Part shown: piece by piece, positions 1-64,000 of the stretch | How positions within the stretch are numbered: position 1 is the stretch's first letter | Layout: the number at the start of each line of letters is the position of its first letter | Assembly: GCF_006717075.1 (NCBI RefSeq) | Contig: NZ_VFQC01000001.1 | Location: 2,155,501-2,219,500 of the forward strand | From: Haloactinospora alba | Lineage (GTDB): Bacteria; Actinomycetota; Actinomycetes; Streptosporangiales; Streptosporangiaceae | DNA length: 64,000 bases | Direction of reading: 5' to 3' | Made by a program: the position numbers and the translations under genes | Notes under the pieces: model-generated | Told to the model about the DNA's origin: nothing | Database searches by the model: none | What the model saw: the letters and a program-made list of their open reading frames with translations, nothing else

Positions 1-1
1 G

Positions 2-112
2 CTCACCCACGACCACCGCCTGATCGACAGCGCGGACGCGGGCCGCTTCCTGCAGGCCGTCCGTGAGCGGCTGGAGGAGGGCGCGTTCGACGCGGACCTC
101 GGCCTGGCGTAA
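2..112 (+). CDS. sucB: 2-oxo acid dehydrogenase E2 component, C-terminal end (partial)
   Basis: Only the last 36 codons are in the window; the gene begins upstream. The reading frame gives [17 protein letters not shown], the C-terminal catalytic motif of lipoamide acyltransferases (usual form DHRxxDG, here DHRLIDS), followed by the acidic tail that ends actinobacterial E2 subunits. The protein transfers succinyl or acyl groups from lipoyl-lysine to CoA in the 2-oxoglutarate (or related) dehydrogenase complex. The nearby lipB and lipA genes, which make the lipoyl cofactor, fit this call. Ser replaces the usual Gly after the Asp, a mild variation. Which complex it serves cannot be told from this fragment. 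Confidence 0.85.
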
Positions 113-134
113 CCGCAGCGACCGACGGAGAGTA

Positions 135-169
135 AGCGGGGCGGTACCGGTCGGTACCGCCCCGCTTTT
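135..169 (+). terminator. Rho-independent terminator after sucB
   Basis: Perfect 14-bp inverted repeat (135-148 with 153-166, arms AGCGGGGCGGTACC and its complement) with a 4-nt loop, followed by TTTT. It lies 22 bp after the sucB stop. Confidence 0.9.
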
Positions 170-653
170 CACCCCACCATTCACCATCCCCTGGTGATCC
201 CCATCACCAAAGGTCCACACGGGCGGACGATCCTCTCGCGATGGCAGACACGCGTGGTTGTGGCCTCTCACCACATGCCACGGAGAGTTCCTCCACCCGC
301 ACACACAGTACGACCCCGCCAGCACCTCGCGCAGGGGTTTTCACCAAATTCCAACCCGGTTTTCACGCGCCCGGCCGGACGAGCGGCGCCGCTCCCCGGC
401 GTTGGCCGCGGACCCGGCCGGTGACGTGCGCTGTTTCGGGCAGCCGGGAAACGCGCACCCCGGAGGGGTTCCGGGAACCCGGAGCGGCCGCCGGGAACGC
501 CAGGCCTCCGGACTTCACCCTCCACCGGCCCGGCCGCGAGCCGCCGGATGGCACCCGCAGGCGGCTGAACTCCGACGGGCGGGCCCCTGCGACGGGATGC
601 GGCCTCCGCCCGGGGTACGGATGATTCCGGCGGTATCGGGTAGCCACGGGGGT
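170..653. other. Gene-less stretch upstream of the TIGR01777 gene
   Basis: About 480 bp with no convincing gene. Open frames run through it on both strands but have no ribosome binding site or family resemblance. It presumably holds the promoter for the SDR gene at 654; I see no clear hexamers. Confidence 0.5.
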
Positions 654-1562
654 ATGCGAGTCGCTATCACAGGAGCTTCCGGACTGATCGGGACGGCGTT
701 GGGCCGCTCCCTGACCGAGGACGGGCACGAGGTGCTGCGCCTGGTGCGGCGCAGTCCGCACGACATGGCCGAGGTGGAGTGGGACCCGTCGGGGGGCGAG
801 GTCGACACCGCGCGGTTGGACGGTGTGGACGCTGTCGTCCACCTGGCGGGCGCGCCGCTCGGTCCCGCCAGGTGGACCGCGGAGTACAAGCGGCGGATCC
901 GGGACAGCCGGATCATGGGCACCCGCACTCTCGCCACGGCGCTCGCCGCCATGGAGAACCCTCCGGCGCACCTGTTGTCGGGGTCCGCTGTCGGGTTCTA
1001 CGGCGACACCGGCTCGGACACGGCCACCGAGCACAGTCCGCCCGGCAGCGGGTTCCTCGCCGGCGTGGTACGCGAGTGGGAGGCCGCGACCGAGCCGGCC
1101 GAGCGGGCGGGCGTTCCCGTCACCCACCTGCGCACCGGCATCGTGCTCGCCCGCTCCGGTGGCATGCTGGGGACGGTGCTCCCGCTGTTCCGGTTGGGAC
1201 TGGGCGGGAAGCTCGGCAACGGTCGCCAGTTCGTGAGCTGGATCTCGCTGCGCGACGAGGTGGCAGCGATCAGGTTCCTGCTGGGGCGCGGCGACATCAC
1301 CGGCCCGGTCAACCTCTGCGCCCCCGGTGCGGTCAGTAACGCCGCCTACACCCGGGCCGTCGCCAAGGCGGTGCGGCGCCCCGCCGTGTTCACCGTTCCG
1401 GCGTTCGCGATGCGCGCGGCACTGGGCGGCTTCGCGGACGAGGCCGCTCTGGTGAGCCAGCGGGTGACGCCGCAACGTCTGCTCGACTCCGGTTTCTCGT
1501 TCCACCACTCCGACGTCCGCACCGCGGTCTCCGACATCGTCGGTGGCGGGAGCGGCCCCTGA
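654..1562 (+). CDS. TIGR01777 family SDR-like NAD(P)-binding protein
   Basis: 302 aa. The N-terminus MRVAITGASGLIGTAL is a Rossmann nucleotide-binding loop (GxxGxxG at residues 7-13). The body keeps family motifs such as LAGAPL, SRIMGTRTL, GSAVGFYGD and the C-terminal LLDSGFSF segment of the epimerase-like TIGR01777 / SDR39U1 proteins. The exact substrate of this family is unknown. The frame stays open to 258, but homology begins at the ATG at 654, so that start is chosen. The gene lies between sucB and lipB, an arrangement common in actinomycetes, without clear functional meaning. Confidence 0.85.
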   Translation: MRVAITGASGLIGTALGRSLTEDGHEVLRLVRRSPHDMAEVEWDPSGGEVDTARLDGVDAVVHLAGAPLGPARWTAEYKRRIRDSRIMGTRTLATALAAMENPPAHLLSGSAVGFYGDTGSDTATEHSPPGSGFLAGVVREWEAATEPAERAGVPVTHLRTGIVLARSGGMLGTVLPLFRLGLGGKLGNGRQFVSWISLRDEVAAIRFLLGRGDITGPVNLCAPGAVSNAAYTRAVAKAVRRPAVFTVPAFAMRAALGGFADEAALVSQRVTPQRLLDSGFSFHHSDVRTAVSDIVGGGSGP

Positions 1563-1676
1563 CCGGCGGCACGGCCCGGGCGGCGGACAGGGCACATCCC
1601 CGTTCCGGGCGGCCGGGACCCGAACGTGCCCTATCCGACATCGCCCGCGGAGAGCCCGGGGCATAAGGTGGGATGT

Positions 1677-2378
1677 GTGAGTGAGCTCGTTTACGCCTGG
1701 ATCGGCGACGCCCCCGTCCCCTACGACCAGGGGTGGGAACTGCAGAAGCGCGTGCACGCGAGACGCGTCGCCGACGAGATCCCCGATACGGCCCTTCTCC
1801 TGGAGCACGAGCCGGTGTACACCGCGGGTAAGCGCACCGGGAAATGGGACCGCCCGCTGACCGATCCCGGAGCCCCCATCTACGACATCGACCGTGGCGG
1901 CAAGATCACCTGGCACGGTCCTGGGCAGCTCACCGTGTACCCGATCGTGCGGCTCCCGGACCCGATCGACGTCATCGCCTACGTCCGGATGCAGGAGGAG
2001 GCGATCATTCGCGTCCTCGCCGAGTACGGGCTGAGCGGCAAACGCGTCGAGGGGCGCACGGGAGTGTGGTTGGACGCCGATCCCGCGCGGGGCCTGATCG
2101 AACGCAAGGTGGCCGCTATCGGTTGCCGGATCTCCCGCGGGGTGGGCATGCACGGGTTCGCACTGAACTGCGACAATGATTTGTCCTGGTTTGACCGTAT
2201 CGTTCCGTGCGGGATCGCCGATGCCGGCGTCACTTCGCTCTCGCACGAGCTGGGACGCGACGTCACGGTGGCCGAGGTGCTCGCCAGCACCGAGCGCCAC
2301 CTCGCGGACGTGCTCGACGCGCCCAGCTACAGCCACACACATGGCATCGACGAGACCGAGGGCCTCGTCGGCGCCTGA
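1677..2378 (+). CDS. lipB: Lipoyl(octanoyl) transferase LipB
   Basis: 233 aa from a GTG start preceded by AAGGTGGG. LipB moves octanoyl groups from acyl carrier protein to lipoyl domains of E2 and GcvH proteins. The central [11 protein letters not shown] motif, the catalytic Lys144 in [13 protein letters not shown] and the acyl-thioester Cys178 in VPCGIAD are all present. The frame remains open upstream to 1626, but this would add residues not seen in the family. lipA follows 52 bp later and sucB lies upstream, so the enzyme, its partner and its target complex are grouped. Function is assigned with high certainty. Confidence 0.96.
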
Positions 2379-2430
2379 CCCCGAATCGAGCACGATCCCC
2401 ACAAGGGATGAGGAAAGGAAGGGGCCCGCG

Positions 2431-3375
2431 TTGACCGTCGCTCCTGAGGGCCGCAAGCTGCTGCGGATCGAGGCCCGCAACAGCGAGACCCCGATCGAGA
2501 GAAAACCGTCCTGGATCAAGACCAAGGCGAAGATGGGTCCGGAATACACCCAACTCAACTCGCTCGTGAAGCGCGAGGGCCTGAACACGGTCTGCCAGGA
2601 GGCCGGCTGCCCGAACATCTACGAATGCTGGGAGGATCGCGAAGCCACCTTCCTCATCGGCGGTGACCAGTGCACCCGCCGGTGCGACTTCTGCCAGATC
2701 GCGTCCGGCAAACCCACCCCGCTGGACCGGCTCGAACCGACCAAGGTCGCCGACTCGGTCCGCAAGATGGAACTGCGCTACGCCACGGTGACCGGGGTCG
2801 CCCGGGACGACCTCGAGGACGGCGGCGCCTGGTTGTACGCGGAGACGGTCCGCAAGATCCACGAGTTCAACCCGGGCACGGGCGTAGAGCTGCTGATCCC
2901 GGACTTCGACTCCAAGGACGACCAGCTCGCCGAGGTGTTCGGCTCGCGGCCCGAGGTACTGGCCCACAATGTCGAGACGGTTCCCCGGATCTTCAAACGG
3001 ATCCGGCCCGCCTTCCGCTACGAGCGTTCCCTGGAGGTCATCACCAAGGCCCGTAACGACGGTCTGGTGACCAAGTCCAACCTGATCCTGGGTATGGGCG
3101 AGGAACGCCACGAGATCAGCGAGGCGATGCGCGACCTGCACGAGGCCGGCTGCGACCTGCTGACCATCACCCAGTACCTGCGGCCGTCCAAGCTGCACCA
3201 CCCGATCCACCGGTGGGTCAAGCCCGAGGAGTTCGTGGAACTGTCCAACGAGGCCGAGGAGATCGGTTTCTCCGGCGTCATGTCGGGCCCGTTGGTACGC
3301 TCCTCCTACCGTGCCGGCAGGCTGTACAAGCAGGCCATGGAGAAGCGCGAGGCGCAGGCGGCCACCGAGGCGTGA
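2431..3375 (+). CDS. lipA: Lipoyl synthase LipA
   Basis: 314 aa from a TTG start at 2431, preceded by an AGGAAAGGAAGG ribosome site. It is a radical SAM enzyme that inserts two sulfurs into protein-bound octanoyl chains. Both iron-sulfur clusters are visible: the auxiliary set C55, C60 and C66 ([12 protein letters not shown]) and the radical SAM set C81, C85 and C88 (CTRRCDFC). The C-terminal RSSYRAG carries the serine that ligates the auxiliary cluster. Length and motif spacing are normal. It is probably co-transcribed with lipB, 52 bp upstream. The longer frame upstream overlaps lipB and is rejected. Confidence 0.97.
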
Positions 3376-3474
3376 CCCGACGGGGCCGTGCCGACCGGCG
3401 CGGTGCTCCGCCCGAGACAGCGGATCGTACCGCCGTTTCGCGTGCACGGCCCCGCTGGACATATCCTGGGTGAC

Positions 3475-4212
3475 ATGGCGAAGCAGCCCAAAGACAGCAA
3501 GACGGCCCAGACCGCTACAGAGTCCAAGCAAGGCAAGAGCGGTTCGCAGCAACCAGGCCGGTTCAAGCAGATCGGCATGGTCGCGCGGGTTGTGCACAAA
3601 CAGAGCCCGCGCAGCATACCGACCGCCGTCGGGATCGCTCTCGCGGTGCTGGTCCTCTCCATCGTGGGCGGCTTCCTCACCGGGTGGTGGCTGTACTGGA
3701 TCACCCTGGGAGTTCCGATCGCGTTCCTCGCCGGGTTCGTCTACTTCTCGCGTGTGGCGCAGAAGACCCAGTACGCCATGCTGGACGGCCAGCTCGGCGC
3801 GGGGATGGCCATCCTGGACAACCTGCGTGGGGACTGGACCGTGGAGTCGGGGGTCTCCGCCAACCGGCAGATGGACGTCGTGCACCGCGCGGTCGGGCGC
3901 CCCGGCATCGTCCTCGTCGGCGAGGGGGACCCCAACCGGCTGAAGGGACTGCTCGCGACGGAGAAGAAGCGCGTGTCCCGCGTCGCCCACAGCGCCCCGA
4001 TCTATGACCTGCAGGTCGGCAACGGCTCGGGGCAGGTTCCGGTCTCCCGCCTGCAGCGCCACCTGATGAAGCTGCCGCGGAACCTGAAGAAGGGCGAGGT
4101 CGGCGAGCTGCGCAACCGGCTCAACGCCATGCCCGCGTCCATGCAGATGCCCAAGGGCCCGATGCCCAAGGGCGCGAAGATGCCCAAGGGTCCGAAACCG
4201 CAGAAGAACTGA
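3475..4212 (+). CDS. DUF4191 family membrane protein
   Basis: 245 aa. A charged, Lys/Gln-rich N-terminus is followed by two adjacent membrane segments (about residues 49-69 and 71-91) and a soluble domain with motifs MLDGQLGAGMAILDNLRG and EKKRVSRVAHSAP. The C-terminus is a basic, Met/Pro/Lys-rich tail with repeated PKG units. This matches the actinobacterial DUF4191 family that commonly follows lipA. Function is unknown. Start taken at ATG 3475, where the family begins; the frame is open further upstream. It converges on the RDD gene. Confidence 0.85.
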   Translation: MAKQPKDSKTAQTATESKQGKSGSQQPGRFKQIGMVARVVHKQSPRSIPTAVGIALAVLVLSIVGGFLTGWWLYWITLGVPIAFLAGFVYFSRVAQKTQYAMLDGQLGAGMAILDNLRGDWTVESGVSANRQMDVVHRAVGRPGIVLVGEGDPNRLKGLLATEKKRVSRVAHSAPIYDLQVGNGSGQVPVSRLQRHLMKLPRNLKKGEVGELRNRLNAMPASMQMPKGPMPKGAKMPKGPKPQKN

Positions 4213-4243
4213 CCTCCGGTACCGCCTCCGGTTACCGACGGGC

Positions 4244-4672
4244 TCAGAACCGCCTGGTGACGGTTCCCGCGGCACGGTCGTGCAGCCCGCGCTGGTCGTC
4301 GTCGCTGATCAGCGCGGGAACGAACAGACACAGCAGCACAGTGCGCACCAGCATCGCCACGGGCCAGGGCAGTGCCCGCTCCCCTGTCATCGCGACGTCC
4401 ACGCCGGCGACGCGTTTCCCCGGTGTCGTTCCGAACAGGATCAGGAACGCGATGGTGAGCACCGCGAACACGACGAGCGCGGCACCGGAGGCTCCGGTCG
4501 GGTCGAGTCCCAGCAGACCGAGTGTGATCGCCAGGCTGAGCAGCCAGTCCAGCAGCACACCAGCTGCCCGGCGCCCCATCCCCGGAACCGCGCCGGACCC
4601 CTCGGACGGCATGCCCAACCGCTCTCCCGCGTAGTACGCGCCGGTCTCCCCGGTACGACCTCCGTTACCCAT
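4244..4672 (-). CDS. RDD family membrane protein
   Basis: 142 aa with about three membrane helices. RDD family signatures are present: GMGRRAAGVLLDWLLS near residue 45, GTTPGKRVAGVDV in the middle and DDDQRGLHDRAAGTVT at the C-terminus. Family members are small membrane proteins of mostly unknown function; some are linked to ion transport or stress. It sits divergently from glnA and convergently with the DUF4191 gene, a conserved actinomycete neighbourhood. The intergenic side facing glnA carries the GlnR box, so nitrogen control of this gene is possible but not shown. Confidence 0.88.
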   Translation of the reverse strand: MGNGGRTGETGAYYAGERLGMPSEGSGAVPGMGRRAAGVLLDWLLSLAITLGLLGLDPTGASGAALVVFAVLTIAFLILFGTTPGKRVAGVDVAMTGERALPWPVAMLVRTVLLCLFVPALISDDDQRGLHDRAAGTVTRRF

Positions 4673-4764
4673 GCGTCCAACGGTAGCGGACCCGGTAGGC
4701 TCTCCCGCCTGCCGCCCGGAAACACCCGCATCCCGCCCTCCTCTCGTCCCAGCAGGTCATAGAC

Positions 4765-4802
4765 GTAACACGGGGGAAACATCCGGGACATGGCGCGGAA
4801 AC
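4765..4802 (+). promoter_or_regulatory. GlnR operator upstream of glnA
   Basis: The sequence reads GTAAC-n6-GAAAC-n6-GACAT-n6-GAAAC with exactly 6-nt spacers (boxes at 4765, 4776, 4787 and 4798). This matches the known a-b-a-b GlnR consensus gTnAC-n6-GaAAc of Streptomyces and relatives. It ends 108 bp before the glnA start, where a nitrogen-responsive promoter would be expected. That GlnR itself binds here is inferred. Confidence 0.85.
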
Positions 4803-4909
4803 GGCCCTGCTGTAGGTTGAGTTACGTGGCCGATGGGCCCGGACGAACCCGGTCGCCAACGGCGGTGAACGGCTAGCCGCGGCCTTGCGAGATCTGCACG
4901 GAGGTAGGT

Positions 4910-6334
4910 TTGTTCAACAGCGCCGATGAGGCCCTCGCTTTCATCCGCGACGAGGACGTGAAGTTCCTCGACATCCGGTTCACCGACCTGTTCGGCGGCG
5001 TCAACCACGTAACGCTGCCCACCGAGGGCGTCGACGAGAAGACGTTCACCGAGGGCCAGTCGTTCGACGGCTCGTCGGTCCGCGGTTTCCAGACCATCAA
5101 CGAGTCCGACATGATGCTGCTGCCGGACCTGAGCACCGCCTACGTGGACCCGTTCCGCGAGTACAAGACGCTGAACATGACGTTCTTCGTCCACGACCCG
5201 ATCACGCTGGAGTCCTACAGCCGCGACCCGCGTAACATCGCCCGCAAGGCGGAGGCGTTCCTCGCCGGTACCGGCATCGCCGACACCGCCTTCTTCGGCC
5301 CGGAGGCCGAGTTCTACATCTTCGACGACGTCCGGTTCGAGACGCGGCCGAACACGGGCTACTACGAGATCGACTCGGCCGGCGGCGCGTGGAACACCGG
5401 AAGCACGCGCGACGGCGGCAACCTGGGGTACCGTCCGCGTTACAAGGGTGGCTACTTCGCTGTGGAGCCGGTCGACCACTACAGCGACCTGCGCTCCCGG
5501 ATGGTGCGCCACCTCATCGACGCCGGGCTCGACGTGGAGCTGCAGCACCACGAGGTCGGGACCGCGGGCCAGGCCGAGATCGGAATCAAGTTCGGGACGC
5601 TGCTGGCCGAGGCCGACCGGATACAGCTCTACAAGTACGTGGTGAAGAACGTGGCCAACGCCGCCGGCAAGACGGTCACGTTCATGCCCAAGCCGCTGCA
5701 CGGCGACAACGGGTCGGGCATGCACTGCCACCAGAGCCTGTTCCAGAACGGCGAACCGCTGTTCTTCGACGAGACGGGCTACGCGCAGCTCTCCGACAGC
5801 GCCCGGCACTACATCGGCGGCCTGCTCAAGCACGCCCCGAGCCTGCTGGCGTTCACCAACCCGACGGTGAACTCCTACCACCGGCTCGTTCCCGGCTACG
5901 AGGCCCCGATCAACCTCATGTACTCCCAGCGCAACCGGTCGGCCTGCATCCGGATCCCCCTCGCCGGCGCCAGCCCGAAGGCCAAGCGGCTGGAGTTCCG
6001 GGTTCCGGACCCCTCCGCCAACCCGTACCTGGCGTTCTCCGCGATGCTGATGGCCGGCATCGACGGCATCAAGAACAAGATCGAACCGCCGGAGCCGCTG
6101 GACAAGGACCTCTACGAGCTGCCGCCGGAGGAAGCCACCGGTATCGAGACGGTTCCGGCGTCGCTGGACGAGGCGTTGAACGCGCTGGAGGCCGACCACG
6201 AGTTCCTGCTCGAGGGCGGGGTCTTCACGCCGGACGTGATCTCGACCTACATCGACTACAAGCGCACCGAGGAGATCGACTCGCTGCGGCTGCGCCCGCA
6301 CCCGCGCGAGTTCGAGCTCTACTACGACGTGTGA
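4910..6334 (+). CDS. glnA: Glutamine synthetase type I (GSI-beta)
   Basis: 474 aa from a TTG start with GGAGGTAGG just upstream. It makes glutamine from glutamate, ammonia and ATP as a dodecamer. GS signatures are all present: [19 protein letters not shown], the [13 protein letters not shown]/metal site, the glutamate flap region ending NRSACIRIP, and the adenylylation loop [10 protein letters not shown] with Tyr402. The adenylyltransferase gene glnE lies about 19 kb downstream, so covalent control is expected. A GlnR box lies upstream. Its last codons and stop form the core of a mobile-element attachment site; the C-terminus (YYDV) is unaltered. Confidence 0.97.
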
Positions 6335-6352
6335 GCCCATAGCGGTGTGCGC
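6322..6352 (+). repeat. attL core: 31-bp direct repeat at the 3' end of glnA
   Basis: 31 bp starting CTACGACGTGTGAGCC and ending GGTGTGCGC is repeated exactly at 14717-14747 and in degenerate form at 23048-23075. It covers the last three codons and the stop of glnA. An integrase gene begins 16 bp inside, as is usual for an integrated element. Confidence 0.88.
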
Positions 6353-6367
6353 TGCATTTTCCTTCCT

Positions 6368-7612
6368 TCAGGAAAGGATCGGGCGCACATTGGGCGCACT
6401 TGCGCTTGTGTGGGAGTCATCGGCCATCGACCACACGCGGTCGATGGCTCCCCGCATCCTTGCCTCGCTGTTCGGCATCATGTGGGCGTACGTCCGCAAC
6501 GTGAACCCCGGGTCAGCGTGCCCAAGGTACTCAGCCAGGGCTCTGATGGACACTCCGGCTTCCAGCAGCACTGACGCGAAGTGGTGACGCAAGGCGTGGT
6601 AGCCATACTCCCGGGCCGACGCCTGGTGAGAGAGGACTCCCGCGTCCACCAACGCAGGTTTCCACACGAACTTATTGATGTAGTTCTTGTTGAGCGGCTT
6701 ACTCTCCCGGCTCGTGAAAATTAACTGTGCGGTGACCGGCTCGCCTTCCGGATGGCGCCATGGGAGCGTGACGCTGACAGGCGGGAACTGGGCCATGTGC
6801 GCCGATAGGCGCAAGGCGACGTGTTCAGGAAGCGGAATCTCACGTTCTTTGCCGTGCTTCGGCGGAGCGAAGCATAACTTGTTCCGCACTTTTTTGACCT
6901 GCCTGCGGACATAGAGTGTTCCATCGAGAAACCCCACGTCCTCAGCAGCCAAGCCGATTGTCTCGCCTTGGCGCAAGCCACATCCAGCACCGGGAACGAC
7001 GTACGCTCGGTAGCGGGGCGGTATGCTTTCTTCCACGGCAGCTACCCGCTCCAAGGTCCACGGAACGACCTTACGTTTTTCCGGGACGGGCGCCTTAACC
7101 GAACTCGATGCACACGGATTCCTAGCAATCAGCCCATCGTCGACAGCAGCCGCAAGTGCACCTGATAGATGCTCGAAAATCGTGCGTGTCGACGAACTAG
7201 CCAAGTGAGTCTGTAGTCCCGCGAGCCAACTCCGGATGACTGACGGCTTGAGCTTGCGTAGCTCTTGGGATCCGAGATGCGGAAAGACATGGAGCTGTAA
7301 CCGCTTCTCCATAGCTTCTTTCGTGGACTCTTCGACGGTTAAATTCGCCAGCCACTCCTCAGCAAACGCCTGGAGGGTGACCTTTCCAGCCTTAGGGTCG
7401 ACGTACTCGCCGCGCTGCAAGTCCCCCTTGATATTCGTCAGGTGCTGCTCAGCTTCGACCTTGGTCCGGAATTTAGGATTCTTCTGCTTCCCATCATCGT
7501 CGCGGTAGCGGACTGCCCAGCGCTTCCCGCGTCCGTAGTGCGCACTCTTTTCTTTCTTGGTCGAACCATCGGGCTGCTTGACGGTGCGGTACCACGTGTC
7601 AACTACCGGCAT
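6368..7612 (-). CDS. int: Tyrosine recombinase (phage-type integrase)
   Basis: 414 aa. An N-terminal arm-binding-type domain (RYRDDDGKQKNPKFRTKVEAE) is followed by a core-binding SAM-like domain (LQAFAEEWLANLTV, about residues 80-170) and a C-terminal catalytic domain. The catalytic residues are visible: Arg in GCGLRQGE, the HALRHHFAS box (H-x-x-R-H), His in LGHAD and the nucleophile Tyr in RTYAHMM. It should recombine the 31-bp sites. Its stop lies 16 bp from attL. Its start overlaps the end of the XRE gene by 14 bp, so the two are probably co-transcribed. A decayed relative lies at about 14822-15660. Confidence 0.95.
   Translation of the reverse strand: MPVVDTWYRTVKQPDGSTKKEKSAHYGRGKRWAVRYRDDDGKQKNPKFRTKVEAEQHLTNIKGDLQRGEYVDPKAGKVTLQAFAEEWLANLTVEESTKEAMEKRLQLHVFPHLGSQELRKLKPSVIRSWLAGLQTHLASSSTRTIFEHLSGALAAAVDDGLIARNPCASSSVKAPVPEKRKVVPWTLERVAAVEESIPPRYRAYVVPGAGCGLRQGETIGLAAEDVGFLDGTLYVRRQVKKVRNKLCFAPPKHGKEREIPLPEHVALRLSAHMAQFPPVSVTLPWRHPEGEPVTAQLIFTSRESKPLNKNYINKFVWKPALVDAGVLSHQASAREYGYHALRHHFASVLLEAGVSIRALAEYLGHADPGFTLRTYAHMMPNSEARMRGAIDRVWSMADDSHTSASAPNVRPILS
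6382..6399 (+). repeat. Possible integrase arm-type site, left copy
   Basis: The 18-bp sequence GGCGCACATTGGGCGCAC, itself two GGCGCAC units, occurs here, 30 bp inside attL, and again exactly at 14590-14607, 110 bp inside attR. Position near both ends suggests integrase or excisionase binding sites. The left copy is also coding for the integrase C-terminus, so common ancestry is another explanation. Confidence 0.5.
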
Positions 7613-8177
7613 CGGTGTCGTCCTGCGAATCGAAAAATTTGTCTCTTCCTGCGTTGCTTGGATGACGCATCTTTGAAATAGTTACCGCTTCACTGGGGCT
7701 ATATACTTTATCTATCCCTTCTGCTTTTTCAATAAAGTCTAAAATTTCCTCACCAGGGCGTTCGGTGAAATAAATTCTTGAGTTTTGAGCTGCCCCGACG
7801 TTTTCTCCACGGAACCATCCGCGAGCGAATTCTATATTTCCCAGTGCACGTGATTCTCCTGTTTTTTGTGATGGGGTTAGTGCGTAAGTACCTTCCTCTG
7901 ATATCGGAAACACGAGGTGAACCGGGGCAACGTCGAGCGCAAACGCAAGTCCTATTAGCTCATCAACGGTGACGTGTCGACGCCGGCGCCCGTTCTTGTC
8001 TCTGCGGCCAGACTCGATGTTTTCAATCGTGTTTGCACTGAGCTGGAGTCCGACGTCCGCGCATTCCTGCGCGAGTTGATGCGGCGTCCAGCCGCGACGC
8101 TTGCGCACTTCTCTGACCCGCTCGGCGACAACGTCACTTGGCGGGCCGTATGTAGCTGTTTCCTGCTGTTCCGTCAT
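7599..8177 (-). CDS. XRE family helix-turn-helix repressor
   Basis: 192 aa. The N-terminal Cro/CI-type HTH spans about residues 15-85 (ERVREVRKRRGWTPHQLAQEC, TIENIESGRRD, VDELIGLAFALDV). The C-terminal half has no domain I recognise. It is read divergently from the excisionase-like gene and sits directly upstream of int with a 14-bp overlap. It probably controls the element's excision and replication genes through the palindrome at 8236-8249. Autoregulation is likely from position only. Confidence 0.85.
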   Translation of the reverse strand: MTEQQETATYGPPSDVVAERVREVRKRRGWTPHQLAQECADVGLQLSANTIENIESGRRDKNGRRRRHVTVDELIGLAFALDVAPVHLVFPISEEGTYALTPSQKTGESRALGNIEFARGWFRGENVGAAQNSRIYFTERPGEEILDFIEKAEGIDKVYSPSEAVTISKMRHPSNAGRDKFFDSQDDTDAGS

Positions 8178-8218
8178 ATCGACGGATCATACATACCTAA
8201 TCAACGGCTGTCCACCGT

Positions 8219-8290
8219 TTGACATGCGGCGCAACGGAAGCTAGCTTCCTGTGACAGCAAGCACCCGTCAATAATACGGAAGCTAACCGT
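8219..8290 (+). promoter_or_regulatory. Divergent control region: promoter overlapped by palindromic operator
   Basis: TTGACA (8219-8224), 17 bp, then TAGCTT (8242-8247) forms a plausible rightward promoter. The perfect palindrome GGAAGCTAGCTTCC (8236-8249) covers its -10. The half-site GGAAGCTA occurs again at 8278-8285. This is the layout expected for a repressor binding site between an XRE repressor and the genes it silences. Confidence 0.6.
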
Positions 8291-8321
8291 CGAATCTACG
8301 GCGGGATGTACAGGAGTGTTC

Positions 8322-8510
8322 ATGGCTCAGTCTGATGCGCGTCCGCTGTGGAGCCCGAGCGAGCTTGCCAACTACCTCGGCGTGCCCGTCACCACGATCT
8401 ACCGGTGGCAGCACATCGGAACCGCGCCACCCAGCATCCGTCTCGGTCGCCACACGCGCTATCGCCCGGATGCCGTGGACCGGTGGCTCAATGCAAAGGA
8501 GAACGCATGA
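8322..8510 (+). CDS. Excisionase-like helix-turn-helix DNA-binding protein
   Basis: 62 aa. One winged HTH of the MerR/excisionase (HTH_17) class: LWSPSELANYLGVPVTTIYRWQHIGTAPPSIRLGRHTRYRPDAVDRWL. Such proteins act as recombination directionality factors or small regulators in actinomycete integrated elements. ATG at 8322 is chosen because AGGAG ends 5 bp upstream; a GTG at 8316 is in the ribosome site itself. It is the first gene of the rightward operon. Its stop overlaps the next start (ATGA). Confidence 0.8.
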   Translation: MAQSDARPLWSPSELANYLGVPVTTIYRWQHIGTAPPSIRLGRHTRYRPDAVDRWLNAKENA

Positions 8511-9043
8511 AAGCACAAAAAAAGCCCGGTGCTGCCAACACCGGGCCCAACACCTCTACTGAGGCTATAACCAGCAACATCGTATCCGATGCGTCTCCGT
8601 ACGTACAGGCTGCGGTCTACGCGGTGGTGGAGAACCCGGTTCCGGCTCCGCCGATGCCGAGGAAGTCGCCCGAACGGCGCTACCGCAAGCAGTGGGCTCG
8701 CCACCTGCTTGCCACTGCCGAGGAATTGGGCGAGGTACCGGAGTTTGGTTCGATCGAATGGGGCCAACTCCCCTCCGATGACCTACGCAAGCAAGCCGCT
8801 GCGATCCGGACAGCCGAGGCATACGCCGAGGAAGGCGACGATCTCGAATACCACCTGGCGGTAGAGGATTACGAGCGTCGCCGCGTTGAGGAAGAGACCT
8901 GGCGGCAGTACCAGGACCGGGTTCGTCCTGGCATCGCTGCGCGTGTGATCGAGCGGTCTCGTGGTGGCGAGTTCCGCAAGCCGCCTCATGCCGGGGTTTA
9001 CACGGGCGGACCGGTCGCCTGGGAACCAGGGGGTGAGGCATGA
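8507..9043 (+). CDS. Hypothetical protein of element 1, upstream of the ATPase
   Basis: 178 aa with an AAAGGAG ribosome site. A low-complexity N-terminus (KAQKKPGAANTGPNTST) is followed by a charged, helical domain (YRKQWARHLLATAEELG, YHLAVEDYERRRVEEETWRQY) and a Gly/Pro-rich tail. I recognise no family. The start overlaps the excisionase gene by 4 bp and the end overlaps the ATPase start by 4 bp, so all three are one translational unit. An accessory role in replication is only an inference from position. A hairpin lies within its first codons (8527-8547). Confidence 0.7.
   Translation: MKAQKKPGAANTGPNTSTEAITSNIVSDASPYVQAAVYAVVENPVPAPPMPRKSPERRYRKQWARHLLATAEELGEVPEFGSIEWGQLPSDDLRKQAAAIRTAEAYAEEGDDLEYHLAVEDYERRRVEEETWRQYQDRVRPGIAARVIERSRGGEFRKPPHAGVYTGGPVAWEPGGEA
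8518..8547. other. A-tract and GC-rich hairpin in the 5' end of the 8507 gene
   Basis: A run of A followed by CCCGGTG-n7-CACCGGG. Read on the minus strand it has the shape of an intrinsic terminator (stem then T-tract), which would stop transcription entering the divergent region from the right. On the plus strand it could slow translation. Confidence 0.4.
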
Positions 9044-10920
9044 ACATTCCGGACAGCATGCCCCCGCTTAAGGCGTTCGACACGGGAAGCGCTGGAGAAA
9101 GTACCCTGTCCAGCTCTGCCAAGGGCCGTGCTAGTGGGGACGATGGTTCCGAAGGGGAAAAACCTAAGGAGTCCCAGGCCTCCAAGGTCGCCAAGCTTGC
9201 CCGTGAGCGCTATGCGTTGTTCTTGTCCGATGATGGGCGCCCGTATGCGGTCGCCAACGATGGCCCTCATCTCGCGGTGCCGCTGCGGGGGAAAGCGGGT
9301 CTTCGTTCCCAGCTCGCCCGGATCTATGCCGATGAGAACAATGGCGCGGTTCCCTCACAAACGGCGTTGGCCGATGCCATGACCGTCCTTGAAGGGGTCG
9401 CTGCGGGCACGGAACCGCGTGTCCCCCAGTTGCGGGTGGCTCGCCATGGTGACTCCATCGTGGTCGACTTGGGCACGCCCGACGGGCGCTGCGTGGTGGT
9501 TGGCCCGCACGGCTGGCAGCGGGAGCCGCGCTCACCGGTGCTGTTTCGCCGCTCGGGTGCGATGAAATCCCTTCCCGAACCGGTGCGGGATGGCGACGGG
9601 CTCGCCACGTTGCGGGCGTTGCTCAACATCGACGAGGCGGGGTTTCGCTTGTTGGTGGCCTGGCTCGTCGCGGCGTTCATCCCGGACTTGCCCCACCCGA
9701 TCCTGGCGTTTCGGGGTGAGCAGGGAACGGGCAAGTCCAAGGCCGCTCAGATGGTGATTGGGATTGTCGACCCCTCGGGCGCGCCCAAACGCACCGCCCC
9801 GCGCGATATGCGGACCTGGGCGACCCAGGCGTTCAACTCCTGGGCGTTGTGTTTGGACAACGTGTCGATCGTGCCCGACTGGCTGTCGGATGCGCTGTGC
9901 CGCGCGGTCACCGGGGAAGGGGTCATCGATCGGGCGCTGTACACCGATGATGACGTGGTGGTGTTGGAGTTTCGCCGGGTGCTAGCGATGACCACGATCG
10001 ATGCCGGGGCGTTGCAAGGCGACTTGGCCGAACGGCTACTCACCCTGGAACTGAACCTGATCCCGGAAGACAAGCGCCGCGAGGAAGCCGACCTTGATAC
10101 GGCCTTCAGTGACGGGCACGCGGCGATTCTGGCGAGCCTGTTCGACCTACTGGCCCAGGTGGTGAAGGCCCTTCCCGACACCACCTTGACCCACCGTCCG
10201 CGCATGGCCGACTTCGCGCGTGTGCTGGCCGCTGTCGACCGGGTGCGGGGATGGAACACGCTGGATTCCTACCGGCAAAGCGCCCGGGATGCGGTCTCAG
10301 ACGTGCTGGACGGTGACCCGTTCGGGCAAGCGGTGCTCACTCTGGCTGATCGGGCCGGACCGGATGGGGTGACGATGACCGCTCGAGAGATCCTTGATGC
10401 GGTCGAGGCTCCGGACAAGCTCCCCAAGGGGTGGCCCAAGGACCCCACACGCGCGGGAACCAAGCTCAAACGGCTAGCGCCGACGTTGCGCACGGTCGGT
10501 GTGGAGATCGACGACAGCCAACGCGGAGGCAACGCCCAACGCAAACGGCTGTATGCGATCCGCTCCACACCCCAGCGGCTAGCGGAGATAGAAGGTGCAT
10601 CCCAGCGTCCACAGCGTCCTCAGCGTCCACACGATGACGAGCACCAAGGGGTGAGCAGGGAAAACACGATGGACGCTGCAAACCCTGGCATGGACGCTGC
10701 CAACAGCCACAGTGTCCAGCCCAGTTATCGCGGTGACCAGCAACAACAGGGACCGATGGACGCTGCGGACGCTATGGACACTGTTTCGCAGCCGCTCTCT
10801 ACCGACGCGTCCCGTGATCCTGCCACGTCTCTTCACTGTCCCGACTGTGGCGAGCCGCTACCGCCCGGGCGTGCTCGCTGCCAGTCCTGTTTCGAGGTTC
10901 TCCAGAAAGGATCGGAATGA
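9040..10920 (+). CDS. P-loop ATPase / replication helicase-like protein with C-terminal zinc ribbon
   Basis: 626 aa. A disordered N-terminus is followed by a domain rich in strands, then a P-loop ATPase core: Walker A GEQGTGKSK (near residue 228) and a likely Walker B stretch WALCLDN about 45 residues later. The arrangement resembles the D5/SF3-like helicases and primase-helicases of phages and integrated actinomycete elements. The C-terminal half is helical, then low-complexity (SQRPQRPQRPH, repeated MDAA). It ends in a zinc ribbon, CPDC-n10-CQSC. It probably drives replication of the excised element. No primase motif was recognised, so primase activity is not claimed. Confidence 0.75.
   Translation: MNIPDSMPPLKAFDTGSAGESTLSSSAKGRASGDDGSEGEKPKESQASKVAKLARERYALFLSDDGRPYAVANDGPHLAVPLRGKAGLRSQLARIYADENNGAVPSQTALADAMTVLEGVAAGTEPRVPQLRVARHGDSIVVDLGTPDGRCVVVGPHGWQREPRSPVLFRRSGAMKSLPEPVRDGDGLATLRALLNIDEAGFRLLVAWLVAAFIPDLPHPILAFRGEQGTGKSKAAQMVIGIVDPSGAPKRTAPRDMRTWATQAFNSWALCLDNVSIVPDWLSDALCRAVTGEGVIDRALYTDDDVVVLEFRRVLAMTTIDAGALQGDLAERLLTLELNLIPEDKRREEADLDTAFSDGHAAILASLFDLLAQVVKALPDTTLTHRPRMADFARVLAAVDRVRGWNTLDSYRQSARDAVSDVLDGDPFGQAVLTLADRAGPDGVTMTAREILDAVEAPDKLPKGWPKDPTRAGTKLKRLAPTLRTVGVEIDDSQRGGNAQRKRLYAIRSTPQRLAEIEGASQRPQRPQRPHDDEHQGVSRENTMDAANPGMDAANSHSVQPSYRGDQQQQGPMDAADAMDTVSQPLSTDASRDPATSLHCPDCGEPLPPGRARCQSCFEVLQKGSE
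10603..10774. repeat. Iteron-like CAGCGTCC / GGACGCTG repeats
   Basis: Three direct copies of CAGCGTCC at 9-bp steps (10603, 10612, 10621) face three inverted copies GGACGCTG (10671, 10692, 10758) and a seven-base copy at 10768. They lie in the 3' part of the ATPase gene, where many elements carry their replication origin. They also encode QRP and MDAA repeats, so a purely coding cause is possible. Confidence 0.5.
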
Positions 10921-11087
10921 CTGAGCACCCGAGCACAACGGAATGGTTCGTTCTCTCTGCCCTGTTCCGCAAGGCAGCCGACGAGGGATACGGGTTCTTC
11001 GACGGGACTCGTTTCGAGGCGATTCCCGGAATGGAAAACGCGACGGCTGACTACATTCAATCTCTACTCGACGAGGAAGGCGAATAG
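10917..11087 (+). CDS. Small hypothetical protein of element 1
   Basis: 56 aa: begins MTEHPSTTEWFVLSALFRKA and ends in an acidic tail (LLDEEGE). Its ATG overlaps the stop of the ATPase gene (ATGA), and the ribosome site AGAAAGG lies just upstream, so coupled translation is likely. A small acidic protein with one predicted amphipathic helix. No family recognised. Confidence 0.65.
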   Translation: MTEHPSTTEWFVLSALFRKAADEGYGFFDGTRFEAIPGMENATADYIQSLLDEEGE

Positions 11088-11232
11088 GAATTTCGTGTGA
11101 TCACATAAATACCGGCCGTTCTCCCCGGTTTACCCAAAAAACGTGCCAGAGAAAGAGAAACCGCAGGTCACAAAAGAATACGGGCCATTATAGAACCGAA
11201 CCTCAACTGTGGTTTGTGGTTGACAATGGGAC

Positions 11233-11238
11233 TATAAT
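11233..11238 (+). promoter_or_regulatory. Consensus -10 box in the 11088-11461 intergenic region
   Basis: TATAAT at 11233-11238 in AT-rich DNA. A TTGACA lies only 7 bp upstream and cannot be its partner. No good -35 is seen at 17 bp. It may start a short transcript through the terminator at 11263 or drive the genes from 11462. Confidence 0.4.
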
Positions 11239-11262
11239 AGAAGTAGGAAGATAAAAACACAG

Positions 11263-11293
11263 AGCCCCCAGCTCTAACGTTGGGGGCTTTTTG
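11263..11293 (+). terminator. Rho-independent terminator
   Basis: AGCCCCCA (11263-11270) pairs with TGGGGGCT (11281-11288), followed by TTTTTG. It lies about 25 nt after a TATAAT box, so it may be an attenuator as well as the end of the ATPase operon. Confidence 0.8.
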
Positions 11294-11382
11294 TGTATCG
11301 AGGGGGCTCGGAACGTCCCCCCAACTTCCGGAAAACTTAATACAGCCGCATGATGGGCGAGATCAGAGCGGCGCCACATACA

Positions 11383-11438
11383 GGCCCCGCGGATCGCTAG
11401 CTACTCGCCCTAGCCAGCGTTTCCCGCGGGGCCATTTT
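11383..11438 (+). terminator. Second hairpin with T-tract before the 11462 operon
   Basis: GGCCCCGCGG (11383-11392) pairs with CCGCGGGGCC (11424-11433), followed by ATTTTTAT. The 31-nt apical part contains a further CTAGC/GCTAG-type pairing. It stands 30 bp before the next start, so attenuation or a small structured RNA is possible. Confidence 0.65.
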
Positions 11439-11461
11439 TATGTCTCAGAACAAGGAGAATC

Positions 11462-11863
11462 ATGGATTACAAAACCGAACGCCGCTGGAGAGAACACCCG
11501 GTACGTAGGCTCCTCAACCGCGCCGCTGAAGGCGACCACGTCTACTCTGACGAGATCGACGACGTCCGACTACCAGTCCGGGAACGCAACGCTCTCATTC
11601 AGGCTATGAAAACCGTGCAGAGCCGCCACGAAGCAGACCAGATCTCTCAAGAGATCTTCGAGGCCCTTCCGGACCACCACGAAACGAGAATCCAGTACGA
11701 GGAACGTCGCGCCCGGGCGGGTGACGCACAGGCCCTGGCCAGCGTCCAAGCGCGCGAAGACGCACACGAGCGGCTCGTAGATGAGGTGTGGAACAAGGCG
11801 CGTAATAGCGCTAACCCGCCCACCGCATCCGCCCCGCGCCCGAAGAACACTGAGGAGAACTAA
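11462..11863 (+). CDS. Hypothetical charged protein of element 1
   Basis: 133 aa with AAGGAG 5 bp before the ATG. It is highly charged and mostly helical (RRWREHPVRRLLNRAAEG, YEERRARAGDAQALASVQ), with a Pro/Ala-rich tail. No family is recognised. It heads a three-gene unit in which each start overlaps the previous stop. Its position between two non-coding structured regions of the element suggests a role in the element's own biology, but there is no direct clue. Confidence 0.65.
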   Translation: MDYKTERRWREHPVRRLLNRAAEGDHVYSDEIDDVRLPVRERNALIQAMKTVQSRHEADQISQEIFEALPDHHETRIQYEERRARAGDAQALASVQAREDAHERLVDEVWNKARNSANPPTASAPRPKNTEEN

Positions 11864-12078
11864 TGAACGAGATAGACGAGATTATTGCGGAAAACGCGCA
11901 GCGGAAAGCAGACCAGAAAGCCGCAGAAGAAGCCGGACAGCAAGCGGCTCATGATGCTGTTGACCAGATCGAATCCCAGAAAAAAGGGGAGACCGAGCGG
12001 CAACGCGCGGAACGCCGAGAACAAGAAGAATTCGACCGGAAAGTGGCTAAATCTCTGGGGCGGTTGGGGCAAAGCTGA
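11863..12078 (+). CDS. Small coiled-coil protein of element 1
   Basis: 71 aa, nearly all helix-forming and charged (AENAQRKADQKAAEEAGQQ, RQRAERREQEEFDRKVAKSL). A single coiled coil is likely. The start overlaps the previous stop by 1 base (TAATG) and its stop touches the next start. No family recognised. Confidence 0.6.
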   Translation: MNEIDEIIAENAQRKADQKAAEEAGQQAAHDAVDQIESQKKGETERQRAERREQEEFDRKVAKSLGRLGQS

Positions 12079-12443
12079 TGAGAAACAAAAGAGAACCGAG
12101 AGAGCCACTCCGGCCGGGCGCGATGCCAGAGGGGTGGAAGAATCCAACACCACCGCCCCGCGCCTGGACAAACACCAGCAAACAAGACCGCACCGTCACC
12201 CACGCCAACGGGGAACAATGGGAGGTAGACCCGCATCCGCACGATGCGACCCCGATTGAGACGCCACCACGTCCGACCGGTGGTGACGTACGTGAGCAGC
12301 TAGCCTACGACCACGCGATGCAGGCGAACGGGTCAGAGATGGTCCTGAAGGACCTGTATTGCCTATGCGGCACCCCGCACACGTGGTACGGCCGGGAAGA
12401 CTGCGAGCCTGCCAAGGTGCGGTGTGAGGACTGTATAGACTGA
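12078..12443 (+). CDS. Small Cys-rich, probable zinc-binding protein of element 1
   Basis: 121 aa. A Pro-rich N-terminal half contains HANGEQWEVDPHPHDATP. The C-terminus holds CLCGTPHTWYGREDCEPAKVRCEDC split as C-x-C, C and C-x2-C, which looks like a zinc-binding knuckle. No family recognised. Last gene of the three-gene unit and followed by a terminator at 12478. Confidence 0.6.
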   Translation: MRNKREPREPLRPGAMPEGWKNPTPPPRAWTNTSKQDRTVTHANGEQWEVDPHPHDATPIETPPRPTGGDVREQLAYDHAMQANGSEMVLKDLYCLCGTPHTWYGREDCEPAKVRCEDCID

Positions 12444-12477
12444 CAGTCCAGCCCGGCCTACAACGGGGGAAGAGACA

Positions 12478-12504
12478 GGGGAGGCAGGACTTGCCTCCCC
12501 TTAC
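12478..12504 (+). terminator. Terminator after the 11462-12443 unit
   Basis: GGGGAGGCA (12478-12486) pairs perfectly with TGCCTCCCC (12492-12500), 5-nt loop, followed by TTACT. Confidence 0.75.
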
Positions 12505-12723
12505 TCATGTCGGACGTCACCGTCACGGGCCAGGCTTTTTGTCGGAGGCGGCAAAAAGGGTGCGCACGTCGCGCGCACCCTTACCCGACAGACCTCCTTC
12601 AAGGAGGCCAGTTCTTCCGAACACCGCGCCCGGGTGGGGGACCCCTCCCCTTCAAAAGGACACTCCGAACGGTGGGGTTAACAGGTCTGAATGGCTACGG
12701 GTCATGAGGTTTCAGGTCCGAAA

Positions 12724-12746
12724 GGGTACCCAGATCGTGGGTACCC
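12724..12746. repeat. 23-bp repeat, copy 1 (two GGGTACCC palindromes)
   Basis: GGGTACCC-AGATCGT-GGGTACCC; identical to 12918-12940, 194 bp downstream. Confidence 0.8.
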
Positions 12747-12917
12747 CGGCGCTACCTGCCAGGAACGCGACAACCGCGCGAGTCCGAGAAGGGGCGGCAC
12801 GTTTTGCCCACCCCGTACCCCGCGCGGGGACGGCGAGTCCCTTCGGGGGACTCGCGAACAGACCACCGAGGGGTTAACCAATCTGGTTACCCCCTACCCG
12901 CACGCGGAGAACTCCGG

Positions 12918-12940
12918 GGGTACCCAGATCGTGGGTACCC
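12918..12940. repeat. 23-bp repeat, copy 2 (two GGGTACCC palindromes)
   Basis: Exact copy of 12724-12746 including the asymmetric 7-bp centre AGATCGT, so both copies lie in the same orientation. Confidence 0.8.
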
Positions 12941-13026
12941 TTCTCCTGACCATGTGCAGCCCGGGCTCAATATGATCCTGAGCTGCGGTTGCGGGCTAGA
13001 CGTCGACGACCGCAAGCCACCGGCGC

Positions 13027-13320
13027 CTATGCGGGCGGGGTGTCCCTGAAGTGCCACACCCCGGGGGCGAGTTCGTCCCCCTGCATGATGTTCAGGGACG
13101 CCGCCAACAGCGAGAACGGCCGCCCCGCACGTGCCGGGGGACTCTCCAGTTCCGCTACGAACGCCTCCACGTCAGAGTTCACGACGGTAGGGGCGTGGTC
13201 GGCGTCGTGGTCAACGGCCGTAGCAATCCACAGGCTTTCGGTGCGGCGGATGTGCCACCGGTCGGCGTAATGCCGGCGTAGCGCCTCAAGGGCGAAGTCG
13301 TCGGGCTGTGCAGTGGACAT
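13027..13320 (-). CDS. Small hypothetical protein downstream of the XRE-TPR regulator
   Basis: 97 aa from ATG 13320 (MSTAQPDDFALEALRRHYADRW). An upstream GTG at 13380 in the same frame would add 20 residues and place the start 12 bp after the regulator's stop, so the start is uncertain. Segments such as WHIRRTESLWIATAVDHDAD and VNSDVEAFVAEL suggest a small alpha/beta protein. Similar small genes often follow XRE-TPR regulators in actinomycetes. Function unknown. Confidence 0.6.
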   Translation of the reverse strand: MSTAQPDDFALEALRRHYADRWHIRRTESLWIATAVDHDADHAPTVVNSDVEAFVAELESPPARAGRPFSLLAASLNIMQGDELAPGVWHFRDTPPA

Positions 13321-13391
13321 ACACGCCACCCTCACCCCGCTGCGCGCGTATCGGGAGACGACCACGCGGCTGGTCACCACCTAGTCACCAG

Positions 13392-14390
13392 TCACCGCCC
13401 CTCGGTTGCCGCCGCGAGCGCGTCGCGGTATTCGCCGGTCCAATCGGCCTCGTGTTGATCCTCGGGAAGGCGGTTGAGGGCATCGGAGAGGTAGTCTGCC
13501 GCCTCGGCATAGTCGCCCAGGTTCAGGTACGCGATTCCGACCTGTAGCAGGAAGAACGGGCGGGTGTAGTAGTAGTGCCACGGGCGCGCGGTGTCACGCT
13601 GCCGCTCGGTCTCCTCGGTCAGGACGGCCGCTTCATCGAGGCGTCGCCGCGCGGCATCCCGTTCTCCCAGAGCGCCCAACGCCTGGGCGGCCTGTAGTGT
13701 GTCGAAGGCATGCTGGGCCACGTGCGCGCCGGAAGTGTGGAGCGATCCTTGGGCGGCGCGCAGCATCGCTGGATAGCGTTCCTGCTGCCAGGCTATATAG
13801 CCACGGAACGATGTGGCAGTAGCGGCCATCGTGGCGTCGCCCCCCTCGTCAGCGAGTTCCTCGGCTTGGTCGAAGAGAGTGAGGGCGTCGCGATCGCGTC
13901 TCAACGCGACGCTGAGCCAGCCAGTGAACTGTGTCCACTGGGCGGCGACGCTCACCATATTCTCCCGGTGCGGCCCTCGGGCTTCTTTGGCGAGTCGGGT
14001 GACGGTGGCGAGCTGCGCGCGGGTTCCGGGCAGTACCGCGCGGGGGCCGATCACGTCCTCGAGACGGCGTTGGGCGGCGAGCACGTCGGCGAGCGCGCTC
14101 ACGGTCTCAGCGTCGACGCGTGAGGGGTAGATACTGCTGTGGGCTAGACGGTCGGTGTCGTCCGGGGTGAGCGTTGCCGCGATCGTAGACAGGGCGCCCC
14201 CGGCATCGAGGGTGTTATCAATGCGACTCGCGAGGTCGGCCGAGGGGCGTTGCTTGCCAGCGAGGACACGGGAAACGTAGGCGTGGTCGTAGTGGACACG
14301 GCGAGCGAGTTCCCGCACGCTTATCCCGTGTTCTGCCAGGGCGGCGCGTACGGTCGGTCCGAAGGACTGATCAGGGGTAGAGTCGTTCAT
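13392..14390 (-). CDS. XRE family regulator with TPR-like repeats
   Basis: 332 aa. The N-terminal HTH spans about residues 10-70 (TVRAALAEHGISVRELARRV, HAYVSRVLAGKQRPS). The rest is helical with TPR-like pairs (ALRRDRDALTLFDQAEELA, TLQAAQALGALGERDAARR, VGIAYLNLGDYAEAADYLSDAL). Such proteins are common signal-responsive regulators in actinomycete genomes and mobile elements; the TPR part may bind a peptide or other ligand. A perfect 13-bp inverted repeat lies immediately before the start, so it probably represses itself. It is the last gene before attR. Confidence 0.85.
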   Translation of the reverse strand: MNDSTPDQSFGPTVRAALAEHGISVRELARRVHYDHAYVSRVLAGKQRPSADLASRIDNTLDAGGALSTIAATLTPDDTDRLAHSSIYPSRVDAETVSALADVLAAQRRLEDVIGPRAVLPGTRAQLATVTRLAKEARGPHRENMVSVAAQWTQFTGWLSVALRRDRDALTLFDQAEELADEGGDATMAATATSFRGYIAWQQERYPAMLRAAQGSLHTSGAHVAQHAFDTLQAAQALGALGERDAARRRLDEAAVLTEETERQRDTARPWHYYYTRPFFLLQVGIAYLNLGDYAEAADYLSDALNRLPEDQHEADWTGEYRDALAAATEGR

Positions 14391-14440
14391 AAGGCTCTGC
14401 TCTTCCTCTAGGTCGCACTATCAGGTTAGAGCAGAGCCTT
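14391..14440 (-). promoter_or_regulatory. 13-bp inverted repeat operator at the XRE-TPR start
   Basis: AAGGCTCTGCTCT (14391-14403) and AGAGCAGAGCCTT (14428-14440) are exact complements separated by 24 bp. The proximal arm abuts the ATG of the minus-strand regulator, so bound protein would block its translation start or promoter. A dimeric regulator acting on its own gene is the simplest reading. Confidence 0.7.
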
Positions 14441-14716
14441 AGCCATGGTGGAAGGTCATCGACCACCGCAGGGGCGCCGAATCAGTCCCCTCGTCGGAGC
14501 CTTCGACGTTGTCGAAGCGTGCCCCCGTGCGGACCATACGCAGCTCGGTCTCAATATGCTTCTGTCCGGGGAGCGGGCTCGTGCGCCATGGCGCACATTG
14601 GGCGCACATGGCGTTCAAAAAAGCTACAAAACGGTGATGGTTGCCGACAGGCAGAATCCCTGCACACACGGGGTTTACTGGAACTCCCCCAGGTGAGAAA
14701 ACCCCGAGAGGCAGTT
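14441..14716. other. Non-coding end of element 1 next to attR
   Basis: No supported gene. It contains the second copy (14590-14607) of the 18-bp possible arm-type site. Confidence 0.5.
14590..14607 (+). repeat. Possible integrase arm-type site, right copy
   Basis: Exact 18-bp copy of the sequence at 6382-6399 (GGCGCAC-ATTG-GGCGCAC), here in non-coding DNA, 110 bp from the attachment core. Confidence 0.5.
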
Positions 14717-14747
14717 CTACGACGTGTGAGCCCATAGCGGTGTGCGC
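14717..14747 (+). repeat. Central attachment core shared by elements 1 and 2
   Basis: Exact copy of the 31-bp core at the end of glnA, including the codons for YDV and the stop. It forms attR of element 1 and the left end of element 2, whose decayed integrase lies just inside. Homology continues beyond the core (GGGCGCAC about 30 bp on) at all three copies. Confidence 0.88.
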
Positions 14748-14802
14748 CGGCGTTCCTCCCCTCGGGAAGGGACTGGGCGCACACCGGGCAGCGTTTGAGT
14801 GA

Positions 14803-14832
14803 GCGGGGAGCCACCGGCCGGTGGCTCCCCGC
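14803..14832. terminator. Perfect 30-nt palindrome (terminator-like)
   Basis: GCGGGGAGCCACCGG followed directly by its complement, then ATCTTT. A close relative with a loop lies at 23129-23174, the same distance after the third core. Both probably descend from the transcription terminator that once followed glnA. Confidence 0.65.
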
Positions 14833-15660
14833 ATCTTTGCCCCGGGGTGCCCAGCCGGACCCCTGATGGACACTCCAGATTCCAGCGGCACTGACGCGAA
14901 ACGGTGGCGCAGGGCGCGGTAGCCATACTCCCGGACCCACGCCTGGTGGGAGAGGACGCCCGCGTCCACCGAGGCAGGTTTCCACGCGAACGTGTTGACA
15001 TAGCTCTTGTTGAGCGGCCTGCCCTCCCGGCCCGCGGAAATCGATCGTGCGGTGACCGGATCGCCTGCCGGATGGCGCCTGGGAGCCTGACGCTGACAGG
15101 CGGGAACTGGGCCATGTGCGCCGAGAGGTGCAGGGCGACGTCTTCGGGAATCGTAATCTCACGTTCCCCGCGCTGCTTCGGCGGAGCGAATCACAACTTG
15201 TTTCGCACTTTTTTGACCTGCCTGCGGACCTAGAGTTTTCCATCGGAGAACGCCGCATCCTCAACACCAGAGCCGATGCACACGGATTTCCAGAAATCAA
15301 CCCATCGTCGACAGCAGCCGCAAGCACGCCCGCTAGATGCTCGACAACCGTGCGAGTCGACGAACCAGTCAAGCGAGTCTGGGCCCCCGAGATCCAGCTC
15401 CGGATGACTTACGACCTTAAGCTTGCCCAACTTCCGGAACCCGAAATGCGGAAAGATATGGAGTTGTAACCGTTTCTCCACAATTCCTTTCGCGGGCTCT
15501 TCGGCACCAAGTTCGCCGACCACTCCTCGGCGAATACCTGGAGGGCAACCCTTACAGCTTTAGCGCCGACACGCTCACCACGCTTCAACCTCCCCTCTTA
15601 ATGTTCATCACATGGAGAAACTCGACAACAACCAAAAGTAATCGAGCGAGGACTCGGCCT
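14822..15660 (-). pseudogene. Decayed tyrosine integrase of element 2
   Basis: Pieces of a protein like the intact integrase at 6368-7612 occur in order on the minus strand but in different frames. They are VEKRLQLHIFPHFG (about 15460), STRTVVEHLAGVLAAAVDDGL (about 15330), MAQFPPVSV (about 15110) and the catalytic box EYGYRALRHRFASV (about 14920). The C-terminal region with the second His and the nucleophile Tyr is deleted (LSHQ...SIRGPAGHPGAKMRG). Nucleotide similarity continues to about 15660 without an open frame. The gene is clearly non-functional. Confidence 0.85.
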
Positions 15661-15747
15661 TACAAATCAACACTTAAGAGTCTTAATGGTTCGTGCTACC
15701 GAACTCGACGCACTTCTGATTGTGCCTAACTAGACAGGAATTAAAAA

Positions 15748-16260
15748 ATGCGTTTGGAGAATTCAACCCCCTGGCTAGCCGGTGGCATCGCGTCAATCGG
15801 CGCGATTCTGGCCGTGTTCGTGGCACCTGCCATAGCCGATTCGACCGAGGCGCAGGCGCCCGCGACCGAGTCGTCCTCCGCCGGCTACGTGGTGGAGGAC
15901 TTCGACTATCCGCAGGCCGCGAAGATCGAAGAGGAGCGCGGCATCACCCTCAAGCGCGGCGATGGGCACATCGTCCTGGCCGACTGCGGATCGCAGGAGG
16001 ACCTGTTGGAGGTGTGGGCCCGCGATAACAAACAGTCCAAGTACTGTTTCCGCGTCACCGGCGACAGCGGTTGGCTCACGCTGGAACTGCCCGCCGTCTA
16101 CGGTGTCGCGAATGCCGACTACGACACCAGCCTGGACATGACCGTCGACGGCCAGCACAAGCAGTTCGACGTGGCTCCGAACGAGCAGAAAGGCGTGGGC
16201 GAGTCCGCCGATCCGGACGACCGCGAGCACCTCCTCGTCAAGATCACTTCCACCAAGTAG
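15748..16260 (+). CDS. umbB: Small secreted protein, UmbB-like adaptor of an umbrella toxin particle
   Basis: 170 aa. The N-terminus has a Sec signal peptide (hydrophobic LAGGIASIGAILAVFVAPAIA, cleavage after AIADS likely, shown here only in part). The mature domain has two cysteines (ADCGSQ and KYCFRV) that could pair, and strand-rich segments WLTLELPAVYGV and QFDVAPNEQKGVG. The C-terminus ends HLLVKITSTK. In Streptomyces umbrella particles, UmbB is a small secreted protein linking the UmbA lectin to UmbC. The call rests on size, export and position directly before UmbA- and UmbC-like genes; the sequence alone is less decisive. UmbA-like gene follows after 22 bp. Confidence 0.7.
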   Translation: MRLENSTPWLAGGIASIGAILAVFVAPAIADSTEAQAPATESSSAGYVVEDFDYPQAAKIEEERGITLKRGDGHIVLADCGSQEDLLEVWARDNKQSKYCFRVTGDSGWLTLELPAVYGVANADYDTSLDMTVDGQHKQFDVAPNEQKGVGESADPDDREHLLVKITSTK

Positions 16261-16282
16261 GCAGAGAAGGCTTCCATTTTTC

Positions 16283-18460
16283 ATGCGTAATCTCCGATAT
16301 TCCGGAAGGATTGCCGGGTTCGCGGCCTCTCTGCTCGCTGCCTCGGTGCTGTCCACTGGTTCGGCGGCCGCGGTGACCGGCCCGGCCGCTGATGCCGACG
16401 CGTTGAACTTCACCGCGCACATCGACGTCGGCGAGGGCAAGCAGGCCTGTAGCGGTGCACTCGTCGATCCCGAATGGCTGGTCACCGCCGCCTCGTGTTT
16501 CGCCGACAACCCGGCCGAGTCGCTGGAGGTTCCCGCGGGTGCGCCTGCCGAGCACACCACGGCCACCATCGGCCGCACCGATCTGACGACCGACGCCGGA
16601 CAGGTCCGGCAGGTTGTGGAACTGGTGCCGCGGGAGGACAACAGTGACGTGGTCCTGGCGCGGCTGGCCCGCAGGATGACCGGGATCACACCAGTGCCGC
16701 TGGCCGATGCGGCCCCGGGCGCCGGTCAGGAGCTCACCGCGGCCGGATACGGCCGCACCTCCGACGAGTGGGCGCCGGTGAAGCTGCACACCGGAGTCTT
16801 CACCACCAACGGCGTGTCCGACGGCGAAGTAGATCTCACCGGCGGCGACAACGCCGCGATATGTCCGGGCGACGCGGGTGCTCCCCTGGTCCGCGACACC
16901 GCCGACGGGTGGAGACTCGCCGGGGTCGCCAGCCGGTCGGGGCAGGCCGGATGCTTCGGCGTCGACTCCACGGACCGCACGGCCGTCGCCACCCGGGCCG
17001 ACTCCCTGGCCGGATGGGTCGACTCGACGGTCCGCGCGTCCCGCGTCGTGGACTTCGACTGCGACAGCCGTGCCGACACGGTTATCGGTGACCCGGACGC
17101 CGAGATCGGCGGGGATGCCAGTGCCGGCGCAGCACACGTGACCTACGGCGGGGGCGGGACCGCCATGGTGCACCAGGATCTCGCCTCGGTTCCCGGCGGC
17201 TCCGAAACCAACGACCGCTTCGGCGACGAGCTCGACACCCTGGATTACAACAACGACGGCTGCACCGACCTGGTGGTCGGCATCGGCGACGAGGACATCG
17301 GTAACACCTCTAACGCCGGCATGGTCTCGGTGGTCTTCGGATCGCGGGACGGTCTCGGCCGCGGCCGGGACTCCCTCAACTTCGAACAGGGCAAGGGGAA
17401 CGGCGCGCTGGCCAGAACCTCATCGGAGGCCGGCGATCGGTTCGGCGCGGCGCTGGCGGCCGGGAACACCCCCGCGGGCGACCCCTACATCGTCGTCGGA
17501 AAGCCCGGTGAGGATATCGGCTCCACCAAGGATGCCGGGGCGAGCGTGTACATACGCGGCGGTACGAGCCACGAAATCCACCAGGACACGTCCGGAGTCC
17601 CGGGTGGCGTGGAGGCCGATGACCGGTTCGGCGCGGCGGTCGCCTCAGACGGTGTCCATTTCGCCGTCGGTATTCCCGGAGAGGGGCTCAATGGTAATGA
17701 CGAGGCCGGCGGAGTGCCGCTCTTCTCCCACAGCACCGATTCCGATGGACGTCCCACCCCACTCGCGTGGCTCGGCCAAGACCGGGAGATGATCCCGGGA
17801 AGCCCGGAGGAAGGCGACCATTACGGTGCGGCGCTGTCCATGGCCCGCTACAAACCCGAGGCGTCCGCAGCGGCCACAACCTCGGTGCTGACGGTCGGTG
17901 TCCCGCACGAGGACCTCGGCAGCACGACCGACGCCGGTGGTGCCAACACCGTCACCATCTCCGCCTCTGGTGAGGTGAGTCTGCGCTCCGTCATAAACCA
18001 GGACGTCGACGGTGTCGCCGGCGGCGCCGAACAAGGCGACGAGTTCGGTGCGGAGGTCGCCGTGGCCAACCGTACGCCGAACACGGTGCCCGGCGGCGAT
18101 GATCTTCTGGTGCTGGCCGGATCCCCCGGAGAGGACCTCGATGGTGCTGCCGATGCCGGGGCGGTGCAGGTCTTCGACCACGCTACTGCCCCGGGCGACG
18201 GTGACCGGTTCGTCAGGGCCGGAAAGTACGGGATTCCCGGCGAGCCGGGTGCCGACCAGCGGCTTGGCCAGACCATCAGCGCAACCCCGGCCGAGTTGTA
18301 CCTCGGCATGCCGGACGGACCCGCGGCTCGTGGCTCGGTCTACCGCCTCCCCTGGTCGCAGCTGACCTCCGGTGAAGGTGCGGCTGCCGACGTGCTGAAG
18401 CCGGGCAGCGACGGCATCAGCGCCACCGGTGCCCACCGCTTCGGTGCGGCCATCCGATAG
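16283..18460 (+). CDS. umbA: UmbA-like secreted protein: degenerate trypsin domain plus seven-bladed FG-GAP propeller
   Basis: 725 aa. Signal peptide at residues 1 to about 31. A chymotrypsin-fold domain spans about 35-255. The catalytic triad is broken: the His position is Ser71 in TAASCF, Asp122 remains in NSDVVLARL, and the Ser position is Ala198 in GDAGAPLV. Seven FG-GAP blades follow (for example NNDGCTDLVVG, GDRFGAALA, GDEFGAEVA), filling 256-725. UmbA proteins of umbrella toxins pair an inactive trypsin-like domain with a cell-surface-binding domain; the propeller would do that job here. Sugar or protein target unknown. Lies between UmbB- and UmbC-like genes. Confidence 0.82.
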   Translation: MRNLRYSGRIAGFAASLLAASVLSTGSAAAVTGPAADADALNFTAHIDVGEGKQACSGALVDPEWLVTAASCFADNPAESLEVPAGAPAEHTTATIGRTDLTTDAGQVRQVVELVPREDNSDVVLARLARRMTGITPVPLADAAPGAGQELTAAGYGRTSDEWAPVKLHTGVFTTNGVSDGEVDLTGGDNAAICPGDAGAPLVRDTADGWRLAGVASRSGQAGCFGVDSTDRTAVATRADSLAGWVDSTVRASRVVDFDCDSRADTVIGDPDAEIGGDASAGAAHVTYGGGGTAMVHQDLASVPGGSETNDRFGDELDTLDYNNDGCTDLVVGIGDEDIGNTSNAGMVSVVFGSRDGLGRGRDSLNFEQGKGNGALARTSSEAGDRFGAALAAGNTPAGDPYIVVGKPGEDIGSTKDAGASVYIRGGTSHEIHQDTSGVPGGVEADDRFGAAVASDGVHFAVGIPGEGLNGNDEAGGVPLFSHSTDSDGRPTPLAWLGQDREMIPGSPEEGDHYGAALSMARYKPEASAAATTSVLTVGVPHEDLGSTTDAGGANTVTISASGEVSLRSVINQDVDGVAGGAEQGDEFGAEVAVANRTPNTVPGGDDLLVLAGSPGEDLDGAADAGAVQVFDHATAPGDGDRFVRAGKYGIPGEPGADQRLGQTISATPAELYLGMPDGPAARGSVYRLPWSQLTSGEGAAADVLKPGSDGISATGAHRFGAAIR

Positions 18461-18468
18461 CCGCACTC

Positions 18469-18503
18469 GTCCCGCCCCGGTTTCGGGGGCACCGGGGCGG
18501 GAC
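18469..18503 (+). terminator. Hairpin between umbA and umbC
   Basis: 12-bp perfect stem (GTCCCGCCCCGG with its complement at 18492-18503), 11-nt loop, but no T-tract. It may reduce read-through and set subunit ratio between the two genes. Confidence 0.5.
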
Positions 18504-18572
18504 CGCGCACCCCTGATCTCCCCCCCTCACTGTTGCCCCCGGGTCGATTCCACACGGAAGGAACATCCCCCC

Positions 18573-21500
18573 GTGAGCTACACATCGTTGACCAGGCGTC
18601 AGGTTCTGGCCACTATCGGCGCGGCCGCAGCCGGGGCGGCCATCCCCTCGGTTCTGCCGGGCCGACCGGTCTTTGCCGCAGACGAGACGCCGAGACTGCC
18701 GGACACCGACCGCGGTAAGGCCGTATGGGCGTACAAGACCGGAGGCCGGGCGGTGCGTGAAGCCGCGACGGCCGCGCTGGCCGGGAGCGGCTCGGTGTCG
18801 GCGTTCCTGACGAAGAAGCTGCCGAACGCCCGAGCCGAGGACAACCGGGTTGCCGTCTTCAGTGAGCTGTCGTACGCGGGCAAGGGCGTCCAGGAGGCGG
18901 CGACCGCGGCCCTGGAGGCCGGCGACGACGCCGTGGCCGCGTTCCTGAAGTCCGGATACGAGGAGTCGCTGCTGGAAGACCTGCGCGTGGCGACGTTCAC
19001 CGTGTTGGAGAACGGCGGGAAAGCGGTCAAGCGTAAGGCCAGGGCGGCACTGGATACCGACACCCGTGAGGCTCTGCAGGACTTCCTGGCCGAGGGGCAG
19101 TACACCGCCCGTGAGGAGGACGAGCGGGTCGAGGTGTTCACGATCCTCAACGACGCCTCGCCGGAGGTGGAGAAGTACGCCAACCGGGCCCTGGACGACG
19201 GATCCCCGAAGGAGATCCGCTGGTTCCTAGAGTCCGGCCAGCACATCGCCCGCGCACGCGACGAGGAAACCGCCACGATCGAGCAGCTGGTGGCGATCGT
19301 CGAGCGCGAGGGAAAGCGCGCGAAGTTGGAGACGGACAAGGCGGTCGCCGAGTCGGAGAAGGCGAAGACCGCAGCCTCTGAGGCGAAGGCGGCCGCGCTG
19401 GAGGCGGCCGAGGAGGCCAAGGCCGCCCAAGAGGACGTCGCCAAGTCCGGCAGGGCCGCCAAGAACGCCGCCGACGCCGCCCGCGGCGCTTCCAACGCGG
19501 CACAGACCGCGATCTCCGCGTCGCGGACCGCGCAGGCGGCCTCCCGCAGGGCCGCCCAGGCCGCCCAAGCCGCGGCTGCGGCCGCTGCCTCGGCCGGGCG
19601 CGCGGCAGCGCGAGCCTACAATTCAGCGATCGCGGCCTCAAAGGACGCCTCCAAGGCGTCCGCCGCCCGCGAGGCCGCCGAAGGTGCCCGCAACGCCGCG
19701 AAGAAGGCGCGTGATGCGGCCAAGGCAGCCGACCATGCCTCCACCGCCTCCAAACAGGCCTCGTCGGCCGGATCGGCCGCTGCTTCCTCGGCGCGTAACG
19801 CCGCCGCGGCGGCGAACGCCGCCGCCGATGCCGCCGACCACGCGGGCGCGGCGAGCGCGAAGGCCCGGGAAGCCCGGCAGGCCGCGAACGAGGCGGACGC
19901 GGCCGCCGACCGTGCCACCCGGGCAGCCAGCACCGCACGGGCGCTGGCGGACAGGGCGGCTTCGGCCGCGGCCACGGCGCACAAGGCCGCCAACTCCGCC
20001 GCCGACCACGCCGACAACGCTGCCGACGCTGCTGAGGAGGCCGCCGAGCACGCCGGTGAGGCCATCGAGCACGCCAAGCGGTCCACCGAGCACGCCGAGG
20101 CGGCCGTCGAGGCGGCCGACTCCGCCGCCGACGCGGTCAAGGAGGCCCAGGAGGTAGAGAAGAAGGCTCGCGAGTCCGAAACCGAGCAGATCAAGATCAA
20201 CACCGAGCTCGCCATCGAGGAAGCCCGGAAACGGGCCGAGGAGGAGACCGAGGACGCCGAGCAGGCCGAGAAGGAGCGCACCCAGGCGCAGAAGACGGAG
20301 CAGGAGACCAAGGACCTCATCGCGAAGGCCGAGAAGGCCCTGAACTCAGGGAATACCGATGCTGCCGTGGCCGCGGGCCGCAAGGCCGCCGTCCGGCTGC
20401 TGGACTCCACCGGCACCTGGACACGGGAGGCCGCAGAGTTCGCGCTGGCCGGCACCGGAAACGACATGGTCAATTGGGTCGAGGTTGACCGGATCACGGC
20501 CCAGCGCCTGGACGACCGGGAGACCGTGCTGGCCATCGCCGAAACGAGCACGCCGAACGTGGCCGCTGCGGCGCAGAAGGCCCTGGAGTCCGACGAGCCG
20601 GACGCGGCCAGTGAATTCCTCACAACCGGGGCTATCGAGGCGGCGGCCGAGGACAACCGGGTGGCGATCTTCACGATCCTCGAACAGGACCCCGGCAAAG
20701 CCGTCGAGACAGCGGCGAACGCCGCCCTGGACGACAACAGCCCTCAAGCTCTCCACCGTTTCCTCTCCGTCGAGTACGCCGAGGCGGTCAAGGAAGACGA
20801 CAAAGTAGAGCTCTTCCACTTCATCGAGAACGGCGGCGCCTACCTGAAATCCGCCGCCGAAGTCGCCCTGGAAGGCTCCGCACGAATGCGGCGGACACTC
20901 GTGGAGAAAGACCAGTACGACATCGCTCGTATCGACCACGACGCCGCCTCCCACATTTCCGCCATCCGTTCCTCCATCGCCCACGCCGCACAGGTCGCCG
21001 AAAAGGCACTGGAGGACGCCGCTCGCGCCTCCCAGGCGGCCGCCGAAGCGCGCGAGGCCGCCCAAGAAGCAACCGACTGGGCCAACAAGGCCAAAGGCTA
21101 CGCCGAGGACGCCGCCGCCTCGGCCGAACAGGCCCGGGAGAACGCCGAGGACGCCGACGCATCGGCCGCCAAGGCCGCCGATGCCGCTGCCACCGCCGAA
21201 GACGCCGCGGCCACGGCGCGCAAGGCGTCCCGGCGGGCGAACTATTCGGCCAACCAGGCTTTCGCCTCCGCTCATAAGGCGCAATCGTTCGCCTCCTCGG
21301 CGCAGGAGTCCGCCGCCAAAGCCCGTGCTTCTGCCATCCAGGCCGGCAAGGACGCCAAGGCAGCAGCACAGGCAGCAAAAGAAGCCCACACAATCGCAAA
21401 GAACAAGCGCAGGGCCGAACTAAAAGAAAAAGCGAAAGAAGCAGCGCAACAAGCCGAAGAGGACAAGCAGAACGGAGTCGACCCCGGCGACGATCCCGAG

Positions 21501-21917
21501 AACGACGAACTCGACGCCGGTAAGGATGAGTTTCTCGGTGGCACCAGAGAGGAATGGGCCGATGCCGCGGGCAGTGCTAGCACCTGGGCCGGAACGGCAT
21601 CGGCTGTATCCAATACCATTGCCTTAGGTGCCACTGTGTCGGGAAACCCCTATGCCGGAGCCGTTTTTGCTGGAATCGGAGGGTTCTTAGGAGAAGTCTC
21701 TATCATCTCCGGAGGGCTCAGTGCCATCCTCTACCATGATGTCGACAATCAGAAATTCAAGGAAGCCCTTGGCGGATTCGCCATAAGCACCATGACCTGG
21801 GGGCAGGGCAAGACAGTTAAACATATAGCCCCCGGGATTGAAAGGGAAGTCGGATATATGCTCCATGACGCCATGTGGAGCGCGGCAACCGCTACCTATG
21901 GCTGGGTAACTTCATAA
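18573..21917 (+). CDS. umbC: UmbC-like polymorphic toxin: Tat signal, 4+4 ALF repeats, two alanine-rich coiled coils, hydrophobic toxin tip
   Basis: 1114 aa from GTG 18573 (GGAAGGAA upstream). Tat signal TRRQVLA at residues 7-13, then a hydrophobic stretch ending FAADE. ALF repeats 1-4 at about 59-233 (each with AA-x-ALxx, FLxxG, DxRVAVFTI). Alanine-rich coiled coil 234-590. ALF 5-8 at about 615-795. Second coiled coil 796-970. Linker rich in D/E/N, then a tip at about 985-1114 with long hydrophobic stretches (VSNTIALGATVSG, AGAVFAGIGGFLGEV). This is the architecture of UmbC, whose ALF repeats form the crown and coiled coils the stalk of secreted umbrella particles that stop growth of competing filamentous bacteria. 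The tip suggests a membrane-active toxin (inference). Confidence 0.88.
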   Translation: MSYTSLTRRQVLATIGAAAAGAAIPSVLPGRPVFAADETPRLPDTDRGKAVWAYKTGGRAVREAATAALAGSGSVSAFLTKKLPNARAEDNRVAVFSELSYAGKGVQEAATAALEAGDDAVAAFLKSGYEESLLEDLRVATFTVLENGGKAVKRKARAALDTDTREALQDFLAEGQYTAREEDERVEVFTILNDASPEVEKYANRALDDGSPKEIRWFLESGQHIARARDEETATIEQLVAIVEREGKRAKLETDKAVAESEKAKTAASEAKAAALEAAEEAKAAQEDVAKSGRAAKNAADAARGASNAAQTAISASRTAQAASRRAAQAAQAAAAAAASAGRAAARAYNSAIAASKDASKASAAREAAEGARNAAKKARDAAKAADHASTASKQASSAGSAAASSARNAAAAANAAADAADHAGAASAKAREARQAANEADAAADRATRAASTARALADRAASAAATAHKAANSAADHADNAADAAEEAAEHAGEAIEHAKRSTEHAEAAVEAADSAADAVKEAQEVEKKARESETEQIKINTELAIEEARKRAEEETEDAEQAEKERTQAQKTEQETKDLIAKAEKALNSGNTDAAVAAGRKAAVRLLDSTGTWTREAAEFALAGTGNDMVNWVEVDRITAQRLDDRETVLAIAETSTPNVAAAAQKALESDEPDAASEFLTTGAIEAAAEDNRVAIFTILEQDPGKAVETAANAALDDNSPQALHRFLSVEYAEAVKEDDKVELFHFIENGGAYLKSAAEVALEGSARMRRTLVEKDQYDIARIDHDAASHISAIRSSIAHAAQVAEKALEDAARASQAAAEAREAAQEATDWANKAKGYAEDAAASAEQARENAEDADASAAKAADAAATAEDAAATARKASRRANYSANQAFASAHKAQSFASSAQESAAKARASAIQAGKDAKAAAQAAKEAHTIAKNKRRAELKEKAKEAAQQAEEDKQNGVDPGDDPENDELDAGKDEFLGGTREEWADAAGSASTWAGTASAVSNTIALGATVSGNPYAGAVFAGIGGFLGEVSIISGGLSAILYHDVDNQKFKEALGGFAISTMTWGQGKTVKHIAPGIEREVGYMLHDAMWSAATATYGWVTS

Positions 21918-21991
21918 TATTAACCACGAACACCACTAACTGATGGTCGGGTGGCGATTGACTGCCATCCGACCACTGTTGTGACCAACGG

Positions 21992-22276
21992 ATGACTCAA
22001 ATGCTGACTTCGCTTCTATCAACAGGACAACTATGGATGGCTGCCGCTGCCGCGGGAGCCATATTCGTTGTTGTCAATTTGTTCATCATACGGCGACACC
22101 TCTCAATCAAAGCAGCATCGGCAATCATATCAATTCCCATTATGGGAATACCAATGCTTATTTTTGGAGGCCGATCCGGACAGGGTGGCCTGTCTAGAGA
22201 CGAAGGACTAGTCATGTACATTGTAGGAACATTGAGTTTTGCAATTCTATTATCATCCGTGTTTTATGGGGCATGA
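21992..22276 (+). CDS. Small membrane protein, probable immunity protein for the UmbC tip
   Basis: 94 aa with three predicted membrane helices (LWMAAAAAGAIFVVVNLF, AIISIPIMGIPMLIF, MYIVGTLSFAILLSSVF). Start at ATG 21992; an in-frame ATG at 22001 is an alternative, as neither has a strong ribosome site. It lies 74 bp after the toxin gene in DNA that is much richer in A+T than its surroundings, as is usual for toxin-tip/immunity pairs that are exchanged between strains. A membrane immunity protein fits a membrane-active toxin. No family recognised; the role is inferred from position. Confidence 0.65.
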   Translation: MTQMLTSLLSTGQLWMAAAAAGAIFVVVNLFIIRRHLSIKAASAIISIPIMGIPMLIFGGRSGQGGLSRDEGLVMYIVGTLSFAILLSSVFYGA

Positions 22277-22425
22277 AACGAGAAGAGAAAAGCAAAAAAG
22301 AAGGCAGGCCCGCAAACGAACCACCATCAAGAAAAAATACTTTGATAATTGGATTTTTATTTGCATTTCTATATGCAGCATTTTTATTTTTACATACATA
22401 TTTCTCATTTAAGAAGAACTTGTAA
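22273..22425 (+). CDS. 50-residue single-pass membrane protein, possible second immunity component
   Basis: 50 aa. A strongly basic, polar N-terminus (MKREEKSKKEGRPANEPPSR) precedes one membrane helix (TLIIGFLFAFLYAAFLFLH), and the C-terminus is basic (FKKNL). Its ATG overlaps the stop of the preceding gene (ATGA), which supports translation. Codon use is AT-rich and unlike the chromosome. It is probably co-expressed with the 21992 gene and may help protect the producer. No family recognised. Confidence 0.6.
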   Translation: MKREEKSKKEGRPANEPPSRKNTLIIGFLFAFLYAAFLFLHTYFSFKKNL

Positions 22426-23047
22426 ACACAAACGCATGAGTTTCCTGACCAACCGCGAGAACTTCCAAGCCCCACCCACGCCCATGAGAATCAGGATCCC
22501 TGCTCAATCACGACCATCCCGGCCACCGGTTTGGGCCTTCCGGCGCCCGCCAAGCGGTGCGCACCGAACGCTGCCGCCGCGAGCACGGAACGGCCTTACC
22601 AACCGCGAGGTCGTCTGCGCCGTCACCGACCTGGACGCTCACCAGGTTCCACCGCCGGGTCCGGCCAATTCCTTCCGCAGCAACGGGATGATGGAAGACC
22701 AGCTGCACCCGCACGTACGCGGCCCCAACCGTGCTGGGCCGTGTCACCGGCCTCGTCCGTGAGCCCCCGATCGCTGCTGGGTAGAAGAACCTCGCTTTTG
22801 GCCGTAGAGCACGCAACCCTGGACAAGGCCGTCATTTGAGCCACGGCACGGTTGGGTGAGGGTGATGTCCGGATGCGTGCACACGGCGGCTCCCGGGCAC
22901 GGACCCGCCTCAGGCCCAAACACGAGAACACCGTGTCCGGCTTCGGTTACGCGCGCCTCCTCGCCTCACGTCCCGTCGGACCACCGATACGGCGCCCCCA
23001 CTGGCCAGCTCCATTGGGGCGCTGCCACGGCGCACGAATCAGTACCG
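22426..23047. other. Gene-less right arm of element 2
   Basis: About 620 bp; base composition returns to high GC at about 22440. Open frames on both strands show no ribosome site or family resemblance. Probably degraded remnants. A GGCGCAC unit lies about 15 bp before the degenerate core. Confidence 0.5.
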
Positions 23048-23075
23048 CGACGTGCGACCCCATAGCGGTATGCGC
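23048..23075 (+). repeat. Degenerate right attachment core of element 2
   Basis: CGACGTG-c-GA-c-CCCATAGCGGT-a-TGCGC differs from the 31-bp core at three of 28 positions and lacks the first three bases of the core. The sequence after it again has the GGGCGCAC and GC-rich hairpin found after the central core. Confidence 0.75.
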
Positions 23076-23128
23076 CGGGTCCTCCCCCGGTGGGAAACAG
23101 GGCGCACCTCGGGAAGCGCCCCGAGTTC

Positions 23129-23174
23129 GCGGGGGGCCACCGGCCCTTTGATCCCTCGGCCGGTGGCTCCCCGC
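23129..23174. terminator. Terminator-like hairpin, probably the original glnA terminator
   Basis: 17-bp stem (23129-23145 with 23158-23174) with one G-U pair and a 12-nt loop. Its arms match the palindrome at 14803-14832. It is now about 16.8 kb from glnA. Confidence 0.65.
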
Positions 23175-23273
23175 GTTCGTGTCCCGCCCGCCGGTTCCAT
23201 CCCGGAGCTGTGGGCTACTACGGCTCGTCCCGTACGCTCGCTGCGGCGGGGCGAACGGCGCCGGGAAAGAGGC

Positions 23274-23729
23274 TCAGTTCCCGCTATCGGGGTCCGTCGG
23301 GTCGACCACCTCGGCCTCGGTGGGCACTGTCCCGGACCGGGAGAATTCCAGGGAGAGCCGCACCGTCTCCCCCGCCTCCAGTTCCCCGGGTTCCATCAGC
23401 ATCAGGTGCAGCCCGCCGGTCTCGAACGCCACGGTCTCCTCCGCGCCGACGGCGACCTCCTCCTGGCGCACCATCTCCGTGTTTCCGTCGCTCTGTCTGG
23501 TGTCGTGCATCTGCACCTCGTCGGCGGCGTCGCTGGTGACACCGGTCAACGTGTCGTCGGTTCCTCCCGTGTTGCGCACGGTCAGGTATCCGGCGGTCAC
23601 GTCGGGGTTCGCGGGAACGCGCACGCTCGCGTCGGTGACGGTGATGTCGGGCTGTTCCTCGCCGCATCCGGCGAGCACACCGACGAGGCCGGCGGCAGCG
23701 GCCGCCGCCATGCGGGTGACGGCACGCAT
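23274..23729 (-). CDS. Copper chaperone PCu(A)C family lipoprotein
   Basis: 151 aa. Lipoprotein signal with lipobox LAGC at about residues 19-22. The PCu(A)C copper site is visible: QMHDT, then a Met (NTEMVR), then GGLHLMLME, matching H-M-x(n)-M-x(n)-H-x-M. The protein delivers Cu(I) on the outer face of the membrane, mainly for cytochrome oxidase assembly. Its ATG overlaps the stop of the SCO1 gene (ATGA), and both serve copper delivery. The longer frame upstream runs through SCO1 and is rejected. Confidence 0.9.
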   Translation of the reverse strand: MRAVTRMAAAAAAGLVGVLAGCGEEQPDITVTDASVRVPANPDVTAGYLTVRNTGGTDDTLTGVTSDAADEVQMHDTRQSDGNTEMVRQEEVAVGAEETVAFETGGLHLMLMEPGELEAGETVRLSLEFSRSGTVPTEAEVVDPTDPDSGN

Positions 23730-24352
23730 CAGGCCTCCTCGTCCAGGAGCAGGGTGACGTCCTCGGCTATGTCCTCCGGTTCGGTCCCGTACTTCCACAT
23801 GAGTTCGGAGTCGCCCTCCGGTGAGAACACGAGTACCTGGCTCCCGTGTCCGACGTCGTACTCGCCGGTGCGTTCCTCGGGTTCCGGACGGTCGATGGAG
23901 ATGCCCAGGTCGCTGGCTGCCTGGTCCGTGTTCTCGATGGAGCCGCTCAGCCCGGTGAAGGACGGGTCGAAGCTCTCCAGCCACCGGCCCACCAGCTCGG
24001 GGTCGTCCCGGTCGGGGTCGGCGGTGATGAACATCACCTGGAAGCGTTCCCGCTGTTGTTCGTCGAGCTGCTCGACTGCCTGGGCCATGTCGGCCATCGT
24101 CGTCGGACACACGTCGGGGCAGTTGGTGAACCCGAAGAAGACGGCGGTCGTGGTGCCGTTCGGGTCCTCGGCCAGGTTGTAGTCCTCCCCCTGGGTGTCG
24201 GTGAAGGTGAGGTCGGGCAGGGAGAACGCCCCTTCGATACTGGAACCGGTGTAGGGCGAGTCGTCGCCGGGCTGGGCGGGCTCGGAGCATCCGGCCAGCG
24301 CCGTGAGAGCCAGCAGGGCCGCGCCGCTGGCGAGCAGAGTGGTGCAACGCAT
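23729..24352 (-). CDS. SCO1/SenC family copper-binding lipoprotein
   Basis: 207 aa. Lipobox LAGC near residue 21. The thioredoxin-like SCO1 domain carries FFGFTNCPDVCPTTM, with the CxxxC copper ligands, and the conserved His in YDVGHGSQVLVF. SCO1 proteins insert copper into the CuA site of cytochrome c oxidase or act as thiol reductants for it. Followed by an overlapping PCu(A)C gene and preceded by a membrane protein gene 35 bp upstream, forming a three-gene operon. Confidence 0.93.
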   Translation of the reverse strand: MRCTTLLASGAALLALTALAGCSEPAQPGDDSPYTGSSIEGAFSLPDLTFTDTQGEDYNLAEDPNGTTTAVFFGFTNCPDVCPTTMADMAQAVEQLDEQQRERFQVMFITADPDRDDPELVGRWLESFDPSFTGLSGSIENTDQAASDLGISIDRPEPEERTGEYDVGHGSQVLVFSPEGDSELMWKYGTEPEDIAEDVTLLLDEEA

Positions 24353-24387
24353 CGTATGAGTCCATTGCTTCGGCTCCCGCGCCGGTG

Positions 24388-25020
24388 TCAGGCGGCGGGA
24401 GAACAGGTCAGGGCCACGCGGGTGCGGGCCGGAGCGCAGGGGCTCCCGGCCCGGGCGCGCGGCGGCGCGCGCTCGGCTATGGCGTGCCGCAGCCTGGACA
24501 GCCGAAGCCCCGTCGCGGGGGGCGGGGTGGAAGGCCGGGGACCTCCCGGGACGCCGGCACCGGTGGTGTGTGGTGGCAGCGCCAGGGCAGCGCGCAGCCA
24601 CCGCAGTACCGTCCACAGTCCCTCCTCTCCCCAGGCGAGCCACCATCCGGTGGCGAGCGCCGCCCACAGGTGGGCCACTCCCATGACGGCGTCTCCGGGG
24701 TCGACGACGCCACCGCCGCACATGGGCCCGGCGAGGCGTGCGACCTGCTCGGGGGAGCCGGGCGCCGGCGCGGGAGCCGCGACCCAGAACAGGGTGTGCA
24801 GCAGCAGCTGGGCGGTGAGCAGCCCGAGAGTGAGGGACCGCACCGAACGCTGGCCGCCCGCGGCGGGAAAGGCCAGCAGGGTGAGGGCGCCCGCGGCGAG
24901 GAGCACCACGGCCAGCTGTGGAGCGGCACCGCCGGCGGCGACATGGCCGCACAACGCCATGCCGACGCAGACGGCGGCGAAGAGGGCCGCTCGGACGGCG
25001 CGGAATCCGGGAGCTGACAT
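24388..25020 (-). CDS. Membrane protein of the copper-delivery operon
   Basis: 210 aa with about four membrane helices in the first 130 residues (AALFAAVCVGMALCGHVAAG, LAVVLLAAGALTLLAF, LTLGLLTAQLLLHTLFW, AHLWAALATGWWLAW) and a Pro/Arg-rich cytoplasmic tail. Start taken at ATG 25020, which has GGGGAG 5 bp upstream; an ATG 12 bp earlier is in that ribosome site. It is first in an operon with SCO1 and PCu(A)C. Similar membrane proteins accompany these genes in other actinomycetes. A copper role is inferred from context. Confidence 0.75.
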   Translation of the reverse strand: MSAPGFRAVRAALFAAVCVGMALCGHVAAGGAAPQLAVVLLAAGALTLLAFPAAGGQRSVRSLTLGLLTAQLLLHTLFWVAAPAPAPGSPEQVARLAGPMCGGGVVDPGDAVMGVAHLWAALATGWWLAWGEEGLWTVLRWLRAALALPPHTTGAGVPGGPRPSTPPPATGLRLSRLRHAIAERAPPRARAGSPCAPARTRVALTCSPAA

Positions 25021-25104
25021 TGCGCTCCCCATCCTCTCAGCGCGACGCGGGCACCCGTCGCAGGGTGGGGCGCGGGCGGGGCGGCTACGGTGGGGAGGGT
25101 GGTG

Positions 25105-28100
25105 GTGTGGGAGCGGTCCTCAGTAACAGCGGGCGCGCTGGCACGGCGCGGCTTCGGAGACGGTAAGCGGGCCGAGCGATTGCTCGCGGACGCTGGGCTC
25201 GACCTGGAGCGGGACACGGGCGCGGTCGACGCCCTCGGTGCGGCGGCCGACCCGGACCTGGCCCTGCTGGGGCTGTCCCGGTTGGCGGAGTCCGAGCCCG
25301 ACCCGGAGGCGCTGCGTGCCGCGCTGCGGGAGGAGCCGGACCTGCGGGACAGGCTGGCGCGTGTGCTCGGGGCGAGTGTCGCGCTGACCGACCACCTGGT
25401 GCGGCACTCGGGGGAATGGCGGGAGCTGCGCGGCGCGGACAGCATGCGGGTGCCGAGCGCCGCGGAACTGCGCGCGGGCATGCTGCACGTGGTGGGCGCC
25501 GACCCGGACAACACCCCCGCCCCGGTCGCCGACGCCGGTTCGGAGGATCCGGACAGCCGTTCCCACGCGCTGCGGGTGGGCTACCGGCGCCGGGTGCTGC
25601 GGTTGGCGGCCCGCGACCTCACGGGCACCGGCACGCTGGACACGACCTCGGCGGAACTCGCCGACCTGGCGGCCGCGACGTTGGAGGCCGCGCTGGCGAT
25701 CGCCCGGGCTCGCCTGCCGCAGGCGGCCGAGCAGTGCCGTGTGGCGGTGATCGGGATGGGCAAGTGCGGTGGTCGGGAGCTCAACTACGTCAGTGACGTG
25801 GACGTGGTCCTCGTCGCCGAACCCACCGACGCCGCCCCGGACGAGCAGGCCGCGATGCGCGCCGCCGCGGAACTGGCCTCGGCGATGATGCGCATCCCCG
25901 CCGAGACCGACGGGGAGGGGACCCTGTGGCAGGTCGACGCGGCGCTGCGCCCGGAGGGGAAGAACGGGCCGCTGGTGCGTCCACTGCACAGCCACGTCGC
26001 CTACTACGAGCGCTGGGCCAAGACGTGGGAGTTCCAGGCGCTGCTCAAGGCACGGCCTCTCGCGGGCGACGCCGAACTGGGACGCGCCTACTGCGACGCC
26101 GTCGCTCCCCTGGTGTGGGCCGCAGCGGGCAAACCGAACTTCGTCGAGGACGTCCAGGCGATGCGGCGGCGTGTGGTCGCCCACATCCCGGCCTCGGAGT
26201 CCGGGCGGGAGATCAAGCTGGGTGAGGGCGGGCTGCGCGACATCGAGTTCTCGGTGCAGCTGTTGCAGCTCGTCCACGGGCGCGGCGACACGTCGCTGCG
26301 GTGCGGGGGCACGCTGGAGGCGCTGGAGGCGCTGTCCGCGGGCGGCTACGTGGGGCGCGCGGACGCGGCCGGGTTGTGCCGCGCCTACCGGTTCCTGCGC
26401 CGGGTTGAGCACCTGCTCCAGCTGTACCGGCTACGCCGGACCCACGTCCTGCCCGACTCCACCGACGAGCAGGGGGCGCAGCACCTGCGCCGGCTGGGAC
26501 GCGCCCTGGGGTTCACCGCCGACCCGACAGGAGAGCTGCTCGCGGCGTGGCGCCAGGTCGCGGGCGAGGTGCGGCGGCTGCACGAGAAGCTGTTCTACCA
26601 GCCGTTGCTGCACGCGGTGGCGCGCCTTCCCGAGGACGAGGTCCGGTTGGGGCACGAACAGGCGCGCGACCGGTTGGAGGCGCTGGGATTCGCGGACCCC
26701 GCAGGGGCGCTGCGGCACCTGGAGTCACTCACCTCCGGGGTGTCCCGCCGCGCCGCCATCCAGCGCACGCTGCTTCCGGTGATGCTCGGTTGGTTCGCCG
26801 ACGCTCCCGACCCCGACGCGGGACTGTTGGGATTCCGCCAGGTCAGCGAGGCGCTGGGAACAACACCGTGGTACCTGCGGCTGTTGCGCGACGACGTCCG
26901 GGTGGCCGAGCGCATGGCGACCCTGCTCGGCACCAGTCGCTACGTCACCGAGCTTCTGCTGCGCGCCCCGGAGTCCGTGGCGATCCTGGCCGACGACGCC
27001 GACCTCGTCCAGCGGCCCGCGGCGACGTTGCGGGCGGAAGCGGACTCGGCCCTGCGGCGGCACGACTCCGCGGAGAACGCGGTGGCGGCGGTGCGGGCGT
27101 TGCGGCGCCGGGAACTACTGCGCACCGCTACCGCCGACCTGCTGGGGGTGGCGGGTGTCGCCGAGGTGGGAAGCGCGCTCACCACGGTCACGGCCGTCAC
27201 GGTCGAGGCCGCCCTCCGGGCGGCGCACGCCCGGGTCGCCGGGGAGTTCGGCGGTGAGCTTCCCACCCGGTTGTGTGTCGTCGCCATGGGGCGTTTCGGC
27301 GGCGGGGAGCTGAGCTACGGAAGCGACGCCGACGTGGTGTTCGTCCACGAGCCGCGCCCCGGTACCGGGACCGCCACCGCGACGGAGGCGGCCAACGCCC
27401 TGGTGCGGGAGCTGTCGCGGCTGTTGGCCATGCCCGCCGCTGATCCGCCGCTGCACCTGGACACGGACCTGCGCCCCGAGGGGAAGAACGGGCCGGTGGT
27501 GCGCACGCTCGACTCCTACGCCGCCTACTACCGGAACTGGGCGGCGGTGTGGGAGAGCCAGGCGCTGCTGCGTGCCGCCCCCGTGGCGGGGGACTCCGAG
27601 GTGGGTGAGCGGTTCGTCGCTCTCGCCGACCGGCTCCGCTACCCGCAGGACGGTGTGTCCACCACGGCGGTACGGGAGATCCGGCGTCTCAAGGCGAGGA
27701 TGGAGGCCGAGCGGCTCCCGCGCGGCGCCGATCCGACACTGCACACCAAGCTGGGGCGCGGCGGGCTCTCCGACGTGGAGTGGGCGGCGCAGCTGTTGCA
27801 GCTGCGGCATGCCCACGAGCTTCCCGGACTGCGCACCACGGGCACCCTCGAGGTCCTCGATGTCGCGGTATCCGAGGGGTTGCTGGCCGCCGAGGACGGC
27901 GCCACCCTCGCCACCGCGTGGAGGTTGGCCGCCCACGTCCGGGGGACGGTGATGCTGGTGCGGGGCAAGGCAGGCGACTCCCTGCCCTCGAATGTCCGGG
28001 AGCGTTCGGCCCTGGCCCAGGCGTTGGGCTACCGGCAGGACGAGGACACCGAGGGCGCCGCCGAGCAGCTCGTCCAGGACTACCGCCAGGCGACCCGCCG

Positions 28101-28140
28101 CGCCCGCGCCGTCATGGAGCGCGTCTTCTATGACGACTGA
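25105..28140 (+). CDS. glnE: Glutamine synthetase adenylyltransferase / deadenylylase
   Basis: 1011 aa. Two homologous nucleotidyltransferase halves: GMGKCGGRELNYVSDVDVV near residue 217 (deadenylylating half in characterised GlnE) and AMGRFGGGELSYGSDADVV near residue 725 (adenylylating half). Each is followed by an LRPEGKNGP motif and a helical domain. It adds or removes AMP on Tyr402 of the GlnA in this window. Several GTG codons occur at the 5' end; 25105 is chosen for its spacing to GGGAGG, but 25090, 25099 and 25102 are possible. Divergent from the copper operon. Confidence 0.95.
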   Translation: MWERSSVTAGALARRGFGDGKRAERLLADAGLDLERDTGAVDALGAAADPDLALLGLSRLAESEPDPEALRAALREEPDLRDRLARVLGASVALTDHLVRHSGEWRELRGADSMRVPSAAELRAGMLHVVGADPDNTPAPVADAGSEDPDSRSHALRVGYRRRVLRLAARDLTGTGTLDTTSAELADLAAATLEAALAIARARLPQAAEQCRVAVIGMGKCGGRELNYVSDVDVVLVAEPTDAAPDEQAAMRAAAELASAMMRIPAETDGEGTLWQVDAALRPEGKNGPLVRPLHSHVAYYERWAKTWEFQALLKARPLAGDAELGRAYCDAVAPLVWAAAGKPNFVEDVQAMRRRVVAHIPASESGREIKLGEGGLRDIEFSVQLLQLVHGRGDTSLRCGGTLEALEALSAGGYVGRADAAGLCRAYRFLRRVEHLLQLYRLRRTHVLPDSTDEQGAQHLRRLGRALGFTADPTGELLAAWRQVAGEVRRLHEKLFYQPLLHAVARLPEDEVRLGHEQARDRLEALGFADPAGALRHLESLTSGVSRRAAIQRTLLPVMLGWFADAPDPDAGLLGFRQVSEALGTTPWYLRLLRDDVRVAERMATLLGTSRYVTELLLRAPESVAILADDADLVQRPAATLRAEADSALRRHDSAENAVAAVRALRRRELLRTATADLLGVAGVAEVGSALTTVTAVTVEAALRAAHARVAGEFGGELPTRLCVVAMGRFGGGELSYGSDADVVFVHEPRPGTGTATATEAANALVRELSRLLAMPAADPPLHLDTDLRPEGKNGPVVRTLDSYAAYYRNWAAVWESQALLRAAPVAGDSEVGERFVALADRLRYPQDGVSTTAVREIRRLKARMEAERLPRGADPTLHTKLGRGGLSDVEWAAQLLQLRHAHELPGLRTTGTLEVLDVAVSEGLLAAEDGATLATAWRLAAHVRGTVMLVRGKAGDSLPSNVRERSALAQALGYRQDEDTEGAAEQLVQDYRQATRRARAVMERVFYDD

Positions 28141-28177
28141 CGGTGTGCGGGCCGCCGTGGGAACGTCCGGACCGGTG

Positions 28178-28513
28178 TTACCAGAACACCGCGACGGCGA
28201 CGTTGAGGATGGCCAGCACGCCCGCCGAGGCGGCGAGCTTGGTGGCGGGGTTGCGCAGGTTGAGGACTCCCAGGACGGTGACCACGATCGCCACGCCCAG
28301 TTTCACGGCGATCTTGGCGTGGTTGACGGGGTCGTCGCCCATCTCGGCCAGCCCGGTCAGCAGGAGTCCGGTGACCAGTTGGAGGAGGGTACTGTGCAGG
28401 ATCACCTTGGGTGACTTGGCGTTGCCGGTCATGAGCTGCATCAGGAAGCCGCTGAGGATACCGGCCATCCCCAGCAGGTGCAGGAAGACGAGTGCGGCGT
28501 GGATGATTTCCAT
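28178..28513 (-). CDS. Small four-helix membrane protein
   Basis: 111 aa from ATG 28513. Four membrane helices (ALVFLHLLGMAGILSGFLM, STLLQLVTGLLLTGL, VKLGVAIVVTVLGVL, AGVLAILNVAVAVFW). Conserved small actinobacterial membrane protein of unknown function. It converges on glnE. A TACTACG-n3-CGTAGTA palindrome lies 12 bp upstream of its start, probably an operator. The frame extends further upstream but homology-like hydrophobic sequence begins at this Met. Confidence 0.75.
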   Translation of the reverse strand: MEIIHAALVFLHLLGMAGILSGFLMQLMTGNAKSPKVILHSTLLQLVTGLLLTGLAEMGDDPVNHAKIAVKLGVAIVVTVLGVLNLRNPATKLAASAGVLAILNVAVAVFW

Positions 28514-28524
28514 GCCGCACACGC

Positions 28525-28541
28525 TACTACGAGCCGTAGTA
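28525..28541 (-). promoter_or_regulatory. Palindrome upstream of the small membrane protein
   Basis: TACTACG-AGC-CGTAGTA, perfect 7-bp arms, 12 bp before the start codon at 28513. The regulator is unknown. Confidence 0.5.
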
Positions 28542-28618
28542 ACGAGAAGACAGGGCTGTACCGTCAATCCGGCCGACTGTCGCTGGGGCCGGACAGGATC
28601 TCGCACGGGAATTGAGTG

Positions 28619-28656
28619 AAGCGGGCTTCCGGGAGCTGAAACCCGAGAGCCCGCTT
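28619..28656. terminator. Hairpin after the DUF397 gene
   Basis: AAGCGGGCT (28619-28627) pairs with AGCCCGCTT (28648-28656); an inner CGGG/CCCG pairing extends it. On the minus strand it follows the DUF397 stop by 13 bp. Confidence 0.65.
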
Positions 28657-28669
28657 GTCTTATCGGGGC

Positions 28670-28867
28670 TCAGATAAGATCGCGCTTCACTGACGACATG
28701 AGAGCTACCCACCCGTCCATGCCAAACGTGAGGTGACCGGCTTGACGGTGCTGGCTGTCGCGGACTGCGACAATCTCGGGGAGGTCCGCCACCTCAACAC
28801 AGTTGTTGTTGTTGGGCTGACTGTACGACGACTTGCGGAACAGGGAATCGAAAACTGGGTGGTTCAT
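28670..28867 (-). CDS. DUF397 domain protein
   Basis: 65 aa. Family motifs FRKSSYS near the N-terminus, CVEVADLP and VAVRDS in the middle, and a C-terminal Trp (DGWVALMSSVK). DUF397 proteins are partners of XRE-DUF5753 regulators in actinomycetes, in antitoxin- or BldB/WhiJ-like pairs that influence development. It starts 4 bp after the XRE gene's stop, so the pair is one operon. Confidence 0.93.
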   Translation of the reverse strand: MNHPVFDSLFRKSSYSQPNNNNCVEVADLPEIVAVRDSQHRQAGHLTFGMDGWVALMSSVKRDLI

Positions 28868-28871
28868 TGGT

Positions 28872-29714
28872 CTACTCGATCTCGGTCATCTCTCGTAGGC
28901 GGTGCAGGGTCTCGTCAGGGCGTAGCGCTGCGAGACGCAAGTGGTCACTGAGCTGGCGGTACCGAGCTATCTCCTCGTACTCCTCAAGGTAGATACCGTC
29001 AGTGTCGGTCTCCAAATACACGATCGGTGGATCTATCGGCGCCGCAAAGTCCATGATCACGAACGATCCGGACAAACCTGGGTTCAGGTCGTCAGCCTGG
29101 GTCATCTGAATCGTAATGTGCGGCTCTTCAGCTCGACGAATCAGGTGTTCGAGTTGCGAACGGAGTACGTCAGGGCGCCGTCGTAGGCGGTGTAGTGCAC
29201 CCTCATCGAACACCGCCCACAGTTCGAGCGGGTTGGGATCGTCCAGGAGCTGTTGCCGCTCGGTTCTCGCCTGAATGTTGCGCTGGATGTCGGTCGGCTT
29301 GGTCAGCACGGCACGACACAGCACCTCGACGTACTCCGGCGTCTGGAGGAGCCCGGGGACGATGAGCGGTTCCCAGGTGGTGAGTCTCGCCGCCTCGAGT
29401 TCGAACCCGACGTACTGGCCGGGCAGCACGTCACTGTAACGCGTCCACCACCCGCGCATGTGGCTCTGTCGACATAGGTCGAAGATCGCATCACGTTCGC
29501 GTGCGTCCTCCACCCCGCACGCGTCGAGGATGGCCGTCACCTCTGCGAGCGTCGGTTTCTTCTTCTTACCGATCTCGATGTTGTTGATCGTGGAACGCGG
29601 GATCTTCGTCCGACGGGCGATCTCTTCGTACTTAAGGTCAGCCTGCTTGCGGACTCTGGCGAGTTCAGCGCTCAAGCGTCGCCGTCGCACAGTTGGGCTG
29701 TATCGGTCCGTCAT
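28872..29714 (-). CDS. XRE family regulator with DUF5753 domain (WhiJ-like)
   Basis: 280 aa from ATG 29714 with GAGGAG upstream. HTH at about residues 12-70 (LSAELARVRKQADLKYEEIA, STINNIEIGKKKKPT). The DUF5753 domain follows, with typical TWEPLIVPGLLQTPEYVEVL, RQQLLDDPNPLELWAVFDEGAL and FVIMDFA. Such regulators work with an adjacent DUF397 protein, here 4 bp downstream. The long inverted repeat at 29798-29848 in its upstream region is the likely binding site. Confidence 0.92.
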   Translation of the reverse strand: MTDRYSPTVRRRRLSAELARVRKQADLKYEEIARRTKIPRSTINNIEIGKKKKPTLAEVTAILDACGVEDARERDAIFDLCRQSHMRGWWTRYSDVLPGQYVGFELEAARLTTWEPLIVPGLLQTPEYVEVLCRAVLTKPTDIQRNIQARTERQQLLDDPNPLELWAVFDEGALHRLRRRPDVLRSQLEHLIRRAEEPHITIQMTQADDLNPGLSGSFVIMDFAAPIDPPIVYLETDTDGIYLEEYEEIARYRQLSDHLRLAALRPDETLHRLREMTEIE

Positions 29715-29797
29715 CCTCGTCTCCTCATGATGCGCTGACTCGATCGTAGACCCCTGTTGACCAGATCCAGGCATTCCGGAAACCAATACTTTCTTAG

Positions 29798-29848
29798 TTG
29801 GAAATCAACTCCAGTCTTCCTGGAAGGGGTTGAAAAGTTGATTTCCAA
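29798..29848. promoter_or_regulatory. 13-bp inverted repeat between XRE-DUF5753 and the 30029 operon
   Basis: TTGGAAATCAACT (29798-29810) and AGTTGATTTCCAA (29836-29848) are perfect complements separated by 25 bp, in an AT-rich divergent intergenic region. Probably the operator of the XRE regulator, controlling both directions. Confidence 0.65.
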
Positions 29849-30028
29849 GTTACAAGATGTGGGATAGCTCGTTCGGTTGGCACAGCGACCCGTTGGAGAT
29901 GCATGACGCACTATCTGTCCTGCTTATCCCGCTGGCGTTGCTGGTTCCCGTGCCGCCGCCATGCCAGAAAAAGCCTCCGCGAGAGCCCGAACCCTCCGGA
30001 GGCGTGGCCATCAACTGGATAGGAGTCG

Positions 30029-30538
30029 ATGACAGTGCTTCAGTTTATTCGCACCCTCGCGTCCCTGTGGACGCTGCTTTTGATGCTGGCTATCGCCCTG
30101 TTCCCACCCACCCGCTACCGGGACTGTTACGAACGCCGAGCCCCGCGTACCTCGCCACCGCCACCCGCCGGGCGCGGAACAGCGCGACGGTTCGCCGTGC
30201 CTTCGCCACGGAACGGATCCCACGACCAGACTGGGATCTCTTGTCGGGACGTGGATAACGGCATGGTGCCCCCGGACGTATTTCCCGAGCCCGAGCTGCT
30301 TGACCCGCAGGAGCACAGCCCCGTGCGGCCGTATGTGACCGAGTACGAACGCCACCGGCAAGAACGGAAGCACAAGTCCGGTCTGTGCCCGGCCTGTGGT
30401 GCAGTAGTCCCCGCACCAGAGTCTTCCACCCCACCGACGCACGACGACGGGTTGGACGACGTGCGCGCGGAACTGTCTCCGCTGGTGCGCCGGTGGCTGG
30501 CCCAGCATGAGGAGAACCGTGCGGGGGTGGTCCGGTGA
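30029..30538 (+). CDS. Hypothetical protein with N-terminal membrane segment
   Basis: 169 aa; ATAGGAG precedes the ATG. N-terminal hydrophobic segment (FIRTLASLWTLLLMLAIALF, residues about 6-25), then a Pro/Arg-rich region. A C-x2-C pair follows (GLCPACGAVVP), then a helical C-terminus (DDVRAELSPLVRRWLAQHEEN). No family recognised. It is the first of three overlapping genes (GTGA junctions) divergent from the XRE/DUF397 pair. Confidence 0.6.
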   Translation: MTVLQFIRTLASLWTLLLMLAIALFPPTRYRDCYERRAPRTSPPPPAGRGTARRFAVPSPRNGSHDQTGISCRDVDNGMVPPDVFPEPELLDPQEHSPVRPYVTEYERHRQERKHKSGLCPACGAVVPAPESSTPPTHDDGLDDVRAELSPLVRRWLAQHEENRAGVVR

Positions 30539-30750
30539 GCATCCCCGAGAGCTGGTCTTCTCCGTTGCTGCGTCCCGGTGATGTCGCCGAGGTCTTCGGT
30601 GTAACCACCTCCACCGTCAACACCTGGGTGCGCCGCGGCCACCTGACTCCCGCACTGGTCACCCTGGGAGGACACCGCCGCTTCCTTCCGGAACAGGTCC
30701 AGGACCTCATGGCCACCACTCACCAGGACCAGGGAGGTGGGCAGGCGTGA
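30535..30750 (+). CDS. MerR/BldC-like helix-turn-helix protein
   Basis: 71 aa from GTG 30535. The whole protein is one HTH_17/MerR-type DNA-binding domain: LLRPGDVAEVFGVTTSTVNTW, then RRGHLTPALVTLGGHRRFLPEQVQDLM with the GGHRRF wing typical of BldC-like proteins. Start and stop overlap the neighbouring genes by 4 bp. Probably a small transcription factor controlled with the XRE locus. Confidence 0.85.
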   Translation: MSIPESWSSPLLRPGDVAEVFGVTTSTVNTWVRRGHLTPALVTLGGHRRFLPEQVQDLMATTHQDQGGGQA

Positions 30751-30947
30751 ATCTCACCCCGCGGGAACGCCGCGAGTTGCGCGAGTTACTGGAGGACCTC
30801 ACCCAGGCCATGGACAGCGGTGCCCTCTGGCCCGGCCAGCTCCGCGAGACCACCCGCAAACTGCACACGTACGTCACCGCCTGGCTCGGCGACGCCGACG
30901 AGAACACCGAAACCGAGGGCACACCACCGCCCCACCACGACCACTAA
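30747..30947 (+). CDS. Small hypothetical protein, end of HTH operon
   Basis: 66 aa from GTG 30747. Helical and charged (TPRERRELRELLEDLTQAMD, LRETTRKLHTYVTAWLGD) with a His-rich end (PPHHDH). No family recognised. Followed directly by a strong terminator. Confidence 0.6.
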   Translation: MNLTPRERRELRELLEDLTQAMDSGALWPGQLRETTRKLHTYVTAWLGDADENTETEGTPPPHHDH

Positions 30948-30953
30948 CCCCGC

Positions 30954-30996
30954 GCGGGGCCCGCACCCGGCACTCTCTCCCGGGTGCGGGCCCCGC
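30954..30996. terminator. Very long GC-rich hairpin terminator
   Basis: 17-bp perfect stem (GCGGGGCCCGCACCCGG with 30980-30996), 9-nt loop, 7 bp after the stop at 30947. No T-tract. Confidence 0.8.
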
Positions 30997-31494
30997 CGCT
31001 TGCGCCGAGACCGAGGAAAACCACGCATTCACCGCCCGCGATACGCGGATACCTACGATGGCGGCACGCGAGCCGTATCACCAGCAGGGGATCCCTACAC
31101 ACGTGGGGATATGGGCCCAGCACGGGCCGTGCCATCCCCTTGGGCATACGGAAACCCGCCCCTCCGCGGACGTGTCCGGGCCGGGGAAGAGTCAGCTATT
31201 TGCCCGTGGCCTTAACAACTCACCTCACTACCGGTATGCCGGTATGAAGCTCCGCTATCGTTCGCACCGGGAAACACCGCCCCTTTCCCCAACCACCCCC
31301 GCTCGTGTGCGTCATCGCTCTCCCGGAACCCGCGCTAGAGAGCCGGTTCCGTCTTAGTCCGCCGTCCCGCCTCACCGGACCGCTCGCCGCGATCTCGGTA
31401 ATCCTCCCCATGTGCCGCCCCATGGCTTAGCGCGATTCTGCGGAACGAGCGGGGAACACCGCCCCGCGCTCCGCAGCGATCCCGAGAGGCGACC
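30997..31494. other. Gene-less stretch between the HTH operon and the small ORF at 31495
   Basis: About 500 bp with no supported gene. It contains the inverted repeat TACCGG-TATG-CCGGTA at 31229-31244 and a GC-rich hairpin around 31444-31475. Confidence 0.4.
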
Positions 31495-31671
31495 ATGATG
31501 CACCCGGACATTCTCACCGCCGTGGCCGTGGAACGCGTGGCCGACGCGCAACGACAGGGGCACCCGGCACCTGCGCGGGAACGCGGGGACCGCGGCTCGG
31601 GAAACCTCGGTTCCCTCCTGCTCACGTGGCTGCACCACATCCGCCAGGCCAACGCCCGCCACGACGTGTGA
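31495..31671 (+). CDS. Small conserved-type hypothetical protein
   Basis: 58 aa, beginning MMHPDILTAVAVERVADAQR, with a Gly/Arg-rich middle and a helical end (LLLTWLHHIRQANARHDV). GAGAGG lies just upstream of two adjacent ATGs. The N-terminus resembles small actinobacterial proteins that begin MHPD(I/M)L and are found near regulators. Function unknown. Confidence 0.55.
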   Translation: MMHPDILTAVAVERVADAQRQGHPAPARERGDRGSGNLGSLLLTWLHHIRQANARHDV

Positions 31672-31742
31672 CCACACGCCGCGGCGGTTGCAAAACGACC
31701 TCCGACGGTGCCGATACCGCTCCCACCGGGCATACTGGCACC

Positions 31743-34725
31743 ATGCACGCTCCCGCTGCCAACTCCGCCCTCATCGGCAGGGAAGCCGAGCTCCAGTCCC
31801 TGCTCTCCCACGCCCGCACCGGTTCCGGTGCCACCCTCCTTCTCGGCGGGGACGCGGGAGTGGGCAAGTCCCGGCTGCTCACCGAGTTCACCACTCGGAC
31901 ACCCGCCGGGAGCGTGGTGACGGGCGGTTGCCTGGAGCTGGGCAGCGACGGTGTCCCCTTCGCGCCGTTCCTCGCCGTGCTGCGCCAACTGTTGCGTGAG
32001 CACGGCCGGGCACCGTTCGAGACAGTGTCCCGGGGCGGCGAACACGAGCTCGCCCGGCTGCTTCCCGAGCTCGGTCCGGTACCGGACACGCACCGCGAGG
32101 GCCGCGGTGTCCTGTTCGAGCAGGTCCTGCGCCTGCTCACCGCCGCCTCCGCTCCGGACGGGCTGACCGTCGTCCTGGAGGACCTGCACTGGGCGGACAG
32201 CGCCACCCAGGACCTGCTGGTCTTCCTCGTCCGCAACCTGGACGCCTCCCCGGTGCAGCTCGTCGCGACCTACCGCTCCGACGAGCTGCACCGCGACCGC
32301 GCCCTGCGGCGCTGCTGGCCGAGCTGGAGCGGCACCCCACCGTCACCCGGCTGGAGCTGTCGCCGTTGGGCCGGGAGGACACGGCCCGGCAGGCGGCGGC
32401 GATCCGCGGCGCGGAGCTCAGTCCCGCGGAGGTCACCGCGCTGCACCAGCGCACGGGGGAAACCCGCTGTTCGTGGAGTCGTTGGCCGGACAGACCGAGA
32501 TCGCCACCGCCCCGGTTCCCGAAGGCCCGCGCGAGCTGCTGCTGTCCCCGCTGCGCGAGCTGGACGAGTCCGCCCGTCTCGTCGCCCGGGTGGCGACCGT
32601 GGACGCGTTCAGTGAGCAGCGCGTCGAGCACACCCTGTTGGCGCACGTCGCGGATCTTCCGGAGGACGAGCTGGAACGCGCGCTGCGCTCCCTGATCGAC
32701 GCCAACGTGCTGATCGTGGACGGCACGGGGTACTGCTTCCGGCACGCGCTGCTGCGCGACGCCCTGCACGCCGAGCTGCTGCCGGGCCAGCACAGCCGGC
32801 TCCACCTGCGCTAGGCCACGGCACTCGACACCTTCCCGGACACGGTTCCCGCGCACCTGCACGCCTCCCGCCAGTTCCACCACTACTACTGGGCGGGAGC
32901 CCTGCCGCAGGCGTTGTCCGCCGCCTGGCGGGCAGCGCTGCGCGCGGGCGAGACGCTCGCGTTCCACGAGGAGCTGCGCATGCTGGAACACGTGCTGGAG
33001 CTGTGGGACCGCGTCCCGGACCCGGCCGAACACGTTCCCGGTGAGAGCCGTCCCCGGGTACTCAACCACGCGGCGGCCGCCGCCCTGGAGAGCGGGAACG
33101 CCTACCGGGCCCGGGAGCTGTGCGAGGCGGGGCTCGCCCAGCTCCGGGAAGCGAGCGACGACTCCGACACCAGGACCCAGCGCGCCGTCCTGCTCCGCCG
33201 GCGGGGCAAGGCACGCGCTCACATCTCGGACAGTGACGGCCTGTCGGACATGCTCGACGCCCTCGCCATCCACCCGCCCGAGACCCCCGGCTACCGCGTC
33301 CTCCTCTCCACGATCGCCGCCGAGGTCCTGCTGCACCGGGAGGGGATCACGGTCCCGGCCGGCACTCCCGGGTTCACCGCCGAGGGCGGCGAACCACGCA
33401 CACTCACGGCGACCGACATCGCTCAGGAGGCGCTGCGCCGTCCCGGAACCGGCTCCGACTACTGCATCGAGGCGGAGTCCCTGATCACGATCGGTTCCGC
33501 GCAGTGCGAGCGGGGCGCTCTGGACGACGGGATCGACGCGATCCGGCGCGGTATGCGGCACGCGCGGGAACTGAACGAGCCCTCCGTGGAGCTGCGCGGA
33601 GCGACCCACCTGTCGCACCACCTCCGGGACGGCGGCCGCTTCTCCGAGGCGTTGGAGACGTTGGACACGGCGGTGGCCATCGCCCGCGAGCTGGGCCTGA
33701 TGAGCGCGGACGGATGCTACGTGGCCGGCAACCTCGTCGACACCCACCTGGCCCTGGGCAACGTCGATGAGAGCCGCCGGTGGGCGGACATCGGGATGAC
33801 CTGGTCGTCCTCGCCGTTCCGGCACACCCTCATGCGCGACTTCGCGATCCGCGCCGCCCTGGCCCAGGGGGACCACGAGGCCGCCCGCGACTGGGCAGCG
33901 CGGACCGACCCCTGGGAGCGGATCGGCTTCGCTCGCGTGCAGTGGGCCCAGAGCGCCGTGATCTCCGCCCTCGAACTGGCCCTGGCCGACGGCCGGGAGG
34001 CGGAGGCGTGGCGGCTCGCCGAGCGGGCGTTGCGCAGCCTGCCTTCCGCGCTCTCCCCCGGTTACGGGTGGGAGATCACGAACCTGGCCGCCGAGGCGCT
34101 ACGACGCGTCTCGGCCGACCACCCCGGCGAGGGCGAGGGAGCGGACCCGGGGGCCTGCGAGCTGCTGCGCGCGCGTGCCGCGGAGACACCGGTGCACGGC
34201 CCCGTCCACGCGGCCTTCCGGGATACGGTCGCCGCGCGTCTGGCCGAGGCGCGGGGCCTTCCCGCATGCGAGGCCCTGGAGGCGTGGCGGACTGCTTCGG
34301 AGGCGTGGGAGCGACTCGGGATGCGGCTGCACCACGTCGACACCCTGCTGGAGGCCGCACTGGCCGCGGCGAACGCGGGCGGCCGCCCGGACACGGCGGC
34401 GTGGGTCCAGCGGGCCGCCGCCACCGCGAAGGAGTGCGGGGCGCTCGTACTGGAACGGCGCGCCCGCGACCTCGCCCGCAGGCTCGGAGCCGCCGTGGAC
34501 GCGTCCTCCGGGACCGCCCCTCCCCCGCTGCCCGCGGGTCTCACCCAGCGTGAGGCGGAGGTGCTGCGGCTGCTGGCACACGGGTTCAGCAACGCCGAAC
34601 TCGCCACCGAGCTGTTCATCAGCCGCAAGACCGCCAGTGTCCACGTCTCCAGCATCCTGGGCAAGCTGGGGGTCGCCAACCGTGGCGCCGCCGGCGCCCG
34701 TGCACGCGAACTGGGGCTGAGCTGA
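31743..34725 (+). pseudogene. LuxR-family ATPase regulator (LAL type), disrupted
   Basis: An intact gene would be near 990 aa. N-terminus: IGREAELQSL, Walker A GGDAGVGKSR, Walker B VVLEDLHWAD. After LHRDRALRR (about 32310) the frame shifts by one missing base, continuing LGREDTARQAA. Near 32460 a second single-base loss in a G-run shifts it again, to LFVESLAGQ. An in-frame TAG lies at 32812, where TAC/Tyr would be expected (HLR-stop-ATALDTF). The helical sensor region and C-terminal LuxR HTH (LTQREAEVLRLLAHGFSNAEL) are intact to 34725. Either a recent pseudogene or sequencing error; three lesions argue for decay. Confidence 0.8.
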
Positions 34726-34770
34726 GAGACTGGGGGAAGCGGCAGGCGTAACGAGCAGGGGGTGATGGGA

Positions 34771-36132
34771 GTGGACCGACAACAGGAATTCGTTCTCCGC
34801 ACATTGGAGGAACGCGACATCCGCTTCGTGCGGTTGTGGTTCACCGACATACTCGGCTATCTCAAGTCGGTGGCCGTGGCCCCTGCCGAGCTGGAAGCCG
34901 CGTTCACCGAGGGCATAGGGTTCGACGGCTCGGCGATCGAGGGGTTCGCCCGGGTGTACGAGGCCGACATGCTGGCCCAGCCCGACCCGTCGACGTTCCA
35001 GGTGCTGCCGTGGCGCAACGAGCCGCACGGCACCGCCCGCATGTACTGCGACATCATGATGCCGGACGGCTCCCCCAGCTACGCCGACCCGAGGTACGTC
35101 CTCAAGCGGCAGCTCCAGCGGGCCTCCGACCTCGGGTTCACCTTCTACACCCACCCCGAGATCGAGTTCTACCTGCTGAAGAACATGCCCACCGGCGGCG
35201 AGGCCCCCGAACCCAACGACTCCGGTGGCTACTTCGACCACACGCCGCACAACAGCGCCCACGACTTCCGGCGCAACGCCATCAACATGCTGGAGGCCAT
35301 GGGGATCTCGGTGGAGTTCAGCCACCACGAGGGCGGACCGGGCCAGCAGGAGATCGACCTGCGGTACGCCGACGCGCTGACCACCGCCGACAACATCATG
35401 ACCTTCCGCCTGGTCATGCGGGAGGTGGCGATGGAGCAGGGCGTGTACGCCACGTTCATGCCCAAACCGTTCACCGAGCACCCGGGCTCGGGCATGCACA
35501 CGCACATGTCCCTGTTCGAGGGCGACCGGAACGCCTTCTACGAGCCGGGGGCGGAGTACCAGCTGTCCAAGGTCGGACGGGGGTTCATCGCCGGGGTGCT
35601 GCGGCACGCGAGCGAGATCACCGCGGTCTGCAACCAGTGGGTCAACTCCTACAAGCGGCTGTGGGACCACCCCACGGCCTCCGCCGGCGCCGGGGACGAG
35701 GCACCGGCCTACATCTGCTGGGGGCACAACAACCGTTCCGCCCTGGTTCGGGTGCCGATGTACAAACCCGCCAAGTCGACGTCCAGCAGGATCGAGTTCC
35801 GTTCCCTGGACACGGCGTGCAACCCCTACCTGACCTTCGCCGTCATCCTCGCGGCGGGGCTGAAGGGGATCGAGGAGGACTACGAGCTGCCGCCCGGCGC
35901 CGAGGACGACGTGTGGGCGCTGACCGACGCGGAGCGGCGCGCGCTCGGCATCGCACCGCTCCCGCAGAGCCTGGACGAGGCGATCCGCGCCATGGAGAGC
36001 AGCGAGCTCATCGCCGAGACTCTCGGGGAGCACGTGTTCGACTTCTTCCTGCGGAACAAGAAGGCCGAGTGGCAGGACTACCGCCGCCAGGTCACCCCCT
36101 ACGAGATCCAGCGCTACCTACCGACGCTGTAG
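34771..36132 (+). CDS. glnA2: Glutamine synthetase-like GlnA2
   Basis: 453 aa from GTG 34771 (VDRQQEFVLRTLEERDIRF), where the mycobacterial and Streptomyces GlnA2 proteins begin; ATG 34765 and GTG 34762 are in frame. GS motifs are present: FDGSAIEGFARV, HPEIEFYLL, SGMHTHMS and NNRSALVRVP. It lacks the LYDLPPEE adenylylation loop, having YELPPGAEDDVW. In S. coelicolor GlnA2 (SCO2241) was characterised as a gamma-glutamylpolyamine synthetase, and glnE-glnA2 linkage is conserved. Whether this one uses ammonia or polyamines cannot be told from sequence alone. Confidence 0.9.
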   Translation: MDRQQEFVLRTLEERDIRFVRLWFTDILGYLKSVAVAPAELEAAFTEGIGFDGSAIEGFARVYEADMLAQPDPSTFQVLPWRNEPHGTARMYCDIMMPDGSPSYADPRYVLKRQLQRASDLGFTFYTHPEIEFYLLKNMPTGGEAPEPNDSGGYFDHTPHNSAHDFRRNAINMLEAMGISVEFSHHEGGPGQQEIDLRYADALTTADNIMTFRLVMREVAMEQGVYATFMPKPFTEHPGSGMHTHMSLFEGDRNAFYEPGAEYQLSKVGRGFIAGVLRHASEITAVCNQWVNSYKRLWDHPTASAGAGDEAPAYICWGHNNRSALVRVPMYKPAKSTSSRIEFRSLDTACNPYLTFAVILAAGLKGIEEDYELPPGAEDDVWALTDAERRALGIAPLPQSLDEAIRAMESSELIAETLGEHVFDFFLRNKKAEWQDYRRQVTPYEIQRYLPTL

Positions 36133-36431
36133 ACCGGAATGCGCCGGTTTCAGAATGTTCAATTCCTTTGTCGTCCGAAGCGAGAAATGTCGCGATCACG
36201 GGGTGGTCGGACGCCGAGCGGGCAAGGAACTCTGAAACCGGCAATCCCGGACACATGACACGAACGAATATCCGAATAACGCCCCACCGCCACAGACGAT
36301 TGCGTTAGGGTCCCAACCAGTCCGACGGGAGCGCCACGGAATTCCCATCCGTGCGTTTCCCTATCGCGGGATACCAGCGAGAATTCCCGGTCGGCCTCGT
36401 CAGCCCCCGACTGACCAGAGGACCCTTGTCC
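36133..36431. other. Intergenic region between glnA2 and the conservon
   Basis: About 300 bp. A small hairpin (ACCGG-n6-CCGGT) lies directly after the glnA2 stop. The rest has no clear gene and should hold the cvn promoter. Confidence 0.5.
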
Positions 36432-37904
36432 ATGGCACCACGTCTGTCCGAGCGTAGTCACACTCGTCTTCCGGCCGCCCAGCAGGCCGCGTTCGTCTTC
36501 GTCACCGTCGCCGTCCTCGCTGCCTGCGCGCTGCTCTGGACCGTGTTCGCCGCGCCCGCCCGCACGGAACCGTTCGTGGCCGTGTACGGCGGAACCACTG
36601 GTCTCCTGCTCTCCGCCGCCCTCGCCGCCGCCACCTACCACGCCGCCGCCGCGCGCGCGTTTCGGGAACACGGCTCGTGGCTGGACGCCCGCGTCGCCGC
36701 CCTCGAGGCGGAGATACGCGCATTCGAGGAGGAGGCGCGCTACCTCGCCGACGAGGTCCTCCCCGCCATCGGGGAACGCGGCGCCCCGGAGACACCGGCC
36801 GAGACGCGGCTCTCCGGCACCGGGCGGGTGAGCAACGAGGCACTGGCACACCTGCGGGACGGTATGGCCCGGGAGGTCAGGAAGGCGGAACGGCGCGGCT
36901 CCTCCGCGATGAGCGCGTGCGCCAGTGCCGCGGCCCGGGTGCAGGCCCAGGTCACCACCATGCTCGCCCAGTTGCGGAGTCTGGAGGACCGCTACGGGGA
37001 TCAGCCCTCGGTCTTCGGTGACCTGCTGGAGCTGGACCACCGGGCCGCGCAGACGGGAAGACTCGCGGACAGCTTCGCCCTCCTCAGCGGCGGGCGCTCC
37101 GGGCGCCGCTGGACCAGACCCGTCGCGATGGAGAGCATCCTCCGCGGGGCCGTGAGCCGCATCTGGGCCTACCGACGGGTTCGGCTGAACTTCACGAGCA
37201 CCGCCGCCGTCGCCGGACACGCCGCCGAAGGGGTCATGCACGCGCTGGCCGAGGTGATGGACAACGCCACCTCGTTCTCCGCCACCAACACCGAGGTCCA
37301 CGTGTTCGTGGAGGAGGTGGACCACGGTGTGGCGATCGTGGTGGAGGACAGCGGGTTGGGAATGCGCTCCCGGGAACGGCAGCGTGCGGAGCAGCTCGTT
37401 TCCGAGTCACGGGCGTTGACGACCCTCCCCGGCACCCGCCTGGGGCTGGCCGTCGTGGGGCGTATCGCGGACAAGTACGGCCTCACCGTCAACTTCCGGC
37501 CCTCCTCCCGGGGCGGGACCGGCGTGGTCCTGCTCGTACCGCGCCGTCTCATCACGCATCCGAAACCGCTCGTCGACGAGCTCACTACACCCAGCGAGCC
37601 CGCCGCGAAGGAGCCGCGAACGGTCCACGGCAGCGCGGACGGGGGGTCGCGGCGGGTTCCCGAGGCTCCGAGGACGGCGCCGCAGGAGGACGGGAACCGG
37701 GAGAACGAAACACGGCAGCAGCAGGACGGGGACCTTCCCAAGCGGCGTCGCGGCTCCACATTGGCGTCCGCGCCCCGGCCGACGTCCGCGCCGAACGCGC
37801 ATGTCCCACGGGAGCGGACCGATCCGGCCACCAGGTTCGCCGCTTTCCGCCAGTCAGGGAGAACCGGTCCCGGTGCCGGGAACCAGGAGGCGGAAGACCG
37901 GTAG
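36432..37904 (+). CDS. cvnA: Conservon CvnA: membrane histidine-kinase-like protein
   Basis: 490 aa from ATG 36432 (AGAGGA 9 bp upstream). Two membrane helices lie near the N-terminus (AAFVFVTVAVLAACALLWTVF, FVAVYGGTTGLLLSAALAAA). A coiled-coil segment follows (RVAALEAEIRAFEEEARYL), then a GHKL ATPase with N-box EVMDNATSFSA, G1 VEDSGLGM and G2 RGGTGVVLLVP. A long disordered tail ends the protein. In conservons CvnA is a sensor kinase-like membrane platform for a GTPase complex. Genes cvnB to cvnE follow in the standard order. Confidence 0.93.
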   Translation: MAPRLSERSHTRLPAAQQAAFVFVTVAVLAACALLWTVFAAPARTEPFVAVYGGTTGLLLSAALAAATYHAAAARAFREHGSWLDARVAALEAEIRAFEEEARYLADEVLPAIGERGAPETPAETRLSGTGRVSNEALAHLRDGMAREVRKAERRGSSAMSACASAAARVQAQVTTMLAQLRSLEDRYGDQPSVFGDLLELDHRAAQTGRLADSFALLSGGRSGRRWTRPVAMESILRGAVSRIWAYRRVRLNFTSTAAVAGHAAEGVMHALAEVMDNATSFSATNTEVHVFVEEVDHGVAIVVEDSGLGMRSRERQRAEQLVSESRALTTLPGTRLGLAVVGRIADKYGLTVNFRPSSRGGTGVVLLVPRRLITHPKPLVDELTTPSEPAAKEPRTVHGSADGGSRRVPEAPRTAPQEDGNRENETRQQQDGDLPKRRRGSTLASAPRPTSAPNAHVPRERTDPATRFAAFRQSGRTGPGAGNQEAEDR

Positions 37905-38105
37905 GTGCCCTCCCGGCATCCGGGACTCCGGGAAGACACCCCCACGATCGGCCGTCCCCACGGGTCCCACCGGGACGCACACGGCCGGCAGGCGACACCC
38001 CGCTCGCGCGGTGGGCGTCTTCTCCGCCGAGACCGAACTGGAGCACAGGATAGGAGGAGCTGGTCACGAGACCGGCAGGCACGGCGTCGTGACCCGTAAC
38101 CGCGT

Positions 38106-38522
38106 ATGAGTACCACGGATCGCAGCCTTGATTGGCTACTTGAGAACCTCCTGGAGAAAACGCCCGGTATGCAGCACGCCCTCGTACTGTCGCGGGACGG
38201 CCTCAAACTGTGCTTCACCCCGGGGCTGGACGAGGACAAGGCCGACCAGTTGTCGGCGATAGCGGCCGGTATCCAGAGCCTGTCGCTGAGCGCCTCAGCC
38301 GAGTTCGGCGACAGCATCGGCCCCGGGCAGGCGATGGTGGAGTTCGGCGGTGGGCTCCTGCTGATCGTGCAGGCGGGCGACGGAGCGCACCTGGCCGCGC
38401 TCACCGAGGAGGACGCCGACGTCGGCATCGTCGGCCACAACATGAACGAGCTGGTGGAACAGATCGGCTGGCACCTCACGGCACCACCCCGCCTCTCCGA
38501 GCGCGAAGTCCGAACGCCATGA
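38106..38522 (+). CDS. cvnB: Conservon CvnB: roadblock/LC7 protein
   Basis: 138 aa. Roadblock/LC7 fold: LDWLLENLLEKTPGMQHALVLS, then SRDGLKLCFTPGL and GGGLLLIVQAGDGAHLAAL. Related to MglB-like regulators of small GTPases; in conservons it acts with CvnD. It starts 201 bp after cvnA, a wider gap than usual, with no gene in between. Its stop overlaps the cvnC start (ATGA). Confidence 0.95.
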   Translation: MSTTDRSLDWLLENLLEKTPGMQHALVLSRDGLKLCFTPGLDEDKADQLSAIAAGIQSLSLSASAEFGDSIGPGQAMVEFGGGLLLIVQAGDGAHLAALTEEDADVGIVGHNMNELVEQIGWHLTAPPRLSEREVRTP

Positions 38523-38875
38523 ACCGACGCTCCATCGACAACGAGAGACCGGACCGCCTCTACGCCGTGACCAGTGGACGCAGCCGCACGGAGGAGGAGC
38601 TTGACACGGTCACGCTCATCGTCAGCGAGTGCGCTCCCACAGCCGGCATGCAGTCGGAACACGTCAGGATCCTGCACCTGTGCCAGCGCCCTGTGGCGGT
38701 GGTGGAGCTCTCCGCCGAACTCGAGCTGCCCGTGACAGCGGTGCGTATCCTGCTTCGCGATCTCATGGACACCGGCCGGGTCACCGCCCGCCACCCCTCA
38801 TCGGCGCCCACGCAGGCACACTCTCCCGACTCCGACACCCTGAAACAGGTGCTGCATGCGCTCCAACGTCTCTGA
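38519..38875 (+). CDS. cvnC: Conservon CvnC: DUF742 protein
   Basis: 118 aa. DUF742 family: DRLYAVTSGRSR, then the core SEHVRILHLCQRPVAVVELS, a winged-helix-like AELELPVTAVRILLRDL and a C-terminal LKQVLHALQRL. The domain links CvnA-type kinases with the small GTPase. It overlaps cvnB by 4 bp and cvnD by 20 bp. Confidence 0.94.
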   Translation: MNRRSIDNERPDRLYAVTSGRSRTEEELDTVTLIVSECAPTAGMQSEHVRILHLCQRPVAVVELSAELELPVTAVRILLRDLMDTGRVTARHPSSAPTQAHSPDSDTLKQVLHALQRL

Positions 38876-39476
38876 GCAACCGGTGCCCACTCCCCGGACT
38901 CCCCTGCCGAACGCCGCTCGGGACGCGCTGAAACTCGTGGTCGTCGGCGGTTTCGGAGTGGGCAAGACGACCATGGTGGGGTCCGTCAGCGAGATCCGCC
39001 CGCTGAGCACCGAAGAGACCATGACCCAGGCGAGCACGGGGGTCGACGACACCAGCGGCGTGCGGAGCAAGACGGCCACCACCGCCGCGTTCGACTTCGG
39101 CCGTATCACCATCAACGAGTACAAGGTGCTCTACCTTTTCGGAGCACCCGGTCAGGAACGCTTCTGGTTCCTGTGGAACCAGCTCTTCTCCGGAAGCCTC
39201 GGTGCCGTCGTCATGGTGGACACGCGCCGGGTGGAGGACTCCTGGTACTCCATCGACCGGTTGGAGCACCACCGCATGCCGTTCGTGGTGGCCGTCAACC
39301 GTTTCCGCCCCGGACCCGACCTCGGTCAGGTGCGTGAGGCGCTCTCCCTCTCGGAGGAGGTGCCCCTGCTCGAGTGCGACGCGCGGAGGCGGGACTCGTG
39401 CAAGAACGTCCTCATCACGCTCGTCCACCACCTGGCAGACCCGAACCAGCAGCCGGACCGGGAAGGTACGCCGTGA
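38856..39476 (+). CDS. cvnD: Conservon CvnD: small Ras-like GTPase
   Basis: 206 aa. P-loop GGFGVGKTTM at about residues 31-40, G3 motif FGAPGQERF, and a G4-like AVNRF in place of NKxD. The CvnD GTPases switch signalling in the conservon complex, likely with the roadblock protein as regulator. Its ATG lies inside the end of cvnC and its stop overlaps the cvnE start, so all are translationally coupled. Confidence 0.94.
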   Translation: MRSNVSEQPVPTPRTPLPNAARDALKLVVVGGFGVGKTTMVGSVSEIRPLSTEETMTQASTGVDDTSGVRSKTATTAAFDFGRITINEYKVLYLFGAPGQERFWFLWNQLFSGSLGAVVMVDTRRVEDSWYSIDRLEHHRMPFVVAVNRFRPGPDLGQVREALSLSEEVPLLECDARRRDSCKNVLITLVHHLADPNQQPDREGTP

Positions 39477-40768
39477 CGCACACTCCCAGCACTCCCGACC
39501 CCGCCGTACCGCCCCAGGGCACGTCATCGCCGCTCCTGGCGCGGTACCCCGACCACAGGAACGCCGTACGATTCTACGGCCCGGACATCACCGGCGACCC
39601 CGCCGCCCTGTACCGGGACCTGCGCAAACGCTTCGACTCGGTCGCGCCGATCCTGCTCGACGGCGACATACCCGCCTGGTTCGTCCTGGGATACCGGGAG
39701 CTGCACCATGTCACCAGCAATCCGCAACTGTTCGCCCGCGACTGCCGCCGGTGGAACGTCTGGGACCACATCCCCGACGACTGGCCGCTCATGCCCTACG
39801 TGGGATGGACGCCCTCGGTGATGTTCGCGGAGGGGACCGAGCACCAGCGCCGTGCCGGAGCCCTGGGGGACGCGCTCGACGACACGGACCGCACCGAGCT
39901 GCGGGAGATATGCGAACAGGTCGCGGACGGGATCGTCGACACCTTCGTGGGAGACGGGCGCGCGGACCTGGTCTCCCAGTACGCGCACCAGATACCGGCC
40001 GGGGTCATCGCCCGCCTGTACGGGTTGCCCGAGTCCGAGATCCCCGCGCTGGTCGACGACATCCTCGACTCGCTCGACGTCCACGAGGACGCTGCCAAAG
40101 CGCACCAGCGCGTGCACGACAGGATGCGCGAGCTCGTCACGGCGCGGAGCGCGCAGCGCGGGGAGGACGTGCCGTCGAAGCTGCTGGACCATCCCGCCGG
40201 CCTCAGCGTCGACGAGATCGTCATCGACCTGCTCGTGGTGATGGCCGCCGCCCAGGCGCCCACCGGCAACTGGATCGGCAACGCCCTGCGGCTGATGCTC
40301 CTGGACGACGACTTCTCGGTGACGCTGCAGGGCGGACGCAGCAGTCCCGGACAGGCGCTGAACGAGGTGCTGTGGAAGAACACGCCGACCCAGAACTTCA
40401 TCGGCCGTTGGGCCGTACAGGCCTGTGAGGTGGGCGGTTGGCAGGTGAGACGGGGGGATCTGCTGGTTCTCGGCCTCTCCGCGGCCAACACCGACCCGCG
40501 GGTCGATCCCGAGGCCTCGGAGGACTTCGGGGTCAACCGGGCCCACATGTCCTTCGGGAACGGAGAGCACGGCTGCCCGTTCCCCGCACCGGAGCTCGCC
40601 GAAATCATCGCCCGCACAGCGATCGAGGTGCTGCTGGACCGGCTGCCCGACCTCGAGCTCGCGGTCCCCTCCCGGGAACTCCACTGGCGGCCCTCGGTAT
40701 GGATGCGTGGCCTGTTCTCGCTGCCGGTGGTGTTCACGCCGACGGTTCCCGAGCTGCGGCAGGGGTGA
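39473..40768 (+). CDS. cvnE: Conservon CvnE: atypical cytochrome P450 (CYP157-like)
   Basis: 431 aa from GTG 39473 (GGAAGG upstream). The heme-binding loop SFGNGEHGCPFPA keeps the Cys ligand. The K-helix ExxR is replaced by EVLW (LNEVLWKNTP), and the I-helix lacks the AGxxT motif (VMAAAQAPTGNW). Loss of ExxR is a known feature of the CYP157 family, whose members sit in conservons, often beside a CYP154 gene. The function of these P450s is unknown. Closely coupled to cvnD; converges on a second P450. Confidence 0.9.
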   Translation: MTHTPSTPDPAVPPQGTSSPLLARYPDHRNAVRFYGPDITGDPAALYRDLRKRFDSVAPILLDGDIPAWFVLGYRELHHVTSNPQLFARDCRRWNVWDHIPDDWPLMPYVGWTPSVMFAEGTEHQRRAGALGDALDDTDRTELREICEQVADGIVDTFVGDGRADLVSQYAHQIPAGVIARLYGLPESEIPALVDDILDSLDVHEDAAKAHQRVHDRMRELVTARSAQRGEDVPSKLLDHPAGLSVDEIVIDLLVVMAAAQAPTGNWIGNALRLMLLDDDFSVTLQGGRSSPGQALNEVLWKNTPTQNFIGRWAVQACEVGGWQVRRGDLLVLGLSAANTDPRVDPEASEDFGVNRAHMSFGNGEHGCPFPAPELAEIIARTAIEVLLDRLPDLELAVPSRELHWRPSVWMRGLFSLPVVFTPTVPELRQG

Positions 40769-40814
40769 GCGCCACCGCGCCGGAGGCCGGCGGCGCCACC
40801 ACGCGTGGCCGGGC

Positions 40815-40856
40815 GCGCCGCGCCGCGTCGGCCGGGACCGGTACGCGGCGCGGCGC
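40815..40856. terminator. Bidirectional hairpin between converging P450 genes
   Basis: 13-bp perfect stem (GCGCCGCGCCGCG with 40844-40856), 16-nt loop, no T-tract, midway between the two stops. Confidence 0.65.
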
Positions 40857-40892
40857 TGCGGATGTGACCGTCCACGGCCTCCAAAGGCCGGT

Positions 40893-42125
40893 TCACCTCG
40901 GGGTGCTACGCGCCCGCGGGGTGAACCGGAGGGGCACGGTGGCGGGACCGCGGGTGAACACCCCCTGTTCTGTGGGGACGGCGCCGTCCGCGGGACGGAT
41001 GTCGTCCATGGCGTCCAGCAGGTCGTTCGTCGCCACCCGCACCTCCGTCTCGGCGAGCAGGGCACCGACGCAGAAGTGGCGTCCGAGAGCGAACGCCACG
41101 TGGTCGGCGGCTGCGGTGAACGAACGCGTGGTGTCCGTCTCCTCCCGGAAGATGTCGAACGTGTCCGGGTCGGAGTACTGCCGCTCGTCACGGTTGGCGG
41201 CACCGATGAGGCAGATGACGGTACTGCCCGCGGGGACCGTGCCACCGCTGAGGGTGACGTCGGAGCCCGGTTGGCGCATGATCATGTGGACGGGTGGCGT
41301 GTAGCGCAGGGTTTCCACGAACGCCTTCGGGATGAGCTCGCGGTCGTGGCGCAGCGCGGCCAGCTGTTCCGGGTGCTGCGCGAGGTTCGCGAACATGCTC
41401 GCGATGGCCTTGTCCGTGGTCTCCCCGCCCGCGGCGAGCAGCAGACTGCAGAACGCCTTGATCTCCTCGTCGCTCATCGACGTGCCGTCGATCTCCGCCT
41501 GGCACAGGTTGGAGAGCAGGTCACCGCCCGGGTGTTCCCGCCGGCGCTGGATGACGGGGAGCATGTAGGAGGCGAGTTCCTCCCGGGTGCGCATGCCGTC
41601 CTCGATGATTCCGGGGTCCTGCGAGAGGTTCCCGAGGAACGCGATGATCGAAGTGTACCAGCGGTGGAACCGGTCGTGGTCCGACGTGTCCAGGCCGAGC
41701 ATGTCGACGATGACGTTGATGGGAAAGCGCGTCGCGAACTGCGACACGAGCTCCACGCTGCCGGCGTCGCGGAACCCGTCGATGAGTTCCCGACTGTTGC
41801 GCTCGATCACCGGCAGGAACTTGTCCTGCAGTTCGCTCCCGCGGAACGCGGGCGCCACCAGGGCGCGGCGCACCGCGTGCTCCCGCCCGTCCAGCTGCAG
41901 GATCGTGCGGCCGTGCACCGGTTCCAGCTGCCAGTCGTAGTTGGCGGTCGTGAACGCTGACTCCTTGAACGCGCGGCGCACGTCCTCGTACCGCGAAATG
42001 ATGTAGCTCTGTGTTCCCTCGTGCCAGATCAGTGGGGCGTCCTGCCGCATGGCCCGGTACGCCGCGTAGGGGTTGGCGGTGAACTCCTCGGAAAGGATGT
42101 CCGGAATATCATGAGCCGTCGCCAT
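40893..42125 (-). CDS. Cytochrome P450, canonical
   Basis: 410 aa from ATG 42125 (GAGGAG 4 bp upstream). All P450 signatures are intact: I-helix LAAGGETTD, K-helix ETLR with the following YTPPVHMIMR, and heme loop FALGRHFCVG. It hydroxylates or otherwise oxidises an unknown small substrate with electrons from a ferredoxin, which is not encoded nearby. Converges on cvnE. The pairing of a canonical P450 with an ExxR-less conservon P450 recalls the CYP154/CYP157 pairs of Streptomyces. The MFS gene follows about 230 bp on, same strand. Confidence 0.93.
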   Translation of the reverse strand: MATAHDIPDILSEEFTANPYAAYRAMRQDAPLIWHEGTQSYIISRYEDVRRAFKESAFTTANYDWQLEPVHGRTILQLDGREHAVRRALVAPAFRGSELQDKFLPVIERNSRELIDGFRDAGSVELVSQFATRFPINVIVDMLGLDTSDHDRFHRWYTSIIAFLGNLSQDPGIIEDGMRTREELASYMLPVIQRRREHPGGDLLSNLCQAEIDGTSMSDEEIKAFCSLLLAAGGETTDKAIASMFANLAQHPEQLAALRHDRELIPKAFVETLRYTPPVHMIMRQPGSDVTLSGGTVPAGSTVICLIGAANRDERQYSDPDTFDIFREETDTTRSFTAAADHVAFALGRHFCVGALLAETEVRVATNDLLDAMDDIRPADGAVPTEQGVFTRGPATVPLRFTPRARSTPR

Positions 42126-42356
42126 AGCTCTCCTCAGCACGATCGAATAACAGCGTATCCCCCCGCGCCAAGTATTTTTTCACATTCGGTCTATACCATT
42201 CCGTTCTGACCCACCGCCATCCGCACCAAACATCCAAAAAGCGGCATTGAACCATAATCTACACGAATACGACACAAACTAATATTCTGCTCGGAATAGA
42301 AAGACAATCACACGTTTCACTCCTGCGGAGGGACCGGACCGGGCAGGAGGCCGTGG

Positions 42357-43943
42357 TCACCTCCCCTCCTCCGAGAGGTCGCCTTCGGAGCCTTTCCCGG
42401 AGTCCTCGCCCTCCGGCGCGGTGGCGGCCGTGGCGGGGGCCTCGCGCGGCATCCAGACGAGTACGACCACGAGGCAGAGCAGCCCGATACCCATCGAGCA
42501 CAACGCGGCGGAATGCATACCCTGCAGGAACGCGTCCTTGGCCGGAGCCACCAGCTCCTGCCCGCGCTCACCCAGCCGCGGCACGACCGCCATGGTCGCC
42601 TCGATGGACTCACCGGCGTCCCGGCGCACCTGGCGGGGCAGTCCCGCGAGCTCGGGTGCCATGTGCGAACGGTAGACGGCGGAGAGCACCGCGCCGAGAA
42701 CGGCCACTCCCAGGGCCGTGGCCACCTGCCGGACGGTGTTCTGCACCGCGGACGCGGCTCCGGCCTGGTCCTGCGGGACCGAGGACATGATGGAGACGGT
42801 GGCCGGGGTCATCACCATCGCGACTCCGGTCCCCTGCAGGAAGAACGCCACCTCGATCGTCCATACCGGGGTGTCGAGGCCGATCGTGGAGTAGTAGCCC
42901 AGCGCCAGGGACAGCAGCACCACGCCGACGGCACCGACGAGCTTGGGACCGAACCTGGTGACGAGATGGGGCGCCAGGGGGGAGACGATCATCTGCGCGG
43001 CCGCGATGGGAAGCACCAGCAGCCCGGCGTGCAGCGGGGTGAACTCGCGCACGCTCTGCCAGTAGAAGGTGATGAAGAACAGGACCCCGGCCATGGCGAA
43101 GAACATCATCATGATGGCGACGACCGCCACGGACATCCGGGGGTTGCGGAACAGGCGCACGTTGAGCGCCGGGTACTCGCAGCGCGACTCGTAGTAGAGG
43201 AACCCGGCCAGTACCGCCAGACCGGCGAGGATGGCGCCGGCGACGTCCGGTTCGGCCAGCGAACTGCGTTCACCGGCCTCGATGATGCCGTACACCAGCA
43301 GGACGAGGCCGATGATGGACAGGACCACCCCGACCGGATCCAGTTTCCCGGGCTCCTCGTTGCGCGACTCGGGGACCAGCAGCGCCATCAAGAGCAGGCC
43401 GATTCCGGTGACCGGGACGTTGATGAGGAAGACCGACCCCCACCAGAAGTGTTCCAGCAGGAAACCGCCCAGCGGCGGACCGATCCCCAGGGCCAGTCCC
43501 ACGGCACCGGCCCAGATACCGATGGCCTTGCCCCGTTCGTCGGACGGGAAGACGTTGGTGATGATCGCCAGTGTCTGGGGCATGATGGCCGCGCCGCCGA
43601 GTCCCATGACGGTGCGGGCCCAGATGAGGTGCTGCGGCTCCTGGGAGTACGCGGCGGCCAGGGACCCCAGGCCGAAGATGGCCAGTCCGGTGAGGAGGAC
43701 GCGTTTGCGACCGACGCGGTCGCCGATGATCCCGAAGGTGAACAGCAGCCCGGCGAAGACGAGTGTGTAGGAGTTCACCGACCAGGCGAGTTCTCCCTGG
43801 CTGGCGCCGATCCCCTGCTCCGGGTCGGATATCACCCGCAGTGCCACGTTGAGGATGGTGTTGTCCAGCACCACCACGAGCAGGCTGATGACGAGCACAG
43901 CGAGTATGCCCCACCGTCTGCGGTACACCGATAACGAATCCAC
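42357..43943 (-). CDS. MFS drug/proton antiporter, DHA2 (EmrB/QacA) type
   Basis: 528 aa from GTG 43943 (VDSLSVYRRRWG; GGGAG upstream). About 14 membrane helices. Motif A appears as GDRVGRKRVLL, and the DHA2-type start LDNTILNVALRVI lies in helix 1, with the antiporter motif C-like GPPLGGFLLEHF. Probably exports toxic compounds or a natural product. It could export a product of the adjacent P450, but nothing else suggests a biosynthetic cluster. A longer upstream frame has no ribosome site. Confidence 0.9.
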   Translation of the reverse strand: MDSLSVYRRRWGILAVLVISLLVVVLDNTILNVALRVISDPEQGIGASQGELAWSVNSYTLVFAGLLFTFGIIGDRVGRKRVLLTGLAIFGLGSLAAAYSQEPQHLIWARTVMGLGGAAIMPQTLAIITNVFPSDERGKAIGIWAGAVGLALGIGPPLGGFLLEHFWWGSVFLINVPVTGIGLLLMALLVPESRNEEPGKLDPVGVVLSIIGLVLLVYGIIEAGERSSLAEPDVAGAILAGLAVLAGFLYYESRCEYPALNVRLFRNPRMSVAVVAIMMMFFAMAGVLFFITFYWQSVREFTPLHAGLLVLPIAAAQMIVSPLAPHLVTRFGPKLVGAVGVVLLSLALGYYSTIGLDTPVWTIEVAFFLQGTGVAMVMTPATVSIMSSVPQDQAGAASAVQNTVRQVATALGVAVLGAVLSAVYRSHMAPELAGLPRQVRRDAGESIEATMAVVPRLGERGQELVAPAKDAFLQGMHSAALCSMGIGLLCLVVVLVWMPREAPATAATAPEGEDSGKGSEGDLSEEGR

Positions 43944-44268
43944 GCAAAGCTCCCATATACCGAATAACGGAATCTCAACAACAAGATAGTTCAGTGCCGC
44001 ACGGCACACCCACGCACCACCACGCAAGCGTCCGCTCGCGTACGTGTGCCGCGCCGCCCGGGACAACTCGCTCCCGCCCGGGAAGCGTCCCGTACAGGTA
44101 GGACAATTCCTGCGGGAATGTCAGCTACCTCACCAATGCCGCGGAAAACACCACGTGCCATGATGTGGTGGAGGGGCCGGTGGCCTCTGCCACCGGTGCG
44201 AGACCGGCCCCGTACCGGTAACCGTCCGGGGACGCCGCCACGGCGCCTCGAGGCTGAAGGAGCTGCAC
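43944..44268. other. Divergent intergenic region MFS / panB
   Basis: About 325 bp without a gene. It contains the hairpin CCGGTGGC-CTCT-GCCACCGG at 44177-44196. This lies within the panB leader and may be a regulatory structure or a remnant terminator. Confidence 0.5.
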
Positions 44269-45102
44269 ATGACAACCGCCGCCTCCCCTCTGTACGGGGG
44301 GAACTCCAACCGCCGCGTAACCGTGCGTGACATCGCTCAGGCCCGGGAGCGCGGCGAGCGTTGGCCCATGCTGACCGCCTACGACGCCCTCACCGCGCGT
44401 GTGTTCGACGAGGCCGGCATCCCGGTGCTGCTCGTCGGGGACTCCGCCGCGATGGTCGTCTACGGCTACGAATCGACCGTTCCGGTCACGGTGGACGAGC
44501 TGCTCCCGCTCACGGCGGCGGTCGCCCGCTCCACCAGGCGCGCTCTGGTCGTGGCGGACCTGCCCTTCGCGTCCTACCAGGGCTCCTCGCAGCAGGCGCT
44601 GGACACGGCCGCCCGGTTCATGCAGGAGGGCGGTGCGCAGGCCGTCAAGCTGGAGGGCGGCCGGCGCGTGGCCCACCAGGTGGAGGCCCTGGTCTCGGCC
44701 GGCATCCCGGTCATGGGACACGTCGGGCTCACCCCGCAGTCGGTGAACACCCTGGGCGGCTACCGGGTCCAGGGGCGCGGCGACGCCCGGGAACGCCTGC
44801 TCGCCGACGCCAAGGAGCTGGAACACGCCGGTGCCTTCTCCGTGGTCCTGGAGTGCGTTCCGGCCGAGCTGGCCAGCCAGGTCACCGAGCAGCTGTCCGT
44901 TCCCACGATCGGCATCGGCGCCGGCGACGGCACGGACGCGCAGGTTCTCGTGTGGCAGGACATGGCGGGTCTCAGCCCGACGACGGCGTCGTTCGTCAAG
45001 ACCTACGCCAACCTCGCCGACACCCTGACCCAGGCGGCGCGGAGTTTCGCGGACGAGGTCGTCGCGGGGGACTTCCCGGACTCCGAGCACTCCTTCACCT
45101 GA
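44269..45102 (+). CDS. panB: 3-methyl-2-oxobutanoate hydroxymethyltransferase
   Basis: 277 aa. PanB transfers a hydroxymethyl group from methylene-THF to 2-oxoisovalerate, the first step to pantothenate. Family motifs: [59 protein letters not shown] (shown in part) and TIGIGAG. Metal-binding Asp and Glu positions lie in the GDS and LEC segments. A terminator follows directly. No other pan genes are in the window. Confidence 0.96.
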
Positions 45103-45107
45103 GAGCT

Positions 45108-45139
45108 CCCGAGCCGGAGGGCCCGCCCTCCGGCTCGGG
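45108..45139 (+). terminator. Terminator after panB
   Basis: 15-bp perfect stem (CCCGAGCCGGAGGGC with 45125-45139) and 2-nt loop, 5 bp after the stop. No T-tract. Confidence 0.8.
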
Positions 45140-45212
45140 ATGACCAACCCCGAACCGAATATTACTCAGCGGTAGAATCAGGGGATTCAGCGCGATGACA
45201 AACGGAGGCACG

Positions 45213-46250
45213 ATGCGCATCTCCATGCCGCTGCAGTACGCCGGAGAGCCGAAAGAGGCCGTCGAGCAGGTGGCCGAACTGGAAAAGGTCGGCCTGGACA
45301 CGGTCTGGGTAGCCGAGCTGTACGGGTACGACAGCCCCACTCTGATGGGCTACCTCGCGGCCCGCACCGAGCGGGTCAACATCGGTTCGGCCATCCTCCC
45401 GCTGTACAGCCGCACCCCCACCCTGATCGCACAGACCGCGGCCGGACTGGACTACCTCTCCGACGGGCGCGCCGTGCTGGGACTGGGCGCCAGCGGCCCC
45501 CAGGTCATCGAGGGGTGGCACGGTGTCCCCTACCGCAAGCCACTGGCGCGCACCCGGGACGTGGTCGAGGTGTGCCGCAAGGTCTGGGCCCGCGAGGACC
45601 GGCTCAGCCACGACGGGAAAACCGTCACCCTGCCGCTTCCCCCCGAGGAGGGCACCGGCCTGGGCAAACCACTGAAGATCATCAACCACCCGGTGCGCGG
45701 TTCCATCCCCATCTACGCGGCCTCGCTCGGGGAGAAGAACGTGGAGATGACCGCCGAGATCGCCAACGGATGGCTCCCCCACCTCTTCATTCCGGAGAAA
45801 GCCCACAGGGTCTGGGGGGACGCGCTGGCGGCCGGTAAGGCCAAGCGGGACCCGGCGCTGGGGGAGCTGGAGATCTCCGCCGGCGGGATGCTCGCCATCG
45901 GTGAGGACGAGGAGACGCGCAAGCTCGCCGACCTCACCCGACCGATGATCGCGCTGTACGTCGGGGGTATGGGCGCCAAGGGGGCGAACTTCTACAACAA
46001 CGTCGCCCGCCGCTACGGGTACGAGGAAGCCGCGGAGAAGATCCAGGACCTCTACCTCGACGGGAAGAAGGACGAGGCCGCCGCCGCGGTCCCCGACGAG
46101 ATGGTGGAGCTCACGAACCTCGTCGGCCCGGAGTCCTACGTGCGCGAGCGGGTCGAGGCCTTCCGGGAGGCCGGAGTCACCAACCTGAACGTGACCCCGG
46201 TCGGCGGTGACCCCGTCGCGCTCATCGAGAAGCTCAACAGCTGGATGTAG
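45213..46250 (+). CDS. LLM-class F420-dependent oxidoreductase
   Basis: 345 aa from ATG 45213, chosen for GGAGG 5 bp upstream over an ATG at 45195. A luciferase-like TIM barrel: MRISMPLQYAGEPKEAVEQ, VAELYGYDSPTLMGYLAART, LGLGASGPQVIEGWHG and the C-terminal NLNVTPVGGDP. The sequence matches the F420-binding branch often named by analogy with methylene-H4MPT reductase, although actinomycetes lack that pathway. Substrate unknown. It converges on an NADPH:F420 reductase gene that could supply its cofactor. Confidence 0.88.
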   Translation: MRISMPLQYAGEPKEAVEQVAELEKVGLDTVWVAELYGYDSPTLMGYLAARTERVNIGSAILPLYSRTPTLIAQTAAGLDYLSDGRAVLGLGASGPQVIEGWHGVPYRKPLARTRDVVEVCRKVWAREDRLSHDGKTVTLPLPPEEGTGLGKPLKIINHPVRGSIPIYAASLGEKNVEMTAEIANGWLPHLFIPEKAHRVWGDALAAGKAKRDPALGELEISAGGMLAIGEDEETRKLADLTRPMIALYVGGMGAKGANFYNNVARRYGYEEAAEKIQDLYLDGKKDEAAAAVPDEMVELTNLVGPESYVRERVEAFREAGVTNLNVTPVGGDPVALIEKLNSWM

Positions 46251-46310
46251 GCCGCATCCGGTGGTTCGCGGCTGGCCCGGGCACACCGCGGGGACGCCCG
46301 GGCCGGCCGG

Positions 46311-47000
46311 TCAGACGTCAGTGACGCGAAGTCCCGCGTGGGCCTTGTAACGCCGGTTGACGGCGATCACGTTCGCGGTGAGCGCCTCCACCTGGTGGGC
46401 GTTGCGCAACCGCCCGCCGTAGATCCCGCGCATCCCGGATATCCGGCTCGCCAGGGCGCGCACGGTGTCGGTGGCGTCCCGGTCGTCCCCGAGCACCAGG
46501 ACGTCCAGCTCGACCTCGTCGACCGCCGGGTCCAGCAGCAGCACGCTGGAGACGTGGTGGAACGCCGCGACCACCCGGCTGTCGGGCAGCACGGCCTCGG
46601 CCTGCTGGGCAGCGCTGCCCTCCTCGACCTGCAGCGCGTAGGGGCCGCGCTTGTCGAACCCCAGGGGGTTCACGCAGTCCACGACGATCTTGCCCGCGAG
46701 TGGTTCCGCGAGCGAGGCGAGCAACTCCCGGTGCCCGTCCCAGGGAACGGCAACGATCACGATGTCGCCCTCCCGCGCGGCCCGGGCGTTGTCCGCACCA
46801 CGGACCCCCAGGTGCGCACCGAGCTCGTCGGCCGCCGCCTGGGCACGCTCGGCGCTGCGCGACCCCAGTACCACGTCGTGCCCAGCCATGGCGAGCCGCA
46901 GCCCCAGGCCCCGGCCCTGGTCACCGGTTCCTCCCAGCACACTCACGGACAGTCCGCTGATATCGGGAAGATCGTAGGGAGATTTCTGCTGTTCTGACAT
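46311..47000 (-). CDS. fno: NADPH-dependent F420 reductase
   Basis: 229 aa from ATG 47000. A Rossmann fold opens with VSVLGGTGDQGRGLGLRLAMAG. The phosphate-binding SRSAERA suits NADPH. The family motifs VAVPWDGH, VVDCVNPLGFDKRG and VVAAFHHVSS are clear. It moves hydride between NADPH and F420, supplying reduced F420. It converges with the F420-dependent oxidoreductase, 60 bp between stops, a functional pairing by position. Confidence 0.9.
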   Translation of the reverse strand: MSEQQKSPYDLPDISGLSVSVLGGTGDQGRGLGLRLAMAGHDVVLGSRSAERAQAAADELGAHLGVRGADNARAAREGDIVIVAVPWDGHRELLASLAEPLAGKIVVDCVNPLGFDKRGPYALQVEEGSAAQQAEAVLPDSRVVAAFHHVSSVLLLDPAVDEVELDVLVLGDDRDATDTVRALASRISGMRGIYGGRLRNAHQVEALTANVIAVNRRYKAHAGLRVTDV

Positions 47001-47099
47001 GTACCCGATCATTCCAGTTGTGGATCAGCGAGGGGACACCAGTGGTCCGGGTGTCGGGTCCTGCTGCGGCAGCGGGGATGTATACGGCAGCATGGGCGG

Positions 47100-47693
47100 A
47101 TGGACGCCCATCACGTAGCGGTACTGCGCGACCTCCTCGCATCGACCCCGTGGGTGGAACGCAGTGAGAAGTTCGCCCAAGCTCTTCGCCGCACCCGGGA
47201 GGCGGGAGGGTTGTTACTGATGGGGACACCGGGTGAGGAACCGTGGCACCTGGCCGCGCACCTGGACGACGAGAGCCGCTACGCCGGCCTTCCCCAGCTC
47301 TCCCCGAGCCTGGTGCGGTGGAGCCCGCCCCCCGATGCCCCCGCCCACCTCGGCATCGGTCTCGAGCGGCTGTCCGACACCCGGCGGGGGGACACCCTGT
47401 TCGTGGTGAACTCCGAGGAGGAGGCCCCCGTTCCCCTGTTGGAACGGGTCGACGACGCGCGCCGGAAGGGGGCCACCGTTCTCTCCATGGACCAGGGGGA
47501 CCGAGAGCTGGGGGCGCTCGCGCACGAGGCGCTCAGTCTGACCCCGGAGGCCGCGCCGTTGACGTTCGACGGTCTGCAACACCTGGTCAGCACAGCAGCC
47601 GGGGATCCGCGGGAGGGTTCCGCCAGTGCTGGACTGCGTGAACGGGTTTCCCGGTTCCTCGACCTCGTCAGTGGTCCGCGCATCCCCGACTAG
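47100..47693 (+). CDS. Hypothetical protein with SIS-like domain
   Basis: 197 aa. The core resembles a sugar-isomerase (SIS) fold: SEKFAQALRRTREAGGLLLMG, then RGDTLFVVNSEEEAPVPLLE, RVDDARRKGATVLSMDQGD and LAHEALSLTP. Such domains bind phosphosugars, but the sugar-binding Ser/Thr loop is not typical here. Function unknown. It converges with the small gene at 47700. Confidence 0.65.
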   Translation: MDAHHVAVLRDLLASTPWVERSEKFAQALRRTREAGGLLLMGTPGEEPWHLAAHLDDESRYAGLPQLSPSLVRWSPPPDAPAHLGIGLERLSDTRRGDTLFVVNSEEEAPVPLLERVDDARRKGATVLSMDQGDRELGALAHEALSLTPEAAPLTFDGLQHLVSTAAGDPREGSASAGLRERVSRFLDLVSGPRIPD

Positions 47694-47699
47694 TGTTGT

Positions 47700-47897
47700 T
47701 CAGTCCCGGTCGTCCTGTTCGTCCCAGGCCTCGTTGCGTTCGGCTACGGTGCTCAGCGCAGCGGCGGCGGTGGCCTCATCGGGATAGGGACCCAACCGGT
47801 ACTTCCCGGGACACCCGGGACCCTGTTCCGGTTTGCTGTGCCTGAGGCAGTACCACCACTGCTGATCCTCAGGAGTGTTGTTCTCCCAGTCACTCAT
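47700..47897 (-). CDS. Small conserved actinobacterial protein, SPOR-like
   Basis: 65 aa from ATG 47897 (AGGAG upstream). Contains [37 protein letters not shown] (in part), a pattern of small actinobacterial proteins ending in an acidic tail. The Gly-Pro-Tyr-x-x-x-x-A-A-A-L part resembles the end of SPOR domains. Function unknown. Divergent from map. Confidence 0.7.
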
Positions 47898-48012
47898 ACC
47901 CAACTCCTGTTGGACCCGTTACGGCGTTACGTCCGTGCATCCGGTCCCTACCCGCACATTCCGTTTCCGACGCGGACCTTTGGGTGTCGCTTGGGAACTA
48001 CACTTGGCAGTC

Positions 48013-48864
48013 ATGACTACCCCGTTGGTTCCCGGGCGTGTTTCCCCACCCCGTTCGGTGCCGCGCCATATCACGCGGCCGGAGTACGTTGGCAAGAAGC
48101 ACCCCACCGAGGGGGTGCGCGGCGACGTCCAGTCCGCCGAGACCGTGGAGGCCATGCGCGAGGCGGGACGCATCGCCGCGCAGGCGCTGCAGGAGGTCGG
48201 CCGCCACGTCGCTCCGGGAACGACCACGGACGAGCTCGACCGTGTCGGCCACGAGTTCCTCTGCGACCACGGGGCCTACCCGAGCACCCTGGGGTACAAG
48301 GGATACCCCAAGTCGCTGTGCTCCTCGCTCAACGAGGTCATCTGCCACGGCATCCCCGACGACACCGTCATCGGCGACGGCGACATCGTCAACATCGACA
48401 TCACCGCCTACATCAACGGTGTCCACGGCGACACGAACGCGACGTTCCTCGCCGGCGACGTCGACGAGGAGACCCGATCGCTGGTGGAACGCACCCGTGA
48501 GGCCACCTCGCGTGCCATCAGGGCGTGCCGCCCCGGGCGCCAGATCAACGTGATCGGCCGGGTGATCGAGTCCTACGCGAAGCGGTTCGGTTACGGGGTG
48601 GTGCGCGACTTCACCGGCCACGGTGTGGGCCCGGAGTTCCACTCCGGACTGGTGATCCCGCACTACGACGACCCGGGGGCGACCACCGTCATACAGCCCG
48701 GGATGACGTTCACGATCGAGCCCATGATCACGCTGGGCACGGTCGACTACGACGTGTGGGACGACGGATGGACCGTGGTCACCGCGGACCGGAGGCCCAC
48801 GGCCCAGTTCGAGCACACCCTGCACATCACCGACGAGGGCGCCGAGATCCTCACGCAGCTCTAG
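48013..48864 (+). CDS. map: Methionine aminopeptidase, type I
   Basis: 283 aa from ATG 48013. It removes the initiator Met from new proteins. All five metal ligands are visible: Asp in NIDITAY, Asp in HGDTN, His in GHGVG, Glu in TIEPMI and Glu in QFEHTL. The substrate-binding His lies in EVICHGIP. The N-terminal extension ([13 protein letters not shown]) is the SH3-binding-type linker of actinobacterial MapA-like enzymes. The longer upstream frame is rejected. Confidence 0.96.
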
Positions 48865-48921
48865 GCTCTGTCCGCCGGGCAGAGCCTGGTCTCGGTCGCG
48901 GCGAGTCGTTAGGCTCGCCCC

Positions 48922-49755
48922 GTGAAGATCCTCATCTCCGCCGACATGGAAGGCGCGACCGGGGTCACCTGGGGCGCGGATGTGGAACCGGGAACGGAGC
49001 AGTGGCAGCGCTGCCGCGCCATGTTCACCTCGGATGTCAACGGCGCGATCGCCGGGTTCCTCGCCGGCGGCGCCTCCGAGGTCGTGGTGAACGAGGCGCA
49101 CTCCACCATGCGGAACCTCCTGCTGGAGCAGCTCGACGAGCGCGCCACGATGCTGACCGGCAGGCACAAGGACCTGTCCATGGTCGAGGGCGTGCAGCAC
49201 GGGGACACGGACGGTGCGGCGTTCCTGGGGTACCACAGCGGCGCCGGGGACAGCGGGGTCCTCGCGCACACCTACCTGCCGAACTCCATCACGGGGGTGT
49301 GGCTCGACGGGGAACCCGCGAGCGAGGGGCGCCTCAACGCCCGCGTCACCGCCGAGCACGGCTGCCCGGTCGTTCTGGTCACCGGCGACGACCGGGCGTG
49401 CGCGGACGCCGCCTCCTACGCCCCCGACGCCCGCACCGTGACGGTCAAGGAGTGCGTGTCGCGCTACGCCGCGGTGTGCCGTCCTCCCTCCCGCACGTTC
49501 ACCGACATCGCGGCCGGCGCCGAGCAGGCCGTCGCGCTGGCAGGAAACACCGGACCGGGGCGCCGCGACCCGCTCACCGTGGAGGTCGAGACGGACGCCT
49601 CCCACCTGGCCGGCGCGGCGACGCTCGTTCCCGGGGTCGGCCGGGTCGGCACCCGGCGGGTGCGCTACACCTCCCCGAGCGCCTACGAGATGATCCGCAC
49701 CTTCAAGGCGGTTACCACCCTGATCTCCAACGCGGCCGAGACCAGCTACGGGTAG
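48922..49755 (+). CDS. M55 family D-aminopeptidase (DppA-like)
   Basis: 277 aa from GTG 48922. The M55 signature KILISADMEGATGV begins the protein, with the zinc ligands D8 and E10 (DME) and the His in VNEAHSTMRNLL. FLGYHSGAG and GSGVLAH-like segments (GDSGVLAHTYLP) complete the active site. Family members cleave D-amino acids from short peptides, typically D-Ala-D-Ala from cell walls. It heads a run of four peptidase genes. Confidence 0.92.
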   Translation: MKILISADMEGATGVTWGADVEPGTEQWQRCRAMFTSDVNGAIAGFLAGGASEVVVNEAHSTMRNLLLEQLDERATMLTGRHKDLSMVEGVQHGDTDGAAFLGYHSGAGDSGVLAHTYLPNSITGVWLDGEPASEGRLNARVTAEHGCPVVLVTGDDRACADAASYAPDARTVTVKECVSRYAAVCRPPSRTFTDIAAGAEQAVALAGNTGPGRRDPLTVEVETDASHLAGAATLVPGVGRVGTRRVRYTSPSAYEMIRTFKAVTTLISNAAETSYG

Positions 49756-49887
49756 GCGCGCTGCCCGGTGCGGGGCACGCCCGAAACGTGCCGCCGTGCC
49801 CGCGCAGCGGACCCGCCGGACGTTCCACCGGAAAGGAGTAGGACAGCGCGCTCCACCAGCGGGGAGCGGCCCTGGCTGTCCGGCACC

Positions 49888-51246
49888 ATGACGAGCGAGA
49901 CGCAGGCCACCGACCGGACCGCCGATGCCGAGGTCGTCCGGTTCACGTCCGAACTGATCCGGATCGACACCACCAATCACGGGGGAGGCCAGGGGTGGGA
50001 ACGCCCCGCCGCGGAGTACGTCGCCGCGCGGTTGGGCGAGGCGGGTCTCTCCCCGCGGATCCTGGAGTCGGCTCCCGGCCGCGCCAACGTGGTCGCCCGG
50101 GTCCGGGGGAACGATCCCGACGCCCCCGCGCTGCTCGTACACGGCCACCTGGACGTGGTGCCGGCGGACCCGGAGCTGTGGAGCGCGCCCCCGTTCTCCG
50201 GCGAGGTCCGCGACGGGACGGTCTTCGGCCGTGGCGCGGTGGACATGAAGAACACCGATGCCATGCTGCTCGCGTTGGTGCGTTCCTGGGCGCGCACCGG
50301 GACGCGGCCGCGCCGGGACATCGTGCTCGCGTTCACCGCGGACGAGGAGGACAGCGCCGCCTACGGCGCGGAGTGGCTGGTGCGCGAGCACCCCTCGCTC
50401 TTCTCCGACTGCGCCGCGGGCGTCAGCGAGTCGGGCGCGTTCACGTTCCACGCGCGGACCGTTTCCGGTGAGCCCGTACGGCTGTACCCGGTCGGCGCGG
50501 GAGAGCGCGGCTCGGCGTGGTTGCGGCTGACAGCCTCCGGCACCGCCGGCCACGGCTCCAAGGCCAACGACGACAACGCGGTGGGAGCGCTGGCCGCCGC
50601 GGTCACCCGCATCGACTCCCATGCCTGGCCGGTCCGGCTCACACCCGTCACCCGGGCGGCCCTGGCCGGGATCGGGGACGCCGTGGGCAGGCCGGTCGAC
50701 CCGGACGATGCCGGCTTCGACCCGCAGCGGGACCTGGAGAGCGTGCTGGCGGACTTCGGCCCGGCCGCCTCCCTCGTGCGGTCCACGCTCCGCAACAGCA
50801 CGAACCCGACCGTGCTGGAGGCCGGCTCCAAGGTCAACGTCATCCCCTCAAGGGCTTCCGCCCTGGTGGACGGGCGGATCCTTCCCGGCTGCGCCGAGGA
50901 GTTCCACACCACTCTCGACGAGCTCACCGGGGACCGCGTGGAGTGGGAGTACACCCACCGCTCCCCCGCACTGCTCTCCCCCGTGGACTCCCCCGTGTTC
51001 GCGGCGATGCGGGAGGCGCTGCTCGCGCACGACCCCGATGCGCACGTCGTCCCGGTCTGCCTCTCCGGCGGCACCGACGCCAAACAGTTCTCCGAGCTCG
51101 GCATCCCCGGGTACGGCTTCTCCCCGTTGCGCCTTCCGCCGTCACTGGACTACGGCGCGCTCTTCCACGGTGTTGACGAACGGGTGCCCGTCGACTCCCT
51201 CACGTTCGGTGTGCGGGTACTGGACCGGTTCCTCACGACAGTCTGA
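49888..51246 (+). CDS. M20 family metallopeptidase
   Basis: 452 aa from ATG 49888. Zinc-site motifs are VHGHLDVVPAD, GRGAVDMKNTDA and FTADEEDSAAYGAEWL. A dimerisation domain carries GTAGHGSKANDDNA, and the C-terminus has LSGGTDAKQFSELG. It most resembles the M20 branch annotated as peptidase or acylase acting on small peptides or N-acyl amino acids. In a one-strand cluster with other peptidases; the S9 gene starts 19 bp downstream. Confidence 0.9.
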   Translation: MTSETQATDRTADAEVVRFTSELIRIDTTNHGGGQGWERPAAEYVAARLGEAGLSPRILESAPGRANVVARVRGNDPDAPALLVHGHLDVVPADPELWSAPPFSGEVRDGTVFGRGAVDMKNTDAMLLALVRSWARTGTRPRRDIVLAFTADEEDSAAYGAEWLVREHPSLFSDCAAGVSESGAFTFHARTVSGEPVRLYPVGAGERGSAWLRLTASGTAGHGSKANDDNAVGALAAAVTRIDSHAWPVRLTPVTRAALAGIGDAVGRPVDPDDAGFDPQRDLESVLADFGPAASLVRSTLRNSTNPTVLEAGSKVNVIPSRASALVDGRILPGCAEEFHTTLDELTGDRVEWEYTHRSPALLSPVDSPVFAAMREALLAHDPDAHVVPVCLSGGTDAKQFSELGIPGYGFSPLRLPPSLDYGALFHGVDERVPVDSLTFGVRVLDRFLTTV

Positions 51247-51265
51247 CAAGGAGCAAGGACTCACG

Positions 51266-53305
51266 GTGACACAACGCATCCTGCCGCACGGTTCATGGCC
51301 CTCCCCGATATCGGCCGACGACGTCGCCCACCGCAGCGGCGCGCCCAACTGGCCCGCGGCGCTCGGCGACGAGGTCTTCTGGACGGAGTCCCGACCCGCG
51401 GAGGGCGGGCGGGTCACCGTGTGCCGGAGACGGCTGAGGGAAGCCGGGGAGGCCGCGACGGTTCTGCCCTCCCCGTGGAACGTCCGCAGTCGGGTGCACG
51501 AGTACGGCGGTCAGCCCTACACCGCATTGCGCGGCGCGGAAGGGACGACGCTCGTCTTCAGCGAGTTCAGCGACCAACGGCTGTACCGCCACCCCCCGGA
51601 CTCCGACCGCTCCCCCGCGCCCCTCACCCCGGAGCCCGGGGTTCCCAGCGCCGTGCGGTACGTGGAACCCGTCGCCGGACCCGGCGGGGACGAGGTGTGG
51701 TGCCTGCGCGAGACCCGCACCGGCCCGGCACCCACTGACGTGGCACGGGCGCTCGTCGCCGTGCCGCTGGACGGGTCGGCGGCGCGGGACGCCGGCGCGG
51801 TGCGGGTGGTGGCCTCGGGGCCCCGCTTCCTCGCGTGTCCGCGCGTCTCCCCCGACGGTCGGCGCCTGTCCTGGATCGGCTGGGACCACCCGAACATGCC
51901 GTGGGACTCCACGTTCCTGTACGTCGCCGAGATCGCGGCGGACGGAACGGCGTCGGGGGTACGCACCCTCGCGGGCGGCGACGACGAGGCCGTGGTGCAG
52001 GCAGAGTGGTCCGGTGAGACCACGCTGTACTGCGTCACCGACCCCTCCGGCTGGTGGAACCCGCACCGGATCACCCTGCCTGAGCCGGAGGGCGGCACCG
52101 CCCCGAGCAGCGCCCCGCCGGAACCGGTGAACCTGGCCCGGCGGGAGGAGGAGTTCGGCGGCCCCCTGTGGCAGTTGGGCCAGCGGTGGCTGCTACCGCT
52201 GCGCGACGGCCGGCTCGCCACGCTGCACGGGCGGGGAGCGCTCTCGCTGGGGATCCTCGCGCCGGACACGGGAGACATCACGGACCTAGCGAGCCCGCAC
52301 ACCGAGTGGACGGCCAAACTCGCCGTCGCGGGCGCGGACGGCCGGACCCTCGTGGGGATCGCCGCCTCCCCCGACATCCCGGCCGAGGTGGTCGCCGTCT
52401 CCCTTTCCGACGGAACGTGGCAGCCGCTGAACAGGGCGTCCGGAGCGGCCGAGGACGACCCCCACCGCGCCTACTTCCCGAATCCGCGGGAACGGCGGTT
52501 CACCGGCCCGGACGGACGCGAGATCCACGCCAGTCTGTACCCGCCGCGCAACCCGGACGCGGCCGCGCCGCACGGGGAGCTCCCCCCGTACGTCGTCTGG
52601 GCCCACGGCGGTCCGACGGGCCGCTCGCCCATGGTGCACGACCGGGAGATCGCCTACTTCACCAGCCGCGGTCTGGGCGTCGTGGAGGTGAACTACGGCG
52701 GTTCCACCGGTTACGGCCGCGCCTACCGGGAGCGGCTCCGCGGGAACTGGGGGGTCGTCGACGTGCAGGACTGCGTGGCGGTGGCCCGGGAGCTGGGCGA
52801 GGAAGGCTCCGTGGACCCGCAGCGGCTGGCCATCCGAGGCGGCAGCGCCGGGGGGTGGACCACCGCCGCGGCGCTCGCCTTCACGTCGGTCTTCCAGTGC
52901 GGGACGATCCTGTGCCCGATCGTGGACCTGGTGGGATGGCGCACCGGCGAGACGCACGACTTCGAGTCGCAGTACCTGGAAACCCTGGTCGGCCCGTGGC
53001 CGCGGGAGAGGGAGCGCTACGAGCAGCGCTCGCCGGTGAACCACGCCGCCTCCGTCACAGCGCCCTTCGTCCTCCTCCAGGGGTTGGAGGACGAGATCTG
53101 TCCGCCCGTGCAGTGCGAACGGTTCCTCGCGGGCTTCGAGGGCCGCGACGTACCGCACGCCTACCTGACGTTCGCGGGTGAGCAGCACGGCTTCCGGAAG
53201 GCGGAGAGCGTCCGCGCGGCGGTGCAGGCCGAGCTCTCGCTGTACGCCCAGGTGTTCGGTTTCGAGACGGACGCGGCCGCGGTCGCGCTGCGGCCGCACG
53301 GATGA
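51266..53305 (+). CDS. S9 family prolyl oligopeptidase / acylaminoacyl peptidase
   Basis: 679 aa from GTG 51266 (AAGGAGCAAGG upstream). The N-terminal two-thirds is a beta-propeller (for example RVSPDGRRLSWIGWDHPNMPWD). The C-terminal alpha/beta hydrolase has the nucleophile in RGGSAGGWTT, Asp in GLEDEICPP and His in GEQHGF. The propeller limits access to short peptides. No signal peptide, so it acts in the cytoplasm. Its stop overlaps the S66 start (ATGA). Confidence 0.93.
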   Translation: MTQRILPHGSWPSPISADDVAHRSGAPNWPAALGDEVFWTESRPAEGGRVTVCRRRLREAGEAATVLPSPWNVRSRVHEYGGQPYTALRGAEGTTLVFSEFSDQRLYRHPPDSDRSPAPLTPEPGVPSAVRYVEPVAGPGGDEVWCLRETRTGPAPTDVARALVAVPLDGSAARDAGAVRVVASGPRFLACPRVSPDGRRLSWIGWDHPNMPWDSTFLYVAEIAADGTASGVRTLAGGDDEAVVQAEWSGETTLYCVTDPSGWWNPHRITLPEPEGGTAPSSAPPEPVNLARREEEFGGPLWQLGQRWLLPLRDGRLATLHGRGALSLGILAPDTGDITDLASPHTEWTAKLAVAGADGRTLVGIAASPDIPAEVVAVSLSDGTWQPLNRASGAAEDDPHRAYFPNPRERRFTGPDGREIHASLYPPRNPDAAAPHGELPPYVVWAHGGPTGRSPMVHDREIAYFTSRGLGVVEVNYGGSTGYGRAYRERLRGNWGVVDVQDCVAVARELGEEGSVDPQRLAIRGGSAGGWTTAAALAFTSVFQCGTILCPIVDLVGWRTGETHDFESQYLETLVGPWPRERERYEQRSPVNHAASVTAPFVLLQGLEDEICPPVQCERFLAGFEGRDVPHAYLTFAGEQHGFRKAESVRAAVQAELSLYAQVFGFETDAAAVALRPHG

Positions 53306-54234
53306 GCCCCGGCCTCACCCGGCCGCCGCGGTTGCGGCCCGGCGACCGGGTCTCCGTCGTGGCTCCGTGCAGCCCGGTGGCGCGCGACCAGCTCACCACG
53401 GCGCTGCGGACCCTGCGCTCGTGGGGGCTGGATCCGGTTCCCGCACCGCACCTGTGGGACCGTCATCCCGGCTTCCGCCACCTGGCGGGCGAGGACGCCA
53501 ACCGGGCGCGGGACCTGCGGGATGCCTGGCTGGACCCGGACACCTCAGCGGTGTTCTGCGCCCGCGGCGGCGACGGCGCGCACCGGGTCCTGGACCTGCT
53601 GGACTTCGACGCGCTGCGGCGGGGGCGGGTCAAACCCCTCGTCGGGTTCAGCGACGTGACAGCGTTGCACGAGGCGTTCGCCGTCGAGCTCGGAGCCGCC
53701 ACCCTGCACGGTCCGGTGCTGGCGAGCAGGTACTTCGCCGAGGACGCGGTCAGCGCGGAGGAACTGCGCGCCACCCTGTTCGACCCCCGGTCCCGGCAGC
53801 GGTTGACCTCACCGCGGGCGCGCCCCCTGTTCGGCGGAACCGCGCGCGGGGTCACGCTCGGCGGCAACCTGAGCCTCCTCAGCGACAGTGTCGCCGCCCC
53901 GCACAGCCGCCCCTCGGCAGCGGGCGGGCTGGTGCTTCTGGAGGACGTGGGTGAGGACGTCTCGCGGATCGACAGGATGGTCACCCACCTGCTGCGCAGC
54001 GGGTGGCTGCGGGACGCGGCCGGGGTTGTGCTGGGCTCGTGGACGGACTGCACCCCGGACCCGGAGGCGGTCCGGAGACTGATGCGGGAACGGCTGGCTC
54101 CGCTGGGTGTGCCGGTGGTGTGGGGACTGTGGTTCGGGCACTGCGGCGGGCAGCTCACCGTCCCGCTGGGGGTCGGCGCGACACTGGACGCGGACGCCGG
54201 CACGCTCACGCTGGACGAGCCCGCCCTGCGGTGA
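53302..54234 (+). CDS. S66 family LD-carboxypeptidase
   Basis: 310 aa. The catalytic Ser lies in LVGFSDVTALH, with Glu in LLEDVGED and His in WFGHCGGQLTVPLG, the S66 triad. ARGGDGAHRVL is the usual family segment. LD-carboxypeptidases remove the terminal D-Ala from L,D bonds of murein tetrapeptides during recycling; some S66 enzymes act on microcin-like peptides (MccF). The ATG overlaps the S9 stop, and a D-aminopeptidase lies upstream, which favours cell-wall peptide recycling. Confidence 0.92.
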   Translation: MSPGLTRPPRLRPGDRVSVVAPCSPVARDQLTTALRTLRSWGLDPVPAPHLWDRHPGFRHLAGEDANRARDLRDAWLDPDTSAVFCARGGDGAHRVLDLLDFDALRRGRVKPLVGFSDVTALHEAFAVELGAATLHGPVLASRYFAEDAVSAEELRATLFDPRSRQRLTSPRARPLFGGTARGVTLGGNLSLLSDSVAAPHSRPSAAGGLVLLEDVGEDVSRIDRMVTHLLRSGWLRDAAGVVLGSWTDCTPDPEAVRRLMRERLAPLGVPVVWGLWFGHCGGQLTVPLGVGATLDADAGTLTLDEPALR

Positions 54235-54236
54235 TC

Positions 54237-54989
54237 TCAGGGGCGCGGCTCGCCGAGGAAGGCGCGCAGCAGGACCTCGCTGCCCTCCAGGTGTTCGCCG
54301 ATGGCGGCGCGGGTGGCGTCCGGGTCCTGGGCGAGGATCGCCTCGACGATGGTGCGGTGCTGGACGTTGCTGTGTTCCAGGTTCCTGGCCAGCATCGGCA
54401 TCGCGTTCAGCAGCTCGTTGATCCGCATCCGGACGTCCGCCAGCGTCGTCGACAGCGAGGCCGAACCGGCGAGCTCGGCGATGGTGAGGTGGAAGTCGGT
54501 GTCGTGGCGGCGGTAGTCCTCCACGGCGGCCGCCTCCACCTCGGCGAGGCGTGTGTTCAACAGCTGGCGCTGTTCGCTGGTGAGGCCGGTCTCCGCCAGT
54601 CGGACCCCCGCGCCGACCTCGAGGACGCGGCGGAAGGCGAACAGGTCCTCCAGACCGCCGTCGAGGGTGTGCAGCACCCGCAGCGCCTCCTCGCGGCTGG
54701 GCCGGGGTGGCACGTAGGTGACGAAGGTGCCTCCGCCCCGGCCGCGGCGAGGCTCGACGTACCCGGCCTCCTGGAGTGCGCGGATGGCCTCGCGCAGCGT
54801 GATCCGGCTGATTCCGAGTCGGGCGGCGAGGTCGCGTTCGGCGGGGAAGCGCTCGCCGGGGACCACGACGCCCAGCTTGATGGCCGAGAGCAGCCGCTCC
54901 ACGGTCTCCTCGAACGCGTTCCCGCCGCGGACCGTGCGGAAAACGGCGCCGAACGCCGGGCCGACCTGTGGCTCCGCCCCGTCCTGCAT
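54237..54989 (-). CDS. FadR-subfamily GntR regulator of the amine-use cluster
   Basis: 250 aa from ATG 54989. GntR winged helix at about residues 25-90 (LGVVVPGERFPAERDLAARLG, ISRITLREAIRALQEAGYVE, RRGRGGGTFV). The FCD ligand domain follows, with RRVLEVGAGVRLAE, DTDFHLTIAELAGS and HRTIVEAILAQD; its Asp/His residues bind metal in relatives. It lies next to the permease and ligase genes on the same side, so it probably represses the cluster until an amine or its glutamylated form appears. Confidence 0.9.
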   Translation of the reverse strand: MQDGAEPQVGPAFGAVFRTVRGGNAFEETVERLLSAIKLGVVVPGERFPAERDLAARLGISRITLREAIRALQEAGYVEPRRGRGGGTFVTYVPPRPSREEALRVLHTLDGGLEDLFAFRRVLEVGAGVRLAETGLTSEQRQLLNTRLAEVEAAAVEDYRRHDTDFHLTIAELAGSASLSTTLADVRMRINELLNAMPMLARNLEHSNVQHRTIVEAILAQDPDATRAAIGEHLEGSEVLLRAFLGEPRP

Positions 54990-55176
54990 CGCGCCCTTTC
55001 CGACAGTTGCCGCTCCCGCCCCCACCCTAGGCCCTGTGGGACGGACGCTCGTCCCGCCGCGCGTCGCGCGGCGCCGCGCCGGCGGCGCAGCAGCCACCGG
55101 CCGTGCCGGCTCGGCGCTGGCCACGCCGCCCGCGACGAACAGCGTCCGCCGCACGGGGCCCGGAACCGCCCGGGGG

Positions 55177-56628
55177 TCAGCTGAGTTCGGACTCGGCGCG
55201 CTCGAGCATGGCGAACTCCTCCTCGGGGGCGTTGGCCACGAGCCGGTGCCGGGAGTAGGTCAGGAAGTAGACGAGGAACACGGCGAATATGGCCGCGGCG
55301 ATACCCGCGCCCACCATGTCGACGAAGAACGTCGCCGCCACCGCGCACAGCGCCAGTGCCAGCGCTGTTCCGGTGGTGAGGGTTCCTCCCGGTGTGCGGA
55401 AGGGGCGCCGCAGTTCCGGTTCGCGGCGGCGCAGCACGATGTGCGACACCATCATCAGGGCGTAGGAGACGGTGGCCCCGAACACCGCGATGTTGATCAG
55501 CTTGTCGCCGTTGCCCACGGCGGTGGCCAGCGCGAACCCGATGGTTCCCGGCACGATCAGGGCGAGGTAGGGGGTCTTGCGTTTTCCGGTGACCGAGAGC
55601 CACCGGGGCAGGTAGCCGGCGCGGGAGAGCGCGAACAGCTGCCGCGAGTAGGCGAAGATGATGGAGAAGAAGGAGGCGACGAGGCCTGCCAGGCCGACGT
55701 AGTTGACGATGTCGGCGATCAGGGGGTTGCCGCCGTAGGCCTCCCGCAGCGCCTCGGGCAGGGGGTTGTCCGAGCTGGCGAGCGCGCTCGCGCCCGCCCC
55801 GCCGGGTGCGAGTACCAGCATGCAGGCGGCCGTCACCAGCAGGACGCCCATACTCGCGATGATGCCGCGCGGCATGTCCCGGGCCGGGTTGCGTGCTTCC
55901 TCCGCGGCGAGGGGGACTCCCTCGACGGCGAGGAAGAACCAGATACCGAACACGAATGCGCTGAGCACCCCGGCGTACCCGAACGGGAGGAAGGCGCTGG
56001 CTCCCGCCGCGTCGGTGGGGGTGATGTCGACGAGGTTCCCCGGGTCGAACCGGGGGATCATGCCGACGGTGAACACCGCCAGGGCGAGCATGGCCACCCC
56101 GGTGATGACGAACATCAGTCGCAGCGCCTCACCGACGCCCCACACGTGGATGCCGACGAACACCGCGTAACAGGCGAGGTAGACCGGCCAGGCGTTGGTA
56201 ATCCCGAACAGCCCGAGCGCCTCGACGTAGCCGCCGATGAACACCGCGATCGCGGCCGGGGCGATGGAGTACTCGATGAGGATCGCCGTTCCGGTGGCGA
56301 ACCCGCCGATCGGCCCCATGGCGCGGCGGGCGAACCCGTATCCGGCGCCCGCCGTGGGGAGGGTGGAGGCCAGTTCGGCCAGACCGAGCACCATGAAGAG
56401 GTACATCGTGCCCATGAGGACGGTGGCGATGAGCAGCCCGCCCCAACCGCCCTCACCGATTCCGAAGTTCCACCCGGCGAAGTCCCCGGAGATGACGTAG
56501 GAGACGCCGAGCCCCGCGAGCAGCAGCCATCCCGCTGCTCCGCGTCTCAGCTGGCGGTTACGTAGGTACTCGTCGTCGACGTGCGCGTAGCCGGCACCGT
56601 GTGCATGCGTCGGCGGCCGCTGGGTCAT
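55177..56628 (-). CDS. APC family permease, ethanolamine permease (EAT) type
   Basis: 483 aa from ATG 56628 (GGGAG upstream). Twelve membrane helices. The LLLAGLGVSYVISGDFAGWNFG region and FFLAVEGVPLAAEEARNPARDMPRG (in part) are typical of EAT-type amino acid/ethanolamine permeases, as is FSIIFAYSRQLFALSRAG. Divergent from the GlnA4-like ligase gene, sharing a 233-bp control region. Likely imports the amine that the cluster degrades. Confidence 0.88.
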   Translation of the reverse strand: MTQRPPTHAHGAGYAHVDDEYLRNRQLRRGAAGWLLLAGLGVSYVISGDFAGWNFGIGEGGWGGLLIATVLMGTMYLFMVLGLAELASTLPTAGAGYGFARRAMGPIGGFATGTAILIEYSIAPAAIAVFIGGYVEALGLFGITNAWPVYLACYAVFVGIHVWGVGEALRLMFVITGVAMLALAVFTVGMIPRFDPGNLVDITPTDAAGASAFLPFGYAGVLSAFVFGIWFFLAVEGVPLAAEEARNPARDMPRGIIASMGVLLVTAACMLVLAPGGAGASALASSDNPLPEALREAYGGNPLIADIVNYVGLAGLVASFFSIIFAYSRQLFALSRAGYLPRWLSVTGKRKTPYLALIVPGTIGFALATAVGNGDKLINIAVFGATVSYALMMVSHIVLRRREPELRRPFRTPGGTLTTGTALALALCAVAATFFVDMVGAGIAAAIFAVFLVYFLTYSRHRLVANAPEEEFAMLERAESELS

Positions 56629-56708
56629 AGTGTGCGCTCCCCTCACGCTGGGTGGTGCTGGGGACCGTCCCCCGCCCCTATCCCGCCGGTTCCGGAAGGC
56701 CGCGAACC

Positions 56709-56836
56709 GAAAGGTATAAGGTCGGTCCTTTCTGTGATTTGAGCGATCATGCGCCGGGCACAGCGCAGCTGTCAAGGGAGGTTGCACCCCATTGACACTC
56801 CGCTGGGGAGCTGCTTCCATGCAACAAATGGTTTGC
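56709..56836. promoter_or_regulatory. Divergent control region of the amine-use cluster
   Basis: Candidate sites: GAAAGG-n12-CCTTTC (56709-56732), a TTGACA at 56792-56797 for the ligase gene, and the imperfect palindrome GCAACAAATGGTTTGC (56821-56836) just downstream of where transcription should begin. The last is the best candidate operator for the FadR-type regulator. Confidence 0.45.
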
Positions 56837-56861
56837 TTCTGAGCCTTAAGGAGGCTCCAGG

Positions 56862-58226
56862 GTGCACGCGAACGACAACGGCCACCCCCTCGCCCTGGGC
56901 GAGCTGCGCGCCGCCATCGAATCCGGCGAGATCGACACGGTCCTGGTGGCCTTCACCGACATGCAAGGACGACTGCAGGGGAAACGGCTCTCCGGACGCT
57001 TCTTCCTCGAGGACGTACTCGAACACGGCACCGACGGGTGCGACTACCTGCTCGCCGTCGACGTCGAGATGAACACCGTCGGCGGCTACGCCATGTCCTC
57101 CTGGGAGACGGGCTACGGCGACTTCGTCATGCGTCCCGACCTCGCCACCCTGCGCCGCACACCATGGCAGCCCGGACAGGTCATGGTCACCGCAGACCTC
57201 ACCTGGCACGACGGCTCTCCCGTCGCTCCCTCGCCCCGGCAGGTCCTCAAGGCCCAGACCGACCGGCTCACCGAGCGGGGCTGGCGGGCCATGGTGGGCA
57301 CCGAACTGGAGTTCCTCGTCTACCGCGACTCCTACGAGGACGCCTGGGACCGCGGCTACCGGAACCTCACCCCGGCCAACCGCTACAACGTCGACTACTC
57401 CGTGCTGGGCGGCGCCCGCGTGGAACCACTGCTGCGGCGCGTCCGCAACGAGATGGACGGGGCCGGGCTGTACGTCGAGTCGGCGAAGGGCGAGTGCAAC
57501 CCGGGACAGCACGAGATCGCGTTCCGGTTCGACGAGGCCGTCGCCACCTGCGACCAGCACTCCATCTACAAGAACGCGGCCAAGGAGATCGCCGCCCAGG
57601 AGGGCATGGCCATCACGTTCATGGCCAAACCCAACGAACGCGAGGGCAACTCCTGCCACATCCACATCTCCCTGCGGGGCGCCGACGGCACACCCGTCCT
57701 CGCTGACAGCGACGGACTCTCCGCCGCGGGCCGGCACTTCCTCGCAGGCCAGGTCGCCGCGCTGCGCGAACTCACCCTGCTGCTGGCGCCCAACATCAAC
57801 TCCTACAAGCGCTACGTCCCCGGAAGCTTCGCCCCCACCACGGCGGCGTGGGGACGGGACAACCGCACCTGCGCCCTGCGCCTCGTCGGCCACGGCCCCA
57901 GCCTGCGGGTGGAGAACCGCGTCCCCGGCGGGGACGTCAACCCCTACCTGGCGACAGCCGCTCTCATCGCGGCCGGGCTCGACGGGATCGACCGGGAGCT
58001 GGAGCCGGGAGAGCCCTGCGACGGCAACGCCTACGCGGGGGAGGCGCCGAACGTTCCCGGGACGCTGCGCGAGGCCCTGGAGCTGTGGGAGAAGAGCGAA
58101 CTCGCCCGCACCGCCCTGGGCGACGAGGTCGTCGACCACTACGCCAACTACGCGCGGGTGGAGCTGGCCGCGTTCGACTCCGCGGTGACCGACTGGGAGA
58201 TGTACCGCTGTTTCGAGCGGTTGTGA
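56862..58226 (+). CDS. glnA4: GS-like gamma-glutamylamide ligase (GlnA4/PuuA-like)
   Basis: 454 aa from GTG 56862 with AAGGAGG 8 bp upstream. A glutamine-synthetase fold with altered motifs: GTELEFLVY, SAKGECNPGQHEIAFR, NSCHIHIS, NNRTCALRL-like (DNRTCALRLVG) and VENRVPGGDVNPYL. The adenylylation loop is absent. Such enzymes join glutamate to an amine rather than to ammonia. In S. coelicolor GlnA4 makes gamma-glutamylethanolamide. The neighbouring permease, dehydrogenases and hydrolase form a matching pathway. The amine substrate is inferred from context. Confidence 0.85.
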   Translation: MHANDNGHPLALGELRAAIESGEIDTVLVAFTDMQGRLQGKRLSGRFFLEDVLEHGTDGCDYLLAVDVEMNTVGGYAMSSWETGYGDFVMRPDLATLRRTPWQPGQVMVTADLTWHDGSPVAPSPRQVLKAQTDRLTERGWRAMVGTELEFLVYRDSYEDAWDRGYRNLTPANRYNVDYSVLGGARVEPLLRRVRNEMDGAGLYVESAKGECNPGQHEIAFRFDEAVATCDQHSIYKNAAKEIAAQEGMAITFMAKPNEREGNSCHIHISLRGADGTPVLADSDGLSAAGRHFLAGQVAALRELTLLLAPNINSYKRYVPGSFAPTTAAWGRDNRTCALRLVGHGPSLRVENRVPGGDVNPYLATAALIAAGLDGIDRELEPGEPCDGNAYAGEAPNVPGTLREALELWEKSELARTALGDEVVDHYANYARVELAAFDSAVTDWEMYRCFERL

Positions 58227-58253
58227 GGACGGCGGAAGAAAAGGAGCACCACA

Positions 58254-59627
58254 GTGACAGAGCCCTCGTCGATCGAGGTGATCGACCCGGCCACCAACGA
58301 GACGGTCACCACCGTCGCCCTCGCCTCGGCGGAGGAGACCGACGCGGCGGTGGCGCGGGCGCGGGCCGCGCAACCGGCGTGGAGCGCGCGACCTCCCGGG
58401 GAGCGGGCCGCCCTGCTGCGCGCGTTCGCCGCCGAGATCGACACGCACCTCGACGAGCTCGCCGAGCTGGAAGTGCGCAACGCCGGCCACCCGATCACCC
58501 AGGCCCGCGCCGAGGCCGCCCAGGCGCGGGACGTCCTCGCCTATTTCGCCGGCGCTCCGGAACGCAACTCCGGAAAGCAGATCCCCACCCCGGGAGGATG
58601 GAGCGTCACCTTCGCCGAACCGCTCGGCGTGGTGGGGGTGATCGTGCCGTGGAACTTCCCGATGCCGATCCTCACGTGGGGCGCGGCCCCCGCGCTGGCG
58701 GCGGGCAACACCGTGGTGGTCAAACCGGCCGAGCTGACACCGCTCACCGCCGTGCGGCTCGGGGAGCTGGCGCGGGCGGCGGGCCTCCCCGAGGGGGTGC
58801 TGCAGGTGGTTCCGGGCACGGGCGCCGTGGCGGGCGAACGCCTGGTGCGCCACCCGGACGTCGCCAAGATCGCGTTCACCGGCTCCACCAGCGTGGGTAA
58901 ACGCATCATGGCGGCGTGCGCCGAGGACATGAAGCGCGTCACGCTGGAGCTCGGCGGCAAGAGCGCCAACATCGTCTTCGCCGACGCCGACCTGGAACGG
59001 GCGGCGGCCGCCGCCCCCTACGGCGTGTTCGACAACGCCGGCCAGGACTGCTGCGCGCGGTCACGGCTCCTGGTGCAGCGCTCCGTGTTCGACAGGTTCA
59101 TGGAACTGATGGAACCAGCGGTCGCCGGCGTGGCCGTGGGGGACCCGTGGAACACGGGCACCGAGATGGGGCCCCTGATCTCGGCGGCCCACCGCGACCG
59201 GGTCGCCTCCTACGTCCCCGACGGCGCCCCGGTCGCGATGCGGGGCTCCGTGCCCGACGGCCCCGGCTTCTGGTTCCCGCCCACCGTGCTGGCCCCGGTG
59301 TCCCCCGCCGATCCCGCGGTGACCGACGAGATCTTCGGTCCCGTGGTGGCGGTACTGCCGTTCGACACCGAGGAGGAGGCCGTCCGGATCGCCAACACCA
59401 CCGACACCGGCCTCTCCGGATCCATCTGGACCCGGGACGTCGGTCGGGCGCTGCGGGTGTCCCGCGGTGTCGCGGCCGGAAACCTCTCCGTCAACTCGCA
59501 CTCCGCCGTCCGGCACTGGACCCCGTTCGGCGGGGTCAAGCAGTCCGGCATCGGCCGGGAGCTCGGACCCGACGCGCTGGACGCGTTCACCGAGACCAAA
59601 ACGGTGTTCGTCGCCGACGACACCTGA
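58254..59627 (+). CDS. Aldehyde dehydrogenase of the glutamylated-amine pathway
   Basis: 457 aa from GTG 58254. Aldehyde dehydrogenase motifs: VIVPWNFPMPI, the NAD site FTGSTSVGKRI, the general base Glu in LELGGKSANIV, the nucleophile Cys in NAGQDCCARSR and EIFGPVVAVLPF. PuuC-like by context: it would oxidise a gamma-glutamylamino aldehyde to the acid. 27 bp after the ligase gene, with an SDR gene 36 bp downstream. Confidence 0.92.
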   Translation: MTEPSSIEVIDPATNETVTTVALASAEETDAAVARARAAQPAWSARPPGERAALLRAFAAEIDTHLDELAELEVRNAGHPITQARAEAAQARDVLAYFAGAPERNSGKQIPTPGGWSVTFAEPLGVVGVIVPWNFPMPILTWGAAPALAAGNTVVVKPAELTPLTAVRLGELARAAGLPEGVLQVVPGTGAVAGERLVRHPDVAKIAFTGSTSVGKRIMAACAEDMKRVTLELGGKSANIVFADADLERAAAAAPYGVFDNAGQDCCARSRLLVQRSVFDRFMELMEPAVAGVAVGDPWNTGTEMGPLISAAHRDRVASYVPDGAPVAMRGSVPDGPGFWFPPTVLAPVSPADPAVTDEIFGPVVAVLPFDTEEEAVRIANTTDTGLSGSIWTRDVGRALRVSRGVAAGNLSVNSHSAVRHWTPFGGVKQSGIGRELGPDALDAFTETKTVFVADDT

Positions 59628-59663
59628 CCCGTCATCAACCACGACCAGGGGAGCACTGAGAGA

Positions 59664-60428
59664 ATGCAACGTTTCGCGCAGCGTGTCGCCGTCATCACCG
59701 GCGCGGGCGGCGGGATCGGCAGGGCGACCGCACTGCGGATGGCGAGCGAGGGGGCCCGCGTGGTCGCCGTCGACGCCGACCACGCAGCGGGCAAACAGAC
59801 CGCCGAGGAGGCCGGGGGGCTGTTCGTCCCCGCCGACGTCACGGACGGCGAGGACGTCCGGCAGGCGTTCGCCACCGCCAGGGACACCTACGGCAGTGTC
59901 GACGTCGCGTTCAACAACGCGGGCATCTCCCCCTCGGAGGACGCCTCCATCCTGGACACGGACCTGGAAACCTGGAAACGGGTGCAGGAGACCAACCTGA
60001 CCTCGGTGTACCTGTGCTGCCAGCACGCGTTGGAGCACATGCGGACCCAGGGGCGCGGTGCGATCGTCAACACCGCCTCCTTCGTCGCCACCATGGGCGC
60101 GGCCACGTCCCAGATCTCCTACACCGCGAGCAAGGGCGGGGTCCTGTCCCTCAGCCGGGAGCTGGGCGTGCAGTTCGCCCGCGAGGGCATCCGGGTGAAC
60201 GCGCTGTCCCCCGGGCCGGTGAACACGCCGCTGCTGCAGGAGCTGTTCGCCAACGACCCGGAACTCGCCCAGCGGCGCCTGGTACACGTACCGTTCGGCC
60301 GGTTCGCCGAACCGGAGGAGATCGCCGCCGCCACCGCGTTCCTGGCCAGCGACGACGCGTCGTTCATCACCGCCGCCAACTTCGTCGTGGACGGCGGTAT
60401 CTCCGGCGCCTACGTGACGCCGCTGTGA
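59664..60428 (+). CDS. SDR family dehydrogenase of the cluster
   Basis: 254 aa. Classical SDR: TGAGGGIG nucleotide loop near residue 13, NNAG (FNNAGISP), catalytic Ser in NTASFVATMG, and YTASKGG (Y-x3-K). ADVTD and VDAD suggest NAD preference. In the pathway it could oxidise the hydroxyl of a glutamylated amino alcohol to the aldehyde, the step before the aldehyde dehydrogenase. Amine oxidases such as PuuB are absent. Confidence 0.92.
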   Translation: MQRFAQRVAVITGAGGGIGRATALRMASEGARVVAVDADHAAGKQTAEEAGGLFVPADVTDGEDVRQAFATARDTYGSVDVAFNNAGISPSEDASILDTDLETWKRVQETNLTSVYLCCQHALEHMRTQGRGAIVNTASFVATMGAATSQISYTASKGGVLSLSRELGVQFAREGIRVNALSPGPVNTPLLQELFANDPELAQRRLVHVPFGRFAEPEEIAAATAFLASDDASFITAANFVVDGGISGAYVTPL

Positions 60429-60460
60429 GCGGGAACCGCCCCACGGAAGGAGAAACCGAC

Positions 60461-61192
60461 GTGGTCCGCCCCGTGATCGGAGTGTCGGGCTATGCCGAAC
60501 AGGCACGGTGGGGGCAGGCGTGGGACATGCCGACCACCCTCCTCCCCCGCGCCTACGTCGACTCGCTGGTCGACGTAGGCGCCGCACCGGTGGTGCTGCC
60601 GCCGGTTCCGGAGGCGGCGGTGTCGGTGGCGGAGCGGCTGGACGGTCTCGTCCTCGCCGGCGGGGGCGACATAGGACCGGAACGCTACGGTGCCGCGCCG
60701 GACGGCAACAGTACCGGCGTCCAGCGGTCCCGGGACGGTTCGGAACTCGGCCTGCTGGCGGCCGCCCTGGAGGCCGGGATCCCGGTGCTCGGCATCTGCC
60801 GCGGGATGCAGGTCCTGAACGTGGCCCGGGGCGGGACGCTGCACCAGCACCTGCCCGAGGTCCTCGGCAGCGACGAGCACCGGCAACGGCTCGCCCGGTT
60901 CGACCCGCACCCGGTGACGGTGGCACCGGACACGCACACCGCTCGCGCTCTGGGACGGACCGAGCTGGACGTTCCCTCCTACCACCACCAGGGCATCGCC
61001 GAGCTGGGAGAGGGCGTCGTCGCCACGGCCTGGGCCGCCGACGGCACCGTGGAGGCTCTCGAGTACGCCGGGACACCCGGTGTCCTGGGGGTGCAGTGGC
61101 ACCCCGAGATGGGCACGGACCCGAGCCTGTTCGGGTGGCTGACCTCCCGCGCCCGGGCCCCCGGACGGCGGAAGGGGGAGACGGCGCGCTGA
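60461..61192 (+). CDS. C26 class I glutamine amidotransferase-like gamma-glutamyl hydrolase (PuuD-like)
   Basis: 243 aa from GTG 60461 (GGAAGGAG upstream); GTG 60425 is an in-frame alternative. PIGVSGY-like start (RPVIGVSGYAEQA), GGGDIGPERYG, the nucleophile Cys in LGICRGMQVLN and catalytic His in GVQWHPEMG. PuuD-type enzymes cleave the gamma-glutamyl amide, releasing glutamate and the product amino acid. It closes the operon and completes the pathway. Confidence 0.9.
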   Translation: MVRPVIGVSGYAEQARWGQAWDMPTTLLPRAYVDSLVDVGAAPVVLPPVPEAAVSVAERLDGLVLAGGGDIGPERYGAAPDGNSTGVQRSRDGSELGLLAAALEAGIPVLGICRGMQVLNVARGGTLHQHLPEVLGSDEHRQRLARFDPHPVTVAPDTHTARALGRTELDVPSYHHQGIAELGEGVVATAWAADGTVEALEYAGTPGVLGVQWHPEMGTDPSLFGWLTSRARAPGRRKGETAR

Positions 61193-61288
61193 CGCTCACC
61201 GTCGGGGCTTCCGGCGCGTCACCGCGGTGCCGCCGGGTCGGGTACCGGTTCCCGCCCCGGCGGGCGTCCTCGACGGGGTCCGGCCCCC

Positions 61289-62332
61289 TCACGCCCCGCT
61301 TCCGTCCGAGAGCGCCCAGTGGCATGCCACGTGGGAACCGGTACCGCCGGGAAGGACGCCGGGGTCCTCGTCAGCGCACCGCTCGGCCACCCCAACGCGT
61401 TGGGCCTCCCCCGAGGCCAGAACCGGGCAGCGCACGTGGAACCGGCAGCCGCCCGGGATCCGCGCCGGGTCGGGTGGTTCCCCGGACAGGATCTCCGGCC
61501 TGTCCGCGCCGGACTCCGGAAGCACGGACAGCAGCGCCTGGGTGTAGGGGTGGCGCGGGGCCGAGAGCGTATCGTCCACGGCCCCCGACTCGACCACGCG
61601 TCCCAGGTACATCACCGCCACCCGGTCGGCGATGTTCCACGCCAGCCCCAGGTCGTGCGTGACGACGAGGGCCGCCAGTCCCAGCTCGTCCCGCAGCCGC
61701 AGCAGCAGCTGCAGAATCTCGCCGCGGACGGAGGCGTCCAGGGAGGCGACCGGCTCATCGGCGATGATCACCTCGGGTTCCAGCACGAGGGCGCCGGCGA
61801 TCACCACCCGCTGGCGCTGCCCGCCCGAGAGCTGGTGCGGGTAGCTCAGGAAGAACCGTTCCGGCGGACGCAGTCCGGCGCGGTACAGCGCGTCGGACAC
61901 CCTCCGCTCCTCGCCCGGGGTGGTTCCCTCGTGTATGCGCAGCCCCTCGGCGACCGCCTCGTAGACCGTGTGCCGGGGGTTGAGCGCTCCCGTCGGGTCC
62001 TGCAGCACGAGCTGCACCCGCCTCCGGTAGCGGCGCAGCGCACGAGCGGTGTAGTCCAACCGCGCCCCGTCGAACACCACACGTCCGGCCGCGGGGCGCT
62101 CCAACCCGAGCAGGGCGCGGGCGAGCGTGGTCTTGCCGCACCCGGACTCGCCCACGAGCGCGACGATCTCACCCGCGTGCACGTCCAGGTCGACCCCGTC
62201 GACAGCACGGGCGGGCGCGCCTCCCCCGCCCCTCCCGGCGAACTCCACCCGCAGTCCGGCCGCGCTGAGCAGTGGTGCCCGCGCGCTCCCGGCGGGCGCC
62301 GCGACGTCGTCTCGTGCGGGGTGGGTGGTCAC
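61289..62332 (-). CDS. oppF: Oligopeptide ABC transporter, ATP-binding protein (OppF-type)
   Basis: 347 aa from GTG 62332, overlapping the stop of the upstream ATPase gene. Walker [10 protein letters not shown], signature LSGGQRQRV, Walker B VIIADEP and the H-loop THDLGLAW. The C-terminal oligopeptide/dipeptide extension has paired cysteines (GGCRFHVRCPV) typical of Opp/Dpp ATPases. Couples ATP hydrolysis to peptide import with the second ATPase. Last gene of the operon. Confidence 0.93.
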   Translation of the reverse strand: MTTHPARDDVAAPAGSARAPLLSAAGLRVEFAGRGGGGAPARAVDGVDLDVHAGEIVALVGESGCGKTTLARALLGLERPAAGRVVFDGARLDYTARALRRYRRRVQLVLQDPTGALNPRHTVYEAVAEGLRIHEGTTPGEERRVSDALYRAGLRPPERFFLSYPHQLSGGQRQRVVIAGALVLEPEVIIADEPVASLDASVRGEILQLLLRLRDELGLAALVVTHDLGLAWNIADRVAVMYLGRVVESGAVDDTLSAPRHPYTQALLSVLPESGADRPEILSGEPPDPARIPGGCRFHVRCPVLASGEAQRVGVAERCADEDPGVLPGGTGSHVACHWALSDGSGA

Positions 62333-63315
62333 CGGGTCTCCTCGAATTCGGCGTCGGCGGAGTACACGCGCACGCAGGCCGAGCTGCGGTCCGGCGCCGC
62401 GGGCCACAGCACCGGATCCACGGTGGAGCAGCGGTCCTCGGCCACCGGGCAGCGCGGCCGGAAGGCGCAGCCGCTGGGCAGTGCCGCCGGGTCGGGCGGG
62501 TCGCCCGGCAGCCCCTGCGGGTTGCGGCGGGACCGGGGGTCTCCGATCCGCGGGAAGGCCGCGCTGAGCGCAGCCGCGTAGGGGTGGCGGGCGTCGCCGA
62601 ACACCTCCTGGGAGGGCCCCTCCTCCACGACCCGTCCGGCGTACATCACGGCGAGGCGGTCGCACGTGTCGGCCAGCACCGTGAGGTCGTGGCTGATCAT
62701 GAGCATGCTGATGCCGTGCTCCCCCACCAGTTGGCCGAGGAGCCGCAGGATCTGCGCCTGGATCATGACGTCCAGCGCCGTGGTGGGCTCGTCCGCGATG
62801 ATCAGGCGCGGCCGGCACGCCAGCGCCATGGCGATCATGACGCGCTGGCGCTGCCCGCCGGAGAGCTCGTGCGGGTAGGAGGAGGAGCGCCAAGGCGGCA
62901 GACCCACCTGTTCCAGCAGGGCCCCGACGCGCCGGGACGCCTCGGCCGGTGTGGTGTTCTCGTGCAGCAGGATCGGTTCGGCGATCTGGTCCCCGACCCG
63001 CTGCACCGCGTTCAGCGCGTGCATCGCGCCCTGGAAGACGACGGAGGCTCCGGCCCAGCGGACCGCGCGCAACCGTCCCCACCGCATGGCCAGGACGTCC
63101 TCGCCGTCGAGGCGGACCTGGCCCTCCAACCGCGCCGAGGCCGGCAGCAGCCGCAGCAGCGCCAGCGCGACCGTCGACTTCCCGCAGCCCGACTCCCCGG
63201 CCACTCCGAGGGTGTTTCCGGGTTCGAGCGCGAGGGAGACGCCACGCACCGCGGGGAGCTCACCCGAGGCCGTGCGGTAGGTGACGTGCAGGTCGTCCAC
63301 GTTGAGGTACGTCAC
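62329..63315 (-). CDS. oppD: Oligopeptide ABC transporter, ATP-binding protein (OppD-type)
   Basis: 328 aa from GTG 63315. Walker [22 protein letters not shown], Walker [14 protein letters not shown]-loop SHDLTVLAD and the C-terminal [11 protein letters not shown] extension. Partner of the OppF-type ATPase. It overlaps the permease stop upstream and the oppF start downstream by 4 bp each, so the genes are translationally coupled. Confidence 0.93.
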
Positions 63316-64000
63316 TGGCGCTCCCGCAGTCGGGGGTTGAGCACACCTTCGATCGCGCGCCCGCACAGGGTGAAGGACAGGGCGACCAGTGCGATGGCCA
63401 GACCGGGCGGGATCATGTACCACCACACTCCGGAGCTGACCGCTCCGGCGTTGCGGGCGTCCTGCAGCACCCCGCCCCACGAGATCGTGCCCGGGTCGCC
63501 CAGCCCGAGGAAGGCCAGGGTCGACTCCATGATGATGGACTCGGCGACCAGCAGGGTGGTCTGTGCCAGCACGACCGGCAGCACGTTCGGGAGGACGTGG
63601 CGCTTCATCACGTGCCGGTGGCCCCCGCCGAGGGCACGCGCGCGCTCGATGTAGGGGCGGGCTTCCACCGCTATGGTCTGGGCCCGCACGAGGCGGGCGG
63701 TGGTGGGCCAGGCGGTCACGCCGATGGCGATGATGATGGTGAGCGTGCTGCGGCTCATGACCGCCGCCAGCGCCACCGCCATCACCAGGGCGGGCAGGAC
63801 GAGGAACCAGTCGGTGACGCGCATCAGGACGGCGGAGCTCCACCCCCCGAAGTGCCCGGCGAGGATACCGACCAGTGTTCCCAGGGTCACCGACATGAAC
63901 GTGGCGAGGAAACCGACGGTGAGGGAGATGCGGGCTCCCCAGATGACAAGGTCCAGCACGGAGCGGCCGAAGTTGTCGGTTCCCAGCGGGTACTCGGCGC
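63312..64000 (-). CDS. oppC: Oligopeptide ABC transporter permease (OppC-type), 5' end outside the window
   Basis: The visible 228 codons continue to the window edge; the N-terminus is missing. The visible start PLGTDNFGRSVLDLVIWGARISL (in part) is the DppC/OppC family entry to the core, and the EAA loop reads YIERARALGGGHRHVMKRHVLPN (in part). Four or five membrane helices are seen. Forms the pore with an OppB-type partner expected beyond the window. Given the peptidase cluster in this window, peptide use is a theme, but a link is only suggestive. Confidence 0.93.
   Translation of the reverse strand, partial: AEYPLGTDNFGRSVLDLVIWGARISLTVGFLATFMSVTLGTLVGILAGHFGGWSSAVLMRVTDWFLVLPALVMAVALAAVMSRSTLTIIIAIGVTAWPTTARLVRAQTIAVEARPYIERARALGGGHRHVMKRHVLPNVLPVVLAQTTLLVAESIIMESTLAFLGLGDPGTISWGGVLQDARNAGAVSSGVWWYMIPPGLAIALVALSFTLCGRAIEGVLNPRLRERQ

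What the first reader, a model, noticed from the sequence alone, without database searches (positions are those of the whole stretch)
54237..61192. Amine-glutamylation gene cluster with an SDR instead of an amine oxidase
Permease, GlnA4-like ligase, aldehyde dehydrogenase, SDR and gamma-glutamyl hydrolase with a FadR-type regulator. In the Puu pathway an oxidase acts on a diamine. An alcohol-oxidising SDR here suggests ethanolamine: glutamylethanolamide to aldehyde, to glutamylglycine, to glutamate plus glycine. This would allow ethanolamine use without a microcompartment.
Basis: inference. Interest (0 to 1): 0.6.

Follow-up and report, generated by a model that had tools for sequence, protein, structure and literature searches.

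The report
Known glutamyl-ethanolamine utilisation gene cluster
This is an actinobacterial gene cluster that very probably breaks ethanolamine down to glycine by first capping it with glutamate; the pathway was published for Streptomyces in 2019, so the find is correct but not new.

Summary
At 54237-61192 lie a GntR/FCD (FadR-type) regulator, an ethanolamine permease (TIGR00908, 528.5 bits, cut-off 381.75), a GlnA4-type ligase, an aldehyde dehydrogenase, a short-chain dehydrogenase (NF004713) and a peptidase-C26 hydrolase. The ethanolamine reading holds, but is in print: Krysenko et al. 2019 (PMC6529630) showed that S. coelicolor GlnA4 makes gamma-glutamylethanolamide, is needed for growth on ethanolamine and is repressed by EpuRI, and proposed the same later steps without a microcompartment. 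Two of that paper's primers match this window exactly, and its epuRI primers fall in the regulator orthologue of Streptomyces loci. What I add is linkage: in 150 genomes of the order, 85 of 86 NF004713 genes lie within 5 kb of a glnA4-like gene; in 98 genomes of the class 38 have both, 3 glnA4 alone, none the SDR alone. NF004713, named 3-oxoacyl-ACP reductase, is thus very probably gamma-glutamylethanolamide dehydrogenase. The steps after ligation are unproven in actinobacteria as far as I saw. Side lead: a sister clade of GlnA4 sits in siderophore-type operons.

The parts
54237..54989 (-). EpuRI-type repressor, GntR family with FCD domain (FadR subfamily)
   Evidence: GntR 56.9 bits, FCD 67.4 bits; 44-52% identical to the regulator ORF of Streptomyces loci, in which published epuRI primers fall; start ATG at 54989 read
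55177..56628 (-). ethanolamine permease
   Evidence: TIGR00908 528.5 bits against cut-off 381.75; 59-65% identical to permeases of the Streptomyces glnA4 loci that have one
56629..56861 (.). divergent promoter region between permease and glnA4
   Evidence: sequence; TTGACA (56792-56797) followed by GGTYTG in 16 of 17 permease-type promoter rows, window included
56711..56731 (+). putative repressor operator AAGGTATAAGGTCGGTCCTTT
   Evidence: core GGWCGGWCC in 9 of 17 permease-type promoter rows (rows L050 and L085 are very probably the same record); one place in the window (pattern drawn from the window and its relatives, so not an independent test)
56826..56835 (+). putative second operator element AAATGGTTTG near the glnA4 start site
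   Evidence: GGTYTG after TTGACA in 16 of 17 rows; function inferred
56862..58226 (+). GlnA4-type gamma-glutamylethanolamide synthetase
   Evidence: 68-82% identical to the 80 named loci kept; grouped with ligases of SDR-bearing clusters, apart from the window's GlnA1 and GlnA2; 13 of 13 metal, glutamate, ADP and flap residues named in PMC6529630 present at one constant offset that I chose to fit
58254..59627 (+). aldehyde dehydrogenase, proposed gamma-glutamylacetaldehyde to gamma-glutamylglycine
   Evidence: Aldedh 551 bits; published SCO1612 reverse primer matches exactly
59664..60428 (+). SDR (NF004713), proposed NAD-dependent gamma-glutamylethanolamide dehydrogenase
   Evidence: 455.8 bits against cut-off 404; N111, S139, Y153, K157 and D37 invariant in 98 aligned rows; linked to glnA4
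60461..61192 (+). peptidase-C26/PuuD-type hydrolase, proposed gamma-glutamylglycine hydrolase
   Evidence: Peptidase_C26 211.6 bits; solved-structure matches include Lin1909 protein 3fij (best) and PuuD 6vtv; GICRGMQ and QWHPE motifs read

Best explanation
This is the actinobacterial glnA4 ethanolamine-utilisation cluster. The permease imports ethanolamine. GlnA4 couples its amine to the gamma-carboxyl of glutamate with ATP (shown for S. coelicolor GlnA4; inferred here by orthology). The SDR oxidises the free alcohol of gamma-glutamylethanolamide to the aldehyde with NAD (inferred). The ALDH oxidises that to gamma-glutamylglycine (inferred). The C26 hydrolase releases glutamate, which is recycled, and glycine (inferred). 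Acetaldehyde is never formed, so no microcompartment is needed. The FCD regulator represses the divergent operons until ethanolamine is present (repression of glnA4 shown for EpuRI in S. coelicolor; operator inferred here).
For: Permease above the ethanolamine-permease cut-off. Gene-by-gene orthology with Streptomyces glnA4 clusters, two published S. coelicolor primers matching the window exactly (glnA4 reverse, SCO1612 reverse) and epuRI primers falling in the orthologous regulator of Streptomyces loci. Place in the tree and active-site residues. S. coelicolor GlnA4: product seen by LC-MS, Km 0.47 mM for ethanolamine, described as specific for ethanolamine; epuRI deletion allows glnA4 expression on ammonium (PMC6529630 sections 11, 13, 14). 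SDR-glnA4 linkage: 85 of 86 places in the order sample, 36 of 39 places in the class sample. No EutB match in this genome while E. coli, among the 14 controls, rings. A glutamylation pathway for ethanolamine is induced by phosphatidylethanolamine in Phaeobacter.
Against: No protein of this window was assayed. The SDR, ALDH and hydrolase steps are predictions in the paper as well. NCBIfam names the SDR 3-oxoacyl-ACP reductase. The paper's text places SCO1615 in the formylglutamate amidohydrolase family, though its figure legend says glutamine amidotransferase; the Streptomyces loci here have a C26 gene at that place. The permease is beside the cluster in only 35 of 80 named loci. Two fetched loci (L061, L063) show no ALDH nearby. 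The published Km of GlnA4 for glutamate, 85 mM, is high. Three SDR places of the class sample are not within 5 kb of glnA4: G164 (other contig), G201 (partial match, other contig) and G218 (a second SDR, 18 kb away).
Confidence: 0.92

Rival explanations
1. The cluster serves another amino alcohol or monoamine, for example 2-amino-1-propanol or isopropanolamine, by the same chemistry, with ethanolamine a side substrate.
For: SDR and ligase chemistry do not fix the chain; isopropylamine/alaninol glutamylation is known in Pseudomonas (recalled; the search listed no primary paper on it).
Against: Permease passes the ethanolamine permease cut-off; the orthologous S. coelicolor GlnA4 is described as specific for ethanolamine among the amines tested.
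Confidence: 0.06
2. A polyamine (Puu-like) pathway: putrescine is glutamylated and oxidised.
For: The C26 hydrolase matches PuuD 6vtv and the PuuD family NF008471 at 88.1 bits, below its cut-off of 266; the ALDH matches PuuC NF007352 at 377.5 bits, below its cut-off of 850.
Against: Ligase scores 211.8 bits against the gamma-glutamylputrescine synthetase cut-off of 650; no amine oxidase in the cluster (the rest of the genome was not searched for one); the S. coelicolor glnA4 mutant still grows on putrescine, cadaverine and spermidine (PMC6529630, passage); the window carries a separate GlnA2-like gene at 34762.
Confidence: 0.01
3. The SDR is a fatty-acid 3-oxoacyl-ACP reductase as NCBIfam names it and only sits beside glnA4.
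For: Family name NF004713/PRK06057.
Against: 85 of 86 places in the order sample and 36 of 39 in the class sample lie within 5 kb of a glnA4-like gene; no genome of the class sample has the SDR without glnA4; 0 of 14 control genomes exceed the family cut-off, although such bacteria make fatty acids with FabG (established knowledge).
Confidence: 0.03

Closest known systems
S. coelicolor glnA4 (SCO1613) ethanolamine cluster SCO1610-SCO1615 (Krysenko et al. 2019, PMC6529630)
   Same: Same set: glnA4, SDR (SCO1611), ALDH (SCO1612), repressor EpuRI (SCO1614), glutamine-amidotransferase-like gene (orf5 of its figure 2 legend; SCO1615 in the text, there called formylglutamate amidohydrolase family); ethanolamine permease in other Streptomyces.
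   Different: Here the permease, not the regulator, lies next to and divergent from glnA4, the hydrolase is downstream of the SDR on the same strand, and the permease gene is kept (the paper finds it missing in S. coelicolor).
Chromohalobacter salexigens pathway (PMC9397018 table 2, passage) and Phaeobacter MED193 operon (PMC10132767 section 9)
   Same: Same four chemical steps.
   Different: C. salexigens is listed with an iron-dependent dehydrogenase (PF00465) and a PF05013 amidohydrolase; Phaeobacter has a TRAP transporter and an RpiR regulator. Here SDR, C26, APC-type permease and FCD regulator.
E. coli Puu putrescine pathway (recalled)
   Same: Glutamylation, aldehyde dehydrogenase, PuuD-type C26 hydrolase.
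   Different: Puu uses an amine oxidase on a diamine; here an alcohol dehydrogenase, and the ligase does not pass the GGputSyn cut-off.
Eut microcompartment pathway (recalled)
   Same: Substrate.
   Different: No EutB match in this genome; no acetaldehyde in the proposed route.

Membership tests
glnA4 (gamma-glutamylethanolamide) cluster of actinobacteria | GlnA4 orthologue | tested here: met
glnA4 (gamma-glutamylethanolamide) cluster of actinobacteria | adjacent SDR, ALDH and amidotransferase-like (C26) hydrolase | tested here: met
glnA4 (gamma-glutamylethanolamide) cluster of actinobacteria | EpuRI-type regulator | tested here: met
   FCD/GntR, 44-52% identical to the ORF of Streptomyces loci in which epuRI primers fall (reverse primer 0-3 mismatches in 6 of 6 loci tested, forward primer up to 3 mismatches in 4 of 6)
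glnA4 (gamma-glutamylethanolamide) cluster of actinobacteria | ethanolamine permease (optional) | tested here: met
   TIGR00908 above cut-off
glnA4 (gamma-glutamylethanolamide) cluster of actinobacteria | ligase activity with ethanolamine | not testable with these tools
   shown in the literature seen for S. coelicolor GlnA4
Puu putrescine pathway | gamma-glutamylputrescine synthetase (NF045547 cut-off 650) | tested here: not met
   211.8 bits
Puu putrescine pathway | amine oxidase (PuuB) in the cluster | tested here: not met
   no such domain among the nine proteins scanned; genome not searched
Eut pathway | ethanolamine ammonia-lyase EutB in the genome | tested here: not met
   no match at E 0.001; E. 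coli control positive
Chromohalobacter-type glutamylation pathway | iron-dependent alcohol dehydrogenase PF00465 and PF05013 hydrolase in the cluster | tested here: not met
   SDR and PF07722 instead; genome not searched

The most novel reading that the evidence does not exclude
NF004713/PRK06057, now named 3-oxoacyl-ACP reductase and with a solved structure that bears no functional name (4wec), is the dedicated NAD-dependent gamma-glutamylethanolamide dehydrogenase of actinobacteria, so that its presence alone marks microcompartment-free ethanolamine use; the cluster is switched by an FCD repressor binding the GGTCGGTCC and GGTYTG elements of the divergent promoter.
Probability: 0.8. Interest if true: 0.3.

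Novelty: already known. Interest (0 to 1): 0.17.

Why it matters
It shows by orthology that a published nitrogen- and carbon-scavenging route is present in this genome and many relatives, and the linkage counts give a firm reason to rename a widespread, generically named SDR family.

Novelty: rejected after reading parts of PMC6529630. Puu-type polyamine reading: rejected (family cut-offs, no oxidase in the cluster). Eut: rejected (no EutB). One shared palindrome as operator: counts of exact 5-base dyads over 91 promoter rows gave no dominant one (best 13 of 91), so the operator stays a suggestion. The search for the operator in the window used a pattern taken from the window and its relatives and proves nothing alone. 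Numbering check: at their predicted starts, five Streptomyces orthologues did not show the paper's residues at the paper's own numbers, so I used one constant offset on the window protein, chosen to fit. Literature: SCO1611, SCO1612 and the intermediates; 20 of 55 papers listed; Chromohalobacter; 6 of 6; isopropylamine/alaninol; 4 of 4; M. tuberculosis locus tags recalled by me; 2 of 2, neither on this pathway by the start of its abstract. No paper assaying the actinobacterial SDR was seen in these listings; most subscription journals are not held. No structure prediction was run, since it would not decide the substrate.

Row handling: place tables were transcribed by hand into scripts; the lists are cut at the weak end. 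One search counts SDR places over the family cut-off and the glnA4-like places down to two at 39-42% identity; 146 of its 150 genomes are of the window's own family. The class sample (98 genomes) shares six genomes with the order sample, and its SDR count includes one partial match below the cut-off (G201). SDR rows were kept if over 300 bits and 240 aligned residues.
Full report
What is there. The stretch 54237-61192 holds six genes: regulator (-), permease (-), then a divergent operon ligase-ALDH-SDR-hydrolase (+), with ribosome-binding-like sequences and short gaps read by eye. Pfam and NCBIfam assign them clearly. The permease passes the curated cut-off of the ethanolamine permease model; the SDR passes the cut-off of NF004713. 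The genome (4.94 Mb, 4 contigs, 98.65% complete) has three Gln-synt_C matches, all in this window: a type I glutamine synthetase at 4910 (666.8 bits), a GlnA2-like gene at 34762 (454.7 bits against the GlnA cut-off of 429.15) and this one, far below that cut-off (238.7). EutB is absent.

What it is. Krysenko et al. 2019 (PMC6529630; abstract, search passages and sections 11-14 seen) describe in S. coelicolor the cluster SCO1610-SCO1615: GlnA4 makes gamma-glutamylethanolamide in vitro, the mutant cannot grow on ethanolamine, EpuRI represses glnA4, and SCO1611 (short-chain dehydrogenase), SCO1612 (aldehyde dehydrogenase) and SCO1615 are proposed for the next three steps; they state that the pathway is not encapsulated. 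A permease gene from S. pristinaespiralis improved growth on ethanolamine. On SCO1615 the paper is uneven: its text puts it in the formylglutamate amidohydrolase family, its figure legend says glutamine amidotransferase; the Streptomyces loci fetched here have a C26 gene beside the regulator.

Link between that cluster and this window. In these 80 loci the window proteins find glnA4, aldh and sdr in 78, the regulator in 75, the hydrolase in 72 and the permease in 35; the two without aldh and sdr end beside glnA4. The published glnA4 reverse and SCO1612 reverse primers match the window with no mismatch; the two forward primers match only with five, which means little. In six Streptomyces loci tested, the epuRI reverse primer matches with 0-3 mismatches inside the ORF that is 44-52% identical to the window regulator, and the forward primer in 4 of 6; no epuRI primer matches the window's own regulator. 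A tree of 33 ligases puts the window ligase with relatives from SDR-bearing clusters and away from GlnA1 and GlnA2; forks among the SDR-linked groups are partly unresolved and the deep branches are long. Thirteen active-site residues listed in the paper are all present at a constant offset of 8, which I chose to fit; of the paper's two model-dependent candidates for each of two pocket positions, one of the first pair (D69, not D81) and both of the second agree.

The SDR. NF004713 scores in the order sample fall into two groups, at least 456.5 bits and at most 228.5 in the rows listed. Of the 86 places over the cut-off, in 85 of 150 genomes, 85 lie within 5 kb of a glnA4-like gene; the exception is in a fragmented genome (G046, 240 contigs). 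All 83 listed glnA4 genes of at least 66% identity have the SDR beside them. In 98 genomes of the class, 38 have both, 3 have glnA4 only (G171 at a contig end; G185 and G217 with 54-56% identical relatives), none has the SDR only and 57 have neither; 36 of 39 SDR places are within 5 kb. The Fisher value of 5e-24 ignores shared ancestry. The catalytic residues N111, S139, Y153 and K157 and the acidic D37, which in SDRs favours NAD (established knowledge), are invariant in 98 aligned rows; so are R204, R205, H208, R213 and the C-terminal Y250-V251-T252-P253, candidates for binding the glutamyl part (inference). The nearest solved structure by sequence is 4wec, named only 'short chain dehydrogenase'.

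Regulation. Between permease and glnA4 (56629-56861), 16 of 17 permease-type promoter rows keep TTGACA followed by GGTYTG, and 9 of 17 keep GGWCGGWCC. Placement around the likely glnA4 start fits a repressor, as shown for EpuRI, but the sites are a suggestion; no dominant palindrome was found.

Variants. For C. salexigens a review table lists an iron-dependent dehydrogenase (PF00465) and a PF05013 hydrolase for the same chemistry (PMC9397018, passages). In Phaeobacter MED193 the operon proteins rise on phosphatidylethanolamine, and the authors call them closely related to genes demonstrated to work in C. salexigens and Agrobacterium (PMC10132767, section 9); PMC6529630 calls the C. salexigens pathway predicted in silico. 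So more than one enzyme set serves this route, and both kinds are in print.

Verdict. Observation confirmed, interpretation supported, novelty: already known. Interest is low; what is left open is direct enzymology of the SDR, ALDH and hydrolase in actinobacteria.

Side lead. A clade beside GlnA4 (52-61% identical; 8 rows with support 100/100) lacks the SDR set. All 16 such loci fetched (L064-L075 and L078-L081) carry IucA/IucC and Lys/Orn monooxygenase homologues close to the ligase (two IucA/IucC places in L064-L075, one in L078-L081), and 15 of 16 a pyridoxal-dependent decarboxylase (not seen in L078, a 7.6 kb contig); Pfam names were checked on L075. No PF13523 acyltransferase match (the IucB/DesC kind, recalled) at E 0.001 lies within these 16 stretches. 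A GS-type ligase acylating an N-hydroxylated diamine with glutamate, giving a gamma-glutamyl hydroxamate, would explain this; it is a guess. Searches (2 of 2 papers listed; 10 of 89; 12 of 650) showed no paper on it among the titles listed.

Noticed in passing
L064-L075 and L078-L081 (for example L075 194-9886): A sister clade of GlnA4 ligases (52-61% identical) lies in siderophore-type operons with N-hydroxylase, IucA/IucC synthetases (16 of 16 loci) and decarboxylase (15 of 16) but no PF13523 acyltransferase match in the stretches; the ligase may make gamma-glutamyl hydroxamates.
   Followed up: partly
window 4910-6334 and 34762-36132: All three Gln-synt_C matches of the 4.94 Mb genome (GlnA1, GlnA2-like, GlnA4) lie within this one 64 kb window.
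   Followed up: partly
window 49768-54234: Beside the regulator are an M20 peptidase, an S9 prolyl-oligopeptidase and an S66 LD-carboxypeptidase; the S9 and S66 pair is on the same side of the cluster in L050/L085, and S9 in L044 and L045.
   Followed up: no
window 61289-63959 (-): Downstream, on the other strand, ORFs read by eye as oligopeptide/dipeptide ABC transporter ATPases and a permease (list).
   Followed up: no
L083 4938-11879 and L082 2565-11979: Distant GlnA4-like ligases (39-41%) in similar clusters: in L083 with SDR (40%), C26, ALDH (31%) and a GntR-like regulator; in L082 with ALDH (57%), C26, a regulator and a permease (27%) but no SDR, perhaps for other amines.
   Followed up: no
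G208 (1.4 Mb genome, one contig): A very small actinobacterial genome keeps glnA4 and the SDR together, 1 of 5 sampled genomes of its genus g63.
   Followed up: no
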